Origin: Physcia stellaris | Taxonomy: Eukaryota; Ascomycota; Lecanoromycetes; Caliciales; Physciaceae | Direction: 5' to 3' | DNA length: 64,000 nucleotides | Assembly (NCBI GenBank): GCA_018902385.1 | Contig: JABSSW010000005.1 | Coordinates: 1,116,001 to 1,180,000, forward strand | In this document: positions 1-64,000 of the stretch, one piece after another | How the letters are laid out: each line of letters begins with the position of its first letter | Numbering within the stretch: the first letter of the stretch is position 1 | Program-made: the position numbers and the translations under genes | The notes under the pieces: model-generated | Database searches by the model: none | Told to the model about the DNA's origin: nothing | Seen by the model: only the letters and a program-made list of their open reading frames with translations

Positions 1-2349
1 CGTTCTTTGCTAATCCACACACTGGGGACCGTTGGTGAGGTCGCATAAGTCCCAGCGCAATGAAGAGACACTACGCCATGACAGAGTCTAAATATAAAGC
101 CGACTGGCCGAGAGTCTCGATTAGCAATCAACATCCCTGAGTGCTCAGTCCAGCAACGGCAAAAGATACGGAAAGACATGATACGAATTTGTGCCACGGG
201 ATTGTCGCCTTTGATCATCGATTTGACTAACGCTGAAAGGTTGATAGTTCAGAGCCGGACTGACTTACGAGCTTTTACAAGCCAGACGCGCCATGAGGAC
301 TATAACCTATTCTCTGCTCTAGCTCGAGCTTAGGATGAGTGATTTGTCCACCATTTAAAGATTGGACATTGATATTGAAAACCTGCTTGATGACAACCCT
401 AAGATATTGTACATGTTTGGGGCCAACGCGACTGATGATGATGGCTTTGTTGAATGCGGTGCTAGACGTCTTGGATATATAATCTAGTTGGACGCTATCC
501 TGAAATCTGTTTGGATAAAGGATCGAGCATTTTATCTCACGCCATCTCCATCGCACCAACAGTCTTTATCAGTTCCTTTGGGTGCTCCAGATATTTAGTT
601 GCATGTCCAAGTTCGATGAGCTGAGCATACTGCCTTCCACCTTCACCTCTCCACTGAATACATCATACAAACACACTCAGCAACTCGCTGGCAAGGCTAG
701 AATAGATGCAACGAGCTACTGCATCACAGGTCGACTGCTGCCAAACGGGCTTCTGGCATGGCCCAAGCGGTAATACGGTTGCATCAAGCCACTTGTCCTT
801 TGATGTGCGGTTCGAGATTGAGAGTGCGATTCAAAATTGATAATGGAATGAAACACTGCTTCGGTCATGTCCATTGAGAAGGGTTGTTTGTCAATATTTA
901 ATTTGTCTCGGCTGCCGGATGTCCCTGGGCTCCAGAGTATGCTTTGGCGGATATCAAGCTATGCTCTGTATTTTCCTTCTTGCGTTCTGTGACCGTGTAA
1001 GGGTCGAGTCGCTCAGCCGTGACCAGTAACCAAAGTGAGGGCAGGCTCGTCTACATGGAGCAGAATTCCACCTCTTGAGGTCCATCACTCCAGATGGCCG
1101 GTTGTCGTCGAATCTTGGCTCCGGCGTACCTTGGTCGAGTACAAGTTTTGTCATATTGGATGTATTGGTGGCGATGCTTGGGGAGGAATCGCAACATAAC
1201 AGGCCATGGGATATTCCCCCTCTTACCGTCAATCGCCCGAAATGAGTCATCGAGTCTCCACTCCTAACGTAGCTCGGCCGATGTCCACAACCGACTCGAC
1301 AACAGACTAATTTCAGTTCGGTCTGCATATTGTACTCCGCCTCTTGCCCTCCATCCCCTCAAATGGTCATTGAGTCTCTGCCTCGGTTCATATCCACAGC
1401 CGACTTGAAAACACAATCGTCGACACGGACTGCACCCTGACCACTCGGTATTCTGCCTCTTGCCGTTGATTGTCATGAATTAATCATCGAGTCTCGGCTG
1501 CTTTGAATAGGTTGTGGTGTGAATGTAGATGAATCATTGGGATTACCATGAAACTGAACATCGTCAGAATATCTTTTGCGCCTACGTCAACAGTGGCCGG
1601 TGCCTACGGGTCTTTCACCTGAGGGCGTCGCGCCCGAATTCCCATCTGAACCCACCTCCTGCGCAGATTCCCCAAGATCGTCGTCCGATCACAAGATCAT
1701 TGTTCCGCACAGCGTTGTAAACCGCGTTCACGGCAACACACTTCGCCTCCCTATCCCGCAATTCAGATATCATAGTGTCATGGACTACTAGTCTTACCTA
1801 GGTAGGTGGATCTACACCCCAAGCTCTAGATTCGAATTTTACGTTGTTGGGACGCTTCTACTCTTACTAGTGAGATGGTCTCGGTAGACTACATTACCGT
1901 GTCCAGCTAGGTAGATGATCACGTATGGATGGCTATCTAACCTACTCTCTTCAAGAGCTTTGATATAGCAATCGATGGAGGGGGTTTTGCGATTGGTTTA
2001 AATGGTCGTTGTTGTCTGATTTAATTGTTTTGGGTTTTGAGAAGAGGGAGGGTTGGAGGGAGTGGAGTTGAGGAAGGCGGGTCGGGGGACGGAAGGTTCA
2101 GGTGTTGGGATAATGGATAGTGTAGAGGATCCAGTGGCCTGGTACTAGCTTGTCTGAATTATTGATACATACCCTGGCGGACCTCGGTTTATCAGAGTTG
2201 GGATCGGATCAGAGGATAGTGTCTAATGTTTGGCTTGTTCGGATGCTTTGTATCGAAGATTGATCCGTGTCTTATTGCAATGAGTTATATAAGAATCGAA
2301 CCACACATGAACACGGGATACACTGGTATAGCCAAAATGTCTTCGGCTT
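1..2349. other. Intergenic region, no supported gene
   Basis: Base composition is like the neighbouring genes, but no reading frame gives a recognisable protein. The longest frames (for example 275-559 on the minus strand) lack any motif I know and have no convincing splice partners. The only internal structure I see is a degenerate tandem repeat between about 1,068 and 1,500. A purine-rich stretch lies around 2,040-2,100. Confidence 0.5.
1068..1500. repeat. Degenerate tandem repeat, unit about 118-120 bp
   Basis: A block beginning CCTCTTRCCNTC and containing a form of CATYGAGTCTC recurs at about 1,219, 1,339 and 1,456, so the spacing is 120 and 117 bp. The middle of the unit (CCACARCCGACT) also recurs. 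A more diverged copy may start near 1,070. The copies differ by many substitutions, so this is an old array. Short open frames across it are by-products of the repeat. Confidence 0.55.
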
Positions 2350-2362
2350 ATAGCAACCAGCC

Positions 2363-2480
2363 TGTGGTTTGGAAGGCGGTGGATTAGCCTTTTATTGTGT
2401 AAAAGCATGATTTGTGTATAAGATTTAGTCACGTAGTTTGCGCCTAGGCACTACCTCGCCAGCGCTTTGACCCCTACACA
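2363..2480 (-). mobile_element. 118-bp TGTG...CACA element, copy 1
   Basis: On the minus strand the element starts TGTGTAGGGG and ends CCAAACCACA. It is flanked by a perfect 13-bp direct repeat, ATAGCAACCAGCC, at 2,350-2,362 and 2,481-2,493, which I read as a target-site duplication. It is 118 bp long and differs from the copy at 6,105-6,222 by only four bases. It lies about 93 bp past the stop codon of the hydrolase gene, probably in its 3' untranslated region. It has no coding capacity, no long terminal inverted repeat and no A-tail. The class is unknown; a SINE-like or MITE-like element is possible. Confidence 0.8.
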
Positions 2481-2572
2481 ATAGCAACCAGCCGTCAAGA
2501 AACGAACCGGGGACATAAATCAGATGCTTCATAGACCTATGTTCAGGTGGGCACTCGCAAGTTATCGTTGAC

Positions 2573-3433
2573 TCATAGGAAGTTCGACAGCAGTTCTCCC
2601 ATTGCCCTAAGCACGACCTCCATACATTTTTCTGGCTGCCCAATCATGCAGCAATGTCCAGCACTGCATCTCTCTACCTCACTACCAGCCACTTTTGCCA
2701 TCTCCAGTTGCATATCTTTGCTCAAGATTGCATCGCCCTCTGCAATAAGATACACACTCGGTACCTTCTCCCATCCGGCATAATCGATGGTGTCGTCCCA
2801 ACCGCTAGATGGCTGGCAGGACAGAGTCTTACACCATTCCGTAGCATCTTCAGCGCTGAGATCATTGAACAGCAACTTCTCGGGAGTGACGCAATACATC
2901 TCGTTGCCCTGACCCGGCAAAACGTATCTGTTAGCTATATGTGAAATAAAGTGTAGAAATCGATCTGGATGGGCATTACAAGAACAGGAAGAAGTGGCCC
3001 TCGGCGCACGCAAAGAGAAAGTGCCACACACCTTATACTCAAAGAAAGGCGCAGGACCATGGGTAGATCCCTCAGGCAAAATTGCCCCTGCAAGGAACAC
3101 GATCTTCGCGACCCCTCCCTTCTTGCCAGCCGCCTCTCTCTCCGCCACGCTCAAGTCTTTAATAGCCATAGATCCCAAGAATGCTCCCGCCGAGTGCAGC
3201 ACCAAGAGCACCTCTTGCCCTCCTCCTCCCTGCACAATCGCGTGGATACACTCGCGAATGAATGCTACATCGTCTTTCATGCTGGGATTGCCGGGAGATT
3301 TGCATCCTGTACTTTGAAGGGGGATGACGCTTGCCTGGTAATCGTGTTTGTGAAGGAGTCTGAGGAGAGCATCGTAGACTCGGGGACCTTCCCAGAAGCC
3401 GGGGACCAGAACGACGTGAGGTAGTTGAGCCAT
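2573..3433 (-). CDS. Alpha/beta hydrolase (salicylate-esterase-like fold)
   Basis: Two exons, 3,433-3,032 and 2,908-2,573, give 245 residues. The 123-nt intron (2,909-3,031) begins GTGTGT, has a GCTAAC branch site and ends GTCAG. It is in phase and lacks a stop, so an unspliced 286-residue reading is also open, but splicing joins two conserved blocks with no foreign insert. The fold signature is clear: VLVPGFW near residue 10 as oxyanion region, and LHSAGA with the nucleophile Ser81. A late AEGD acid and a GHC histidine lie near the C-terminus. Members of this family cleave small esters in the cytosol; the substrate cannot be told. It is divergent from the GNAT gene across about 415 bp. A 118-bp mobile element lies just downstream. 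Confidence 0.8.
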   Translation of the reverse strand: MAQLPHVVLVPGFWEGPRVYDALLRLLHKHDYQASVIPLQSTGCKSPGNPSMKDDVAFIRECIHAIVQGGGGQEVLLVLHSAGAFLGSMAIKDLSVAEREAAGKKGGVAKIVFLAGAILPEGSTHGPAPFFEYKVCGTFSLRAPRATSSCSCNAHPDRFLHFISHIANRYVLPGQGNEMYCVTPEKLLFNDLSAEDATEWCKTLSCQPSSGWDDTIDYAGWEKVPSVYLIAEGDAILSKDMQLEMAKVAGSEVERCSAGHCCMIGQPEKCMEVVLRAMGELLSNFL

Positions 3434-3848
3434 TTAGATGATAGTCTACGTTTGTGCCCGGCAGCGGAGTGTTCTAGGTACTGTTCCGGGCCTTGTCTAA
3501 AAGGTTCTTAGCTAAATGCCGCCTAGAAACGAAGTGACACACGTTCAATAAATGGGAGATTCGCTTCTGAAAGTGTGCGTCGACCGTGCAGAATACGCTC
3601 GAGCAGCACTGTAGCACTATTCTGAAGTAGTGACATGAAACTTTCTACAGGAATATCGCAAAGAAAAGGAGGACATGGTAACACAGATTTAAGATTGGTA
3701 ATCCATTTCGCAGCTTCCATCACGACAGCGTAACATCCATCCCAGCCCTTTTGACATCCAATCCTCCCATCTCTCTCTCTCTCAAACCACAGCCATCTCT
3801 CCCAACAATCTTCCTCTTTCTCCCTCCTCCTTCCTTCCCAGTTTTGAC
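3434..3848. promoter_or_regulatory. Shared upstream region of hydrolase and GNAT genes, with CT tract
   Basis: This 415-bp interval separates two divergent start codons and should hold both promoters. From about 3,766 to 3,840 the plus strand is strongly pyrimidine-rich (CTCTCTCTCTCTC, then TTCCTCTTTCTCCCTCC) and ends just before the GNAT start codon. Such tracts are common in core promoters and 5' leaders of filamentous fungi. I see no clear TATA box. The minus-strand frame running through here (3,523-3,906) is a by-product of the tract. Confidence 0.45.
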
Positions 3849-4923
3849 ATGCCACCCTACACCGTCCTCCCAGCAACCAAATCCGACGCCCCCTCGCTAG
3901 CCTCAATCATTTTCGTAGCTTTCGCCGACAGCCCAATCTCCACATTAGCTTTTGGCAACGTGCCGGAAAGTGTGAGTCTCGACAGCCATATTCACCATTA
4001 CAGGCAGCTTCTTGAAGAGGGGGAGCACAACGGGGCAAGGCTTTTCAAAGCTGTTGACGAGGAGAGTGGGTTCGTGTGGGATTCTATTTCTTCTGTTCTC
4101 TAGTCTCCAGTGCAGCTTTCCTTTTTGCTTCTTACTCTATATGTATAGATAGATTTGGTTTTCCTCTATTTTGAATACCCAAGAGATTATAGGCTGCCAC
4201 GATCTCTTGATTACGGTTTGGGTGAAATTCAGCTCACTTGAACAGTCAAATCGTAGGCTTCTCGAAATGGGACTACCCACACCCACCCTCCCCTGGGAAA
4301 AAGGATCGGAAGCCATGGTACGACGTCGAAGGTGCCAATCTGGCCCTTTGTGAGGAATTCTACGGCGCAATCGATAGGTATAAGGAAGCATCCGTTAATT
4401 CTGAGACCGATTTCCGTGAGTCATTCTACATTTGCTTAGCTTTATCTCTTGATTCTTCCATCTCTATCCCTATCTTATTCTCCACCTCTAGCTACTACTT
4501 ACTGCTTCTACCACTCCCTGTTCTATTACCACAATCAGCCCACCACATCCTCCTTACACAAGCAATATTCCCAATCGCTTTCAAGTTTCAGTCATCACCT
4601 CAAGGCAGTCCCTACCCGGTGACTCGCGTGCCCTCCCATATCCCCTCACTACCTCCACACCCATCAATCCAATCAACCCACCAACACCACAAACTCACAC
4701 CGTCTTAGACCTCTCCCTCCTCGCCGTCCTCCCCGCCCACCAGCGCCAGGGCATCGGTTCTCTCCTCATGCAGCCCGGGCTCTCGGCCGCCGATGCAGCC
4801 GGCGCAGTCGCGTACGTGGAGGCATCGCCCATGGGCCTGGGACTGTATCTGAAGCACGGATGGGCGAGGACCGGGGAGTTGAGTGTGGACTTGGGGAAGT
4901 ATGGGGGAGGGGGTTGTGGTTGA
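3849..4923 (+). CDS. GNAT-family N-acetyltransferase
   Basis: Three exons are proposed: 3,849-4,069, 4,246-4,415 and 4,592-4,923, giving 240 residues. Both introns are 176 nt. Intron 1 starts GTTCGT (weak) and ends AACAG; intron 2 starts GTGAGT and ends TTTCAG. All phases close. The protein opens with MPPYTVLPATKSD, the usual start of this fungal subfamily. It has IVGFSKWDYP (beta-4) across the first junction and the acetyl-CoA loop LPAHQRQGIGSLL, matching the family's Q/R-x-x-G-x-G/A. YLKHGW follows near the end. It would transfer an acetyl group from acetyl-CoA to an unknown amine. The stretch encoded at 4,592-4,705 is proline/threonine-rich and poorly conserved, so a later acceptor at 4,708 cannot be excluded. 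Confidence 0.75.
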
Positions 4924-6091
4924 TGTTTGTTTGAGGAGAGAGGTGGTGAGTGGGAGTCGGAGTGGGAACCGATTGGGAGAGTGATTGTGGGTGGTGGATG
5001 AGGATGGATAAGAGGGGGTGTTGGCTGTTCGTTGCTTTAGGAAATTTAAGGGTTTAGGATGGGGCCAGCTATTCCTTGGTGGAAGGATAGTGCAAGTGGT
5101 GGATACGCATGACGATCATCAAATCTACCGTACAGCGTTTATTGACCTACATGCCTTACACATCTCGAGAGTCAAAGATGATGATTTTCAGCGCGCAAGC
5201 CAGCGAAATAAAAAGGAGAGGGGCTATGTAAACTGTTGGAGGGCATTCACATGAACACGAAGATGACAAACGGACCAATCAGAACGTAATTATGGAAACA
5301 GCCCACAGGCTTGGCATCGGACCTCCTTGTTGTCTGCAGATTCTGCACCAATAGGATAACCACAATGAAGAACCCCATAGACCGATTTGATTCTACCCAT
5401 TTGATGGGCCCTTCGAAGCTTGTTATTAGCCTCATGCCCGTGCTCTCACTATCCTGTTTCTCAGATGCAAGTCTGACGGCTAATCTCAATACAGATCTCG
5501 TACGGAGGTACTTGCGGGGTACTTCGAACAGTGGCGCAGATGCGAGTCCAGTGGCTCGTACTCGAAATTCTACTGATGCAAATTCGATGGCGCCAGTCTA
5601 GACACATATCTAGTACTCCGTCTTGCAGATGGGCGTCTGATAATGCTACTAGTTTACACCGAGCTCGTCCAGACGTAAGACCTTCGCACTTAGCGCTTCC
5701 GCATCGCAGTCTATGGGCAGCGCTAGTGTGAATTCTCATCGCACGACCAATCGAAAACTTTCGATGGATACTAGCTAGCAGCCTGAAAGTGGATGTTGGC
5801 CAAGGCCGAACGGAAGAGGACTGTGCGCATAATGAAGATCTCTCAATATCAGATAAGGAGCCATCTAGTGATATCATCTCGTTTTTACGCGCTCCGATAG
5901 ATTTTGTTCAACAGGAGGAGGAGATGTCTGGAAACACCTTTGCCTGAACATAAAGAGGGTCCAAATAAGTCAGGTCCCAACTCCAGATCCCCTTTTCTTG
6001 ACCAATAACAACCGTCTCCTCTTGTACAACTGTTCTTCAATTGAAACGATCCCCAGCATCCACGCAAAACGTTGACAGGACAATCGGAGGC
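4924..6091. other. Intergenic region, no supported gene
   Basis: About 1.2 kb between the GNAT stop and the terpene synthase locus. Several frames of 60-138 codons exist on both strands, but they overlap one another and have no recognisable motif or conserved splice arrangement. The interval probably contains the GNAT terminator and the terpene synthase promoter. I cannot mark either precisely. Confidence 0.45.
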
Positions 6092-6104
6092 AGAAAGAAG
6101 AGAT

Positions 6105-6222
6105 TGTGTAGGGGTCAAAGCGCTTGCGAGGTAGTGCCTAGGCGCAAACCACCTGACTAAATCTTATACACAAATCATGCTTTTACACAATAAAAGGCCA
6201 ATCCACCGCCTTCCAAACCACA
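6105..6222 (+). mobile_element. 118-bp TGTG...CACA element, copy 2, in the start codon of the terpene synthase
   Basis: The sequence starts TGTGTAGGGG and ends CCAAACCACA, 118 bp, with four differences from copy 1. It is flanked by a perfect 13-bp direct repeat, AGAAAGAAGAGAT, at 6,092-6,104 and 6,223-6,235. The last two bases of the right-hand repeat plus the next G make the ATG at 6,234 that I take as the original start of the terpene synthase. Without the insertion the sequence would read straight into that ATG. The element carries its own ATG at 6,177 in the same frame, so it could add 19 residues. Confidence 0.85.
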
Positions 6223-6233
6223 AGAAAGAAGAG

Positions 6234-7349
6234 ATGACGGACATGCTGAGAGCGTCAGAGTCTAAGCCCGAAGATAATGCACCACCACAATATTACCAGC
6301 CTCAAGAAATTCCTGGCTTGACGCGTTTCCCTGTCAAATGTCATCCACAAACGAAAACAATATGTGAAGAACTCGACAAGTTTTTCGATCAACACTGTCC
6401 CTGGCAAAACGAACGGGAGCGAGATTTGTTTCTCATGGCAAAGCATCATATGTGGGCGTGTATGGCTTTCCCACTTGCCAGCAATGATCGCGTACTACAT
6501 ATTGTGAGGGCGAGCAGTCTGATGTTTCTTATTGACGGTAAGAACATCCTGCAATGCATGCATACAATCCGTAAATGGCTAATACCGATGAGGGATAGAT
6601 CTCCTCGAGGACATGAGTGTGGAAGAAGGCAAAGTCTTTGCTGCAAGACTAACACCACTAATAAAAGACAAGAGACTTCCCGACAGATCCGATCCCCTCG
6701 AATCGATCGTTTACGACACATTTGCGGACATGAGAGAATGCAGTTCCAAGCTGACAGACGAAGTGATCGAAGGATTGATGGAATACATGGGGGGACAGTC
6801 AAACGAAGCTCGTCTGAAAGACATCGACATGGGGTCTTGGCTTTCACAGCGAAGCAAAGAAGGCGGTGCCGCGTAAGTGCCTAACGCTATCTTACCGGTC
6901 ACCATCCCAGCTAACTAAGATAACATGCTAGTTTCGTGGCAGCTATGGTCCGCTTCGGCATGGACTTGCACATATCAGCTGACATCCTGGACTCCCTGCA
7001 GGAGATTCACGACAGCTATGCCAAGCTGACCCTTATTGTCAACGACATTCAGAGCTTCGATAAAGAAATTCACGCTTTGCAGACCAATGACAAGGAAGGA
7101 GCTCATATGTTCAACATAGTGAAGATGATGGCCAGAGACGGAGGTGTGTCCATTGCTGCAGCGAAGCGCATCTGTTACGTGCTTGTTCGAGAATCGGAAC
7201 TTGAGCATGAGCGGTTGGTCGCTAAACGCAAGGCAGAGCCAGATGGACTTGATGAGTCTTTGAATAGGTATCTGTATGCCCTTGGATGTGTGATAGGTGG
7301 GAACGAGGCGTGGAGTCACACGACGGCGCGGTACCATCGGAAGTGGTAG
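6234..7349 (+). CDS. Class I terpene synthase (sesquiterpene cyclase type)
   Basis: Three exons: 6,234-6,537, 6,599-6,872 and 6,932-7,349, giving 331 residues, normal for fungal sesquiterpene cyclases. Introns of 61 and 59 nt start GTAAGA and GTAAGT. The first splice joins the aspartate-rich motif: DDLLED at residues 101-106 is split by the intron after the G of its second Asp codon. The second metal motif is N230-D-x-x-S-x-x-x-E238 (NDIQSFDKE), and the C-terminal RY pair is R326-Y327. All three bind the Mg2+-diphosphate cluster, so the enzyme should ionise and cyclise a prenyl diphosphate, probably farnesyl, in the cytosol. The product is not predictable. An in-frame ATG at 6,177 lies inside the inserted 118-bp element and would add 19 residues; I prefer 6,234. 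No P450 or other tailoring gene is adjacent. Confidence 0.9.
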
Positions 7350-8292
7350 TGTAGCCCGGTGGCGTACGGACATCAGGACGACGGCGCTTTAGCCTCGACA
7401 GGGCTATCATTTTGTCATACCAGTGAGAGAGACCGATAGGTGAATAGAACTTCCCCCTCTATATATCGTTGCTATCAACCCGCTGTACGGAGGGGTCTAT
7501 AGAACCTTTCGATGCTGGTTACATAATATAAACTTCTCAAGAGATACTTCTACCCAACAGACACACTTTTCTAAGCAGATATACTTTTTCATCCCTTCAG
7601 GACTTAAAGCAGCACTTGGTTCTAGATCGGGTTCTAAAATCAATAAGTGAGTCAACTTGACAAGTTGTGTAACGACAAGGCCTTCGAAGACGTCAAGGGC
7701 ATTCTCGGATATATACCCATGACTCTTGACCCAATCTTGAAGAGTTGCTTGATAATAAAGATTGACGGCTGGGCGAGCGGAGAGATATGAGAAAACAGCC
7801 CAATTACTAATGCGTCGATATTCGTGGGGTAATGAACGAATTTCAAAATCCGAACAATCTGGATTTCATGACTCAAAAATGTCATCATCATTTTGCTTAT
7901 AAGCGCAAGTACCTTCCCCATACCGCCAAAAGCAATTAAATAAAAGAAGTGAATTTAGGTAATGCAGAATCTAATGAGCTCCCATCTTCAACGAGAGTCA
8001 CATCTCTAATCGGAAAGCATCGAAGAGCACTACTTCGAACAGCAACTCTCGAGGTATTCTTTTCAAAGTCGCTCTGTATTGAAATCTAAAACATCATGTA
8101 AAATTAATCGTCAGCTAACAAAGATGCAAGCCTGAATAGAACTAGTATGAGCTCGAAAAAGTCCCTTCTTACATAAACACTATTCTCGCTGGGTCACACC
8201 TCCTCTATGATAAAGCTAACCCATTCAATAACTAAAACAACCATATTATACACAGCATTTCAGACACACCCAACCTAGGATTACCCCTCAAC
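7350..8292. other. Intergenic region, no supported gene
   Basis: About 0.94 kb between two convergent genes, the terpene synthase (+) and the RBR gene (-). It becomes moderately AT-rich after 7,600. A minus-strand frame of 89 codons (7,652-7,921) has no motif I recognise and no upstream exon, so I do not call it. The interval presumably holds both 3' untranslated regions. Confidence 0.45.
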
Positions 8293-10100
8293 TCAATCTC
8301 CATCCATTTCAAAAACCCAATTCTTCAAGTCGGCATAACGCCTCGACCTCAGGGTATCCTCATCCCATCCCAATTCTCCAGCTCGAAAAGCTTTTGGCTC
8401 CGGGTTTGTGTCCGTACCCTTTCTAGCGAAGAAACCATCCCCCGTCCACTCATTCCGTTGTCTGACTTTGGCTCCGGGGAGGGAGAAGGATGAGCGGTTC
8501 CTGGACTCGAGTCGACTTCGAGTGGAAGGCTGTGGATTTCAGTTACTTACGGTTCGTGAAATTGCTGAGATAAGAATTCTGGCTATAGGGGGACGTACCT
8601 GGTTTTGGGTTGCTGGTTTTTGCTTTCAAGGATGTGTGTTTGCGCGTGAATGCTTTGCGCCAGAAACGCGTTTTGGGGGGCTTTGGGGAAGAGGATTGCA
8701 ATGAGAGAACGCTTTCGGTGGGTTCGGGGTTTCTGTCGTGGAGATGAGGATTGGATACAGCGGTTGGCTTCGAGGTGAATGAGGAGGAGCTTTCAATAGA
8801 GTCATGATCTGTGTCGGAATCAAGGTCCAGGAGTCTGCTTCATTCAGGATTAGCCGGTCATGTTGAGGCACAGTGAGATTAATCCAGATATTCCTAGAAT
8901 TAAGAAATGAAATGCTGGTTAGACCTACTCTGGGTTTCGGGCCTTTGCTTTCTCTCTAGCAGCACGCTTATGCCTACAATTGCGTGTAGTGTGTAGGCAG
9001 GAGTAACAGAAGGAATTTTTTCCGGGGTTTTTATGTGTCTAGATGTCGTACTGTCATCCTCAAGCCTCTCCTCGGGACGCTCAGATAGGACCGAAGTATC
9101 ATCTGACGACGAAAGGTCAGTAGAAGATGATGATCGAGCGTCGTGGCTTCGAAAGGGGCTTTTCAAGATAGCATTCAGCTTGAAGGCCATAGATTGCTGA
9201 TCTCCACTTGAATCACTGTGCGTGGAAAGTATATCACCATCAAACGCAATGGAAGATCGGTCATCATCGTCCGTGGTGTCAGATGAGTCCTCGTCGTCAG
9301 TACTCCGACGGTGCCAATCGGCCTCGGTCCGATAGAAAGGACAGGTCGATTTGTGGCCATCGGTCAAGATACGGTCGTAGTCCGCAGAACAGTTCCAGCA
9401 GAAGTTGAAGCTGCAGTTTGTGCCTGTCTCTCAATCTTAGATACTATATGCCCTCATGGAGACTTTTCTTTGCGAGTTGTACTCCCTTGCAGGTAGGTTG
9501 GGACTTACAAGTCATATGGTAGCATCCACCATCCTTGGATATCAACGATTTGCATCTCGGACAAGACTTCGCAGCTTCCCCAAAAGCTCTCTGAAATTTC
9601 CTTTCTGCTCTCTCGAGCCTCCTAACCTCCCACCACCCCTTTAAACCCCTGTGTGCACGGTGATCGTATTCAGCGCAAGTAAGACCAGTATGCCACGGTA
9701 TAAGATGTGTGTAACAGGAGCGGAATCCACACTCATTGCACGTCACCATTGGCTCTTCATCTCCATCTTCGTGAATCTGTCCGCTCTTGCAGGATGGCGA
9801 CTGACATATGCGGAACTCAGGGATTGATGTCAAAGCTTGCATAAGGACTTTGGAGTCATATTTTTCGAGCTCTTTTTCGGAGACGTGGGACTCAATCACG
9901 GTACGGTCCCATGCTATCTGGCATGAAGGACAGCCGATGCGGTAGGTGGGCTTGTTTGCGATGTCGGCTGAGAGCGATTTGGAGATGCACTGAGTGCAGA
10001 TATTGGAGCAGTGGTATGTGCAGGTTCCGGGTATGATCGGTGACGAAGGGTAAAGGTTGAGAGGGCCGGGGGTTGCGCAAATGGTGCATGTTTTCGACAT
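8293..10100 (-). CDS. RBR (RING-IBR-RING) E3 ubiquitin ligase, 3' exons uncertain
   Basis: Exon 1 (10,100-9,509) encodes RING1 (CTIC at 5-8, CTQC, CPSC at 57-60), an IBR (C99 to C142) and the start of the second RING (CPRC at 180-183). It also carries the catalytic Cys193 in KDGGCYHMTC. An 85-nt intron (9,424-9,508, GTAAGT..ACAG) splits Cys198. Exon 2 from 9,423 completes the Rcat domain with CSFNFCWNC and H..STC, then an acidic/serine-rich tail. Such enzymes take ubiquitin from an E2 onto that cysteine and pass it to a substrate. In the exon 2 frame the first stop is at 8,900. However, 9,038-8,929 in another frame reads as a basic Cys-rich segment (FCYSCLHTTRNC, then ending ARNPE). It joins in phase to 8,834-8,599 through a 94-nt GTAGGT..GCAG intron, and a plausible last exon is 8,529-8,293 (ending FEMDGD). 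The joins at about 9,040-9,091 and at 8,530-8,598 do not close cleanly. Confidence 0.7.
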
Positions 10101-10811
10101 GGTTTTCGTGAGACTACTAGTCTCGCTCGGTGTTTCTTTGTTGGAGAAATGGTGGCTTCTGCAAGTTTGTTGAAAGCTACGTCTTTTAAAAGGGTGGGAC
10201 AGCTCGTCTTATAGATATTGAGTCTCTGAATTTCGTGCACTGCGCATCACCAGGAGCGCAATTTTTAAAGAGGCTGTGACTGGAAGGTACAGGAGTTGGA
10301 GACTTGACAGCCTCCGGAAAATTCACCAGTATTAGTCATAGCGAAGAGGAGAGCGACATGGAACCTTACGACTCATGACCTGGCACGAAGTGACAAACTT
10401 TTTCTCAACATTAAGCTGTAAAACAAACATCAACTATCGATATCACTCTTCAAGAACTCGACTTGAGAAAGTTTCGCATATGAATTGCATATGAACTCTC
10501 AATGTTATGTCTTATCCCGAAGTAAAAGTGTTTTCGTCATTGTTGCAACGCCGTGAGTGTATTGGATTCTCGAGAAAAGTGAACCACGTCAGCGATGAAT
10601 CTTCGACTTTCACGAACACTCAAGTGATGTTCCCTAGACACATGAAAAGGTTGACGATTTATCGTGAAGAGCACAACCGGTTATTCACTTTCATGCGATG
10701 TCACAGTAGGACTGCTCCCAATTTCCAATTTCCATTCCTTCACCTTGCAATTGAATGGGGTGATGTCAGTGACGCTCTGTCGTCGATAGACACGCCGCCT
10801 ATTTGGAACCG
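10101..10811. other. Intergenic region, no supported gene
   Basis: About 0.7 kb between the start of the RBR gene and the stop of the G-alpha-like gene, both on the minus strand. It should contain the RBR promoter and the terminator of the other gene. A short repeat GCATATGAATTGCATATGAA lies near 10,477. The plus-strand frame 10,507-10,932 has no recognisable motif and runs antisense into the next gene. Confidence 0.4.
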
Positions 10812-12746
10812 TCAAACACCCAAAAGATCGCCGGAAAGGGGCGAAAACATTTTTCTGCGCGCATCTCTCAGAATCCATCCGAGGTCTTGGGTGTCTGTAG
10901 CATCGACGAAGTATATATGCAGCTCGCCATAGGGTCGGCGATCGCGAGATCGGAACTGATCAGCCAAAAAATCACAAGCTTGGTGACAGGTCATGTCTTT
11001 TGAAGCATCTCGGTAGTAGTTGCGAATCGGATATCTTACAATGGTGTCATAGAGGAGGTCGAGTTTGGTGAAGAGTAAAACAATCGGTGCGTCGCTATCA
11101 TTGCAAAGGGCTTCAAACACTTCCATTGAGATTGACATACTCGTGACTCTACTGTCATTGACAGCCGAGGAGCGATAATCTATCAACGACGCTGTATAAA
11201 TCACATAACTAAACTCTGTAATAGTCTCCGAGACTCGCCTTGGTGGTGTTTTCGTAGAGTCCCAAACTCGGTGTCGAATCGAATCAATCTCGAAGACCGA
11301 TAGGCCCCGTACAGTAGAGCCAATGGTAGCATGAAGTATGTCTGAGTCAGTTGGTATATATCCATCTGAAGATATTTCGTCTAATCGAGTCGCGAAATAT
11401 GGAACGTTGCCCATCGTAAGTAAGCATCTTGGGATCCTAGGATCGGTAGCCAAATTTTGGCAACAGCGAGGACATGACTGGAACCCAGAGAGCCCAGGCC
11501 CAATTCGATGACAAAACCCGAACTTGCTGAGATCACTCTGAGATTCCCTAGTCGACGGTAAGGTATTCTGTGTTACAGTCGGGCGAATATATTCTTGATC
11601 AGTTTCTACAGTAGCAATAGCAAGAATAGCTTCCCTCCAGAACTTTTTAATGACCGTACGGTAAATCATTCTTTCTGCTTCGTGAAATCCTTTGCCGTAG
11701 AGAATCTGCATTTGTTTGTGAATTGTGGTCTTTCCAGAAGATTGTATCCCATGGAGCAACACATCGACCGGGAGTGTTATTCCGAGATGGCCCTGTGAAC
11801 GTCTGAAGTTGGGCTGACCATTCCAGAGCGTAGCAGTGGGTTCCACAATTTGCTTTTTGAACCCATAGAGTTCGGAAATCCCTAAGCAATCTCCCATTAT
11901 CGGTAGCGACATCAACGAAACGTTGGAAATATCGGCCAGGCTCAAGTCGGAGAGGCACGACCATGCAAATGAATTCGGAGCCGAGGAAGATAGAGACTGG
12001 GATCGATTTCGACGCAATGCTCGGCTGTAGACCCACGAATCATACAGGTCCTTGTCAAAATCAAAAGCGAAACTGGTTGATGTTAATTGCTCAGTTGTCT
12101 CCTGATGCACGCTGGCTCGTCTTTTCGGCACAATAGTTGACGAGTCATCTCCATGGTCATGCTGACGGGTTAATGACGACGAAGAAGGTAAATCTTGGGC
12201 ATTGGAAATGAATTCAAGGGTTCTGAGACGCGAAGATAAGTCCTGATTACTCTGAAGTATGCATTGGATTTCCCTACGGAGCGTTGCTACCGACTCTGTG
12301 GCCTGATCCATAGATGCGCAGGTAAGGGTAGTGAGGATGAGGTTGAGCGATGTCTTAGACCATTGTAATCGCTCTAGCGATTCGTGGATACGACGTTCTC
12401 GTCGAACCCATCCGACACGGGCTCGCAATTGTGTTGGCTGATGGAGGTTGAGCGGATCGAGGATCGATTTCAATTCAGAAAACGTCATTTGACAATTTGC
12501 TAATGTGACGCAAACCTGATCCATCATGACGAGCTGCTTACGAGGTTGGGAACCCGCTCCTGAACCGTCTAGGAAGCATCTAAGCTGTGTGAGTACACCG
12601 TCAATGTCTGAGACCTCGCGTAAAACACTCTTTGCAAGCGATGGTGCATTCTTGCCACTATGGACGAGTGTGGTGAGTAATTTAGAAACTTGAGAAGCAG
12701 CAGTTAAAATTCCAACAACGGATGCGCCTATGGACAGTGGCTCCAT
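10812..12746 (-). CDS. Fungal STAND-type N-terminal domain fused to a degenerate G-alpha domain
   Basis: An intronless frame of 644 residues starts at MEPLSIGASVVGI. A further 23 upstream codons are open, but this methionine is the typical start of the domain. Residues 1 to about 180 match the hydrophobic and helical pattern of the fungal N-terminal domain found on STAND/NLR-like proteins. A Ser/Thr/Arg-rich linker follows. From about 325 the order of elements is that of a heterotrimeric G-protein alpha subunit. These are a P-loop GIQSSGKTT (333-341) followed by HKQMQILYGKGF; a switch I-like segment, DILHATIGST, near 470; TKLD (560-563) in place of NKxD; and DATDT near 616 in place of TCATDT. 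Switch II is altered: WDSTKT stands where DVGGQ should be, losing the catalytic glutamine. It may bind nucleotide but probably does not hydrolyse it normally. A role in signalling or non-self response is inference. Confidence 0.75.
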   Translation of the reverse strand: MEPLSIGASVVGILTAASQVSKLLTTLVHSGKNAPSLAKSVLREVSDIDGVLTQLRCFLDGSGAGSQPRKQLVMMDQVCVTLANCQMTFSELKSILDPLNLHQPTQLRARVGWVRRERRIHESLERLQWSKTSLNLILTTLTCASMDQATESVATLRREIQCILQSNQDLSSRLRTLEFISNAQDLPSSSSLTRQHDHGDDSSTIVPKRRASVHQETTEQLTSTSFAFDFDKDLYDSWVYSRALRRNRSQSLSSSAPNSFAWSCLSDLSLADISNVSLMSLPIMGDCLGISELYGFKKQIVEPTATLWNGQPNFRRSQGHLGITLPVDVLLHGIQSSGKTTIHKQMQILYGKGFHEAERMIYRTVIKKFWREAILAIATVETDQEYIRPTVTQNTLPSTRESQSDLSKFGFCHRIGPGLSGFQSCPRCCQNLATDPRIPRCLLTMGNVPYFATRLDEISSDGYIPTDSDILHATIGSTVRGLSVFEIDSIRHRVWDSTKTPPRRVSETITEFSYVIYTASLIDYRSSAVNDSRVTSMSISMEVFEALCNDSDAPIVLLFTKLDLLYDTIVRYPIRNYYRDASKDMTCHQACDFLADQFRSRDRRPYGELHIYFVDATDTQDLGWILRDARRKMFSPLSGDLLGV

Positions 12747-13223
12747 CTTTTTAAGATACTGGAATGTCAATAATTGGAGAATAAATGTGACTGCTTGGTA
12801 GTTCTTCCCACGCAAGGTTGGGAGGCGATAAAGCGATCAGACAAATATATGTTGTTACGATAAGGCTAGAGGAGGTTGAGTCCACAGGGCATTTTCTGGT
12901 CTTTCAGCCTCGCCATGCTGATGACGCCACGATAATCGTCCTGATTGGTTGTCTAATTGGCGTCGTATCAGATTGCATAGACTGCTCACTGCTAGGCAAT
13001 TTTATGTTGACAGATTCTGTTAATTGATGACATCGAAATCTGCAATGACGATGTGAGATGGTTCTGATCCCACTTGTCGGCGGAGGATATATGTTCAACG
13101 CAATGCTCTTATTCCTATAATGAAGCAGCCTAGTACACCAAATGCATGCTGACCTCATCCCATTCCCACCTTCACCCATTACGCCGACTATCTCGAAATA
13201 CCATAAGCAGACAAGTCACCGAA
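12747..13223. other. Intergenic region
   Basis: About 480 bp between the start of the G-alpha-like gene and the stop of the myosin light chain gene, both on the minus strand. I see no further coding segment. It should hold the promoter of the former and the 3' end of the latter. Confidence 0.45.
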
Positions 13224-13977
13224 TCAATTCGCAAGTATTGTCCGGACGAGGTCTGCATATGAAGATTAGCACTATCGCCGCGTAGTCATACTCGTATATG
13301 CGGATAGCATACCCGTATAGTTGACCTCTCCATTGCTTGTGTCCGCAATTTTGAGTAGCTCATCCACCTCCTCATCACTCATCTTCTCCCCCAGGTTTGT
13401 GAGGACTGTGTCATTACCTGATCAGCTCCTATCGGTAGGAAGTGAAGCGGTTTATGAAGGACGTACTGTATCTCAACTGCCCAACCCCAATATACCCCGT
13501 CGCATCCTTATCAAACACCTTGAAGCCCAGACAGTACTCCTCCGGCTCACCCGGGTCGCGGAAGCCGCCTGGCCGGTTCAGGATCTTAGAAAAGGATTCG
13601 AAGTCAACTATTTCCACCCCGAAGAATCTTGTCAGCCATAGCCCTATGATCGCTTGCCCGTCTCTTCATTTCACCGCTGAATAGGACTGCCCGCGGGTTG
13701 CAAAGAGAAAGGGCACGTACAATCCCCGCCGACGCTCCCTTCCAATTCGCGAATCTCAGCTAGTGTTGGGTTCTGCCCACATGCTCGAAGGAGATCGCCG
13801 AGGGATTGAAGAGCGACGCGTCCGTTTCCGCGTTTGTCGAAGAGGGCGAAAGCTTCTTTGTAGTTTGTTGATGCCTAGGAAGCGGACTTGATCAGTTTAC
13901 CAGGGTTTTCGAATTGTGCAACGAGGGGTGCGAGGAGATTTCTGCAGGCTTTGTCGGGCGGTAAGGGAACTTACCAT
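13224..13977 (-). CDS. cdc4: EF-hand myosin essential light chain, Cdc4-like
   Basis: Five exons, 13,977-13,975, 13,874-13,721, 13,607-13,467, 13,405-13,313 and 13,252-13,224, give 139 residues, against 141 in fission yeast Cdc4. All introns (100, 113, 61 and 60 nt) start GTANG and end AG, and every phase closes. Exon 1 is only the ATG. The protein starts MASTNYKEAFALFDKRG. It contains GFRDPGEPEEYCLGFKVFDKDATGYIG and ends NYTDLVRTILAN, the classic ending of this family. EF-hand loops are partly degenerate, as usual for essential light chains. It should bind the IQ motif of type II myosin and act in the contractile ring at septation. It is divergent from the thioesterase gene over about 430 bp. 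The gene symbol is by family resemblance. Confidence 0.92.
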
Positions 13978-14404
13978 GGTTATTGTAGGTTTGGTGGTCT
14001 GATAGGTACTTGTTGCTAGAGTAATACGCCGATTTGAAGGTGATCCGGGAGCAGTGGGAGAATGGTTGCGATGAAGATGAGGCTCAAAAGTTTTTGTTTT
14101 GGCGCGTTGCTTTGGCGACTTGAAGCACGTGCCTCAGCCCTACGGTATCGACGTACCGAGGTACTATCTTAGCTTGATCCATCCTCTCACTCACTTACAA
14201 ATGTACCTTACTACAATGCGACACCTCACTCTAGCAGCTAAAGGATTAAATTCTGGTCCAGCCGGCATAATCTTGGTGAAACTTGCTTCTTAAAGTTAGA
14301 AGACGCTAATCCACCCTACCCATCTACTCTGAGAGATAACTGTACGATGACAGGGACAAGTAAACCACTCGATTTCTATCCAGTATCTACTCTACTGTAC
14401 GGAA
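13978..14404. promoter_or_regulatory. Divergent promoter region of myosin light chain and thioesterase genes
   Basis: This 427-bp interval separates two divergent start codons. It contains a CACGTG E-box-type hexamer at 14,126-14,131. An inverted repeat CGGTA-N6-TACCG lies at 14,143-14,158; its CGG-N10-CCG layout resembles binding sites of Zn2Cys6 regulators. Neither is proven to act, and either could be chance. Confidence 0.35.
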
Positions 14405-15071
14405 ATGATTGAGGATACACCCAGCGATCATCTAGAAAGAGCGCGCTTCTATGCTAAGCTATTCGTCGCCCGCCCAGAGTACAATGGTATGAGGTCCACA
14501 TCGAGATCTCTTGACCCAAGCCAGTTGCCAGTCCCTACTGACAGCTTCTATTCTTTAGGCTGGGACGCAGCAATTGTCCGAGAGCATCTCACTCTCACCT
14601 CCGCATCGCTCAAACCTCTGCCTCGCGTCACCGCCCGCTTCACCGTCGTCCCGTCCTTGTGCAATGGTGGAGGAAACATGCACGGAGGTGCCACGGCAAC
14701 GATATTCGATTTTGCAACATCGATGCCTTTGACACTTGTCGCGAAGGATGATTTCTGGTTCATGCCTGGGGTTTCGAGGACATTGAATGTGACCTATCTC
14801 GAGGCTGTGCCTAACGGTCAGGAGGTTGAGATTGAGGCAGAGGCTGTTAAGATAGGGAAAAATTTGGGTGAGTCACCACCTAAGAAGAGCGTGAAGACAA
14901 AGCGTCGGAACCGAAGGAGTTGTGATATTGAAGCTAAGGAAGACGAGACTGTGCTGACATACCACAGCTCATATCAGAGGCACAATGCGTCGAGTAAGCG
15001 ATGGTAAGATCGTAGCGACCTGCGAACATGGCAAAGTAGATACTAGTGGGCGAGTACGTGAAAAGCTATAA
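14405..15071 (+). CDS. Hotdog-fold acyl-CoA thioesterase (PaaI/4HBT type)
   Basis: Three exons, 14,405-14,486, 14,559-14,867 and 14,968-15,071, encode 164 residues. Introns of 72 nt (GTATGA..TTTAG) and 100 nt (GTGAGT..CACAG) are both phase 1, and both splices restore smooth sequence: EYNGWDAAIV and [14 protein letters not shown]. The central hotdog motif [19 protein letters not shown] carries the conserved His-Gly-Gly and the Asp on the long helix that mark PaaI-like thioesterases. The strands [19 protein letters not shown] and [10 protein letters not shown] follow as in the family. It should hydrolyse a thioester such as acyl-CoA; the substrate is unknown. The unspliced frame is open to 15,007 but would carry basic intron-derived residues at its end. 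Confidence 0.88.
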
Positions 15072-15336
15072 GCGGTGGAGTAAGGATTCGGTGGGCATGA
15101 CGGCCGCGGGATAGGCGCGACCTCACGGAGTTGGCTCGGGGTTTGCTATAGACAGCGGTTCGTATATTTGCCGTCAGGGCTCCTGAGACTCGCATGTGTG
15201 TGATCAGAACCCCATCCCCATGGTGTATCGAAGAGCCGTGCCGTATACAATGACACGATGACCGGGTGACAGCCTGAAGTAGCGTTGTGAAAAATCCGAC
15301 CATGGGTATAGATATGCTCGGCTTAATCTGTACAGC

Positions 15337-15982
15337 TTATTGACCAGTTTGTTTCTCCCTGCTCTCCATCTTCCTCCTTGCATTCAGGATCATTTCCTCC
15401 CTACGCCTTCGCAGGAGCTCTGCCCTTTCGTTCTTGCTCTCTGACCATGACCCTCTATTTTGTGCGGCGCTCTGGTTGACTTCTCCTATGGGCTCTCCTG
15501 TCGCCGATAGCTTGGATTTTAGATTATATCTGGTGATGAGGTCGGGTTGACTTGGTCTTGGTGGAGCAGCAGAGGCAGCTGGCGACGTTGTAGAAGGTGG
15601 AGGTAATCGAGGTTGAAAGGATGGAGGAGGCTAAACAACGATCAGCTTATATACACCACAGCGGGGTATGTTGTGCTTTAAAGGATGCGCCAGGTGGAAG
15701 AAAGTTCAAACGTGGTAAGCTTACAGTATCTAGGGACCCTCTCGTGAGTATACGCTCAGTCGTCGCGGTCACGCTACCACCGGTTCTCTGCAAGTCCCAC
15801 TGTATTGACCGCCTGTCAATCTGCGGGAACATAGTGGCAATCTGATCGATCTGTGATGGGTCAATCTGGCCTCGAGATCCACCTGCGGGATTCCGGGAAC
15901 CGAAGAAAAAATAGCGGATAGCGAGTGATGTGACGAGGACGACGAGAATGAGTGAGGGAAGGTTTAGCGTCTGATCTGCCAT
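15337..15982 (-). CDS. ER membrane CUE-domain protein, Cue1-like
   Basis: Two exons, 15,982-15,725 and 15,630-15,337, encode 183 residues. The 94-nt intron (GTAAGC..GTTTAG) is phase 0. One N-terminal membrane segment (about residues 8-28, LILVVLVTSLAIRYFFFG) is followed by a CUE domain (about 41-80). The domain has the MFP motif in IATMFPQIDRRSIQWDL and the later leucine in TERILT. Then comes a proline-rich linker and a basic helix SKNERAELLRRRREEMILNARRKM. That last part corresponds to the E2-binding region of Cue1, which anchors and activates Ubc7 in ER-associated degradation. The order of parts matches Cue1. It is the last gene before the AT-rich block, with its start only about 220 bp from it. 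Confidence 0.88.
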
Positions 15983-16200
15983 AATTTATTCGAAGGTTGA
16001 CGATTGAGATGGGAAATACGGATAGCCAACTGCTTGATGCCCACGGAGCCACGATAATGGAAAATGCATGGAGAAAGACCATTGGGAGCATAGCCCTAAA
16101 TATTGCTTAGCTTAGGGTTCATGGTCTTCTCATGGCGTAGAATTGGGTCTTCATTTCTCGCTATTGACAGTCTTCGCTTATACGTGATTCATGATGCAGA
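15983..16200. other. Border between gene-bearing DNA and AT-rich block
   Basis: From about 16,200 the sequence changes abruptly from mixed composition to AT-rich DNA dominated by TTTCG, CGAAA, TGAAA and TTCA. The promoter of the CUE gene must lie in this short interval or reach into the AT-rich DNA. I see no TE end at the border. Confidence 0.6.
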
Positions 16201-19200
16201 TTAAACGATCGTCGTCAATTTCAAATCGACATCGCGTGTGCGCACTCGATTTCGTTTAATGATTCACGCTCGAACGAATTTGATTTCGCGAACGATTTTT
16301 TCGCTCGTTGTTTGTGAATTGACACTCGAAACGATGATAAAATATTTTGAAAAAATTTGTGAACTGAAACTCGAAACGATGATACGTAAAATATTTTGAA
16401 AAAACAAAATGAAAAATCAATCGTTCATCGAGACGTCGCGATCGTTGCTTTGAACAAAAAACGAAAACGAGCAAATTTCGTTCACACAAATTGAAATTGA
16501 TTTTCATTTTTTCGTTTCAGATGTTCGTTCGCGATGATTTTCAGATTTCGTTTATCGTTTACGAATTGACACGATTTTCACGTTTTGTTTTCGTTTCAAA
16601 ACGTTTTTTCGCGATGATTTTTGAAAATGAATGAAACGACTCGATGATTTTTTCAGTTCATGCGACGTAAATCAAATGATAACATTCAATTTCGAAAATG
16701 AATCGATAAATGAATGACGAAATCAATCGCGATGTGTGTTGTTGTGAATTTTTTTTTTGCGTTCGAGTCTAAAAACGTCGAAAATCTCTAAACGAATTTT
16801 TTTTTTTTTTTTTGTAGTTTTTTGTTTCAGATTTCGCATCGTTCAACAAGTTCTCGTATACAACGTATTAAACAGCGATCAACGCATTTTTCAATTTCAT
16901 TTTTTTAAAATTGTCAAAAAGCGTTTTGAATGTGATTTTCGCGATTGATGAACGTTTTCGCGAAAAATTCGAAAATTGATCGAAATTTGATTTTTGACAA
17001 TCTTTGTATGTTTTGAAAAATTAAAAATATGCGCAATCAATTTTCAGATATTCATATTATGTGAGATTTCAATTGAACGTGATTTTGAAAAAAATTTAAA
17101 TTTCAACGTTTTTGCATTGTGATCATAACAACGTCGACGTCGTTCAACAAATTTTTATATTCATTATAATTTTGTTGATTGTGTACAAAATCATATCTGA
17201 ATCGTTGATGCGATCAAAATTTCGAAATTTCAATAAATTTGAAGAGAAAAATTAAATGTGTTTGAAACATTCGATGATTACACGATTTTTCAAATTTGAT
17301 TCACATGATGTTGTTCAATTCAAATTTCAAAAATAAATTATGTGAAACAATATTCATCGTCACGTCGATTTGTTGTAAAAAATTCGAAATTTTCAATTAA
17401 TTTTGTCAACAATGTACGATTAAGTACGTGAATCGACTATATCAACAAAATTTTGAATTTTCATTAAATTTTGTGTTGATGAAACTAATGATTTCGAAAC
17501 GATTTTTTTGATCACAATTCATGAATGTCGAAAAATCAAATTGAAATGCGAATTTTACATGCACATACGCACACGATTTGAAATCAATTTTTCATTGTTA
17601 TTTAAATATTACGTTTGATAATGTCACATTTTCGAAATCAAAATATTTCAGTTGTCTTTTTAGTTCTTTGTATTTATAATTTTTTTTTTTTTTTAAACAA
17701 AACGACACGTTTTTTTTTTGCGTGAAATAATCGAAAACGTTGACAAAATTTTCATTATACTCGTCTTTAACACGATCGATATTTTTAATATTGATTTTTT
17801 TTTTGTACGTTGCGATCTTTTTTGTGATGTCGATTTGATTCATAAATTTTGTTTTTCGTGTTTTGAAATCAAAATTTTGATGATTAATTCAAAAATTTTC
17901 GTTGAAATTATATCGATTTCGTAATTGCACGATTTGTTGCATTTGATCAATCAACATTAAACAAAACAAACATTTATATGATTTACTTTTCAAATACGAT
18001 ATTGTTTTTTCATAGTTTTTCAAATCTGCGATTGTTGTTTTTTTTCAAACAATTTGTTTCAATATTTCAAAAAAACGATCACGTTTTTGACGAAAATCAC
18101 GATTGCGACGAGATTATTTTATTCGTCGAACAATCGATTGAAATTTTCGAGTACGTTTTGACGAGAAATGTCGATACATCGAATTGAACATATTGAATCG
18201 CTTTATGAAACATCGTGAACAATAACGATTTTTTCGCGTTCGCATTTTTTCTGTTTCTTTTTCGAAAAATGTTTGTATTGTTTTGTTTCAATCGATCTCG
18301 TTTGAATGATGTGATTTGTAAATATATCATTTGTTCATACATGTCATTTCGCGCGTTTGTAACGAGTTTTCGTGCAATTTGTTTCAAAACGTCTACGATC
18401 GAAACATTTGCATGAATGTGATAATGATGAATAAAATGAATATCGATGTTCGATTTCGAAATCGATGAAATTATGATTTTTCGCATCAATGAAATTGTCG
18501 AAATCATTTGATTTGTGAACAACGAAAAAATATCGAAAATCGAATTCGCAAATAACGAAAAATTCGAACAATGCACATCGCGATTATCGATGACAAATTC
18601 AAATTCAACATCAACGAAAACGTCGAATTGTTGCAATTTGTATGTAAATAAATATTGATCAATCAAAAAAAAATAAATATGTATCGAATCAAATCGCGAA
18701 ACGCTCGTTCATTTTTTTTTTTTTCATAAAATTGTAAAGTATGTGAATTCAATTTTTCATCTTGATAATTTGATTTGAATTGCGCAAATCTCGTTCAAAT
18801 TTGCAATCAATTTTTTTTTTTTTTTTCGATAAAATCGCAAATTTTAAAATTCGCGATGTCGTTTGTTTGCGAACGTCTTTTTTGAACATGATGAATACGA
18901 TTGACGAATTCGAATATCGATATGAACGTAAAAAAATTTGATGAAATCAAATGAACGATATGTAAATAACAAAATGCAAAATCAACGACACGAAACGAAA
19001 ATTTTCGCGTTACAAACATTCAATGTTTTTTCTTGACACATCATTCAGCTCTTTGTGACATTTATATTTAAAATTCGTATAATCGTCTGTTTTGTTTTTG
19101 ACGTCGTTCTTATTATCGTACGAGTAATGTTACAAAACAACAAAATGTTCAATCAACGTTTCATCGACGAACAAATTGTTGAAATTGATCAAATCAAAAA

Positions 19201-20459
19201 TATTTCGTTTTTTTTTTTCAAACGTGTTGCGTTAAACTCATTCGCTCGTGAAACATTGTTTACATACATATTTTGACAGATTTTTTCAAAACTCAAACAA
19301 CAAATCATTATTTTTGATCGCAATTTTTTGATTTTTCAAAAATTTCGTCATTTTTCAATACAGTACAAATTTCATTTGTGCGTTTATTTTTTGCTCGCGT
19401 CAAATGCATCTCGTCAAAAATCAACGCGTCGTCGTTCGATTTTGTGTTTTTGAAAATTACAAATTGATTTACGACAAAAGACGATTGTTCAATTCAATTC
19501 ATCGTTTTTCAATCAAAAACTCAATATGAAATCGATTATTTTCGCTCAATTGCGAGTCATCATGAAGAAAATTACAAAAGATTCGATCATTGCACAGAAA
19601 GCAAAATTCGATTTGATCGAATCAATCGAAAAAATAAAAATCGAAATAATCGAAAAAAACGAAAACGAAAAAAAAAAAAAAAAATGAAAAAAAAATGAAA
19701 AACAAAACAGCGAATCAAAACATCAATTTTCAACGTTTAAAAAAAAAAAACACATGTGTTCAAAAAATATTACAAAAATTTTTGAAAAAGTTCACGTCTC
19801 TTTTACATTGAAAAATTACAAAAATTTGTAATTGTTGTTCATTAAATCAACGTTACAATTAAAAATCATATAGTCGATGAAAAAAATTCGAAACGTTCGT
19901 CAAAAACAATTTTTTTCGAATTATTTGAAATGTTTCAAACAGTTCGACGAAAAAACGCTCGAGTTGATCATGATTTGAATATACGTTTTTTGTGATAATT
20001 CGAACATGATTTCTATCGATACAAACAACGTTGAAAAAAAAATTTTTCGATTTGATTTTACAAAATCGAACATACAATTACGCGTTGAAAATGCGTTTCG
20101 CGTGCAATTGACATTATGAATATCGACAAAAAGAAATATCGATACGTTTCGTCACGAGAGAAATGATTTTTGAAATGACAATTCGTCGTTGTTTTTAAAC
20201 GTGTTCATTTACATGAAAAATCTACAAAAAAAAAAAAATATCGTCGTTGAATTGTTAAAATATTTTTTTGATAATGTATGTTATTTACAAATTGCAATAT
20301 CGAATCGACAAAATCGTTATCAATACGCGCGTTATAAACGAAAAAAAATTACAAAAAATGTGAAAATACAATCGACAACATCGTTCGATCGATAATTTAC
20401 AACGATTCGATACAAATCATAATGAAAATCGATTTTGAATCGAAATTAAACAACGAATT

Positions 20460-20672
20460 ATGTTGCAATTGATTTACGTCATGATTTTTTTGTGTTTATT
20501 GCGAATTGACGAAATTTTGCGCATTGAATTTCATTATATTGAAATCGTAAACGAGAATTTCAATCATTTTTGCATCAAATTGATGTTGAAATTTCGAAAA
20601 ATTCATCAAAATGAAAATAAACAAAACATTGATAACGAATTCGTCAACAATACAAAATTAACAATGCTTTAA
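20460..20672 (+). pseudogene. Possible tyrosine-recombinase (crypton-like) fragment
   Basis: The frame reads LQLIYVMIFLCLLRIDEILR and continues to IKLMLKFRKIHQ. This resembles the segment of fungal tyrosine recombinases and crypton-type enzymes in which the first catalytic arginine sits in LLRxDE, followed by a KLxLxFRKTHQ block. The downstream His-x-x-Arg and Tyr box is not recognisable because the region is heavily mutated. The call rests on one motif and on memory of the family, so it is tentative. Confidence 0.35.
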
Positions 20673-22299
20673 ACATCAAATTTTTCTATTTCTATGACAA
20701 TAAAAACGAATTTTGATTGAATATGTTTCATTTACTCGCAAAATGAATTGTTTTGTTCGAATTCGAATCTAACGACAAAATTTTTCGACGATTTGATGTT
20801 ATGAATCGCGTTGTCACAATCAATGTTTTTATGATATTGAATTTGATATTTCAAATTGAATGAATCTCGTTAACGTTTCTATTACAGATATTTCAAATCT
20901 TTTTGAATAATTTTCGCAATAATTTTGTTGATATCGATGTGAATTCGAATTTTTCGAAACGCACTCTTTTCGCAAAGACGATGTTCAATATTTTTGATTC
21001 AAAAACGTTGAAATATTCGCAAATTATGTGATTGAAACGATTGAAATATGAAATATGACAATGTGACAATTATTAAATACATTATCAATTGAAATGATAA
21101 ATCTATCAAAATGCGAAAAGATTTTTTAATTTTGACGATCAAAAAATACATATTGCAACGCATGCGACAGAGAAATGCGATTGCGCATAATTGATTTTTG
21201 ACAATATCGAGCAAAAACAGATTTCGAAATGTCAAACAATAGTGTTTTGAATAGCGAAATTTACAAATTTTTGATCGCGATTTGTCGACGAGTGCAGATT
21301 TGATCAACGATGATTCGTTTCATTGACATATGTATATATTTTTAGAACATCAATTTCTCGTTAATCGTTCGATGTTCTTTCATGATCGTTTTGACTCGAA
21401 AATTTTCAAAATAAATCGTACGTTATTGCATATTAAATATCGCAATTCGATTGAAACAATAAATATTATGAAAAATGTTGTTTTGTCGTTGATATTGTCA
21501 ATCGAGAAATGTTTAATCAATATTGAAATTCAAATGATTCATTGATTGAAATCGTTCTCGTGTAGTGTACGTTGTTGAAAATGTATTTCAATTAATTGTC
21601 GAAATTTCTATTATTTTTTCAACATATATACTCGTACGATAGTTTCAATTTATTTGTAAAAAGTTGAAGCGATCAATCGAGCTTAGAATGAAAATTTTTA
21701 ACGTTCAAAAAGATTGAAATTGAAGACGTGTTTACGAAAATTGTCGATTGAATCATTTTTTATTTTTCACATCATTTGAAAAGCATCGTTTTTCACTATG
21801 AATCATATTATCGCATAGCAAACAGCTCGTTCAATGATTATGATTTGAACAACATAAAAGCTATTATTTTAATGCAATACACAGCAGCAAAATCTGTTTT
21901 GTTCAAAATTTTGAGTCAAAATTTGACATTTGTTTGATATATGCATCTATCTCTAAAGCAAAAACGAAAATCGTTGTTTTATTGATTTCTATTTTAATTT
22001 TTACTATTTTTTTTTTTTACAATGACATGAAGTATGTCAATGCAATGTTTAATGAGTATTTTTAGTCTGCTAATATGTATTGATGCAAAGCGAATCTGTC
22101 TTTGAATGTTCAACGTTATGTGTTTTAGAATTATAATCATTTTCGCGAGCGTATGATCGACTCACTAATGCAAAATTGAACGAAAAGAACAATTATTACG
22201 ATGATCGAAAAAGACAAAATCAAAATTGAACGTGACGAACACAGAGCGACTATAAATAATTGATTATTGATGTAAATGATGCGAAAGCTGAAGTATTTT

Positions 22300-22412
22300 A
22301 AAGCAAAACGTGAAAAGTTGACTGAAACAAAAAATATTTTGAAACAAAACGTGAAAAACTGACTGAAACAAAACGTGAAGAATTGATTGAAACAAAACGT
22401 GAAAATTGACTG
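22300..22412. repeat. 24-bp tandem repeat, about 3.5 copies
   Basis: The unit AACAAAACGTGAAAAAYTGA recurs at 24-bp spacing; the first copy is interrupted. On the minus strand it would encode an eight-residue repeat of the type FFTFCFNQ. It lies just outside the left arm of the long inverted repeat. Confidence 0.55.
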
Positions 22413-22459
22413 TAAATATATTTTGATTGATGAAAATGTGAAAATATTTGATAGTCGTC

Positions 22460-23540
22460 GCATAATGTTTATATATGCAAATAAAAAATCAATATTTTAA
22501 TGAAACGAATTTGATTGAATGATCTAACGATTAAAACTGTAAATAAGCATTTTTCATTCAGAAAATCGCGAATTCGAATCGTATGATGAACAAAACGTGT
22601 CGAAAAAATCGAATGAATTATTTCATGATTATAAACATTAAAAACGCAAATTTTGACGCGAATGAAAATTTTCAAAATAGTCGAATTGATAATTTGAAGT
22701 CATTGCTAACATGTGAAATATAACAGACAACAAACATCATTTTTTTGTTGTTGTATGATCAATGATGAAGAGTCGCGCGAAATACGAAGCAAAAAAAAAA
22801 ACGATGAAATGTAACAAAACAACGACGATTGCAAACAGAAATGACAAAACAAAATCGAATCAAAATGATGTAAATCGAGAAAAAAAAATGATAAAAACAT
22901 CGTTCGAAAGAATAAAAACGATTTAATTGTATTTGACGAAAAATGATGAAAAAAAAAAAAAAAAAAAGAAAAAAAGAAGAAAATCGAACAGAATGTTTCG
23001 ACAAACTTTTTTGATTTGAATTGCAAAAAAGACGCAACAGATCGTAAAATTGCTAATGACTAAAAAAGAAAAGTTGCAAAAGACGAAAAAACGAATCGAA
23101 CAAATGTTTCGACAAATTTCTTGATTTGAATTGTAAAAAGAAAAAGACGCAACAAATCGTAAAATTGTTAATGATTAAAAAAAATCAATTTCATGTATTG
23201 ATATGAAAAATGATTTATTTCGTCGTCATCGAAAACATGATCGCACGATCACAATTGAACGTGTGTAAAATTTACGACGTGATGAAAATTCAAAAACGCG
23301 TTCAATCGTGTCAGAAATACGTTTTTGAAATTCAAAACTTCGAATTACAACTCATCGTCATGATGAAAAAACATTGCAACAATGTGATGTAATGATTGCA
23401 AATTGAAAAAAATAAATAAAAACGAAAAAATTGCGAAAACGAATAATAGATTAAACGAATTTGCGAAATCAAATTTTATCGATTTCGCAATATCAACATC
23501 ACGAAATCATGATCATGAATTTATATGAAATGAAAACATC
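22460..23540 (+). repeat. Left arm of long inverted repeat
   Basis: Pairs with 26,360-27,559. It contains a run of about 19 A near 22,950. The arms differ by indels and many transitions, so they could form only an imperfect hairpin. Confidence 0.6.
22987..23188. repeat. Tandem duplication of about 100 bp inside the left arm
   Basis: The segment starting GAACARATGTTTCGACAAA and running through GACGCAACARATCGTAAAAT occurs at 22,987 and again at 23,098. The second copy is shorter and more mutated. Confidence 0.55.
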
Positions 23541-26359
23541 AAAGCAATTTTATCACGATTAATGCACAGTCGATATGACATATAACATTTATTTTTGAAA
23601 AAATTTATATTAATGTTTTCGCACGAATTGAAAAATTGAACATCGAAATTTAAAAAACAAAATTACATTAAATTAACATGAATAGAAATCAAACATAACA
23701 AAATCATTTTAACATCATTGTTTTTATGAATACAACATGCAAAAAACATCGATTTGACAACGATAAATATATTTTTTTTCATAAATTGTTATAATGATTA
23801 CACGTTGTCAATTTTTTGAACTCGAAACGATGTTTTTTCAACAATATTATTTTCATGTGCTATTGTTCTTTCTGTAATTCATAATGTAAATTGTGTTTTG
23901 ACTTTACATTATCGTGATTTTTAAAAATAAATGTCTTCGATCAAAAAAAAGCAATGAAAATGTAAACATTTTCTCGATGTTTAAATTATTTTTTAATATA
24001 TTATACTCGTACGTTGACGAGAAATAATAATTAAAATTAAATAATCGTTGATTTTTTTGCTTGATATTATGCAATTACGATGATATTGTTCATTTCATTG
24101 ACAACGATACTTTTGATCAATTGTTGTTGTTTCAACATGTGAATATTTTCGCGTCAACACATATTCATCATTAACGTCGTTTGTAAAATCATTTCTGTTT
24201 ACATGAATTTCAATTTTTTTTTTTTTTTTTTTTGTTTAAACATCACGATCATCATCATCATGTCTCGTAGCGCGAATCAGTTGATCATTTGTAAATGTAT
24301 TATTGAATCGAAAATGTGTATGATTTTTGATATATGTTCAAACGTATTCGATGAAATTGTTATCAACGTCAATATTTTCGTCGTAAATGAAAATGCGAAA
24401 AAATGCGCACACGTTGATTAATGTATGCGAAATTTCGTCAACGTTTATCAAAAAACGAATTTTTCAATTTATTGAAATTTACGACGATCATACAATTTTT
24501 TTGACGAGCGTCAATCGTCTCGTCTCGTTTCAAATCATTCATTCGAAACAATTGAAAGTTTTGACTATTCAAATAAATTTCGAATTTTAATGTTTATAAC
24601 ATTGTTGACGCAATTTCAAATTATCGATCGAAATGTTCGTTCGTTTTGCATTTATTGCGTCGTCACGAACAATCGTGTTTTTCGCGTTTGTCGTTAAATC
24701 AAAACGCAATTTGAAACATGCGACGAATATTAATAAAAACACAAAACGTCGAAATGTTCGTTGAATATGTTTTTTTTTTTCGTTTCATTCGAAACGAATA
24801 AAACGATTATTAATTTATAATGTAAATTCGATGCGCGTAAAATTTGCGATCGCAAAAATAATGTTTTCGATTTTTTTCAAAATTAAAAATTTTTTTGTGT
24901 ATGACAAAAACACGCGAACTCGTATCAATGTTATAAAAACAACATTGTCGAATTTCGAAACGTGTTTTTCGCAACGACAATTAAATTGTTAAAAATTGTT
25001 TATTAATGAATTTACGACAAATCGCGAACGATTGCAGAAAATCGATTTCAATATCGACAAAAATGATCATTATTTTTGTCTCAAAATGAAACGAACTCAT
25101 GAATATAAACACAAAAATTCATTTTGAACACGACGACAATTTCGACGATTTCGAATTTGACGATTTCGAAATCGAACGATTCGATTCTATCGAGTTTCAA
25201 ATCGTTGTTTTCGCATCAATTGAAAAAACAAAAATTTCGAATTTTCGTTCTACAAAAACATTTACAATTTGAATTTCAAAATCGCGTCGTTTTCGCGTCG
25301 CAAAAAAAATTGTAAATATGTTTTTTAAAAAAATTTGAAAAAAATTCATTTTTTTGATTTATAAAAAAAAATATCAAACGATGTTGAATGAAAACGAAAA
25401 AAATATTGAAAATTGTGTTGACGAAAAAAATCAAACAAAAAAAAAAATGTATTAAACGTTGACGAGAATATCGTTTTCGAACATTCAAATAAAAAATGTC
25501 GAATCAAACGACGAAAACGAGAAATAATGAAATGAAATTGTGATTTGAAATGAAATTGAACACAATTGAATTTTTGTTTCGAGAATAATCATGTTGTGTG
25601 TCGATTTCATTGCATTTTCGTTATATACGAAATTGCAAAAAAAAAATTTTTTTGCATTGTTGTTTGATTATGAATTTTTTTGAATTTTTTTGAAACAATC
25701 ATGTTCTTTTCGCGATTGTAAAACATCATTTTGTAATTTATATCAAATTTTTCAACAATCAAACGATGCGAATGAAACGCGAAATTTGAAAAAATAAAAT
25801 CGAACGTGTTGCGACGTATAAAAAAAAAATTTGACGTCGAACGTTGAATATTTAAACATTATTTCAATGATCATGTATTGAGAAATTTTGTTATAAAAAA
25901 CGATTTCATTGCAACATCATCATACACGATATTGTGAAAAATTGACATTATTCGCATCAAAAAAATTTGCATTGTATTTATTTTTCATTTTATAAATTTC
26001 GTTGATTCGTTTTTTTTTTATTTTGTTGTTTTTTTTACATCATTCGTACGAAAATGTTTTTTAATAAATGCGATTGATTAATGAACAATCTTTTTGTATT
26101 TAGTAGATTTGATGTTGTCAAACAATTATTTTTATAAATTGTGATTTGATTTGATTTTGTTGATATTAAAATGTTTTGATGATGTTTTAATTTTTGTTTT
26201 GAATAAAAAAAATGAATTTTTTTTTATTATTTTGATATTTGCAGTTTGAAATGATACGAAAACAACAATTTATAAATATTTAAAACGAAATGTTGATAAG
26301 TTATAACAATCGATCAATAAATATGATAAAACAAATGTTTTCATTTTTTATATTGTTTT

Positions 26360-27559
26360 TTCATTTCATATGTTGATTCATGATCATCATTTCGTGAAAT
26401 TGTTATTGCGAAATCGATGAAATTTAATTTCGCATTTTCGTTTAATTTTTCGTTTTTTTTTTTTGTTTATTTTTTACACGACGTTTGATTTTTCATTTTC
26501 ACGACGATAAGTTGTAATACGAAATTTTGAATTCTAGAAATGTTTTTTTGACACGATTCAACGCGTTTCTATAATTTTCATCACGTCGTAAATCTCACGC
26601 ACGTCAAAAATTAAAAAAATTTTTATCGCGATAAATGAATTCGTTCAACAAAACGAAATCAATGACATCGAATTCTCATTATCGACGACGTAATTAATAG
26701 TTAAATCAAATTGTTTTTCAATGAATTTTTTTTTTGCAATTTTTTTTTTATCATTTTTTTCGTTCGTGCGTTCGTTTCGTTTTTATTTTGTCACGATTTT
26801 TTTTTTTTTTTTTTTTTTTCAATTTCGTTTAGACGATTACAACTCAAACGATCATTTCGTTTTTATTATGTCACGATTTTTTTTTTTTTTTTCAATTTCG
26901 TTTAGACGATTACAATTCGAACGATCATTTCGTTTTTACAAAAACGATTTTTTTATTTTGTCACGATTTTTTTTTTTTCTTTTCAATTTCGATTTTTCTT
27001 TTTTTCAATTTCGCGCAAACGATCACAATTCAAACGATCATTTCATTTTTATTCAATCATGATTTTTTTTTTCTTTTCTCACGATACTATCACGTCGTTT
27101 TTATTTTGTCATGATTTATTTTTTTTGTCATTTTCAATCGTTGTTTCATCGCGTTCATCGTTTTTCAATCAAATCAATCGACAATTTCTTTTTCAATTTT
27201 TCGTATTTTGCGCAAAATATTCACGAGTTTTCAACATCGTCATTACAACAACAAAAAAATGATGTTTGTTGTTGTTATATTTCACATTTTAGCATTGATT
27301 TCAAATTAGTCAATTAGATGTCGAAACGCGAATTCGATAATCAAACATTGTTATAACGTTTTCATTGAATTCAAAATTGTTATTGTTCGATTTTTTCAAT
27401 TGTAAGCATCAAATGCTCATCACACGAATCGAATTCGAACATTTTTGAATGAAAATTTATCATTTACAATTTAAATCGCAATTTTAATCACTAAATTAAC
27501 AAATCGATTTCATTTCGTTAAATCATTGATCATTTATTTGCATATATAAACACGATGCG
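26360..27559 (-). repeat. Right arm of long inverted repeat
   Basis: Reverse complement of 22,460-23,540, ending ATGCG at 27,555-27,559. Its middle (about 26,770-27,120) carries a tandem array of roughly 70-75 bp units. Each contains CATTTCGTTTTTATT, TGTCACGA and a long T run, then CAATTTCG and CGATYACAAYTC. This array makes the right arm longer than the left. Confidence 0.55.
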
Positions 27560-28979
27560 TCATTCAAAAAATTTACATGTCTTTTTCTTTTTCAATTTTT
27601 TTTCATTTTAGTTTTTTTTTTTTTTTTTCGAAATTTTTGCATTTGTGTCAGTTATCGTTTCACGAAAATCAACATTCAGCATTGAACATATTCATTAATT
27701 TCTTATTTAGTCGTTCTACTTTATCGTCACATTTTCGCAAAAGATAATGTTTATTTTTCAAATTTTTTTGAGTTTGTCGATCGAAATCATTTGAAATTTG
27801 CTTTCATTATAAAACATCAAAAATTTTATCATAATTGTCATGCATGATTTGTTTTTTTTTTGAAAAATTGTTTTTCGAATTGATCGAATTATAAATGAAC
27901 AAAATGATTGTTTTCAAACGAAAAAAAAATGAAATGAAATACATTTGTTTTGTATTGTTAATACTAAAATTCTAAATTAACATATTTGAATTTAGCATTG
28001 AAATGTAAATATCATATAATACAACAAACATATTTTCAATAATAATTTTTGCATTCAATATTAAATTTTTGTATTTTACAAAACAATACATTCATTTTCA
28101 TACAAAAATGTTTCATATCACAAATAATAATATCAAATTCAAATCATCAATGACAAAATCATTCGATCAATATTTTAATTCATGTTTCAAATATTTGAAT
28201 TTCTGATTTTATTTTTTCATTCAAAATTTCGATAATCGCATTCATGCAACTTTAATTTTTTCAATCTTTTCATTTTTTTCGTGAAAAAACAATTTGAATT
28301 ACATGCGAAAATCATGTGCATCGTTTTCAATGATAATTTTTGAAATGTAAAAATGTTTGATGTCGTATTTTGTTGAATTTTCAAAGAATAATGACGTATT
28401 GCTGATAACGTTATGCGAATATAAAATGTATGATGTTTGATTTTCGAAATAACGAATTTCAACGAAAAGAAAATTCGTTTTCAAACATCAAATAACACGA
28501 AAAGCAAATATCATGATGTGAATTTGTTTCACGCATTTTGCATTTTCATGTAAAATCAATGATAATTCATGAAATTCGCATATATGTATAATTTTAATCG
28601 TATGTTTCAACATTTTCAAAGAATAATAACATCGAACGTCGAAAAAATAATTGTATTGATGATTTTAATTGTTGAAAAAAATATTTCTCGATTGAAATCT
28701 ATTTATGAATACATGTTATAATATTATCAACGTCGACGTGATTGTTTTTGAACATTTTGCTTTTTATTAAATTTCTAGTCAAACAATCATATTTTCAATT
28801 TTTGAAAAAGTTGAACTATTTAATGTTCAAATTCGAATCATGATTTTCGTCATTCGCGTTTTCATAATCATCATCGTTGAACAAATGATCGAAATCGTTT
28901 TTTTTTCGAAAACATTGTCAAAATTATCGAAATTGTCGTTGAACATTTTCATTAATTTTTCAATCATCATTTTATTGCG

Positions 28980-29050
28980 TGTGACATTTTCATTTCAATC
29001 ATCGCGATTTCGATTATCGCGATTTCGATCATCGCGATCTCGATCACGTT
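28980..29050. repeat. Short tandem repeat, about 15 bp
   Basis: ATCGCGATTTCGATYATCGC is repeated about four times, a low-complexity CG-containing microsatellite in the AT-rich block. A looser array of ATCRTCAATATCGAAAACATCG-like units follows at about 29,395-29,610. Confidence 0.45.
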
Positions 29051-30702
29051 CTAATATATTCTGAATTTCAATCGATTGCGTCATTTTGACAATTTTTTTC
29101 GTGTAATTTTGATTTCGATCAATTTCGTTTTTTTGTTTCGAATCGTCATATCTGAAAATTTCGACTCATGATCAAAAAAATTTCGATCGATGAATTTTGA
29201 TTTTCGTTTTTTGATTCGAGTTGTTGTGTCGTTTTTGTTTTGTGATTTTCGATGTCTGTTTTTCAATTCGATGATTGCAAATTTTTTTTTGTTTGTCATT
29301 TCAATAACGTCGACGTCGTCAACATCGAAAATATAATCAACATTCATGATATTGTCAATATCATCGACGTGATCAAAATTAAAACATTGTTTTCGTCGTG
29401 AGCAAAATTGAAAACATCATCATTATCGAGAACACGAACAAAGTTCGAGAAAATTTATCGTCATTCGAATGATCAACAATTGAGTTTTCGTCATCATCGT
29501 CAATATCGAAAACATCGTTATCATTGACAACAAAATCGTCATTTCGATCAATATCGACGACATCATTATCATCGAAAACACGATCAAAATTGAAAACATC
29601 GTTTTTATCGTCAATCGATAAAACGAAAAAAACGAAACGTGATTGAAATCGATCGCGACTATTTCATAACACGTAATTTACGTCAAAAAACGTTTTTGAT
29701 GTCAAAAATATTTCAATTCGAATTCGAGTTCGAGTCGACGTGCGTGATCAATGAATTTCAAAACGAAATGATATCAAATTTCGATGTGATGAAAGAGAAT
29801 TTAGATTTTAATATTTTGAAATGAAATGAAACAATTCAAACGAAAACAACGATGCATTTTCAGATTAATCGATTTCGAATTGTTTCAAAATGTTTCGTAT
29901 ATTGTGAGTTTTCAATAACGAAATATTTGTTGTGTAATATTTGTGAATGTCAATACACGATTCAAAAAATGTGTATTCGATTTTTTTTGATTTTGATGAA
30001 TCGTTTGTATTGTTTTTCGATTTTGTGCAAAACGTGAAATGTAATTCGAATAAACAAATTGCGATAAAATTGTCGATTAAATTTCGTGATTGTTGATTTC
30101 GTTCGAATTTGTTTAACGACTTCGAAATAATTTTCATATTGTTTAAAAAATAGAATTTTCAAACGTTTGACTACAAATTTCATATTGTCAATGAAACATT
30201 TGAAGCATTTGTTTCAAAATGCGATGATCGTTTTCAATTCGAAAAGATTTATGAACGTTGAAATGCAACATGTCGTTGATGTTATAATTGCAAAAACAAC
30301 GTCGTCATAAACATCAAATCAGATTTTGCGCAAATACACGATTTCGTCGCGATAAAAACGTTCGTATTTATTTTTCAAATTTTTTAAATTAGTTTGTATT
30401 TTCACGAATGAAAACGTGAACAATTTCGAATCAATGTTTCATGAATTTTGTCATTCTTGTTCGATTTTGTCATCGTTGAAAGAATGTTTGCAATGTTTTC
30501 GAATTTTTTTGTTCATGTGATAAATGAAAAGAAGAATTTTTGTTGCTGAATATCGAGATTCGAAAATTTCGAACAATACTCAATTCGAAATGAAAACGAC
30601 TTACAAAAAAATTGAAAATCTAATTGTCGATACAGTTGATCGATATTTTTCATCATTCATGTCAAATTCGTTTTATTTTTCGTATTAATAAAAATCAAAT
30701 CT

Positions 30703-30928
30703 TGTGAAATGTCATGCATTGATTGAACTAATACATAACTACACGAGAATTTCTAAGTGAAAAGCAAATACATGAAAATTTGTAAAAACATATGTAGAAA
30801 ATTAGATCGTTTGAATGCGTCAAAACGAATTTCGATTTTAACATTCGATGTGATAAAATAAGAATGTTAATTTTAATGATTGATCAAATGTTGATTTCAA
30901 ATGTTGAATTCGATGCACGCTCGTCACA
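30703..30928 (-). repeat. 3' LTR of mutated gypsy element
   Basis: Matches 38,085-38,315 closely over its whole length (ATGTCATGCATTGATTGAAC at one end, GATGCACGCTCGTCACA at the other). Differences are mainly transitions plus one short indel near position 35 of the repeat. Confidence 0.85.
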
Positions 30929-32375
30929 TTATTTTCGTTTTTTTTCAATTTCGTTTCGAAACGATTAATTGATTTTTTTTTGAACGTTTTGCGCGATGTA
31001 AATATGTCGTTGAATGACGTTGAATTGATTTGTCGTCGAAACAAAAAAATAAACGCGAAACGTCGCGAAATGAATTTCGTTAACGAAATAAATTCGTCGA
31101 AATTTTGAAAACATTCAACATGATTATATTTTGAAATAAACAGTTCGAACATGTTAATAAAATCGTCGTTACAATCTTTTAATGCATTGAAATTTTCGAG
31201 TGTGCGAAAATCGATGTGTACATGCATGCGCAAAGCGTGAAAACAATGAATATTTTGAAAAATGATCAATTCATACAATTCGTAAAAAACAGTTTCGACG
31301 AACATTAATAATTGATGACGCGATTTCGCGTATCGACAAACATGAAAATTTTTGCAACATCAAATTGATATCACGAGACGAACAATTTAATCAAATTGAT
31401 GAAATTTTGTCATCACAATTAACACGTCGACGTTATCGCATATAAAACAGCTGATTCGTACAACGATTCAACGAAATATGCATGTACTAAATTTTTGAAA
31501 AGCGAATATTTTGTACGAATTTTACAGATAATTTCGCGTGTCATTAATAAACAATTGAGAATTTTGTTGACGAATTTGCAAATGTTCGAATTTTTTGCTG
31601 TTTATTTATATCATTGCATGACATTTTACATTATCATTTATTGTTCAATAAGATTTGACGACAATTTTTGAAAATGTTTTTAACACGATTCAATTTTTCA
31701 TGCGACGTAAATTTTGACTGTAAATAACGCAAAATGACAATGAAACGAATGACAACGAAAAAAAAAAATTATTGACGTCAATCTAAAAATGAATTGTAAC
31801 GAATTCGATGACAATTTTTTGATCGATCATAAACAATAAAATTCACGATTTAATCATTTCGCAAAACAAATTTTGCTGTTTTTGAATTAATTTCGTGAAA
31901 AACATCGACGATATTTTGAACATTTTGAAATTCATCGTCGTCGACATAATATCAAATGCGATCGTGAAAATTTCAGTTCGATCATTTGCAACGATATTGA
32001 AAACGATAATAATGATATCGAGATTGCAATATGTCGTCGAATTTTCATTCGGACGTTTCATTTGCGATAACGAATTTCGGAAAATCGTTGTGCTGCTCTT
32101 TCAACGAATCGTTGAAATTTTTTTTTAACAATCAAAAATGAAAATTGAATGAATGCGCATGTCATCGAGCAATTTCAGTTCGTAAACAATGTTTCGTCTT
32201 TTGACAACGAAATATGAATTCAATTTTTTGTCATTCAATTTGTCAGATGAACGAGTTGTTTTGATGTGACGACGATTTAATCATACAAAATTTTTATTTC
32301 AAAGTTGATCGAGTAGCGAAATTTGTTGATTCGAATCGTCATTCTTTGTTTAGCGTTAACAACATTGATTTTGAT

Positions 32376-35300
32376 TCACTCGATGATGCGATTCATTTTT
32401 TCGACGATGAATTCGCTTTGTTTGATCAATAAACGCTTTTTAGTGATTTCGTAATCATCTAGATTCGAATCAAAAATCATTCGAAAATGATAATTTTTAT
32501 TGATGAAAAACGAAATGAAATTTGTGATTGCGAAAACGTCATTGTTGTCAACGAATTTCATGATATCGATTCATTCAATTCAATCGTTTTGACGATAATT
32601 GCAATATAAACGTAAACGAATTTCAATGTTTTGATTAATTCGCTCGATTTAATCATTCGTTTGAAATTGAAATGTCGTGAACAATTTACATTTGATTTTT
32701 AAACGTTTGCAAAAAACTTTTCAAACGCGATTCACAAATTGATCATTTCGATTCGAAACGATAAAAAAAATAAATCATGCGTGCGAAATACGTAATGAAA
32801 CAATATTTTGACGCAAATCTCGATTGTCAAATCGTCATTTCCGATCACACAAAAAACATAATGTCGTTTTTTGATTAATCGATCGATAATAATGCAAATA
32901 ACGTTGTTTTTTTGAATTCAAATAATTCGATTATGAAATTTATCGAAATATTCATTCATCGTTGACTAAAAATTGACAATGATGTTAATAATTCATGACG
33001 ATCATCGTGAAAAACTTTAGAACGTTGACATTTGTGACAATTACGAATGTAACGTTTGATAAATAATCGCATATTAAATCAATAATAATAACGTTTAATG
33101 AATTTTTCAATGCGATTCATGTTCGAATGAAGCACAAAAAAATTGATCGTGAACATCGCGAATTATTTCAATCATGAAATTTAAACGATTTGATATTCAT
33201 AAATTTTCGTTTTTGAAAAAAACGTCGTCTCGATTTGAACATTTTTGTAAATTTATTTTTTCGTTGATGATTTGTTTATCGATCAAAATTTGACGATAAT
33301 TAATGCAATTTTCATTTTTTCGATTGATTTGCATTATTCGTTCGTACAAATCGTTTTGAGCGTCAATCGAACATAATTGCAATCGAGAAAACGACAACAA
33401 AATTTGTTTTTTATAGAGTTTTCGTTTGTCGTCATCGACAAAACGAAATTCAAACATTCGAATCAAAACGTTCGTTTTAACATTTTTGATTTCGAATTGA
33501 TATTGAATTTTGATGTTGTAATCGATCAAAATTTCTGATTCAACGTATTTGACGAAAAATAAATTTTTGTTTGTCATGAAAATTTTCAGATTTTTGTGAT
33601 CGATGTAAATTTCGACGAATTCGTCGATATTTTCGAATTCGAATTTTCAATGTTTCAAACATCGAATAATGATAAAAATTTTTTGTCGTATATTTCGTAA
33701 TTGCATTCGACAGAAATCATTTTTTGTTGAAAAAATCATCGAATGAAAAATTTTTTCGTCGTCGTATTGCGACAGAATTTCATTCAAACATCAATTTGAA
33801 AAATCGATTTTTAATATAGTTTTACGATTACGATCGTAATGTCGAAATATGAAAATTTCGATAATTTGTTTTTTCAATGTTTCGAACGTTTCATTGACGA
33901 GATTGATTCATTCGAAATCAATTTTTTTTTGATCATTCGAGTCAAAAACTTGACGAATTTGAAAAATGTTTTGATGAAACGACGATAAAAATTGCAAAAA
34001 TTTACAAACGTTTGTATTTTTTTAATGCAAATTGAGCGAGTTCAATTGACGATATTTTGAATTTTTTTGAAATTCATACGTAAAGTTTTCTGTCGTTAAT
34101 ATGACGTTCAAAAATGAAATTTTCGTTTGAAAAATTCGCATTTCTTGATATCAATTTGAAATTCGATTTTTTCAATTTTTGAAACATTTGTGTGAAATGT
34201 CGTTCATGTTTTTTTCGAATTTTGCTGTAAATAAAAATATCGTTCAAATAAATTTGACAGAAATGATTAATGTATTCGAACAACAAATCGTTCATGTAAT
34301 GTTGTCAATTCGTCGAATCATTTGTTAATTCGAAAAATAATACATGATATTTGTAAATGTTCAACGAGCATATAAAAATAATCAGCTTTTCGTTTTGTGA
34401 ATTCATTCGAAATTTATTGAAAATCGATATGATGTTCAATTTGAAATAAAAATTTGCAATTTATAACTCGAACAAGAATTTTTTCAATCAATGATATAGA
34501 ATATTCATTGCGCTTGATTATGACGTTCATTTTCGATAATTTACACAAAGACGAAAATTGTTCGTTCGATTTGACGACGAATAAAATGAACGATACGTAC
34601 GATGTTTTGTTTGAATTGATAAATTTTTTTGAAAATTCTCGTGAAAATATTTCTGAAAAATTTCGAATTTTTTGACGATAAAGAATAAATTCGATTTCGA
34701 AACAATTGTTTCGATTTTTCGATCAATTCGATTTTGTGATCGTAAAATTTATGAAAAAATAATTTATCGATTTTTTTGAAATTGAACACGCTTTCGAATC
34801 GTTTAAAAAATCAAAAATTTTTCGTTTCAATTTCTCGACGATTGCTTTCATGATTTTAAAAGTTTTTTTTGAAATCGAAATCGAAATCAGATTTTGTTTT
34901 GATTAAATTTTTTTGACGTTGTCAATAATTTCGTTTTTTTTTCATGATTAGCGAAAATGTTTTGATTTTTTTTTTTTTTTTTTGATTTTGTCAGAAATTG
35001 ATAAATAACGACGTCGATAAAAACGACGTTCAAAAAAACATCAAAATCGAAATTTTGTTCGTCGTTTTTATTATCAAAAATCGAAATTTTGAATCGACGA
35101 TTAAATCGTCGAACAAATTTTTTGACTAAATTCGATTTTCGAACAAAAATTTTCACGAATGTAAATTGTTGAGAATTTCGTATGATTTTAATTCGTCGTT
35201 TCTTTTTCGAAAATTTGACAAAAAAATATTTTTTATCAATTTTTTCAATAGCATATCGAAAATTAAAATTCAATATGTTTTTGAAAAAAAAAATTTTTTC

Positions 35301-35939
35301 ATTTTCGAAATTCTCGACGATAAAAAAAAAAAATTTAATTTTGAATACAGATGACGTCGATCGTCTTTGAATAATTTGATATTTTTGAAAATTCATCGAT
35401 ATCGAAAATCTGTCTGACGATATTGATGAAAAAAAATATAATTTTTTAAACGAAATTGAACGCTCGTTTTTGATTTTAAAAATTCTGAATGTTTCGAAAT
35501 GAAAACAACGATCGAATTTGAAAATAATTTTATCGTTTTTCATGTCGAAAATGATTTCGTGAACGTTCATTCAAAATTTATTCAATATCAACGAATGAAT
35601 TTCGATTTTGATTATGAACATGAAAATCGTGATTTTTGAATGATTTTGCACGATAAATGTAAAATAAATGACATGAATAATGAATTTAATTTCGCGATCA
35701 TCGAATTCATTGACGAGTTTCGATCGTGATAAAATCACAAAAATTATTTGAAATGTTTCACAAATTAATTGCGCAATTTTTTCATCAATGAAAACGTATT
35801 CAATGACATTTGTATTCATTAATGTTTGCAAATTATGTTCGTATTTATCGAAAATTAATGTACATTTAATTATTAAAAAATTGTTTTGAAATTTATTGAA
35901 CGTGTTGAATGTTTTTGACATTGTTGAAATAAACAACAT
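32376..35939 (-). pseudogene. Mutated gypsy pol: protease, RT, RNase H, integrase remains
   Basis: Segments align by eye with the intact Pol at 48,161-52,380. Protease: 35,939-35,571, with FIDEKIAQLICE for FIDREIAQLVC. Post-protease: near 35,560, IIFDMKNDKIIFK for VILDMAYDKLIFK. RT: 34,295-34,074, FCQIYLNDIFIYSK for FCQVYLDDILIYSK, so the second-position Asp of YxDD is lost. RNase H end and linker: 33,577-33,197, with KNVKTNVLIRM for QNVKADALTRM. Integrase core: 32,561-32,376, DNNDVFAITNFISFFINK for DNNAVSATTGLSPFFINK. Many stops lie between. The substitutions are those expected from C-to-T and G-to-A change. Confidence 0.85.
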
Positions 35940-36122
35940 TTTCGTCGCGATTTTGAAAAGATTTAAACGTTTTTCGATTCATGAATTGAAAAAATTTCGT
36001 TGTTAATATCATTAAAATAATCATCAAAAAAAATTGAATCGATTTCGATTTGAAAATTCATTAAAAATTCATTCATTTCGTTGATTGTCAAAATGTTTTT
36101 TTTGTTTAATTTTTTTGAACAA

Positions 36123-36644
36123 TCAAATATCGATGATTTTAAAAAAAAAACAATTTCGTATCAAATGATTGAAATTTTCACAACGATAACAATTTTTATC
36201 GATGTCATTTTTATCATAAAAAATTTTCATGATCATTTGATCGACGACGAACATGATTTTTTTGACGTTGAACATGTTATCACGAATTACGATTTTGACA
36301 ATTGATGTTTTGAAAATAATTCGTGAAATATTTTTAAATGTCGAATTTTCGAAACGTGTGATTTCAAAAAAATGTAATTTTTGATTTATTTTTTCAATCA
36401 ATTTTTTTAAATTTTCGATTGTTTCAAATCGATCGTTATTAACAATGACTCGTTGTAATTGAAAAATGAATTTTTCGCGAAATTCATCGATCAGATTCTG
36501 TTCTGAATAATGAGACAATTGATTGAACAACAACAAAAACTCGAAAAAAAATTCCGAAAAGCGTTGATTGATACGCATGATAAAAATTTTGAATTTATTG
36601 CGTACGTTTCGTTTTTTGTTTTTTTCAACATAAATCAAAATCAA
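36123..36644 (-). pseudogene. Mutated gypsy gag with CCHC zinc knuckle
   Basis: The frame ends with CYRCENFNHLIRNC, a C-x2-C-x4-H-x4-C zinc knuckle, preceded by a helical retrotransposon-gag-like region (RFSEFFFEFLLLFNQL, LIDEFREKF). It lies upstream of the protease remains, as expected. The N-terminal half toward 38 kb is not recognisable. Confidence 0.75.
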
Positions 36645-38084
36645 AACATCAAAAATTATTTAAAAAATTTTGAAATAAACGATGTCGATTTTACGTCGAG
36701 CGAAAAAATATTCGCGAATTTTGTTTTCGATTCAATTGATGAATGTCGTTGTTTTAATATATTCGTCGACGAAATGATCGACGTTAACAATAAATTTGTT
36801 TTTGATCAATTGTTTTCAAATCTCGTAAAAAAAATTTGAAATGTTTTCATTGAATTTGAAAAAATTCGTTATTTTGACATTTTTATTTTTTTTATCGATA
36901 AACAATGTGAAATTGAAAATCGACGTTGTTGTGATTTTTAAAAAATTTATTTCGTTTTGCAATTTTATATTACGATTGATCAATTTAACATTTTCGATTT
37001 TGAATTTGATGTCATTTTGAAAAATGAACGTTATTGTAAAATTCATTCGAAAAATATTCATTTCGTCACGCAACGTTTGATTATTTTTTTGAATTTTTCA
37101 TTTTCGATGTTGATTTGAATTTATCGACATTGAATTGATTTATATTTTTATTTTTTCGTCGAAATAAATTGACGATTTCTCGATTGTGTTTTTGTTTTTT
37201 TCGATTTTTTCGAAATTTTTGATCAACGAATTATAATTTTTTACGTGAACGTTTCAATTTCAAACAATTTGAATTTTCGCGTCACGATCGATTTTCAATT
37301 GATTCAACATTTGCAATATCGTGAAAAAATTTTTGCGAATTCATTGTTGAAATTGTTCGACGATACAAATGTTTATCGCATGTTTCGCATCGTTCGAATT
37401 GTAATTTGCGTTTTTCGAAAAAACGTAATTTAAAAAAATGTTTTTTATCAATTTGAATGAATCGACGATAATTTGATCATTTTTCGAAAAAATTGTTAAT
37501 TGTTGAATTTGACTAAAAGTTTTGCGTTTAAATTTAGAAAAAATGATCACAAAAAAAATGTTGATAAAAATAAACATGATTGAAATTTTAATATAAAAAA
37601 AAAAATTTCGTTTCAATCGATTCGACAATAAATATTCAAAATAGTCGTGTTCTAAAAATTTGATCGTTTGATCGTGAAAAACAACGAAAACAATTTTGAA
37701 TTAATGTTATTTTCGATGAAATAATTCGTGTTGATTTATGATGAATAATTTTTGATGAAACGATGAATGTTGAATTTCGATTTATCGTATAAATATTTGT
37801 TGATTGATAATTTGACGATTATTTTTGCAATTCGTTTTTCGATATATTCGATTTGATACATCGATTTTCGCGATAAACATTTTTTGAAAATTTTGTACAA
37901 CACTAAAACGAATAAACTTTCTTTTTTTTTTTTTTGATTCGTTGAATAGAATCGAGTCTTTTTGTTCAATCTGATTTTGAGAATGACGTTTTAAATTTTC
38001 GTGATTGATTTGAAGATTTTGTTTATTGAATAGATTGTCGTATTTCGAACAATTTGAAAAAAAAAATGAATGATTTAAAAATAA

Positions 38085-38315
38085 TGTGAAAATGTCATGC
38101 ATTGATTGAACTAATACATAATTACATTACACGAAAATTTCTAAGTGAAAAGCAAATACATGAAAATTTGTAAAAACATATGTAAAAAATTAAATCGTTT
38201 GAATGCGTCAAACGAATCTCGATTCTAACATTCGATGTGATAAAATAAAAGTGTTAACTTTAATGACTGATCAGATGTTGATTTCAAGTGTTGAATTCGA
38301 TGCACGCTCGTCACA
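38085..38315 (-). repeat. 5' LTR of mutated gypsy element
   Basis: Direct-repeat partner of 30,703-30,928. It is slightly less mutated: it keeps GAATCTCGATTCTAACATT and TTAACTTTAATGACTGATCA, where the other copy has T or A at some of these sites. Confidence 0.85.
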
Positions 38316-39591
38316 TGTACAACGAATTTTTTTGTTTTTCGAATTTCATGTACGCGTTGTCAAATTGAAACATAACGATTTCATTCAATATCGTCAATTT
38401 TTTCTCAATTCATTTCGCGTCATATTGCATAGTTTTGAACATTGCAAAATCATCGAAAAATCGTTTGTCGAACGAAATTTCGATCAAAAATGCGATTTTC
38501 ACGTTGTAATTACAATTTTGTTGAATTTTTTTAATTAAATCGTAATGATCGACGTTTTTATCGCGTACGAAATGCGTTTCATTCACGATCGTTATGATCG
38601 AACACATTAATGAAATATTTTTGACGATATTCGATTTATTCAATTTCGTTTCGATATAATATTCGTGTTCGTTGAACATCAAATGAATTTGCACGTGTGT
38701 ATCATATGAAAAAATTGTTGTGATTATCATGAATTTCGATGAATTCGATTGAAAATATTCGCGAACGTAATCGTTTTTGATTGACGCATTCAAAACATGT
38801 TTTTGAAATTTGTCATGTCAAATTAATGACGCGTTTGAATCGAAACGTTCATTTTCGTTTAATTGAATAAATATTGATGATCGAATATCGATCAATTTTT
38901 GTTTTCATTTCGAAATTTTGACGACATTTTTATTATAAATTTTATAAACGATTATGAAAATATTCGATTATTTGTTTTTTGCATTTTTATCGATAAATTT
39001 TTCAATGTTTTTTTTTTTAATTCAAAATCATTGTCGAAAACACGATAATCAATATTGATTCATTCACGAATTCGCGTTGATAAAAAAAATTAATAAAATT
39101 ACACATACATGTATGTCACAAGTTTTTTTTTATGCAATGATTTTCGTTTTTTAAATTACGATAACGATTTTTTTTCAACGATTGACGTTATTTTTTTTGA
39201 ACATCGTTTTGATTTGCGATCATGTTTTTGTACGTGAAAAACATAATTAATGTTTTTACGATTTGAATTTCGACGATATCAATTGAATGAAAAAAATCAT
39301 TAAATAAAATATAAACAAATTTTTTCATTTCGAATTTTTTCGCATTGATGATTTCGTTTTTTTGTTTATTTAACATGAATCGCAATATCGTGAACATCGT
39401 CAAACATTGATATTGATAAATTTTTTTTTTTTTGAATTTTGATATTTTAATACACGAATTGTTTCGAATATTGTTTAAATTGTATTTAACAAATCGAACG
39501 ATTTGTGTTTACAATTCGTCGTGTTCGTAATTTTTCATTAAAATTTTTTGATTGAATTTAAATTTCGTGATCAACAAATCGTGTACACATA

Positions 39592-40855
39592 TTATTTGTC
39601 GTTGTAAATATATTTATTTATTATCGTTTTTTCATTGTTTTTTTCGTTTGATTTTTTATTATTTTCGTCATTTGCATTCGTTTTGTCGATTGATTTTGAT
39701 GCATACGCGTTTTGAATTTTTGTCAACATAAAATGAAATTTTAATTCGATATCAACGACAAACGAAATTGATTCGAAATTGTTATTATTCGAAAAAATAT
39801 TTGAAATAAACGATAACACAATATTATCGTTTAAATTTTTAACAACATTACGATATCGATTTCGTTTTTGATTTGACAAACGCAATTTTTTTAAAATAAT
39901 TTGTAATTTATTGTTATAATTTTCGTTCATGTCAATATAATGATTTCGATTTCGTTTTGAAATTAACGAATGTAAATTTGAATTAAATTTTGCGATTAAT
40001 GAATTTTGAATTTTTGATTTATGTTTTTTCAAAAATATAAAATTCGTTGTTACATTAATAAAATTTCGTTTGATAAACGACGTTGAAAAAACGAATAAAA
40101 AAAATAAACGATTATTAATATGTTCAAAAACAACGAACATGTTCGAAATAACAATAATTGATGTTAATTAATTATGTAAATAAATGTGAATTGAACAAAA
40201 ATGAAATACAATAATTATTAATTTAAAAAACAACGAATTGAATACGATCGAAATTGCACGTTCATCGTATATTTTTTCGTAAATTCGAATCGATGATAAT
40301 TGAACGTTGAAATTCAAACGCGATCAAAAATTCAAACGCGACAAAAAAAAATTGACAATTTTCGTTCAATTTTCGTTCAACAAATATTTTACGTATTTCG
40401 ATCAAAATAATATATTTAATGAAAATCGACATATTGTTAAAAATTACATTTGACGCGTTGTTTGTTAATTTATCGATAAAAATATATTCGACGTCGATAT
40501 TTATTTCATCAATTTCATCGTGAAAAAATATTAAAAATACGATTTTCGAAATGAAAATCGTTAATAATTTCAACAATATGAAAATTGTCGCAAATCGAAA
40601 CAACGATTCGAAATTAAATCGATTAAATATTCGTTTTGATGTAAAAATTGTCGAAAATCGAAATCGCGATTTGTCAATGAATTGAATAAACGTCGATTTT
40701 GATACAAAAATTATCGAAAATCGAAACGACGATTCGTTATTGAATTGATCGTGCAAAAAAAATAAAAATGATTTTGCAAACGTTTTTGATGTTAATTGTA
40801 TGAAAACAAATGACGAAAATTGAATTTTTTTTAATTTTGAAACAATGCGACGCAT
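39592..40855 (-). other. Open low-complexity frames, origin unknown
   Basis: Two adjacent minus-strand frames (182 and 197 codons) are unusually long for this AT-rich DNA. The second contains a 63-bp tandem repeat in frame. Neither resembles a protein I know. They may be the remains of a transposon-borne gene. Confidence 0.3.
40588..40750. repeat. 63-bp tandem repeat, about 2.6 copies
   Basis: The unit starts TCGMAAATCGAAA and ends GATRYAAAAATT. It repeats at 63-bp spacing, which preserves a 21-residue periodicity (FRFSTIF-like) in the minus-strand frame. Confidence 0.5.
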
Positions 40856-41404
40856 TTTTGTGCGTTCGCGTTTTACGACGAATCGAATGAAATCATAAAA
40901 AATTATCGAATGTCATTTTGTTTTTACGAAAATTTTATTTCATACGTGTTGAAAACGTTGACGTAAATCGTTATTTGTTCATGTTTTTGTCGCGATTTGC
41001 AATTTTTTCGTCGTCAAATTACAATTGAAATTATTCGTCAAAATTCACGATTTGATGTAATCAATTATTTTTTCAAAAAAAATTGAAAAAATATTTAAAA
41101 TTTCGATCAATATTTTTTCAATTTATTGATTGATTGATTTATTTCAATCGATCGACATTTTGATTGAAAATGAATGAAAAATGAAATGAATGATCGCGTA
41201 TTCGACAATTGTCGAATTAAATTTTGCACGCGTATTCGTTCGAATTAATTTTTTGATTTAATGTGTAATAACGCGTGTAAATTCATTTCGTTTTTAAAAT
41301 ATGAATTTATTTCAATATCAAAAATTTTTTGAATTTGATTCGCGAACACATTTTTTTGTGTTAAAATTACAAATTAATCAATTCACAAATTTATTATTAA
41401 TTAT

Positions 41405-41645
41405 TCATTCATTTGAATTCATGCAATCATTCATTCGTACGAATTCATGCAATTTTTCATTCATTTGAATTCATGTAATCATTTATTCATTCGAATTTAT
41501 GCAATTTTTCATTCATTTGAATTCATGTAATTATTTATTCATTCGAATTCATGCAATTTTTCATTCATTTGAATTCATGTAATCATTTATTCATTCGAAT
41601 TCATGCAATCATTCATTCATTTGAATTCATGTAATCATTTATTTC
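41405..41645. repeat. 29-bp tandem repeat array, about 8 copies
   Basis: Two alternating variants, ATTCATTTGAATTCATGTAATC and ATTCATTCGAATTCATGCAATT, repeat with a 29-bp unit (58-bp dimer). Every unit centres on GAATTCATG. Copies are very similar to one another. Confidence 0.7.
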
Positions 41646-41697
41646 ATTTTAAATGATTTTTTTGAATCAACGTTTTATAATATTTGATTTTTGATGT

Positions 41698-43937
41698 TTT
41701 TGACGATTTTCGATCGTATTTTTTTGATTGTTCGAACATCGTTTTGAAAAAATTTGAATCGTGAAATTTTTGATAATTTTTTCATTCAAAAAAAAATTAA
41801 TATATTTCACGTTTGACATTTTTTCAATGTTTGATACAACATGAATAATACGCACAATGTTCGAAATGTTATAAAAACGATGAAATTTTACATTCGATTT
41901 TTTGAATATGTCGAATACGAAACGTTTTTTTATTTTCATTATATCGTGTATATCATCAATGACATTTTTGTTTCGCATACGTAATAAATCGATCAATATT
42001 TCAATGTATTTTTTGACGAATTTTTTTGTATTACATTTTTCAAATTTTTCACGATTAATATAAATTGTAATTAATCAATTTTTTTTTTCAAAAACGTCGA
42101 TTGTTTTTTTGTCGATCGTTTTTGATTTTCATTTTTGAATTCACACGTAATCACATCGTCGTTTTTCGCGTTTTTGTCAATTGAAAACAATTCGACATAT
42201 ATGAATCGTTAAACAATTCATGTCATTATGTAAAAATCAAAACGTTGACGAAATAATGTTTAAACGCAAATTACGTGATTAAATTTTATATACACAAATC
42301 ATGTTTTTACACAATAAAAAATTAATTCATCGTTTTTCAAATCACAAAGTTTCAACAGAATTTTTACGTCGAATTAGATTTTGATTGAATCACACATCGC
42401 AATGATTCGATTTTCGACGAATATTCATGATTCATATATAACGATTTTTTTGCGTTCGCTTTTTTTTTTATCACAATTTCAAATTTTATTCGAAATTTCG
42501 ATTATTTTTTGACAAAACATTTTCAAAATCACAACGTGAATTGTAATATGAATTATTGTGACATCGTTAACATTTTTTGATCAAAAAATTCGCAACGATA
42601 AACATGACGTTTCAACAAACGATCGATACGTTGTCGTTTTCAATTCAAACGTTGAATTTCAAAACGATGTATCGTCAAAATCACGAAATTTACAAACAAA
42701 TCATTGCTCATTGCGAAATGAAACAATTCGTTCAATTAAATTTCAAACAACAATGCAAAATATTGATTATGATAATCATTATTTTGTTTGAATGTTCGAA
42801 GTCGAAACAATCAAAATTGCAACGAAATCAAATCAAACGTCATGAATTGAACAAAACACGAACAATTTTCAAAATTTTCGAAAAAGCGAATTCGTTGAAA
42901 AATGAAAATAAAAAAATTTTGAATTATGTTTTGAAATTGCGCGCGACGCAAATAAAAGCAACGTTTCGAATTGTTTTGTAATCATGTTGCGAAAAGAAAA
43001 AAATTTTAATTTGACGAAAAAAATGAATTGAAAATACATTTGAAATTGACGTTATCGAAATACGAATTTGATGAAAAACGTTGATATAAAATAAAAATTG
43101 CAAATTGTAATGAAAAAAAAAAATAACAAATATAAAAATTGATCGTCGTTGAGTTCGAAAATTGTTTTGTTATGAAATGTATTCGCAATAATTGTTATAC
43201 ACAATATGATTGTCATTTTTTTTCAAATTCGAATCACGATTCATGTCATAATCGTTAATATTTAATTTAAATCATGTTGTCAATTTTTCATGCATTTGAA
43301 CAGAATAATATTTTATTCACGAAAAAAATTTTTTTTTGTTGTAATTGAATTTTTGATACGATTCGAAACAGTTTTGTTTTGTTTTGTTTTTACGAATAAA
43401 CAACGCTAAAATTTCTAATAAACATGAAATTTGAATTTGAATCGTTGTTGTTGACGCGTAATATCAATTTCGTGAATTACATTTCAATCGTTTGATAATT
43501 TTTGTTCGTTTTTATCAATTATTCATTTTAATTGTTTCATGTTTTTGCATTTTGTCATTTTTGTTTATCGTTTATTTTTCGATTTATTTATTAAATTAAT
43601 TTTTGAATTTCGACATGATCGTTTGCACGATTTTGTTTTCATAAATCGTAATCATCGACAATCAAAACGTTTGTTCGACGTGTATTGTTTTGTAATATTT
43701 GTTTTTCGTAGTTTTTTCGTTTATTGAACAATTTTCACAAAATTTTCAAATGATTCGAATGAATCGTTTTTTCATTTTCGATATTAAAATTTGTCAAAAC
43801 ATCGTATTTTCGAATAAAATGCGAATAATGAATTAAATTGTGCATTTTGAAAATATTGAAAAAAAATTTTTTTGAAAAAAAAAAAACGCAATGTTTCTTT
43901 GACAATATTGAAAACATTCAAAATAATATTGTATATA
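41698..43937. repeat. Dispersed repeat, copy A (interrupted)
   Basis: Matches 59,335-60,552 on the same strand, from TTTGACGATTTTCGATCG to the GACAATATT region. Copy A is about 1.0 kb longer because of the insertion at 42,227-43,236. Minus-strand frames in both copies share LLRMRNKNVIDDIHD and FHRFYNISNIVRIIH. The parent transposon is not identified. Confidence 0.75.
42227..43236 (+). mobile_element. 1,010-bp RIP-mutated relative of the 118-bp element, inside repeat copy A
   Basis: The first roughly 118 bp are a mutated version of the 118-bp element (TATGTAAAAATC for TGTGTAGGGGTC, through TTTTTCAAATCACA for CCTTCCAAACCACA). The insertion is bounded by 13-bp direct repeats: CAATTCATGTCAT at 42,214-42,226 and CGATTCATGTCAT at 43,237-43,249, differing by one G/A. 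Repeat copy B has a single CGATTCATGTCAT at 59,859-59,871, which is the empty site. The right end (TTTTTTTTCAAATTCGAATCA) loosely resembles the end of the 118-bp unit, hinting at terminal direct repeats. An open frame 42,577-42,981 has no recognisable match. Confidence 0.8.
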
Positions 43938-46900
43938 CGTCGAAAAAGTGTTCGATTGATTTTGACGTTTGAGATTTGCTTCGAATCGTTTAGTCAAATA
44001 GTCAGAATCACTGTTTTTCACTGTTTCAGATCAACAACGTTTCGCCAAAGACAAATTTCAAGCAGTTGAAATCTGCTTTAAATCGTTCATTGTTGATTCA
44101 AAGTTCATTTTTGAAACATTGAGTTGTTTCAAAATGTTTCAAAGCGCATCAAATAAATTCATTCTTTTTCGCATAGTTTTTGATTGATGTTTTTTTGCTT
44201 TGTTGATTGTTGTTCGTGCGCATCATGTTTTCAAAAAATCATTTTATTTTTTGATGATTTTTTCATTCATTTCGTTTTTTTTGTTTTGAACATTCAAATC
44301 GTCTTTTACACATCAAAATCATTGACAATTTGTTTCGCTTTTGTCGTATCAAATATTTTTTACTTTTTTTTTCATTTCGCGTTTGCTTTGAAATTTTTGT
44401 TCTAAAATGATCATTAACGTCGTTTCTATCATTGAATCTATCGATTCGTGTTAGATTATCAATTAGATTTTGATTGATTGTTTTTATCAAACACGAAATG
44501 CACAATTTGTATTCAGTATATATTAAATCGTTTTCGTAATCACATTTTTTTGCATCGCTATTGATTTTTCGAAACGTCTTTTATAGTTCATTTGCAATTT
44601 TTTTTCATTGAATTGTAATTTTCATTCGTTTTGATAAATCAGAATTTTCGATGCAACGTATATTTAAATATTTTTGTTTTTGTACATTCATTTTTTACAT
44701 CATGTTTGTCAATTCAAGTCGTACGTGAACGTTCATTCTTGATCGCTTTGTTGTTCAATAAAATGATAAATTTCATTTTTTTCGACGATTCGATTTCAAA
44801 ATTTGCGTTTTTTATATTTTGTTATCTATGACTGAACAATAAGCACACTGACATCGCATGTGTGAACTCGACTTATCAATTTCTCGACACGTTTTTCAAC
44901 TGTTTCGTTCTCGTATTGAATTCGTCTTTTTTTATTTCGCGTTGTCTTTTTTGTTTTTAATGAATCGACATTCGAATTTTCGACAATTGACGCGACGCGA
45001 TCATTGTTTGTAAAAAATTTGAAAACGAAAAAACATTTCGAAATCGCGTCAAATTTTTTTCTCAAAAAACATGATATGATATTGTTATAATTGACATTAA
45101 CATTTCGATTAGCGAATTCATCGATCATATCGAAATTACTGATATCAATTTGAAAATTGTTTGATGTAAAAACGCGTGAAACAATTTTTTTGTTGTTTCG
45201 CAAAGTTTTGATCGTCTCGATCGAATAATCACATTTCAATGAAATGATTTTTGAAATTTCATTGTTTTTTGCGTTGATTGTGACTCGACTTTTGATTCTG
45301 TCTTAAAAATACTTGCAAATCTCGTTTTGAACACAAAAATTCAAACTTTTTCAAATTAGCATGTAAGATTCGTAATTGTTTGTTGCATGTTAATATTGTA
45401 AATAATCGAAATGACACGCAACATATTTTTCACTGCTAAATTTTCGAATGTCATGTTTGTTTTCTTATCGTTCGCGAAATACTTTCTAATCGCATGATGT
45501 ATGATTGTGATCACAAAAAATATCATGACAAAACGAAATTTATTGAATATGTTCTTGATGTACATCTGAAAACCGAAATCATTTTTAAAATTTTTGAAAA
45601 ATATGTCGTAAATCGCGATGATTATAATGTCGACGATAAATGAAATAAATTACACAACATTTGTTAATTTTTATTGTGATAATTGACACGCATTTATTTA
45701 TTTTCGATTCAAAATTCTCGTAATTAAAACGAATAAAAACATGATTGTGTAACAATTTCGCAATCAATTGATGAAAATTGACAATGATTTCGAATTTATA
45801 ATACGAAATCATTATGTTTTTGATTCTGTAAATTGCATTAAATCGAAAAATGTCGATTGAATCGTACATTTGTGTTGACGTTAATGTATTTACATATTTT
45901 TTATGTAAATGATTTTACGATTCGCGTTTCGAAATTTTGCGATACATTCATGATTTTCGAATGTCGTTTTATGTTGCGTTCAAACATTCGTTTGCATTTT
46001 TTTCACATTTTCAAAATAAAATCGTTGATCGCATCGAGATTATGTTTTGTTCAAACGTTTAATTTGATTTTGATACATTCATTGAATATTAATGTTTGAA
46101 AATAAAAAAAAATTCGTTTCATCAAATATGCATGTTCATCATTAAAAAAGTTTTTTTGTTTTTTCGTCGTTTAGTGATTTTTCAACATCATCGTGTCATT
46201 GATGTTTTTTTCGAGCATTCATGTGACAAAAAATTTTGTCGAAAAAAATGTCGATTCATATCACGTCGATATTTTCGATTGTTCGTATTCGATAAAAAAA
46301 TGAAATCGTTTGATTTGTTTCGACTTGATGACGACGATTGTTTTTTCACAATTGATGTAAAGATGTTTGAAATATCGATTGATATCGATGCTTTAAACTG
46401 TAAAAAATTCAATACGTTGTTGAAACATTCATGAATGATTTGATTTACAACAATTGTCAAGCGTCGTTTTGATATGATATTCATGTTCTTTTTCGAATTT
46501 TTATTGTTGTTGTCGTTTTCTGTATCGATTTCATCGTTCGATATACTTTTGAAATTATTCGAAATAATTTTGCGTTTTTTGAATGATTTTTGTACGTTTT
46601 CTTTTGTTGTCGTATTTAAATGTATTTTGTTATGTGCGTGCAAATAATGAATTTGTTTTTGAATCAACAACATCATTTGATTGAACAATCTAATTCATGA
46701 ACAATTAATTGCAACATTGATTATCGCAAAGAAAGCAACTTCGAATATCGATTGTGAATGTTGTACGTGAAATTTCGCATTGTCGATTTTCGCGCTTTTG
46801 ATTCGACTTAATTTGTTTGAAATCATTGAATTAATCAATCGAATCAATCGTGAATCGAGAACACTATGTTGAATTCTGATATAAAAACACAAAAATTGAA

Positions 46901-47593
46901 AAAACAAATATGTTACAGTCAACGCGATATCAAATATGTATCAAAAATAAAAAAACAAAAAAAAAAACAATGCAATTTAACGCGAAACGTTTTTAATTGT
47001 GATTAACGAAATTGATTGAACAAAATTTTTGTCGTCGATTAAAACAACGATTGTTTGTTTTGATCGTCAAATTATTTTGCTGTTTAACGTGTTTCGCGAA
47101 AATTTAAATTTATTTAATTTTTAACGTGTTTTATCAAATATACGAACGTGTCGTTTATTTTTCGTTTGATTGTTTGTATTTTGCAAAATTGTGCGATTGA
47201 TGTCAAATAAATTGTTAAAACAATTGCAAATGTATTGAATTATTATTCATATCAAACATGATTTTTTTTGCGATCGAAATGTTCGATTATGACGATCAAC
47301 ATCGACAGAAAAAGTGAAACATCGTTTTTCGTTATATTGATATTCATTTTTTTAACATAATTTTTTTCTCAAGTTTCGAATTCAAAAATTTTAATGAACG
47401 ATGAATGAAACGACGTCAATGATATTTATCGCAATCGTTGTTTTTTATGATTTGTAATTTGCGATGTTTTTCGAAATATTCAAAATTAAAAACACAATTG
47501 CGAAAATTGACAAATCGTCACAAACATTTGATCGCGACAATTCAATATTTTCGCAACACGATTGTTTTTGATGCTAAACTGAAATTCGAAATA

Positions 47594-47830
47594 TATCATG
47601 GGCCGTGCTTGGATAGACGTATTATTGGCTAGCTAGACGAAGACAATAAGTCTGCAGAAACAAGTAGGTACAGGATGTTGGAGTTGCAAACAGTGTGCGG
47701 GCGCCAAGCCCCAAACCACGCTAGTCCCGTCAGGGAATTAGGGCATAACCCGGTCTAGGCATACCTGCCTAACCACCTACCATACCAACTACCTACCTGC
47801 CAGACCTACCTGCCAGGCATGCTCGTAACA
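47594..47830 (-). repeat. 3' LTR of the chromovirus
   Basis: About 237 bp. In element orientation it begins TGTTACGAGCATGCC. It differs from the other LTR by roughly a dozen substitutions, a 1-bp indel and an indel of about 12 bp around 47,755-47,775. The differences are not mainly C-to-T, so they are not a RIP product. Confidence 0.88.
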
Positions 47831-47845
47831 CTATCCCCCCTCCGC
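47831..47845 (-). other. Polypurine tract
   Basis: On the minus strand GCGGAGGGGGGATAG directly precedes the TG of the 3' LTR. This is the expected place for the primer of plus-strand DNA synthesis. Confidence 0.8.
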
Positions 47846-48160
47846 GAGCGTCGTCCCGACGGTCCGTTGTTACTCCGAGGTTGGAGGACCTTGTTGAGGA
47901 CCTTGCTGACTGATTTGGGTGCCTGCAGGATCCAGAAGTTCCACGATCACCATCTTTCACCTCCAGGTGCTCCGTTATTGCTTCAAAGCTCGGTAAGACC
48001 TGGCAACAGCCTCTGGAGGTGTTTCTGGCACGGTTCAGCCCTCCATGCGACGTAAGCCCTGGCTGTAAGTAACACCGAGGCGGTAACGGAGACTAGGGGC
48101 TGCGAGGACGTTGCGGGAGTGGAATCGAGGTGAGTGTACTGAATCCGAGGCTTCCAGGTT
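47846..48160 (-). other. Untranslated region between pol stop and polypurine tract
   Basis: About 315 bp downstream of the chromodomain-bearing frame. No further ORF of the element is recognisable on the minus strand. The composition is GC-normal. Confidence 0.5.
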
Positions 48161-51100
48161 CTAACCGAATGTAGCCTCGATTAATGCCAGCATGGCGGCC
48201 TTCCTTCGAGAGCGGCGGCGACCCACCGGGGGATCTGATCCGTTGGCGGCGTCTTGGGGTACTGGGGTCAACGTCTTGGACGGTTCTGGGCCTGCAGCCG
48301 TGGGGTGAGTGCGATGGAAGTCGTCCACCACGTCGCGGGCATTATCAAACTCTCCGTTGTCGGCATAATACCATGTTCGGTCATGCGGCCAGCCCGACCA
48401 GTTGGCACGATACTGGAGGCGGTTGTAGTGGTATCGAGACTCCAGGATATCGTCCACCTCCCACTCGGGGTTTTCGTTGACTATGACAGGGCCAGGAGGT
48501 TCATTGGTTTGGCCTTCGAGTGGGTCACGGGGGTCTTTGCGCAGGAGCCAACAGTGAAACACATCGTAGATATGCATGGTTTCAGGCAACTCGAGTCGGT
48601 ATGAGTTGCCCATACGTTGTAGTACCTTGTAGGGACCTAGCTTCTTGTCATCGAGCTTGTCAGACGGCCTGGCCGTCTTGATGTTTCGTCGGTCCAGGAA
48701 GACGAAGTCTCCCTCGGCGTACTCCACGGCCTTTCGATGCTTGTTGGCTTGAGCTGTCATACGCTTCTGGGCCACCTCTGCATGGTCTCGTACGTAGTTG
48801 AGGATATTTTGCATTGTGCCGGTAATATCCTCTGCCTTGGCGGCCAGAAGCCGCTCCCTCGTTGTAGCATACGAGGTAGGGTCTGGTGAGAAGCTCATAC
48901 GGGGGTGGAAGCCCTTATTGATGAAGAATGGTGATAGCCCTGTTGTTGCAGATACCGCGTTGTTGTCTGCAAACTCGGCCATGGGTAACCAGACGTCCCA
49001 ATCGTTCTGCATGTAGTTGCAGTACTGCCGCAACTGCCTCTCGATATCCTGATTGGCTCTCTCGGTTTGCCCATCGGTTTCTGGGTGGAAAGCGGTGGAG
49101 AGCTTACACTTGATGCCGAGGATTCTGCAGAATGCCTGCCAAACGAGTGATATGAACTGCGGGCCTCGATCTGACGTTATTGAGGAGGGTAGCCCATGCG
49201 TACGGAATACGTAATTGATGAGTATTTTGGCCGTGGCCTCAGCACTAGTACCCTCGTCGTCGGCGGTACAAGGCACGTAATGGCGTTCCTTACTAAGCCT
49301 GTCAATTATCGTGCATATGGCATTATGACCGTGGGCGTCGGGCAGCCCGGTGATGAAATCCATTGATATGTCGGTCCAACGTTGCAGAGGTATGGCCAAG
49401 GGGTGAGTAAGCCGTTCTTGCGATCCCTGGAGGCCTTCGTACGTTGGCATCCATGGCAATTGCGTACGTATCGGCGGACGGCCTTGCGCATGTTGGGCCA
49501 GTAGTAGTCGCGACGTATAAGGTCCTCCATACGGTTAAATCCTGGATGCCCCGAGGCCGGGGGTTCATGGATTTCCCTGAGGAGGTCAACGAGTAAGGGG
49601 GCATCGGCGGGCACCCATAGTCGGTCACCTCGATACAGAGCACCGTCCTTTTCATTGCAGCCTCGTAGGTCGACCCCGTCCACTGAAGTGAGGCCTTGCC
49701 CGATGGCTTCACGATACGCCGTGCAGTCATCGTCAGCTTTATTGGCAGCCAGGACTCGTTCGTAGATAGGTTCGTCAGTCTCCACCGCGTGGATCTCGAG
49801 TCGTTCGGGAGTGAGCAGTACCTGCTCTCGATATTGGTGCCGTTCGTCAGTATCGTCCTTTGGTCGTGAGCCAGGCATACGGGTCAGGGCATCTGCTTTA
49901 ACGTTCTGAGCCCCGGACTGAAACTGAATGGCAATATTGAACTCCGAGAGGGTTTCTGCCCAACGAGCCTGACGAGGAGTTAGTTTCTTTGACGTCATGA
50001 AGGTTTCCAGGCCCTTGTGGTCGGTGAAGATCTTGACCGGTTCTTCAGTGCCCTCAAGCTCAGGACGCCAGTGCTCTAGACAACGAATAATGGCCAGCAA
50101 CTCCTTGTCATAGATCTCGTAGTTGCACTCGGCTGGAATCATGTTGCGGCTGTAGAAAGCAACGGGGTGCAGAACTCCTTCGTCGTCATATTGAGATAGC
50201 ACTCCCGCATTGACGTAATCAGAAGAGTCAGTCTCCAGAATGGCCTGTTTGGTTCGATCGTAATGCCGTAGTATAGGAGCCTCAGTCACCGTTTTCTTGA
50301 GGAGGTTGAAGGCTTCTTCGGCCTCTTCAGTCCATTCGAACCCCACAAGCTTCTTAGTCATTCGGGTGAGAGCTCGAGCCTTTTTCGAGAAGTCACGAAT
50401 GAACCGTCTGTAGAAGTTGACGAAGCCCACGAAGGCCTGCACTTCCTTCAGATTTGTAGGGCGTTCCCAGTTGACAATGACTTCTATCTTCTTCGGATCC
50501 ATGCGAAGGCCATCCACCGATAGTATGACGCCCAGGAATGCCACCTCCTTCTTGAAGAACTCGCACTTCTCAATATCCACCTGTAATCCGGCTTCCTTGA
50601 GTCTCTCCAGCACCTTACGAACGTGAACGATGTGCTCCTTCTTGGATTTGCTGTAAATGAGGATATCATCTAGATAGACTTGACAGAAATCGTTCAGGAA
50701 GCTGAACAGCAGGTCGTTCATGTAATGTTGCCAACTCGCGGGTCCGTTGGTCAATCCGAAAGGTAATACTCGGTATTTGTACGATCCCATGGAGGTAACG
50801 AATGTGGTGAGTTCCTCACTCTCCTCACTCATCCGAAGCTTGTTGAAGGCCGATATGATATCCAGCTTGGTCAGATACTTGCAACCTTGCACCCTAGCTA
50901 GAGTCTCTTCGATCAAGGGGATGGGATACCGATTGCGTTTCGTGATGTGATTAAGTCGTCGGTAATCCACACACAAACGTAGTTGACCATTTGGCTTGAC
51001 TGCAAATAGAACGGGCGAGGCGTATGCTGCTTGACTGGGTACGATGAAGCCCTTCTGAAGATTATCCTCCAAATACTCCTTGAGTTTCTGGAGCTTGAGT

Positions 51101-52380
51101 TCGGACAGAGGATATACTCTGCTTCGGGGCAATGTACTGCTATCGCTTAGGAGCTCAATTTTGTGATCGTAGGCTCGATGCGGTGGCAGTTCAGTTGCCC
51201 TCTGAGGGTCGAATACTTCTGACAGATGTCTGAAGTACTTCGGTACCTTCTCCATTATACGTTCAAGAATCGGCTTGACCTGCTCGTGCTCCAGGATCTC
51301 CTTGGTCATGGCGGCAACCTCCAACGATTCAGGATCTGCTCGCAGTGCTTTGAGCGCGGAATCGATTTGATTGATCGTAATGGAAAAGCATTGCACTCCT
51401 TGCTTTCGACCTTTGGAGCCGGCGAGTAGGCAGAAGGAGGCCGCACCAACCATCGCGATATCCACCGAATCGTCTGGGTCCAGCCCCGGGGGTGGAGGGA
51501 TCTCGGGTTGTTGTTTCTTGACCTTCCAACGCTTGTTGCGTTGCCTTTTCAAGTCCCTTTTCTTGACGGATGTCGCTTTCGTAGCCGCTGTGGTATCAAT
51601 TTCTGAATGATCTGGCTCAACGGCGGACGGCTCGTCATCTTGATCGGCTTCCGAGTGAGTAGAGCAATCGGAGCACTCTGAATCGGATACGTCTGACTCG
51701 TCCTGTACGTAGGGCGCTGGGGGGCTAGGTTGCGGACGGGGTAGAATCGTATATCGAGGTCCTATTGCAGCAATATGCTCCGCGTTACTTGCCTTCGGTA
51801 AGGGGGCATCGCGGCGCCAGCTAGGTACGTCCCATCGGCGGTCTGGACCAGGAGCTTCCAGGCGCCGGGCCTGCACTGCTTTGGTGGGTATACTGCCATG
51901 GTGACTACATCTGGACGGTTTGAAGATCAGTTTATCGTAGGCCATATCCAGAATAACCCCATGCTTGTTCATCCACGGTTTTCCTAGAATTATCGGATGG
52001 TTGCCCAGGTCGGTGATGAACAAAGGAGCTGTCAACTCGGAGTGCAGGCCAATTGTCAGCTTGGGGTAAATGGCATGAGTTATTGGAGGAGCCTGACGGC
52101 CGTCGAATCCGGTAATGGGCTTCGGTTTTAGTAGGGGTACGGGGTCCATGCCCAGCATGTTGCATACAAGTTGCGCGATTTCTCTATCAATGAATGCATA
52201 ACCAGTTGCACCAGTGTCTATTAAAGCTTCTAGTCTATGCCTATTATCGTTGAATGATAACGTACAATTGGTGACTAGGGGCCGCCTGGTGAAAGGGTCA
52301 AACAATCCGTCATGATGAGTAGAGGAAATTCTTAAACACCCACCAACCGCGTCTTTGGTGTGGGTTATCAGTTTTCCGAG
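48161..52380 (-). CDS. pol: Pol polyprotein (protease, RT, RNase H, integrase, chromodomain), one-base frameshift
   Basis: The upstream frame runs from 52,380 to 49,306; the recognised part begins at FDPFTRRP (52,305). Counting from there: aspartic protease DTG at 30-32; RT with YLDD at 544-547; RNase H with D693; integrase zinc domain H913, H920, C950 and C953. Near residue 969, in a run of four G on the plus strand (49,400-49,403), one base is missing. Homology then continues in the frame of 49,459-48,161. That frame holds the integrase core, with catalytic D53, D97 and E133 (exactly DD35E in that ORF's numbering). A chromodomain-like region EWEVDDILESRYHYNRLQY follows. The pol frame is -1 to gag and overlaps the gag stop, so expression by frameshifting at GGAAAAC-TGA is likely. 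The missing base is either a real inactivating mutation or a homopolymer sequencing error. Confidence 0.9.
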
Positions 52381-53780
52381 TCAGACCCGCTCGACTCGCT
52401 GGCCATGTCCATGTAGGATACCTGCATCTTATGCCAATGGCGTTCCTGATGCTTGTGGGCGTTCGGGCACTCCCTCCAGACGTGACCCAGTTCGCCACAT
52501 GTGAAACATTTGCCCGTGGCGGCCAACTTGTCAGTCACCGGGTCACGAGTCTTGGTTTCAGCGCTGGGGTGGAAGTGAGCGGCAGGCTTCACGAAGGGAG
52601 CCGGGGTAGCAGGTTTCGTAAAGGGCACCGGGGTCGAGGCGACAGGAGTTGATCTGGACTGGGGCAGTTCAGGACGTTGCTGACGTGCCGCGGTCTTTTC
52701 TTTTCGAAGGCTCGATTGTCGATTGTATATCTGCTGCAGGGTGGTTCGGGCCTCATCGAGCGTGGTGAACTCACGTGGATATACACTCATCGCCTCCTTC
52801 AGGTTCCAGGAAATCTTGTCCATCAACTCCTCGATCTTGGTGGCTTCGCTATAGCCAGTTGGATTGCTAAGGCGGAGGAAGGTGGAGTAGAAGGACTGGA
52901 AGTCCTGAGTACCCATGGTCAATGCTCGGAATTGGTTACGCATATTGCGTTTGAAATCAGGATCTTCGTAAATAGTGCCCAAGAATTCCAACACCATATG
53001 CCAGGTCCTGAAGTGATCCATATCAATATCACGAACCGATTGTATGTGGCCACCGGCATCACCCTCAGTCCAGCCAATTACAGTAGTGGCCGCGATCATG
53101 TCCGTGTCGTAATGATCAGCGTTGGCCGTCATTTTATCGTGTACCTTTGTCTTCCAAACACGCCAGGTGGGTTCTACTCCATCGGTGAACTTAGGAGGAT
53201 CTGGGTGTGCTTTGGAGCGTCGTTTGTTCTTCTGAGAGGAGCTAATTACGCTGGCCTCACCGTCGCTCCCTTCATCGCCGGCGCCAGGGCCTCGTGCACG
53301 GCCGCGAGTCTTGGCCAGCAAGGCGTCGTGATCTTTCTTCAGGAGAGTGTAATCCTTTTGCTTGGTCAGGAGTAGATCACGTTGTCTTTCGTATTCGCTC
53401 TTCAGGGTATCCAACTCTCGGCGGACCTCATCTAGCTCGGCATTCGTATTGACCAGCTCGTCACGGTCGGCGCTGGCAATATTGTACAAGTTCTGGTATT
53501 GAGCCAGGGCGTCCAGGTAGTTGTCACGATCAGTGCGTAGTCGATCAAATTCCTTTAGGAAGTCGGCGGCTCTATGGTTGGCCCACCACTTCAACTGACC
53601 GGTGGTGACGATATTCAGGGGGTGAGTGGCTTCGTCATCCTCCACTCCTATGGACTCGGCCGTTGGTACAGACCGGCGGCGTTTGGACTGGTCAGCGAAG
53701 CTCTCGTCAGGAGAGTTGTCGTTAATCTCATGCAGCATACGATCCACGTTGGCGCGTAGCGTTCTGAGGCGTTGTTCCAC
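52368..53780 (-). CDS. gag: Gag protein of the chromovirus
   Basis: 470 residues. The N-terminal third is strongly helical with a predicted coiled coil (about residues 85-160, rich in Leu/Glu/Asp/Arg heptads such as DELVNTNAELDEVRRELDTL). A retrotransposon gag core follows, including FLGTIYEDPDFKRNMRNQF and FQSFYSTFLRLSNPTGYSE. A Pro/Ala-rich linker leads to one zinc knuckle, CFTCGELGHVWREC (about 425-438, C-x2-C-x4-H-x4-C), for RNA packaging. The ORF is uninterrupted and ends GSDSEN, with its TGA overlapped by the pol frame. It should form the cytoplasmic virus-like particle of the element. Confidence 0.92.
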   Translation of the reverse strand: MEQRLRTLRANVDRMLHEINDNSPDESFADQSKRRRSVPTAESIGVEDDEATHPLNIVTTGQLKWWANHRAADFLKEFDRLRTDRDNYLDALAQYQNLYNIASADRDELVNTNAELDEVRRELDTLKSEYERQRDLLLTKQKDYTLLKKDHDALLAKTRGRARGPGAGDEGSDGEASVISSSQKNKRRSKAHPDPPKFTDGVEPTWRVWKTKVHDKMTANADHYDTDMIAATTVIGWTEGDAGGHIQSVRDIDMDHFRTWHMVLEFLGTIYEDPDFKRNMRNQFRALTMGTQDFQSFYSTFLRLSNPTGYSEATKIEELMDKISWNLKEAMSVYPREFTTLDEARTTLQQIYNRQSSLRKEKTAARQQRPELPQSRSTPVASTPVPFTKPATPAPFVKPAAHFHPSAETKTRDPVTDKLAATGKCFTCGELGHVWRECPNAHKHQERHWHKMQVSYMDMASESSGSDSEN

Positions 53781-54076
53781 CGGAGTAGGAGGTCCGGGGA
53801 GTTGTTTCGTGATGGCTTCGGGCCATAGCTGGGGATGGAGAATTGGAGGTGGTAAAAGGGAAGGGGGTTAATCGTGCCAGTTCTCGTCTTCTATCGTCGA
53901 TTGCGTGAAGGTTCGGCTTGTTACTTCACGGCTTTCGTCAGTTGCCTCGTCAGGAGGGCTTTCAGATCGTTTGCCTGGTCAGCAGGGCTTTTCGTCGTTT
54001 GCCTCGTCAGGAGGGCTTGGTCGGTCTGGGGTCTTATTTTTGGGCGCTCGCGTACCTCGACGAGCGGTAGAGATGG
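53781..54076 (-). other. Leader between primer-binding site and gag
   Basis: About 296 bp of untranslated leader of the chromovirus. It contains three nearby copies of a short motif (plus strand GCCTCGTCAGGAGGGCTT or close variants at about 53,943, 53,969 and 54,001). This may be a packaging or dimerisation structure, but the role is unknown. Confidence 0.5.
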
Positions 54077-54087
54077 AGACTTATTGT
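54077..54087 (-). other. Self-priming primer-binding site (Tf1-like)
   Basis: On the minus strand ACAATAAGTCT spans the last three bases of the 5' LTR and the first eight internal bases. It is perfectly complementary over 11 nt to AGACTTATTGT inside the LTR (54,149-54,139 on the minus strand). That is the arrangement of Tf1, where the first 11 nt of the transcript fold back onto the primer-binding site. It implies transcription starts at 54,149 and a 63-nt span from that base to the first base of the site. No tRNA-like primer site is evident here. Confidence 0.7.
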
Positions 54088-54313
54088 AATATCATGGGCC
54101 GTGCTTGAATAGACGTATTATTGGCTAGCTAGACGAAGACAATAAGTCTGCAGAAACAAGTAGGTACACGATGGTGGAGTTGCAAACAGTGTGCGGCGCC
54201 AAGCCTCAAACCACGCTAGTCCCAACGTAGAATTAGGGCATAGCCCGCTGCCCGACCACATACCATACCAACTACCTACCTGCCAGACCTACCTGCCAGG
54301 CATGCTCGTAACA
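54085..54313 (-). repeat. 5' LTR of the chromovirus
   Basis: 229 bp. In element orientation it begins TGTTACGAGC and ends GATATTACA (TG..CA, with short inverted ends). The likely R region starts at AGACTTATTGTC. I see no clear TATA box upstream of it. Confidence 0.88.
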
Positions 54314-57300
54314 AAATATGACAAAATATTCGAAATAAAATCAAATCAATCAACGTCGTATCTCGATCGCATTTGAATCGATTTAAACATTTGTGAATTG
54401 TTTTCGATCGTGTTCAATGATTTCAACAACAATTGAATGATGTCAAAAATGAATATCGACAATGTTTGAATACGATTTATGAATCGTGCGATCGCGAGAA
54501 TTTTCAACATTCGAATACGATTTTCGAAATTTTCACAATTGACGTAATTGCAAAAATCATATATTGTTTGACATCGAATCAAATTTGCATTAAATTCAAT
54601 TTGTTTTCAATCACATTTTCAATCTTTGTCAATTTTTTTGATTTTATTTGAATATATTTCTTGTTGCAGTTTTCGTTTTCGATTTTTATGAATCGAAAAA
54701 GACGAAACAAATCGTGAAAAAAAAAATGAACAATGAAAAAAAAAACAAAAAAATGAATTGAAAAATGATTTGCATACGAAAAATGAATTGAAAATGAAAA
54801 ATGAATTATTGACGAAAAGTAAATTGAAAACGAATAATGAAAAAAAAATGAAAAACGAATCAAAAATGAAAAATGAAAAAAAAAAATAAAAAATGAATTG
54901 AAAACGAAAAAAAATTGAACAGATGAAAAATCGTTGTTGTTGCGATGATTCGCACAACGATGTTGACGTTGATGCAATCGATATTTTGAATCGAATTGAT
55001 CGCAAAATGTCGATTTTTTGAAAAATTGTGCGTCAATCGTTTTTATAATTCGTTACGTTAATTTTTAATACAAATCGTTAAATCAAAATGTTTTTTTTGA
55101 TTTGCATTGATAATTTATTTTGATTTGATTTAATAAAAAACTGCAAATGATGAAATTCATAAAAATACATTTCGAAAATCGCGATTTTTCAAAAGCGAAA
55201 AAAGTCGCAGTTGATTTTTGACATTTTTCAATTCATATAATTCGCAATATATGAATTTCAATTCGAAATTCATTTTCATATTTTTTTTCAATATTTGTAC
55301 AAATTTATCAAATTTCAAATGTTTCATCGTGATTTTTTCAAAAAAAATATTTGAAAAAATCATGTTTTTGATCGACACATCTCGTTATAACAATTTTTTT
55401 TTTTTCGAAAAAAAAATGTGATTGCATCGAAAACGACGTTGAATGAATGAAATTTTATGATAAAATTATTATTGCATGATTTTTTCGATGATATTAAATT
55501 TGTACGTTTTCGCTTGCAATTGTTGTTGATTTTTTGAATTCAATGAAACAAATATGTTTTTTTTCATGCGAAATCGACGTTTTCGAATATTGTAAAATAT
55601 TTTTTTTTGATTGTGATAAAAATCGATTGCAATTTTTTTTTGATATTGACATGATTAAATTTGTCATTCAATATTTCATTTCTGATCAATTTTTTTTTCA
55701 AAAAAACGTATATTATTTTGTACGTTTTTTCGTCTATTTTTAAATCGATGCGAATGCGATCATTTGTTCAATAATTCACGTTCAATTCTTTTCAAATCTT
55801 TTCACGAAAAACATTGAGAATAATCATTGTGATCGATATTTTCGACATGTAATTCGCATTCGCACGAACGCGTCAAACACGCATTTCAAAACAATTGATA
55901 TATAAATTTGCGAAAAATGTCGTGTTTGATCGTCAAATTGCACGTTGTGTAACAATGCAATAAATTTTTTTTCGAAATCGAAATGTTGATATATTCGTAT
56001 GACGATTAAATGAAAATCGACGAATATGAAAATGAAATGCAACGATATTCATGCAATTGTCAAAAAAAATCAAATGAAATCGATCAAACGCGATCAATCG
56101 CGTTCGATTGAATTAATTTCAATCAAATTGTTTCAATTTTTAATTCGATCGTTAAATCGTGTTGAAATGAAAAAACAAAATTTGATCGTTAACGTGTTTC
56201 ATGCGATTGAATTCGTTTCGTTTAACGTTCGAATCGTTTAACGTTAAAAATGATTTGTTGTTTTTTTGAAACATTTGTATCATTAACGTGTTTTGACGCA
56301 TCGTGATAATTCGCAAATTCGTTATTTTGTTATAAAAACGATCACATGTTTCAAATGTTTTGATTTTTAAAAAATATCAATCAAATCACAAATTTCATTC
56401 ACAAATTCAATTCATATATTCATTAACATTTTTTATTTTCAATTTTCGAATTGTGAAATTTTTTTGATTTATCACAATTTTTTTTTAAATTTTTGACAAT
56501 GAAATTTTTTGATGTCATTCAACAAAATTTATTCGAAATTTGACATGAAATTTATAAACATATCAATTATTAACGTTCATATCAACATTTCGAATTTGTC
56601 GATTATTGAACGATATTCAATGTCAATTCGAAATGATTGATTCGTCGTCAATGATTTTTGTTTCAATCATTTTTTTTTTCAATTTTTGTGTAAACGTTTC
56701 GTCGAAATCGATCGAATTGCGAATTCGAATGCAAATTTTGATTGATCGATACAAATATCAAACGATTTTATTTTTTTTCAATATTATTCATGAATCAAAT
56801 GTCAATGACGACGAAAAAAATTTTGTATTTCGATATTTTTTATCGAATTCAAATCGTCAATGTTATGAAAAAAATAAAAATCAAATATCGTGACAATTTG
56901 TGAACGATTGAAATTCGTATCAACAAATTGAAACAAAAATTGAAAAAAAAAACGTGAATAAATTCGAAAATGACGTCAACGAATGATCGTTGCTCAAACA
57001 AATTCGAATCACATTTTTTTCGAAATCACAATTCGTGACAACATTTCGATCGATTCGAATGTTATTGTCATGAATACAATTGTTATGAAAAAATAAATGT
57101 GATAAAAATTTTTTTTTTTTGTTGTTAAACATTAAATATTTAAATCAATCACACATAATTGTAAATCATTGAATCGCGAATTTGATTTGAATAAAATAAT
57201 AATTACAACATTTTTTTGTGAACGCAATTTGATGATGTCAATATCAACGACAAAAAACAAAAAATTTGAAATAAATAAACAATTGCGACATTTTTATTCG

Positions 57301-57649
57301 ATGCGATTATGCGAAAAAAATTCATTGTGATAACGTTTTTTAACGATAATCATAATGAAATTCATTTGCATCAAATCAAATTTGTTTCGATGATAAAATT
57401 TTGAATATTTATTTTGTAATTAAAATTATGTTTCGAAAATTGATGAAACAAATTTTTGAAAAAAACAATTTCGAAAACGAACATATTTACATATTGCGCG
57501 ATCGAAACGTCGTCGCGAATGTAAATCACGTGTTGAAACAAATTTTTTTGTTCAACATTTTGAAATCAATGATTGAATCATGATGACATCATGTCGACAA
57601 TGATATGTGAAACAATAAATTTTATTCGTTGTTCATTAATTTGAATGTA

Positions 57650-58010
57650 ACGTCGATAATAAAATCGTCGACAAAATCAAATGCGAAAATGAAAATATGA
57701 CGTCGATAATAAAATCGTCAACAAAATCAAACGTCGATGAAAAAATCGTCGACAAAATCAAATGCGAAAATGAAAATAATGAAATATTTTTGACGTCGAT
57801 GATAAAATCGTCGACAAAATCAAATGAATTGAACGAAAATGAAAATGTGACGTCGATAATAAAATCGTCGACAAAATCAAATGCGAAAATGAAAATGTGA
57901 CGTCGATAATAAAATGATAAAATCGTTGACAAAATCAAATCGCGAAAATGAAAATTTTTGACGTCGAAATAAAATCGTCGACAAAATCAAATGCGAAAAT
58001 GACAAAACGA
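57650..58010. repeat. 48-bp minisatellite, about 7 copies
   Basis: The unit contains GACGTCGATAATAAAATCGT, then CGACAAAATCAAATGCGAAA and ATGAAAAT. Copies vary by insertions (for example ATGAAATATTTTT before the fourth and ATAAAATG in the sixth) but keep ACGTCGA and GTCGAC almost invariant. Confidence 0.8.
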
Positions 58011-59334
58011 AAATGAAAACGATGATAATGTCGACAATTATATCATTGACAACGAATTTTTCGAATTTTTTTTGCAAAAAAATCGTGAAATATTTTTGAA
58101 TCGTGTCGTTTTTTTTCATCAATTTCATCATTTTTTGTCATTTTTCGTTATTGAATTGAACGATAACAACGTTGATATCGACAATAATTTTTGTTTCGAC
58201 GTTAAAAAAACGTGCATTTTATTAAATGATATTAATTGTCATGTCAAAAATTGAAATATATGCAATGATAACATTCACATCGTTTTTGTAAAAAAACAAT
58301 AAATGTCGAACGACATGATATTGTTGCGAAAAATGATGTCAAAAAATCAAAAACAACATGTGAAACATCGATTTTGTAACATTGACACAATTCGAAATTT
58401 CGAATTCGTTTTTGTCATTTACGATTATCAACATCGAATAAATTGTTATTAATTCGATATTCGTAAAGTTTTTTTTTGTTTTTTCACATGCGATAATGAG
58501 CAAAAAAATAAAAAAATAAAATTTAAATTTTTGCAAAGCAAAAAATTCACGTCAATAAAAAAATATTGTTTTCGTATTTTTTTATATTTTCGTTCAAAAT
58601 GAAATGCAATGAAAATTCAAAAAAATTAATACGATTTTTTTGCGAAACATTTTTGAATTTTCAATCGATTCAAACGTAATGTTATTATCAATCAAAAAAT
58701 TCGTGAAAATTTGTTGTAATAACGAATCGTTTTGTATATCAAAAAATGAACAATTTGTAATAACGAATCATTTTTTGACATTTTGAATTTTGAAAACAGA
58801 AATTCGTTAATCATAAATAAAACATAACGTATTCAAAATGAATTTATTTGATCGTAATTGTTTGAATAATCATATTGACGATTTTGTATTTGATTTTGTT
58901 TTGTGAATAAAAATTTTCGTTTGTTTGAAAACATCGAATGTTTGAAAATATCGATCGCATTTTGCATTTTCGTGTTTTGAAAATTTTGTTTGTATCGTTT
59001 TGTTTTCAAAAAAAAAATTATTGCGTCAAAATATGATTAAATTATCGAAAATAAAATGCAAATATTTTTGTCAAAAATCGTTGTTGTTTGAATTTAAATG
59101 TTTAAATGTAAAACAAAATCATCGTGAATTTTTTAAATGAATAAAAAACGTGTGATTTACAAATAACATAACGAAAATATTTGATTTAAAAAACAAATAT
59201 GTACATGAAAATCGAATGTCAAAAATAAATTGTGAACGTTAATTTTCATGACGATTTTCGTTGATAAAATAAAATTTTATCGAAATTTTTTTCAAAACAT
59301 GTTCGTAACAACAACAAAAATAATTGATATCATT

Positions 59335-60552
59335 ATTTGACGATTTTCGATCGTATTCGTTTGATTGTTCGAACATCGTTTTGAAAAAAATTTGAATCGT
59401 GAAATTTTTGATAATTTTTTCATTCAAAAAAAAAATTAATGTATTTCACGTTTGACATTTTTTCAATGTTTGATACAATATGAATAATACGCACAATGTT
59501 CGAAATATTGTAAAAACGATGAAAATTTAAATTCGATTTTTTGAATGTGTCGAACACGAAACGTTTTTTTATTTTTATCATATCGTGTATATCATCAATG
59601 ACATTTTTGTTTCGTATACGTAATAAATCAATCAACATTTCAATGTATTTTTTCGACGAATTTTTTCGCATTACATCGATCAAATTTTTCACGATTAATA
59701 TAAATTGTAATTGATCAATTTTTTTTTTTTTTCAAAAACGTCGATTGTTTTTTTTGTCGATTGTTTCGAATTTTCATTTTTGAATTCACACGTAATCACA
59801 TCGACGTTTTTCGTGTTTTTGTCAATTGAAAATCGTTCGACATGTATGAATTGTTAAACGATTCATGTCATGATCGATAATATTTAATTTAAATCATGTT
59901 GTCAAATTTTCATGCATTTGAATTGAATAATATTTTATTCACGAAACATTTTTTTTTTTTTGTAATTGATTTTTTGACACGATTCGAAACAATTTTGTTT
60001 TGTTTTTTTTTAAAAATAAACAAAATTAAATTTTCTAATAAATATGAAATTTGAATTTGAATCGTTGTTGTGAACGTATAACATTAATTTCGTAAATTAC
60101 ATTTCAATCGTCGAATGATTTGTTGTTCGTTTTTATCAATTATTCATTTTAATTGTTTCATGTTTTTGCATTTCGTGATTTTTGTTTGTTGTTTATTTTT
60201 CGAATTATTCGTCAAATCGATATTTTGAATTTCAACATGATCGTTTGCACGATTTTGTTTTTACAAATCGTAATTATCGACAATCAAAACGTTTGTTCGA
60301 CGCGTATTGTTTTGTAACATTTGTTTTTCATAATTTTTTCGTTTGTTGATCAATTTTCACAAAATTTTCAAATGATTCGAATGAATCGTTTTTTCAATTT
60401 CGATGTTAAAATTTGTCAAAACATCGTATTTTCGAATGAAATGTGAATAATGAATCAAATTGTGCATTTTGAAAATATTGAAAAATCGTTTTTTTGAAAA
60501 AAACGCAATGTTTTTTTGACAATATTAAAAACATGCAAATAATGTTGTATGT
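59335..60552. repeat. Dispersed repeat, copy B (uninterrupted)
   Basis: Matches 41,698-43,937 apart from the 1,010-bp insertion there. It carries the empty 13-bp target CGATTCATGTCAT at 59,859-59,871. After 60,552 the two copies diverge. Confidence 0.75.
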
Positions 60553-61093
60553 AATTCATGATTGTTTCGATATGCGAATGATATTGAATTATCATCGTTA
60601 TATTGATTATCATTTTAATGCAAAACAACATTTCGAATTGTGTTTTTTTCAAAAAAAAAATCATGACAAAAACAATTTGACGCATATTGTTTTTAAATTT
60701 TTTTTTGTCATTTTTTTGTATCATTATACGTTTTTCAAATAATAAAATTTTTGTATAATAAAACACGCGTTCATGTTTGATTCAATTGTTTCGTTGTTTC
60801 GATTTGAATTCAAATCAATTTTTTTTTCGTTTGCGTTGTTTTTTTTTGAAAATTTTCGTCATGACGTTTGAAATTTGAAATATTCAATTTTTTACGTACA
60901 AATCGATCATTTTTTTTATCATTTAATATAAAAAATTTGAAAACATTTTTTGATGCACATTGAATAAATAATGTTTTCAAACAAAATTATTGATCGATTT
61001 GATGTATTCGTGTCGATTTTGATCGTTTTTTTTTCATTTTTTTTGTCGTTGTTTTTTGATTTGATTTTTGTTAATTTGATAATTACGCATAAA

Positions 61094-61843
61094 TCAATGT
61101 TCGTGTGAATGTAAATTTTCAAATTTTTTATTTGACGTCATACAAATCGAACAATGAAATTTGTTTTTGACATTCGTGATCAATGTTTGTTTCGAATAAT
61201 CGATCGATATATTCATTAAAATCGAATGACATTTTTTAAATTTGTCGTTTGCGCATCGTATCGAAATTTCAAAAATCGCATATTGTTTCAATGTTGATAC
61301 GATAATAAAAATTAATTTATCAATTTTTTCGCAAAAAATTGTTAATTTACGACATAACATGATTTTCATAAATTTATAATAAAATTTCGTTTTTATATTG
61401 TTTTCGTCAATCGATATCGAAATTAAATTCAATAAAATAACGTTTAATCGAAAACGTTGTTTTATGATCGCATCGTTCAAATTCGTTATAATCATATATA
61501 TCGATCATAATTGTGACACGTCATTTATGACGTTCAATTTAAATTGATTATTCATCAATTTAATCGATATTATTGTCGTTTCGACAAACAATTTTTTTTG
61601 CACGCGTTATCATCAATTTGTTGTGTGCATTTTTGTTTATATTCGAATATCGTCGTTTGTCGCGTGTGTTTCGTTCGACGTCGTAATTTCGTATTTACGA
61701 ATAAACGCATATATTAAATTGTTCGTAAAAAATTCGTGTTTTATGAAAAATTTCAATATTTTGATACAATCGCGATAATACAACGAATAACGATTGACGA
61801 AAACATTTTCAATCATCGATTTCACGACAAATTTTTTTTTCAT
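61094..61843 (-). pseudogene. Mutated Plavaka-like (KDZ superfamily) transposase fragment
   Basis: Two minus-strand frames carry blocks typical of fungal Plavaka transposases. The upstream one (61,843-61,637) has LYYRDCIKILKFFIKHEFF followed by NNLIYAFIRKYE, resembling the family's YRDP...FL...HP.F...LIYAP.R.Y. The downstream one (61,495-61,094) has KKCHSILMNISIDYSKQTL followed by ITNVKNKFHCSIC, resembling CHPIL...DYPEQ.L.T..K...CP.C. The order is right for that family. Stops and substitutions are those of RIP-like decay. Confidence 0.5.
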
Positions 61844-63234
61844 TCATTCATCGTTGTGAATATTTTTGTTCAATATGTTCAACATATTTTATCAATTGAT
61901 ATCATTTTTTATATGTGCGTGTTTTTCACATAAATTTCAATTTTTCGTCGATACAAAATTGATTTATCGTTTTTTTAATGCATTTGTTGTCGTTGAATTA
62001 TTTAACAAACGCATATGCGCACGATAATTCGAAAAAATAATGTAATTTTTTTTATTGTTGAATTTTTGTCGTTTGAATTGTAATCAATTTTCAACGATTT
62101 TTCAATTTTGATATCGATTACGTTTTCATAAATTATGATTTTGATAATCGAATTTTCGACAAATTTTTTGATTTTTTTGATAAAATTGTCAAAATTTGTA
62201 TCGTTGATGATTGATTCGATGTTGGAAATAATCAACATCGATTTTCGATATGATTTTTTTGTTTGTTTGTTCATTTTGATAATTTTTTTACGAAAACGTG
62301 ATTTTGCAAATGTATATTTTTTTATCGTTTCATCATTTGCGATTGAAATTGATAATGTTGAACATTTGCGCGAATGAATTGAAAAAACGCGATTGTTTTT
62401 ATCAATATAAAAACAATTTCGACAATATCATATTTTCATTTGTTGATTTTAAAATGTGATAATTGAAAAAACGAATTCGAAAATTTATAATGTTTTTGAT
62501 TGTGAAAATTTCAATGAAAATCAAAACGAAAAAAATGAAAAATTTGAAAAACGAAATTTTGACATTTAATTGAAATCAATTGTTCGATGATGAACGATAA
62601 TTGAAATGACGATAATTGAAAATTCAAATTTCGATACAACGATTCATATTTTGTTTTAAATTGTTAAAAATCAATTTCAAATTCGTTTTCAAATGCGTTT
62701 GTGTTCATTTTAACAAACAAAAATTTTGAAATGTATTCACGTATCAAAAAATTTATCGATTGTTGTTTCGATATAATGTCGCAATGTATGCAAATTGCGC
62801 ATGTAATCAAAAATAATTCGTAATTTTAACGTGTGTTGAATTTGATGTGATTAAATTTCGCATTAATTTAATTAATAAACAAATCGTTTTATATTTTTCA
62901 TTTCATTTTTACATTATTTTTCAATTGAACAAAAAGTTTGTTGTCGTCGTTGCGAACAAATTTATATCGTCATTGTCAAATTGCAAACGTCAATTAATCG
63001 TCGTGATCGACAATTTCGATAATTCACTAATTGTTGTCAAAAATTTATTCGTTTTGTTTTTTTCGTCGAATTTTTCAATTTTTTACAAATTCAATCGAAT
63101 AAAAAAAAAATTGCAAATTTGTTTTTTCGTTTCAAAAAAAAACGTCATTTTGTCATTTTCGAAATTGTCACGTTGTCGAAATTTTGTTAAAAATTCGTGA
63201 ATTCGCAATCAATGTTGTTTTTTTTTATCAAAAA

Positions 63235-63535
63235 ATCGAATTGTGTCAAAAATCGCGATTGTTTTATCAATGAAAAATTTTTGCATCAAATAAACGTTGA
63301 TGCAAAAATTGTTTAATCAATAAAAAATTAAAAATTAAATTTTGATGTTGAAAAAAATCAACACAAAAATTGAAAATTTCATCAAAAATTCGATTTGTGT
63401 CAAAAATCGCGATTGTTTTATCAATGAAAAATTTTTGCATCAAATAAACGTTGATGCAAAAATTGTTTCGATCAATAAAAAATCAAAACATTTAAACAAT
63501 AAAAAAAATTAAATTTTGATGTTGAAATTTTTTTT
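63235..63535. repeat. Tandem duplication of about 157 bp containing a perfect hairpin
   Basis: GTGTCAAAAATCGCGATTGT recurs at about 63,243 and 63,397, and both copies continue through AATTTTGATGTTGAAA. Each contains TTTTTGCATCAA and TTGATGCAAAAA separated by 7 nt, a 12-bp perfect stem. Confidence 0.65.
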
Positions 63536-64000
63536 TTCGCGCGTTTTTCGAATCGAATCGAACAACACAAAATTTAATCAAATTTGTCGTTATTTTGTCG
63601 ATTTGAATTGCGCGAAAATAAACAAACATTCGAAAACAAAAAAATATCAAAAATGTAAAATGATTCGCGTGCGTGAAAATGTTCGAAATTCGCGTTTTCA
63701 TTGATGTGTACATTTATTGTTGAATATTCGATTTTGAAAATCATTGTTGATCGAAAACGAAAAAAATAATTATTGTCGTCAATGTTGTTTTTTGAAAATG
63801 AAATGAAACGATGCAACAAATAAATGAAATTTTTGAAAAACGACGTTTTTCGCGTTAAAAAATCGATTGATAAATGAATACGAAACAAAAAAAATGATTT
63901 TAATCGTCGAAATCGATATTCGAAAATAAAATAAAACGATGCAACAAATGAATAAAAACAATCAAAAACAACATTTATCACATTATGAAAACGATTGATG

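Follow-up and report, generated by a model that had tools for sequence, protein, structure and literature searches.

The order of target contexts in RIP of Neurospora crassa is given as CpA > CpT > CpG > CpC (PMC5496416, PMC10170752), and a strong CpT share is described for Tad1 in this species (PMC2621366). Crosses of Trichoderma reesei yielded CpA about equal to CpG, followed by CpT > CpC (PMC5496416). In Botrytis, Sclerotinia and Magnaporthe (PMC4352252) as well as in Anisogramma (PMC10998396), CpT accompanies CpA as the main or the second context, and it dominates the alignments of the RIP-capable control fungi in PMC7882544. A class I (RID/Masc1) enzyme is present in fungi with CpA or CpT signatures, as far as these are treated in PMC4352252, PMC10998396 and PMC7882544. 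For Monilinia, CpC>TpT double changes beside CpA are reported (PMC8959702), and in one nematode-trapping fungus CpA is less preferred (PMC3828140). RIP-like mutation of basidiomycetes is directed at CpG or TpCpG (PMC4352252, PMC4014442). In the lichen fungus Cladonia rangiformis the GC content is bimodal, genes are sharply delimited from ripped repeats, some young elements have escaped RIP, and homologues of RID and DIM-2 are present; the relevant sections of this account describe its RIP without dinucleotide contexts (PMC12542154).

Here we describe a stretch of 64,000 nucleotides from the lichen fungus Physcia stellaris (C5:1,116,001-1,180,000), hereafter the window. It lies close to the end of its contig (1,184,035 bases), within an assembly of 43.97 Mb and 147 contigs; no doubled TTAGGG repeat was found in the last 5 kb of this contig. 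As in N. crassa, C:G pairs in repeats are converted to T:A on both strands, AT-rich blocks result, and genes of RID and DIM-2 type are present. Unlike in N. crassa, where CpC comes last, CpC is hit ahead of CpT in P. stellaris, and both CpA and CpG are nearly spared. Likewise, C>T change in duplicated sequence is common to T. reesei and P. stellaris, but CpC is last in the former and first in the latter. The ascomycetes with CpT signatures share CpT as a target; in their case it stands beside CpA where this is stated, and CpC is not named as a main context in the parts of these reports concerned with context. The C>T bias in transposable elements resembles that of basidiomycetes, whereas CpG is the best-kept context in P. 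stellaris. The GC content of 1-kb steps wholly inside the mutated blocks is 0.22-0.30, compared to a GC peak near 16% in Cladonia rangiformis (PMC12542154).

A sequence-only reading of this DNA had regarded a CpY preference of such strength as undescribed. This is supported, with the qualification that CpT itself is reported from several ascomycetes, usually beside CpA. In those parts of the literature that were accessible, we found neither a case with CpC as the leading context nor one in which CpA and CpG are both spared; the 2011 survey by Clutterbuck of genomic evidence for RIP in filamentous ascomycetes, reportedly a main comparative one, could contain such a case. Since CpT is already reported as a RIP context, the new part is CpC as the first target with CpA and CpG spared. 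In the published text on the P. stellaris genome the terms "repeat-induced" and "transposable" are absent, and its three words that start with "rip" all refer to RiPP peptides.

Short repeats and AT-rich blocks of the window

Three copies of a short, MITE-like repeat were compared:

2,363-2,480, minus strand: copy 1, unmutated, in DNA of normal GC content; identified by alignment and by copies in the genome
6,105-6,222, plus strand: copy 2, unmutated; query of the genome search
42,227-42,346, plus strand: copy 3, mutated; identified by alignment and recovered with copy 2 as query (E 6e-11) at C5:1158237-1158346

Re-alignment of copy 3 with the reverse complement of copy 1 revealed C>T changes, counted on both strands, at 13/13 CpC and 14/14 CpT sites, compared to 1/17 CpA and 0/10 CpG sites (CpY 27/27 vs CpR 1/27, Fisher p = 3e-14). 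The earlier count of 28 transitions within about 118 bp, 27 of them at CpY, is thereby reproduced, as is the preservation of CpA and CpG with one exception; copy 3 indeed retains no CC, CT, GG or AG, in line with the claim that no CpC or CpT survives. Apart from C>T transitions no substitution separates copy 3 from copy 1, and copy 3 carries a 2-base insertion. With copy 2 as the reference, 14/15 CpC, 12/13 CpT, 4/19 CpA and 0/8 CpG sites are changed, the further differences being one T>G and one C>G.

For the genome-wide family of this repeat, the best 40 of 47 candidates were scored and the 30 with loci were used. The 11 loci with a flank GC below 0.36 are changed at CpC in 120/157, CpT in 75/135, CpG in 3/83 and CpA in 50/199 cases. 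At the 19 loci with normal flanks the corresponding values are 15/262, 8/233, 9/147 and 57/332, the last of which we take to be differences of the reference copy. With regard to the length limit of RIP (approximately 400 bp), these 118-bp repeats are unmutated in the 19 loci outside AT-rich DNA and mutated in 10/11 inside it, the exception being locus L015.

Two mutated AT-rich blocks are present in the window:

16,200-47,592, no strand: first block, with a sharp left border near 16.2 kb and without any CC or GG within 16,146-32,051
54,314-64,000, no strand: second block, with a single CC/GG (62,224) and CpT nearly absent; extends beyond the end of the window

Dinucleotide counts were compared with 200 shuffles per block. 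Over 16,801-47,590 of the first block CC+GG occurs 6 times compared to a shuffled mean of 1037, and over 54,321-64,000 of the second block once compared to 287. CT+AG is reduced to about one fifth in the first block (587, shuffled 2956) and to 3% in the second (27, shuffled 887). CG exceeds the shuffled value more than threefold (1740 vs 517 and 524 vs 140), and CA+TG amounts to 3915 (shuffled 2960) and 1272 (shuffled 892), respectively. Chance base composition as a cause of the CpC and CpT loss is ruled out by the shuffles. Since CpT partly remains while CC+GG is nearly zero, CpC was exhausted before CpT. Thus, the claim that the AT-rich blocks bear the signature of copy 3 holds for the depletion of CpC, but CpT is not gone everywhere and is nearly absent only in parts. 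The 240 bases counted by hand earlier, in which 26 of 26 C preceded G or A, presumably stem from a nearly saturated part. In 1-kb steps of the mutated blocks CpG reaches 2.5 to 4.7 times its expectation, and therefore there is no sign of CpG decay.

The mutation is confirmed as real and is by no means confined to the three short-repeat copies. Among 250 AT-rich 500-base tiles from loci across the genome, 42 of 34,044 cytosines stand in CpC and 227 tiles are devoid of it, compared to 9,991 of 39,286 cytosines in 158 normal 500-base tiles of the same locus set. Tiles with a GC content of 0.32-0.42 were excluded from this comparison; loci overlapping one another or the window were kept and not made unique. 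The CpC depletion of AT-rich relative to genic DNA, proposed earlier as a check, is thus found across the genome. At the left border of the first block CpY drops from 20 to 2 per 100 bases across adjoining tiles, i.e. the border is sharp to about 100 bases.

Genome searches with three pieces in all yielded 34 and 46 match rows for two AT-rich 1-kb pieces, and the genic piece matched only itself. On this basis, the two mutated pieces are repetitive and the unmutated one is unique, yet two long unmutated Gypsy repeats exist (see below). At least 9 other copies are 93-95% identical to the mutated segment at 24,001-25,000, which reflects either copying after mutation or saturation to a common end sequence. 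Other features of the window are a local array of partly alike, CGTCGA-rich 72-base units at 57,644-58,025 in a mutated block, and an open frame of 674 amino acids at 10,812-12,836 with a PigL_N-like N-terminal part and a G-protein alpha domain.

Mutated copies of a Ty3/Gypsy element

The two blocks are separated by an unmutated retroelement with the following features:

47,593-54,313, minus strand: near-intact, unmutated Ty3/Gypsy LTR element, inserted in mutated DNA, with mutated sequence reaching both of its ends
about 47,593-47,830 and 54,089-54,313: similar terminal stretches at the element ends
49,306-52,380, minus strand: pol-type open frame with reverse transcriptase, RNase H and H2C2 zinc binding
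48,161-49,534, minus strand: open frame with integrase core and Tf2-1-like SH3 domain
52,368-53,867, minus strand: gag-like open frame with a zinc knuckle

The element ends show clustered changes and a 12-base gap; they differ by several per cent, whereas the mutated copies of the element show few transversions. Inspection of the flanks by eye revealed a possible 6-base target duplication, AAATAT. A search with the Gypsy protein in viral contigs gave no match.

The window piece 49,800-51,300 (1.5 kb) served as the reference for the mutation spectrum. The best 40 of 222 candidates from the genome search were scored and 30 loci were cut out, comprising the window itself (L035), one unmutated copy (L036) and 28 mutated copies. 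Relative to the window copy, the 28 mutated copies carry C>T changes at 4387/4680 CpC (94%) and 4793/6074 CpT sites (79%), compared to 379/5397 CpA (7%) and 110/4587 CpG sites (2.4%). Hence, also in a second, longer repeat family aligned from many contigs, CpA, which is the usual but not universal favoured target of RIP, is not the main context. The change is nearly purely C:G to T:A, with few transversions in most copies, and affects both strands of the repeats (median strand difference 0.043, largest 0.145). The 5' neighbour has a small effect (NCC 0.92-0.96, NCT 0.74-0.85), and the second 3' base matters little; CpC followed by C is lower (0.86), because its neighbour can change first.

For CpC before a purine relative to CpT, the two copies with the least mutation give implied rate ratios of 3.45 and 3.47, and the median over the 28 copies is 2.17, since saturation lowers the implied ratio in the others. 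This purine-only figure replaces one with CCC and CCT sites mixed in (median 1.78, 26 copies). In copy L062, 378/381 CpY sites are changed, with 3 transversions and 7 changes of T>C type in about 1,494 aligned bases; the mutation must therefore have been fast.

Both unmutated copies (window and L036) are 96% identical across the searched piece. Their mutual differences, counted in both directions, fall on 99/2394 CpY sites vs 68/2382 others (p = 0.018), which is far below the mutated copies. Ordinary sequence divergence as the source is ruled out, since the unmutated pair has only a slight CpY excess. This slight excess also argues against an alignment artefact, and it may be a trace of weak action.

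As far as its text reports, the published genome was obtained from axenic cultures derived from ascospores and has a GC content of 43.32%. Two Gypsy copies being unmutated despite this origin, it is not certain that every long repeat is hit in each sexual cycle, or the process has stopped.

Retroelements are known to undergo C>T hypermutation by APOBEC-like cytidine deaminases, and such an enzyme might have acted on single-stranded cDNA of the Gypsy element. We consider this highly improbable: the strands are hit alike, short non-LTR repeats in AT-rich DNA are mutated as well, and the context is the 3' base and not the 5' base as in APOBECs. The 3' context together with the equal strands led us to reject a deaminase on cDNA. 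A profile search for APOBEC_N found no match in the genome, but none in control genomes either. Lichens are exposed to UV light, and both CpC and CpT are dipyrimidines, so that UV damage to a lichen growing in the sun, with inefficient repair in heterochromatin, might be thought of. Its probability is close to nil. With UV damage the 3' cytosine of TpC should be a further main target, yet TCA+TCG (177/3860) is close to ACA+ACG (82/2209), and the sharpness of the left border likewise speaks against it. As TpCpR is spared, UV damage was rejected.

The CpY rule also determines how the elements are disabled. Within the mutated pol frames, 134/140 TGG codons were changed to TGA, whereas CAA, CAG or CGA were turned into stops in 9/835; among all stops of these frames 137/151 are TGA. 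Since CpY targeting spares CAA, CAG and CGA, the elements are disabled by missense changes and Trp stops instead of the nonsense changes that are otherwise usual. Standard RIP indices, at their usual thresholds, are positive in 0/79 AT-rich and 0/45 normal 1-kb windows. With none of the AT-rich windows called, surveys relying on TpA/ApT and CpA indices would overlook CpY mutation.

Cytosine methyltransferases of P. stellaris

The sequence-only reading had suggested to look for RID- and DIM-2-type methyltransferases. A PF00145 profile search of the genome gave four matches in three genes with catalytic motifs, namely two RID-like genes (RIDa and RIDb) and a DIM-2-like gene (L002). The first of them is located as follows:

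G000:C6:791,557-792,528: RIDa, second, diverged RID-like gene (L001 850-2506); matched by PF00145

The predicted spliced RIDa protein has 508 residues. Among the 120 matches listed, it shares 72% identity with a protein from Heterodermia, and no other named protein exceeds 43%; none of these 120 is named as a Physcia stellaris protein, with P0001 being a 96% match. RIDa may thus be missing from the public annotation. A structure model of its Heterodermia relative P0002 has a DNMT1-type fold (pLDDT 83.5). A pattern search with P0002 in the genome contig collection matched 39 stretches, none of them a relative.

For the tree, 62 proteins were chosen (61 found plus RIDa) and 45 kept; of the others, 5 were without the start motif at which sequences were trimmed, and 12 retained at most 230 residues beyond it. 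Neither N. crassa RID nor Masc1 is included. RIDa falls among the RID/DmtA proteins and has retained the PPCQ and ExT motifs, as expected for the RID/Masc1 subfamily. Its clade stands beside the Eurotiomycete DmtA group (99/96) on a stem of 0.46 changes per site. In this clade (13 rows, 9 reaching the last column), 8 columns that are conserved in at least 85% of 24 other RID/DmtA proteins are replaced; these include the residues that follow PPCQ and a threonine within the presumed target-recognition region. Around the catalytic loop and in this region RIDa accordingly lacks residues that are characteristic of, but not defining for, RID/DmtA proteins. Because of the eight replaced columns, the diverged clade and the kept catalytic motifs, RIDa is the best candidate for a changed target, and we give it a nearly even chance of being the enzyme behind the CpY mutation. 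Catalysis by purified RID is undetected according to the pertinent part of a 2026 review (PMC13297926).

The mutations might instead be made by RIDb, which is encoded on the same contig as the window and matches a Physcia stellaris protein at 100% across the searched region. In the tree RIDb groups with the long RIDs of the lichens Teloschistes and Usnea, near those of Botrytis and Sclerotinia, i.e. of fungi with CpT signatures beside CpA (PMC4352252). However, a CpC-first order is without report for these two genera in the sources at hand, and RIDb has an ordinary sequence: its catalytic half is 58-66% identical to several other lichens, and it deviates in only 3 of the columns that are conserved across at least 85% of 17 other RIDs in its group, compared to 8 such replaced columns in RIDa. 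We therefore regard RIDb in place of RIDa as rather doubtful.

The DIM-2-like gene bears on a slower process, in which methylation of CpT and CpC in heterochromatin would be followed by gradual deamination of 5-methylcytosine, with no RIP burst. Methylation by Neurospora DIM-2 is reviewed as mostly non-CG with a preference for CpT (PMC13297926), but in P. stellaris CpC is hit ahead of CpT. Moreover, the near-complete CpY conversion with few transversions, as in L062, needs a fast process, and the DIM-2-like protein is ordinary, sharing 75% identity with that of Heterodermia and 56-62% with those of other named lichens among the matches listed. Slow decay is thus quite unlikely.

A probable RIP-type defence with a changed target

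In our view a RIP-type genome defence is probably active in P. stellaris, or was so until recently, and its rule would be a C with a pyrimidine as the next base, CpC taking precedence over CpT. Direct observations are the spectrum of C>T changes, which is governed by the 3' base and hardly by the 5' base, the involvement of both strands and of many contigs, the sharp left border and the near-saturation. The earlier description as RIP-like, directed at CpC and CpT and sparing CpA and CpG, is borne out by the spectrum of the Gypsy copies and the AT-rich loci; RIP in the strict sense, i.e. premeiotic, duplication-triggered and RID-dependent, is what we infer from it. Repeated DNA would be recognised, presumably through its homology during the sexual phase, in the manner of Neurospora RIP, and its cytosines converted to thymines on both strands. 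The target would be almost exclusively C with a 3' pyrimidine, CpC being converted approximately 2 to 3.5 times faster than CpT and CpA and CpG remaining nearly untouched. An RID-class, DNMT1-like enzyme would carry out the mutation, with RIDa as the candidate; RIDb or DIM-2 may act instead of RIDa or beside it. About one fifth to one quarter of the genome is estimated to be mutated, because the published GC content lies where it does relative to the GC of genic and mutated DNA seen here.

More tentatively, and with somewhat less than even odds, we propose that the RIDa clade of Caliciales lichens switched its target from CpA to C-pyrimidine and performs RIP. This would leave CpC near extinction in repeats with CpG and CpA kept, would produce stop codons almost exclusively at tryptophan and would be missed by CpA-based screens, and comparable CpY RIP may occur in fungi scored as RIP-negative. 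Irrespective of the enzyme, the CpY spectrum shows that the base read 3' of the target by a RIP-type mutator can be switched almost completely. An ordinary RIDb and a diverged RIDa in one genome form a natural pair for asking what sets the target.
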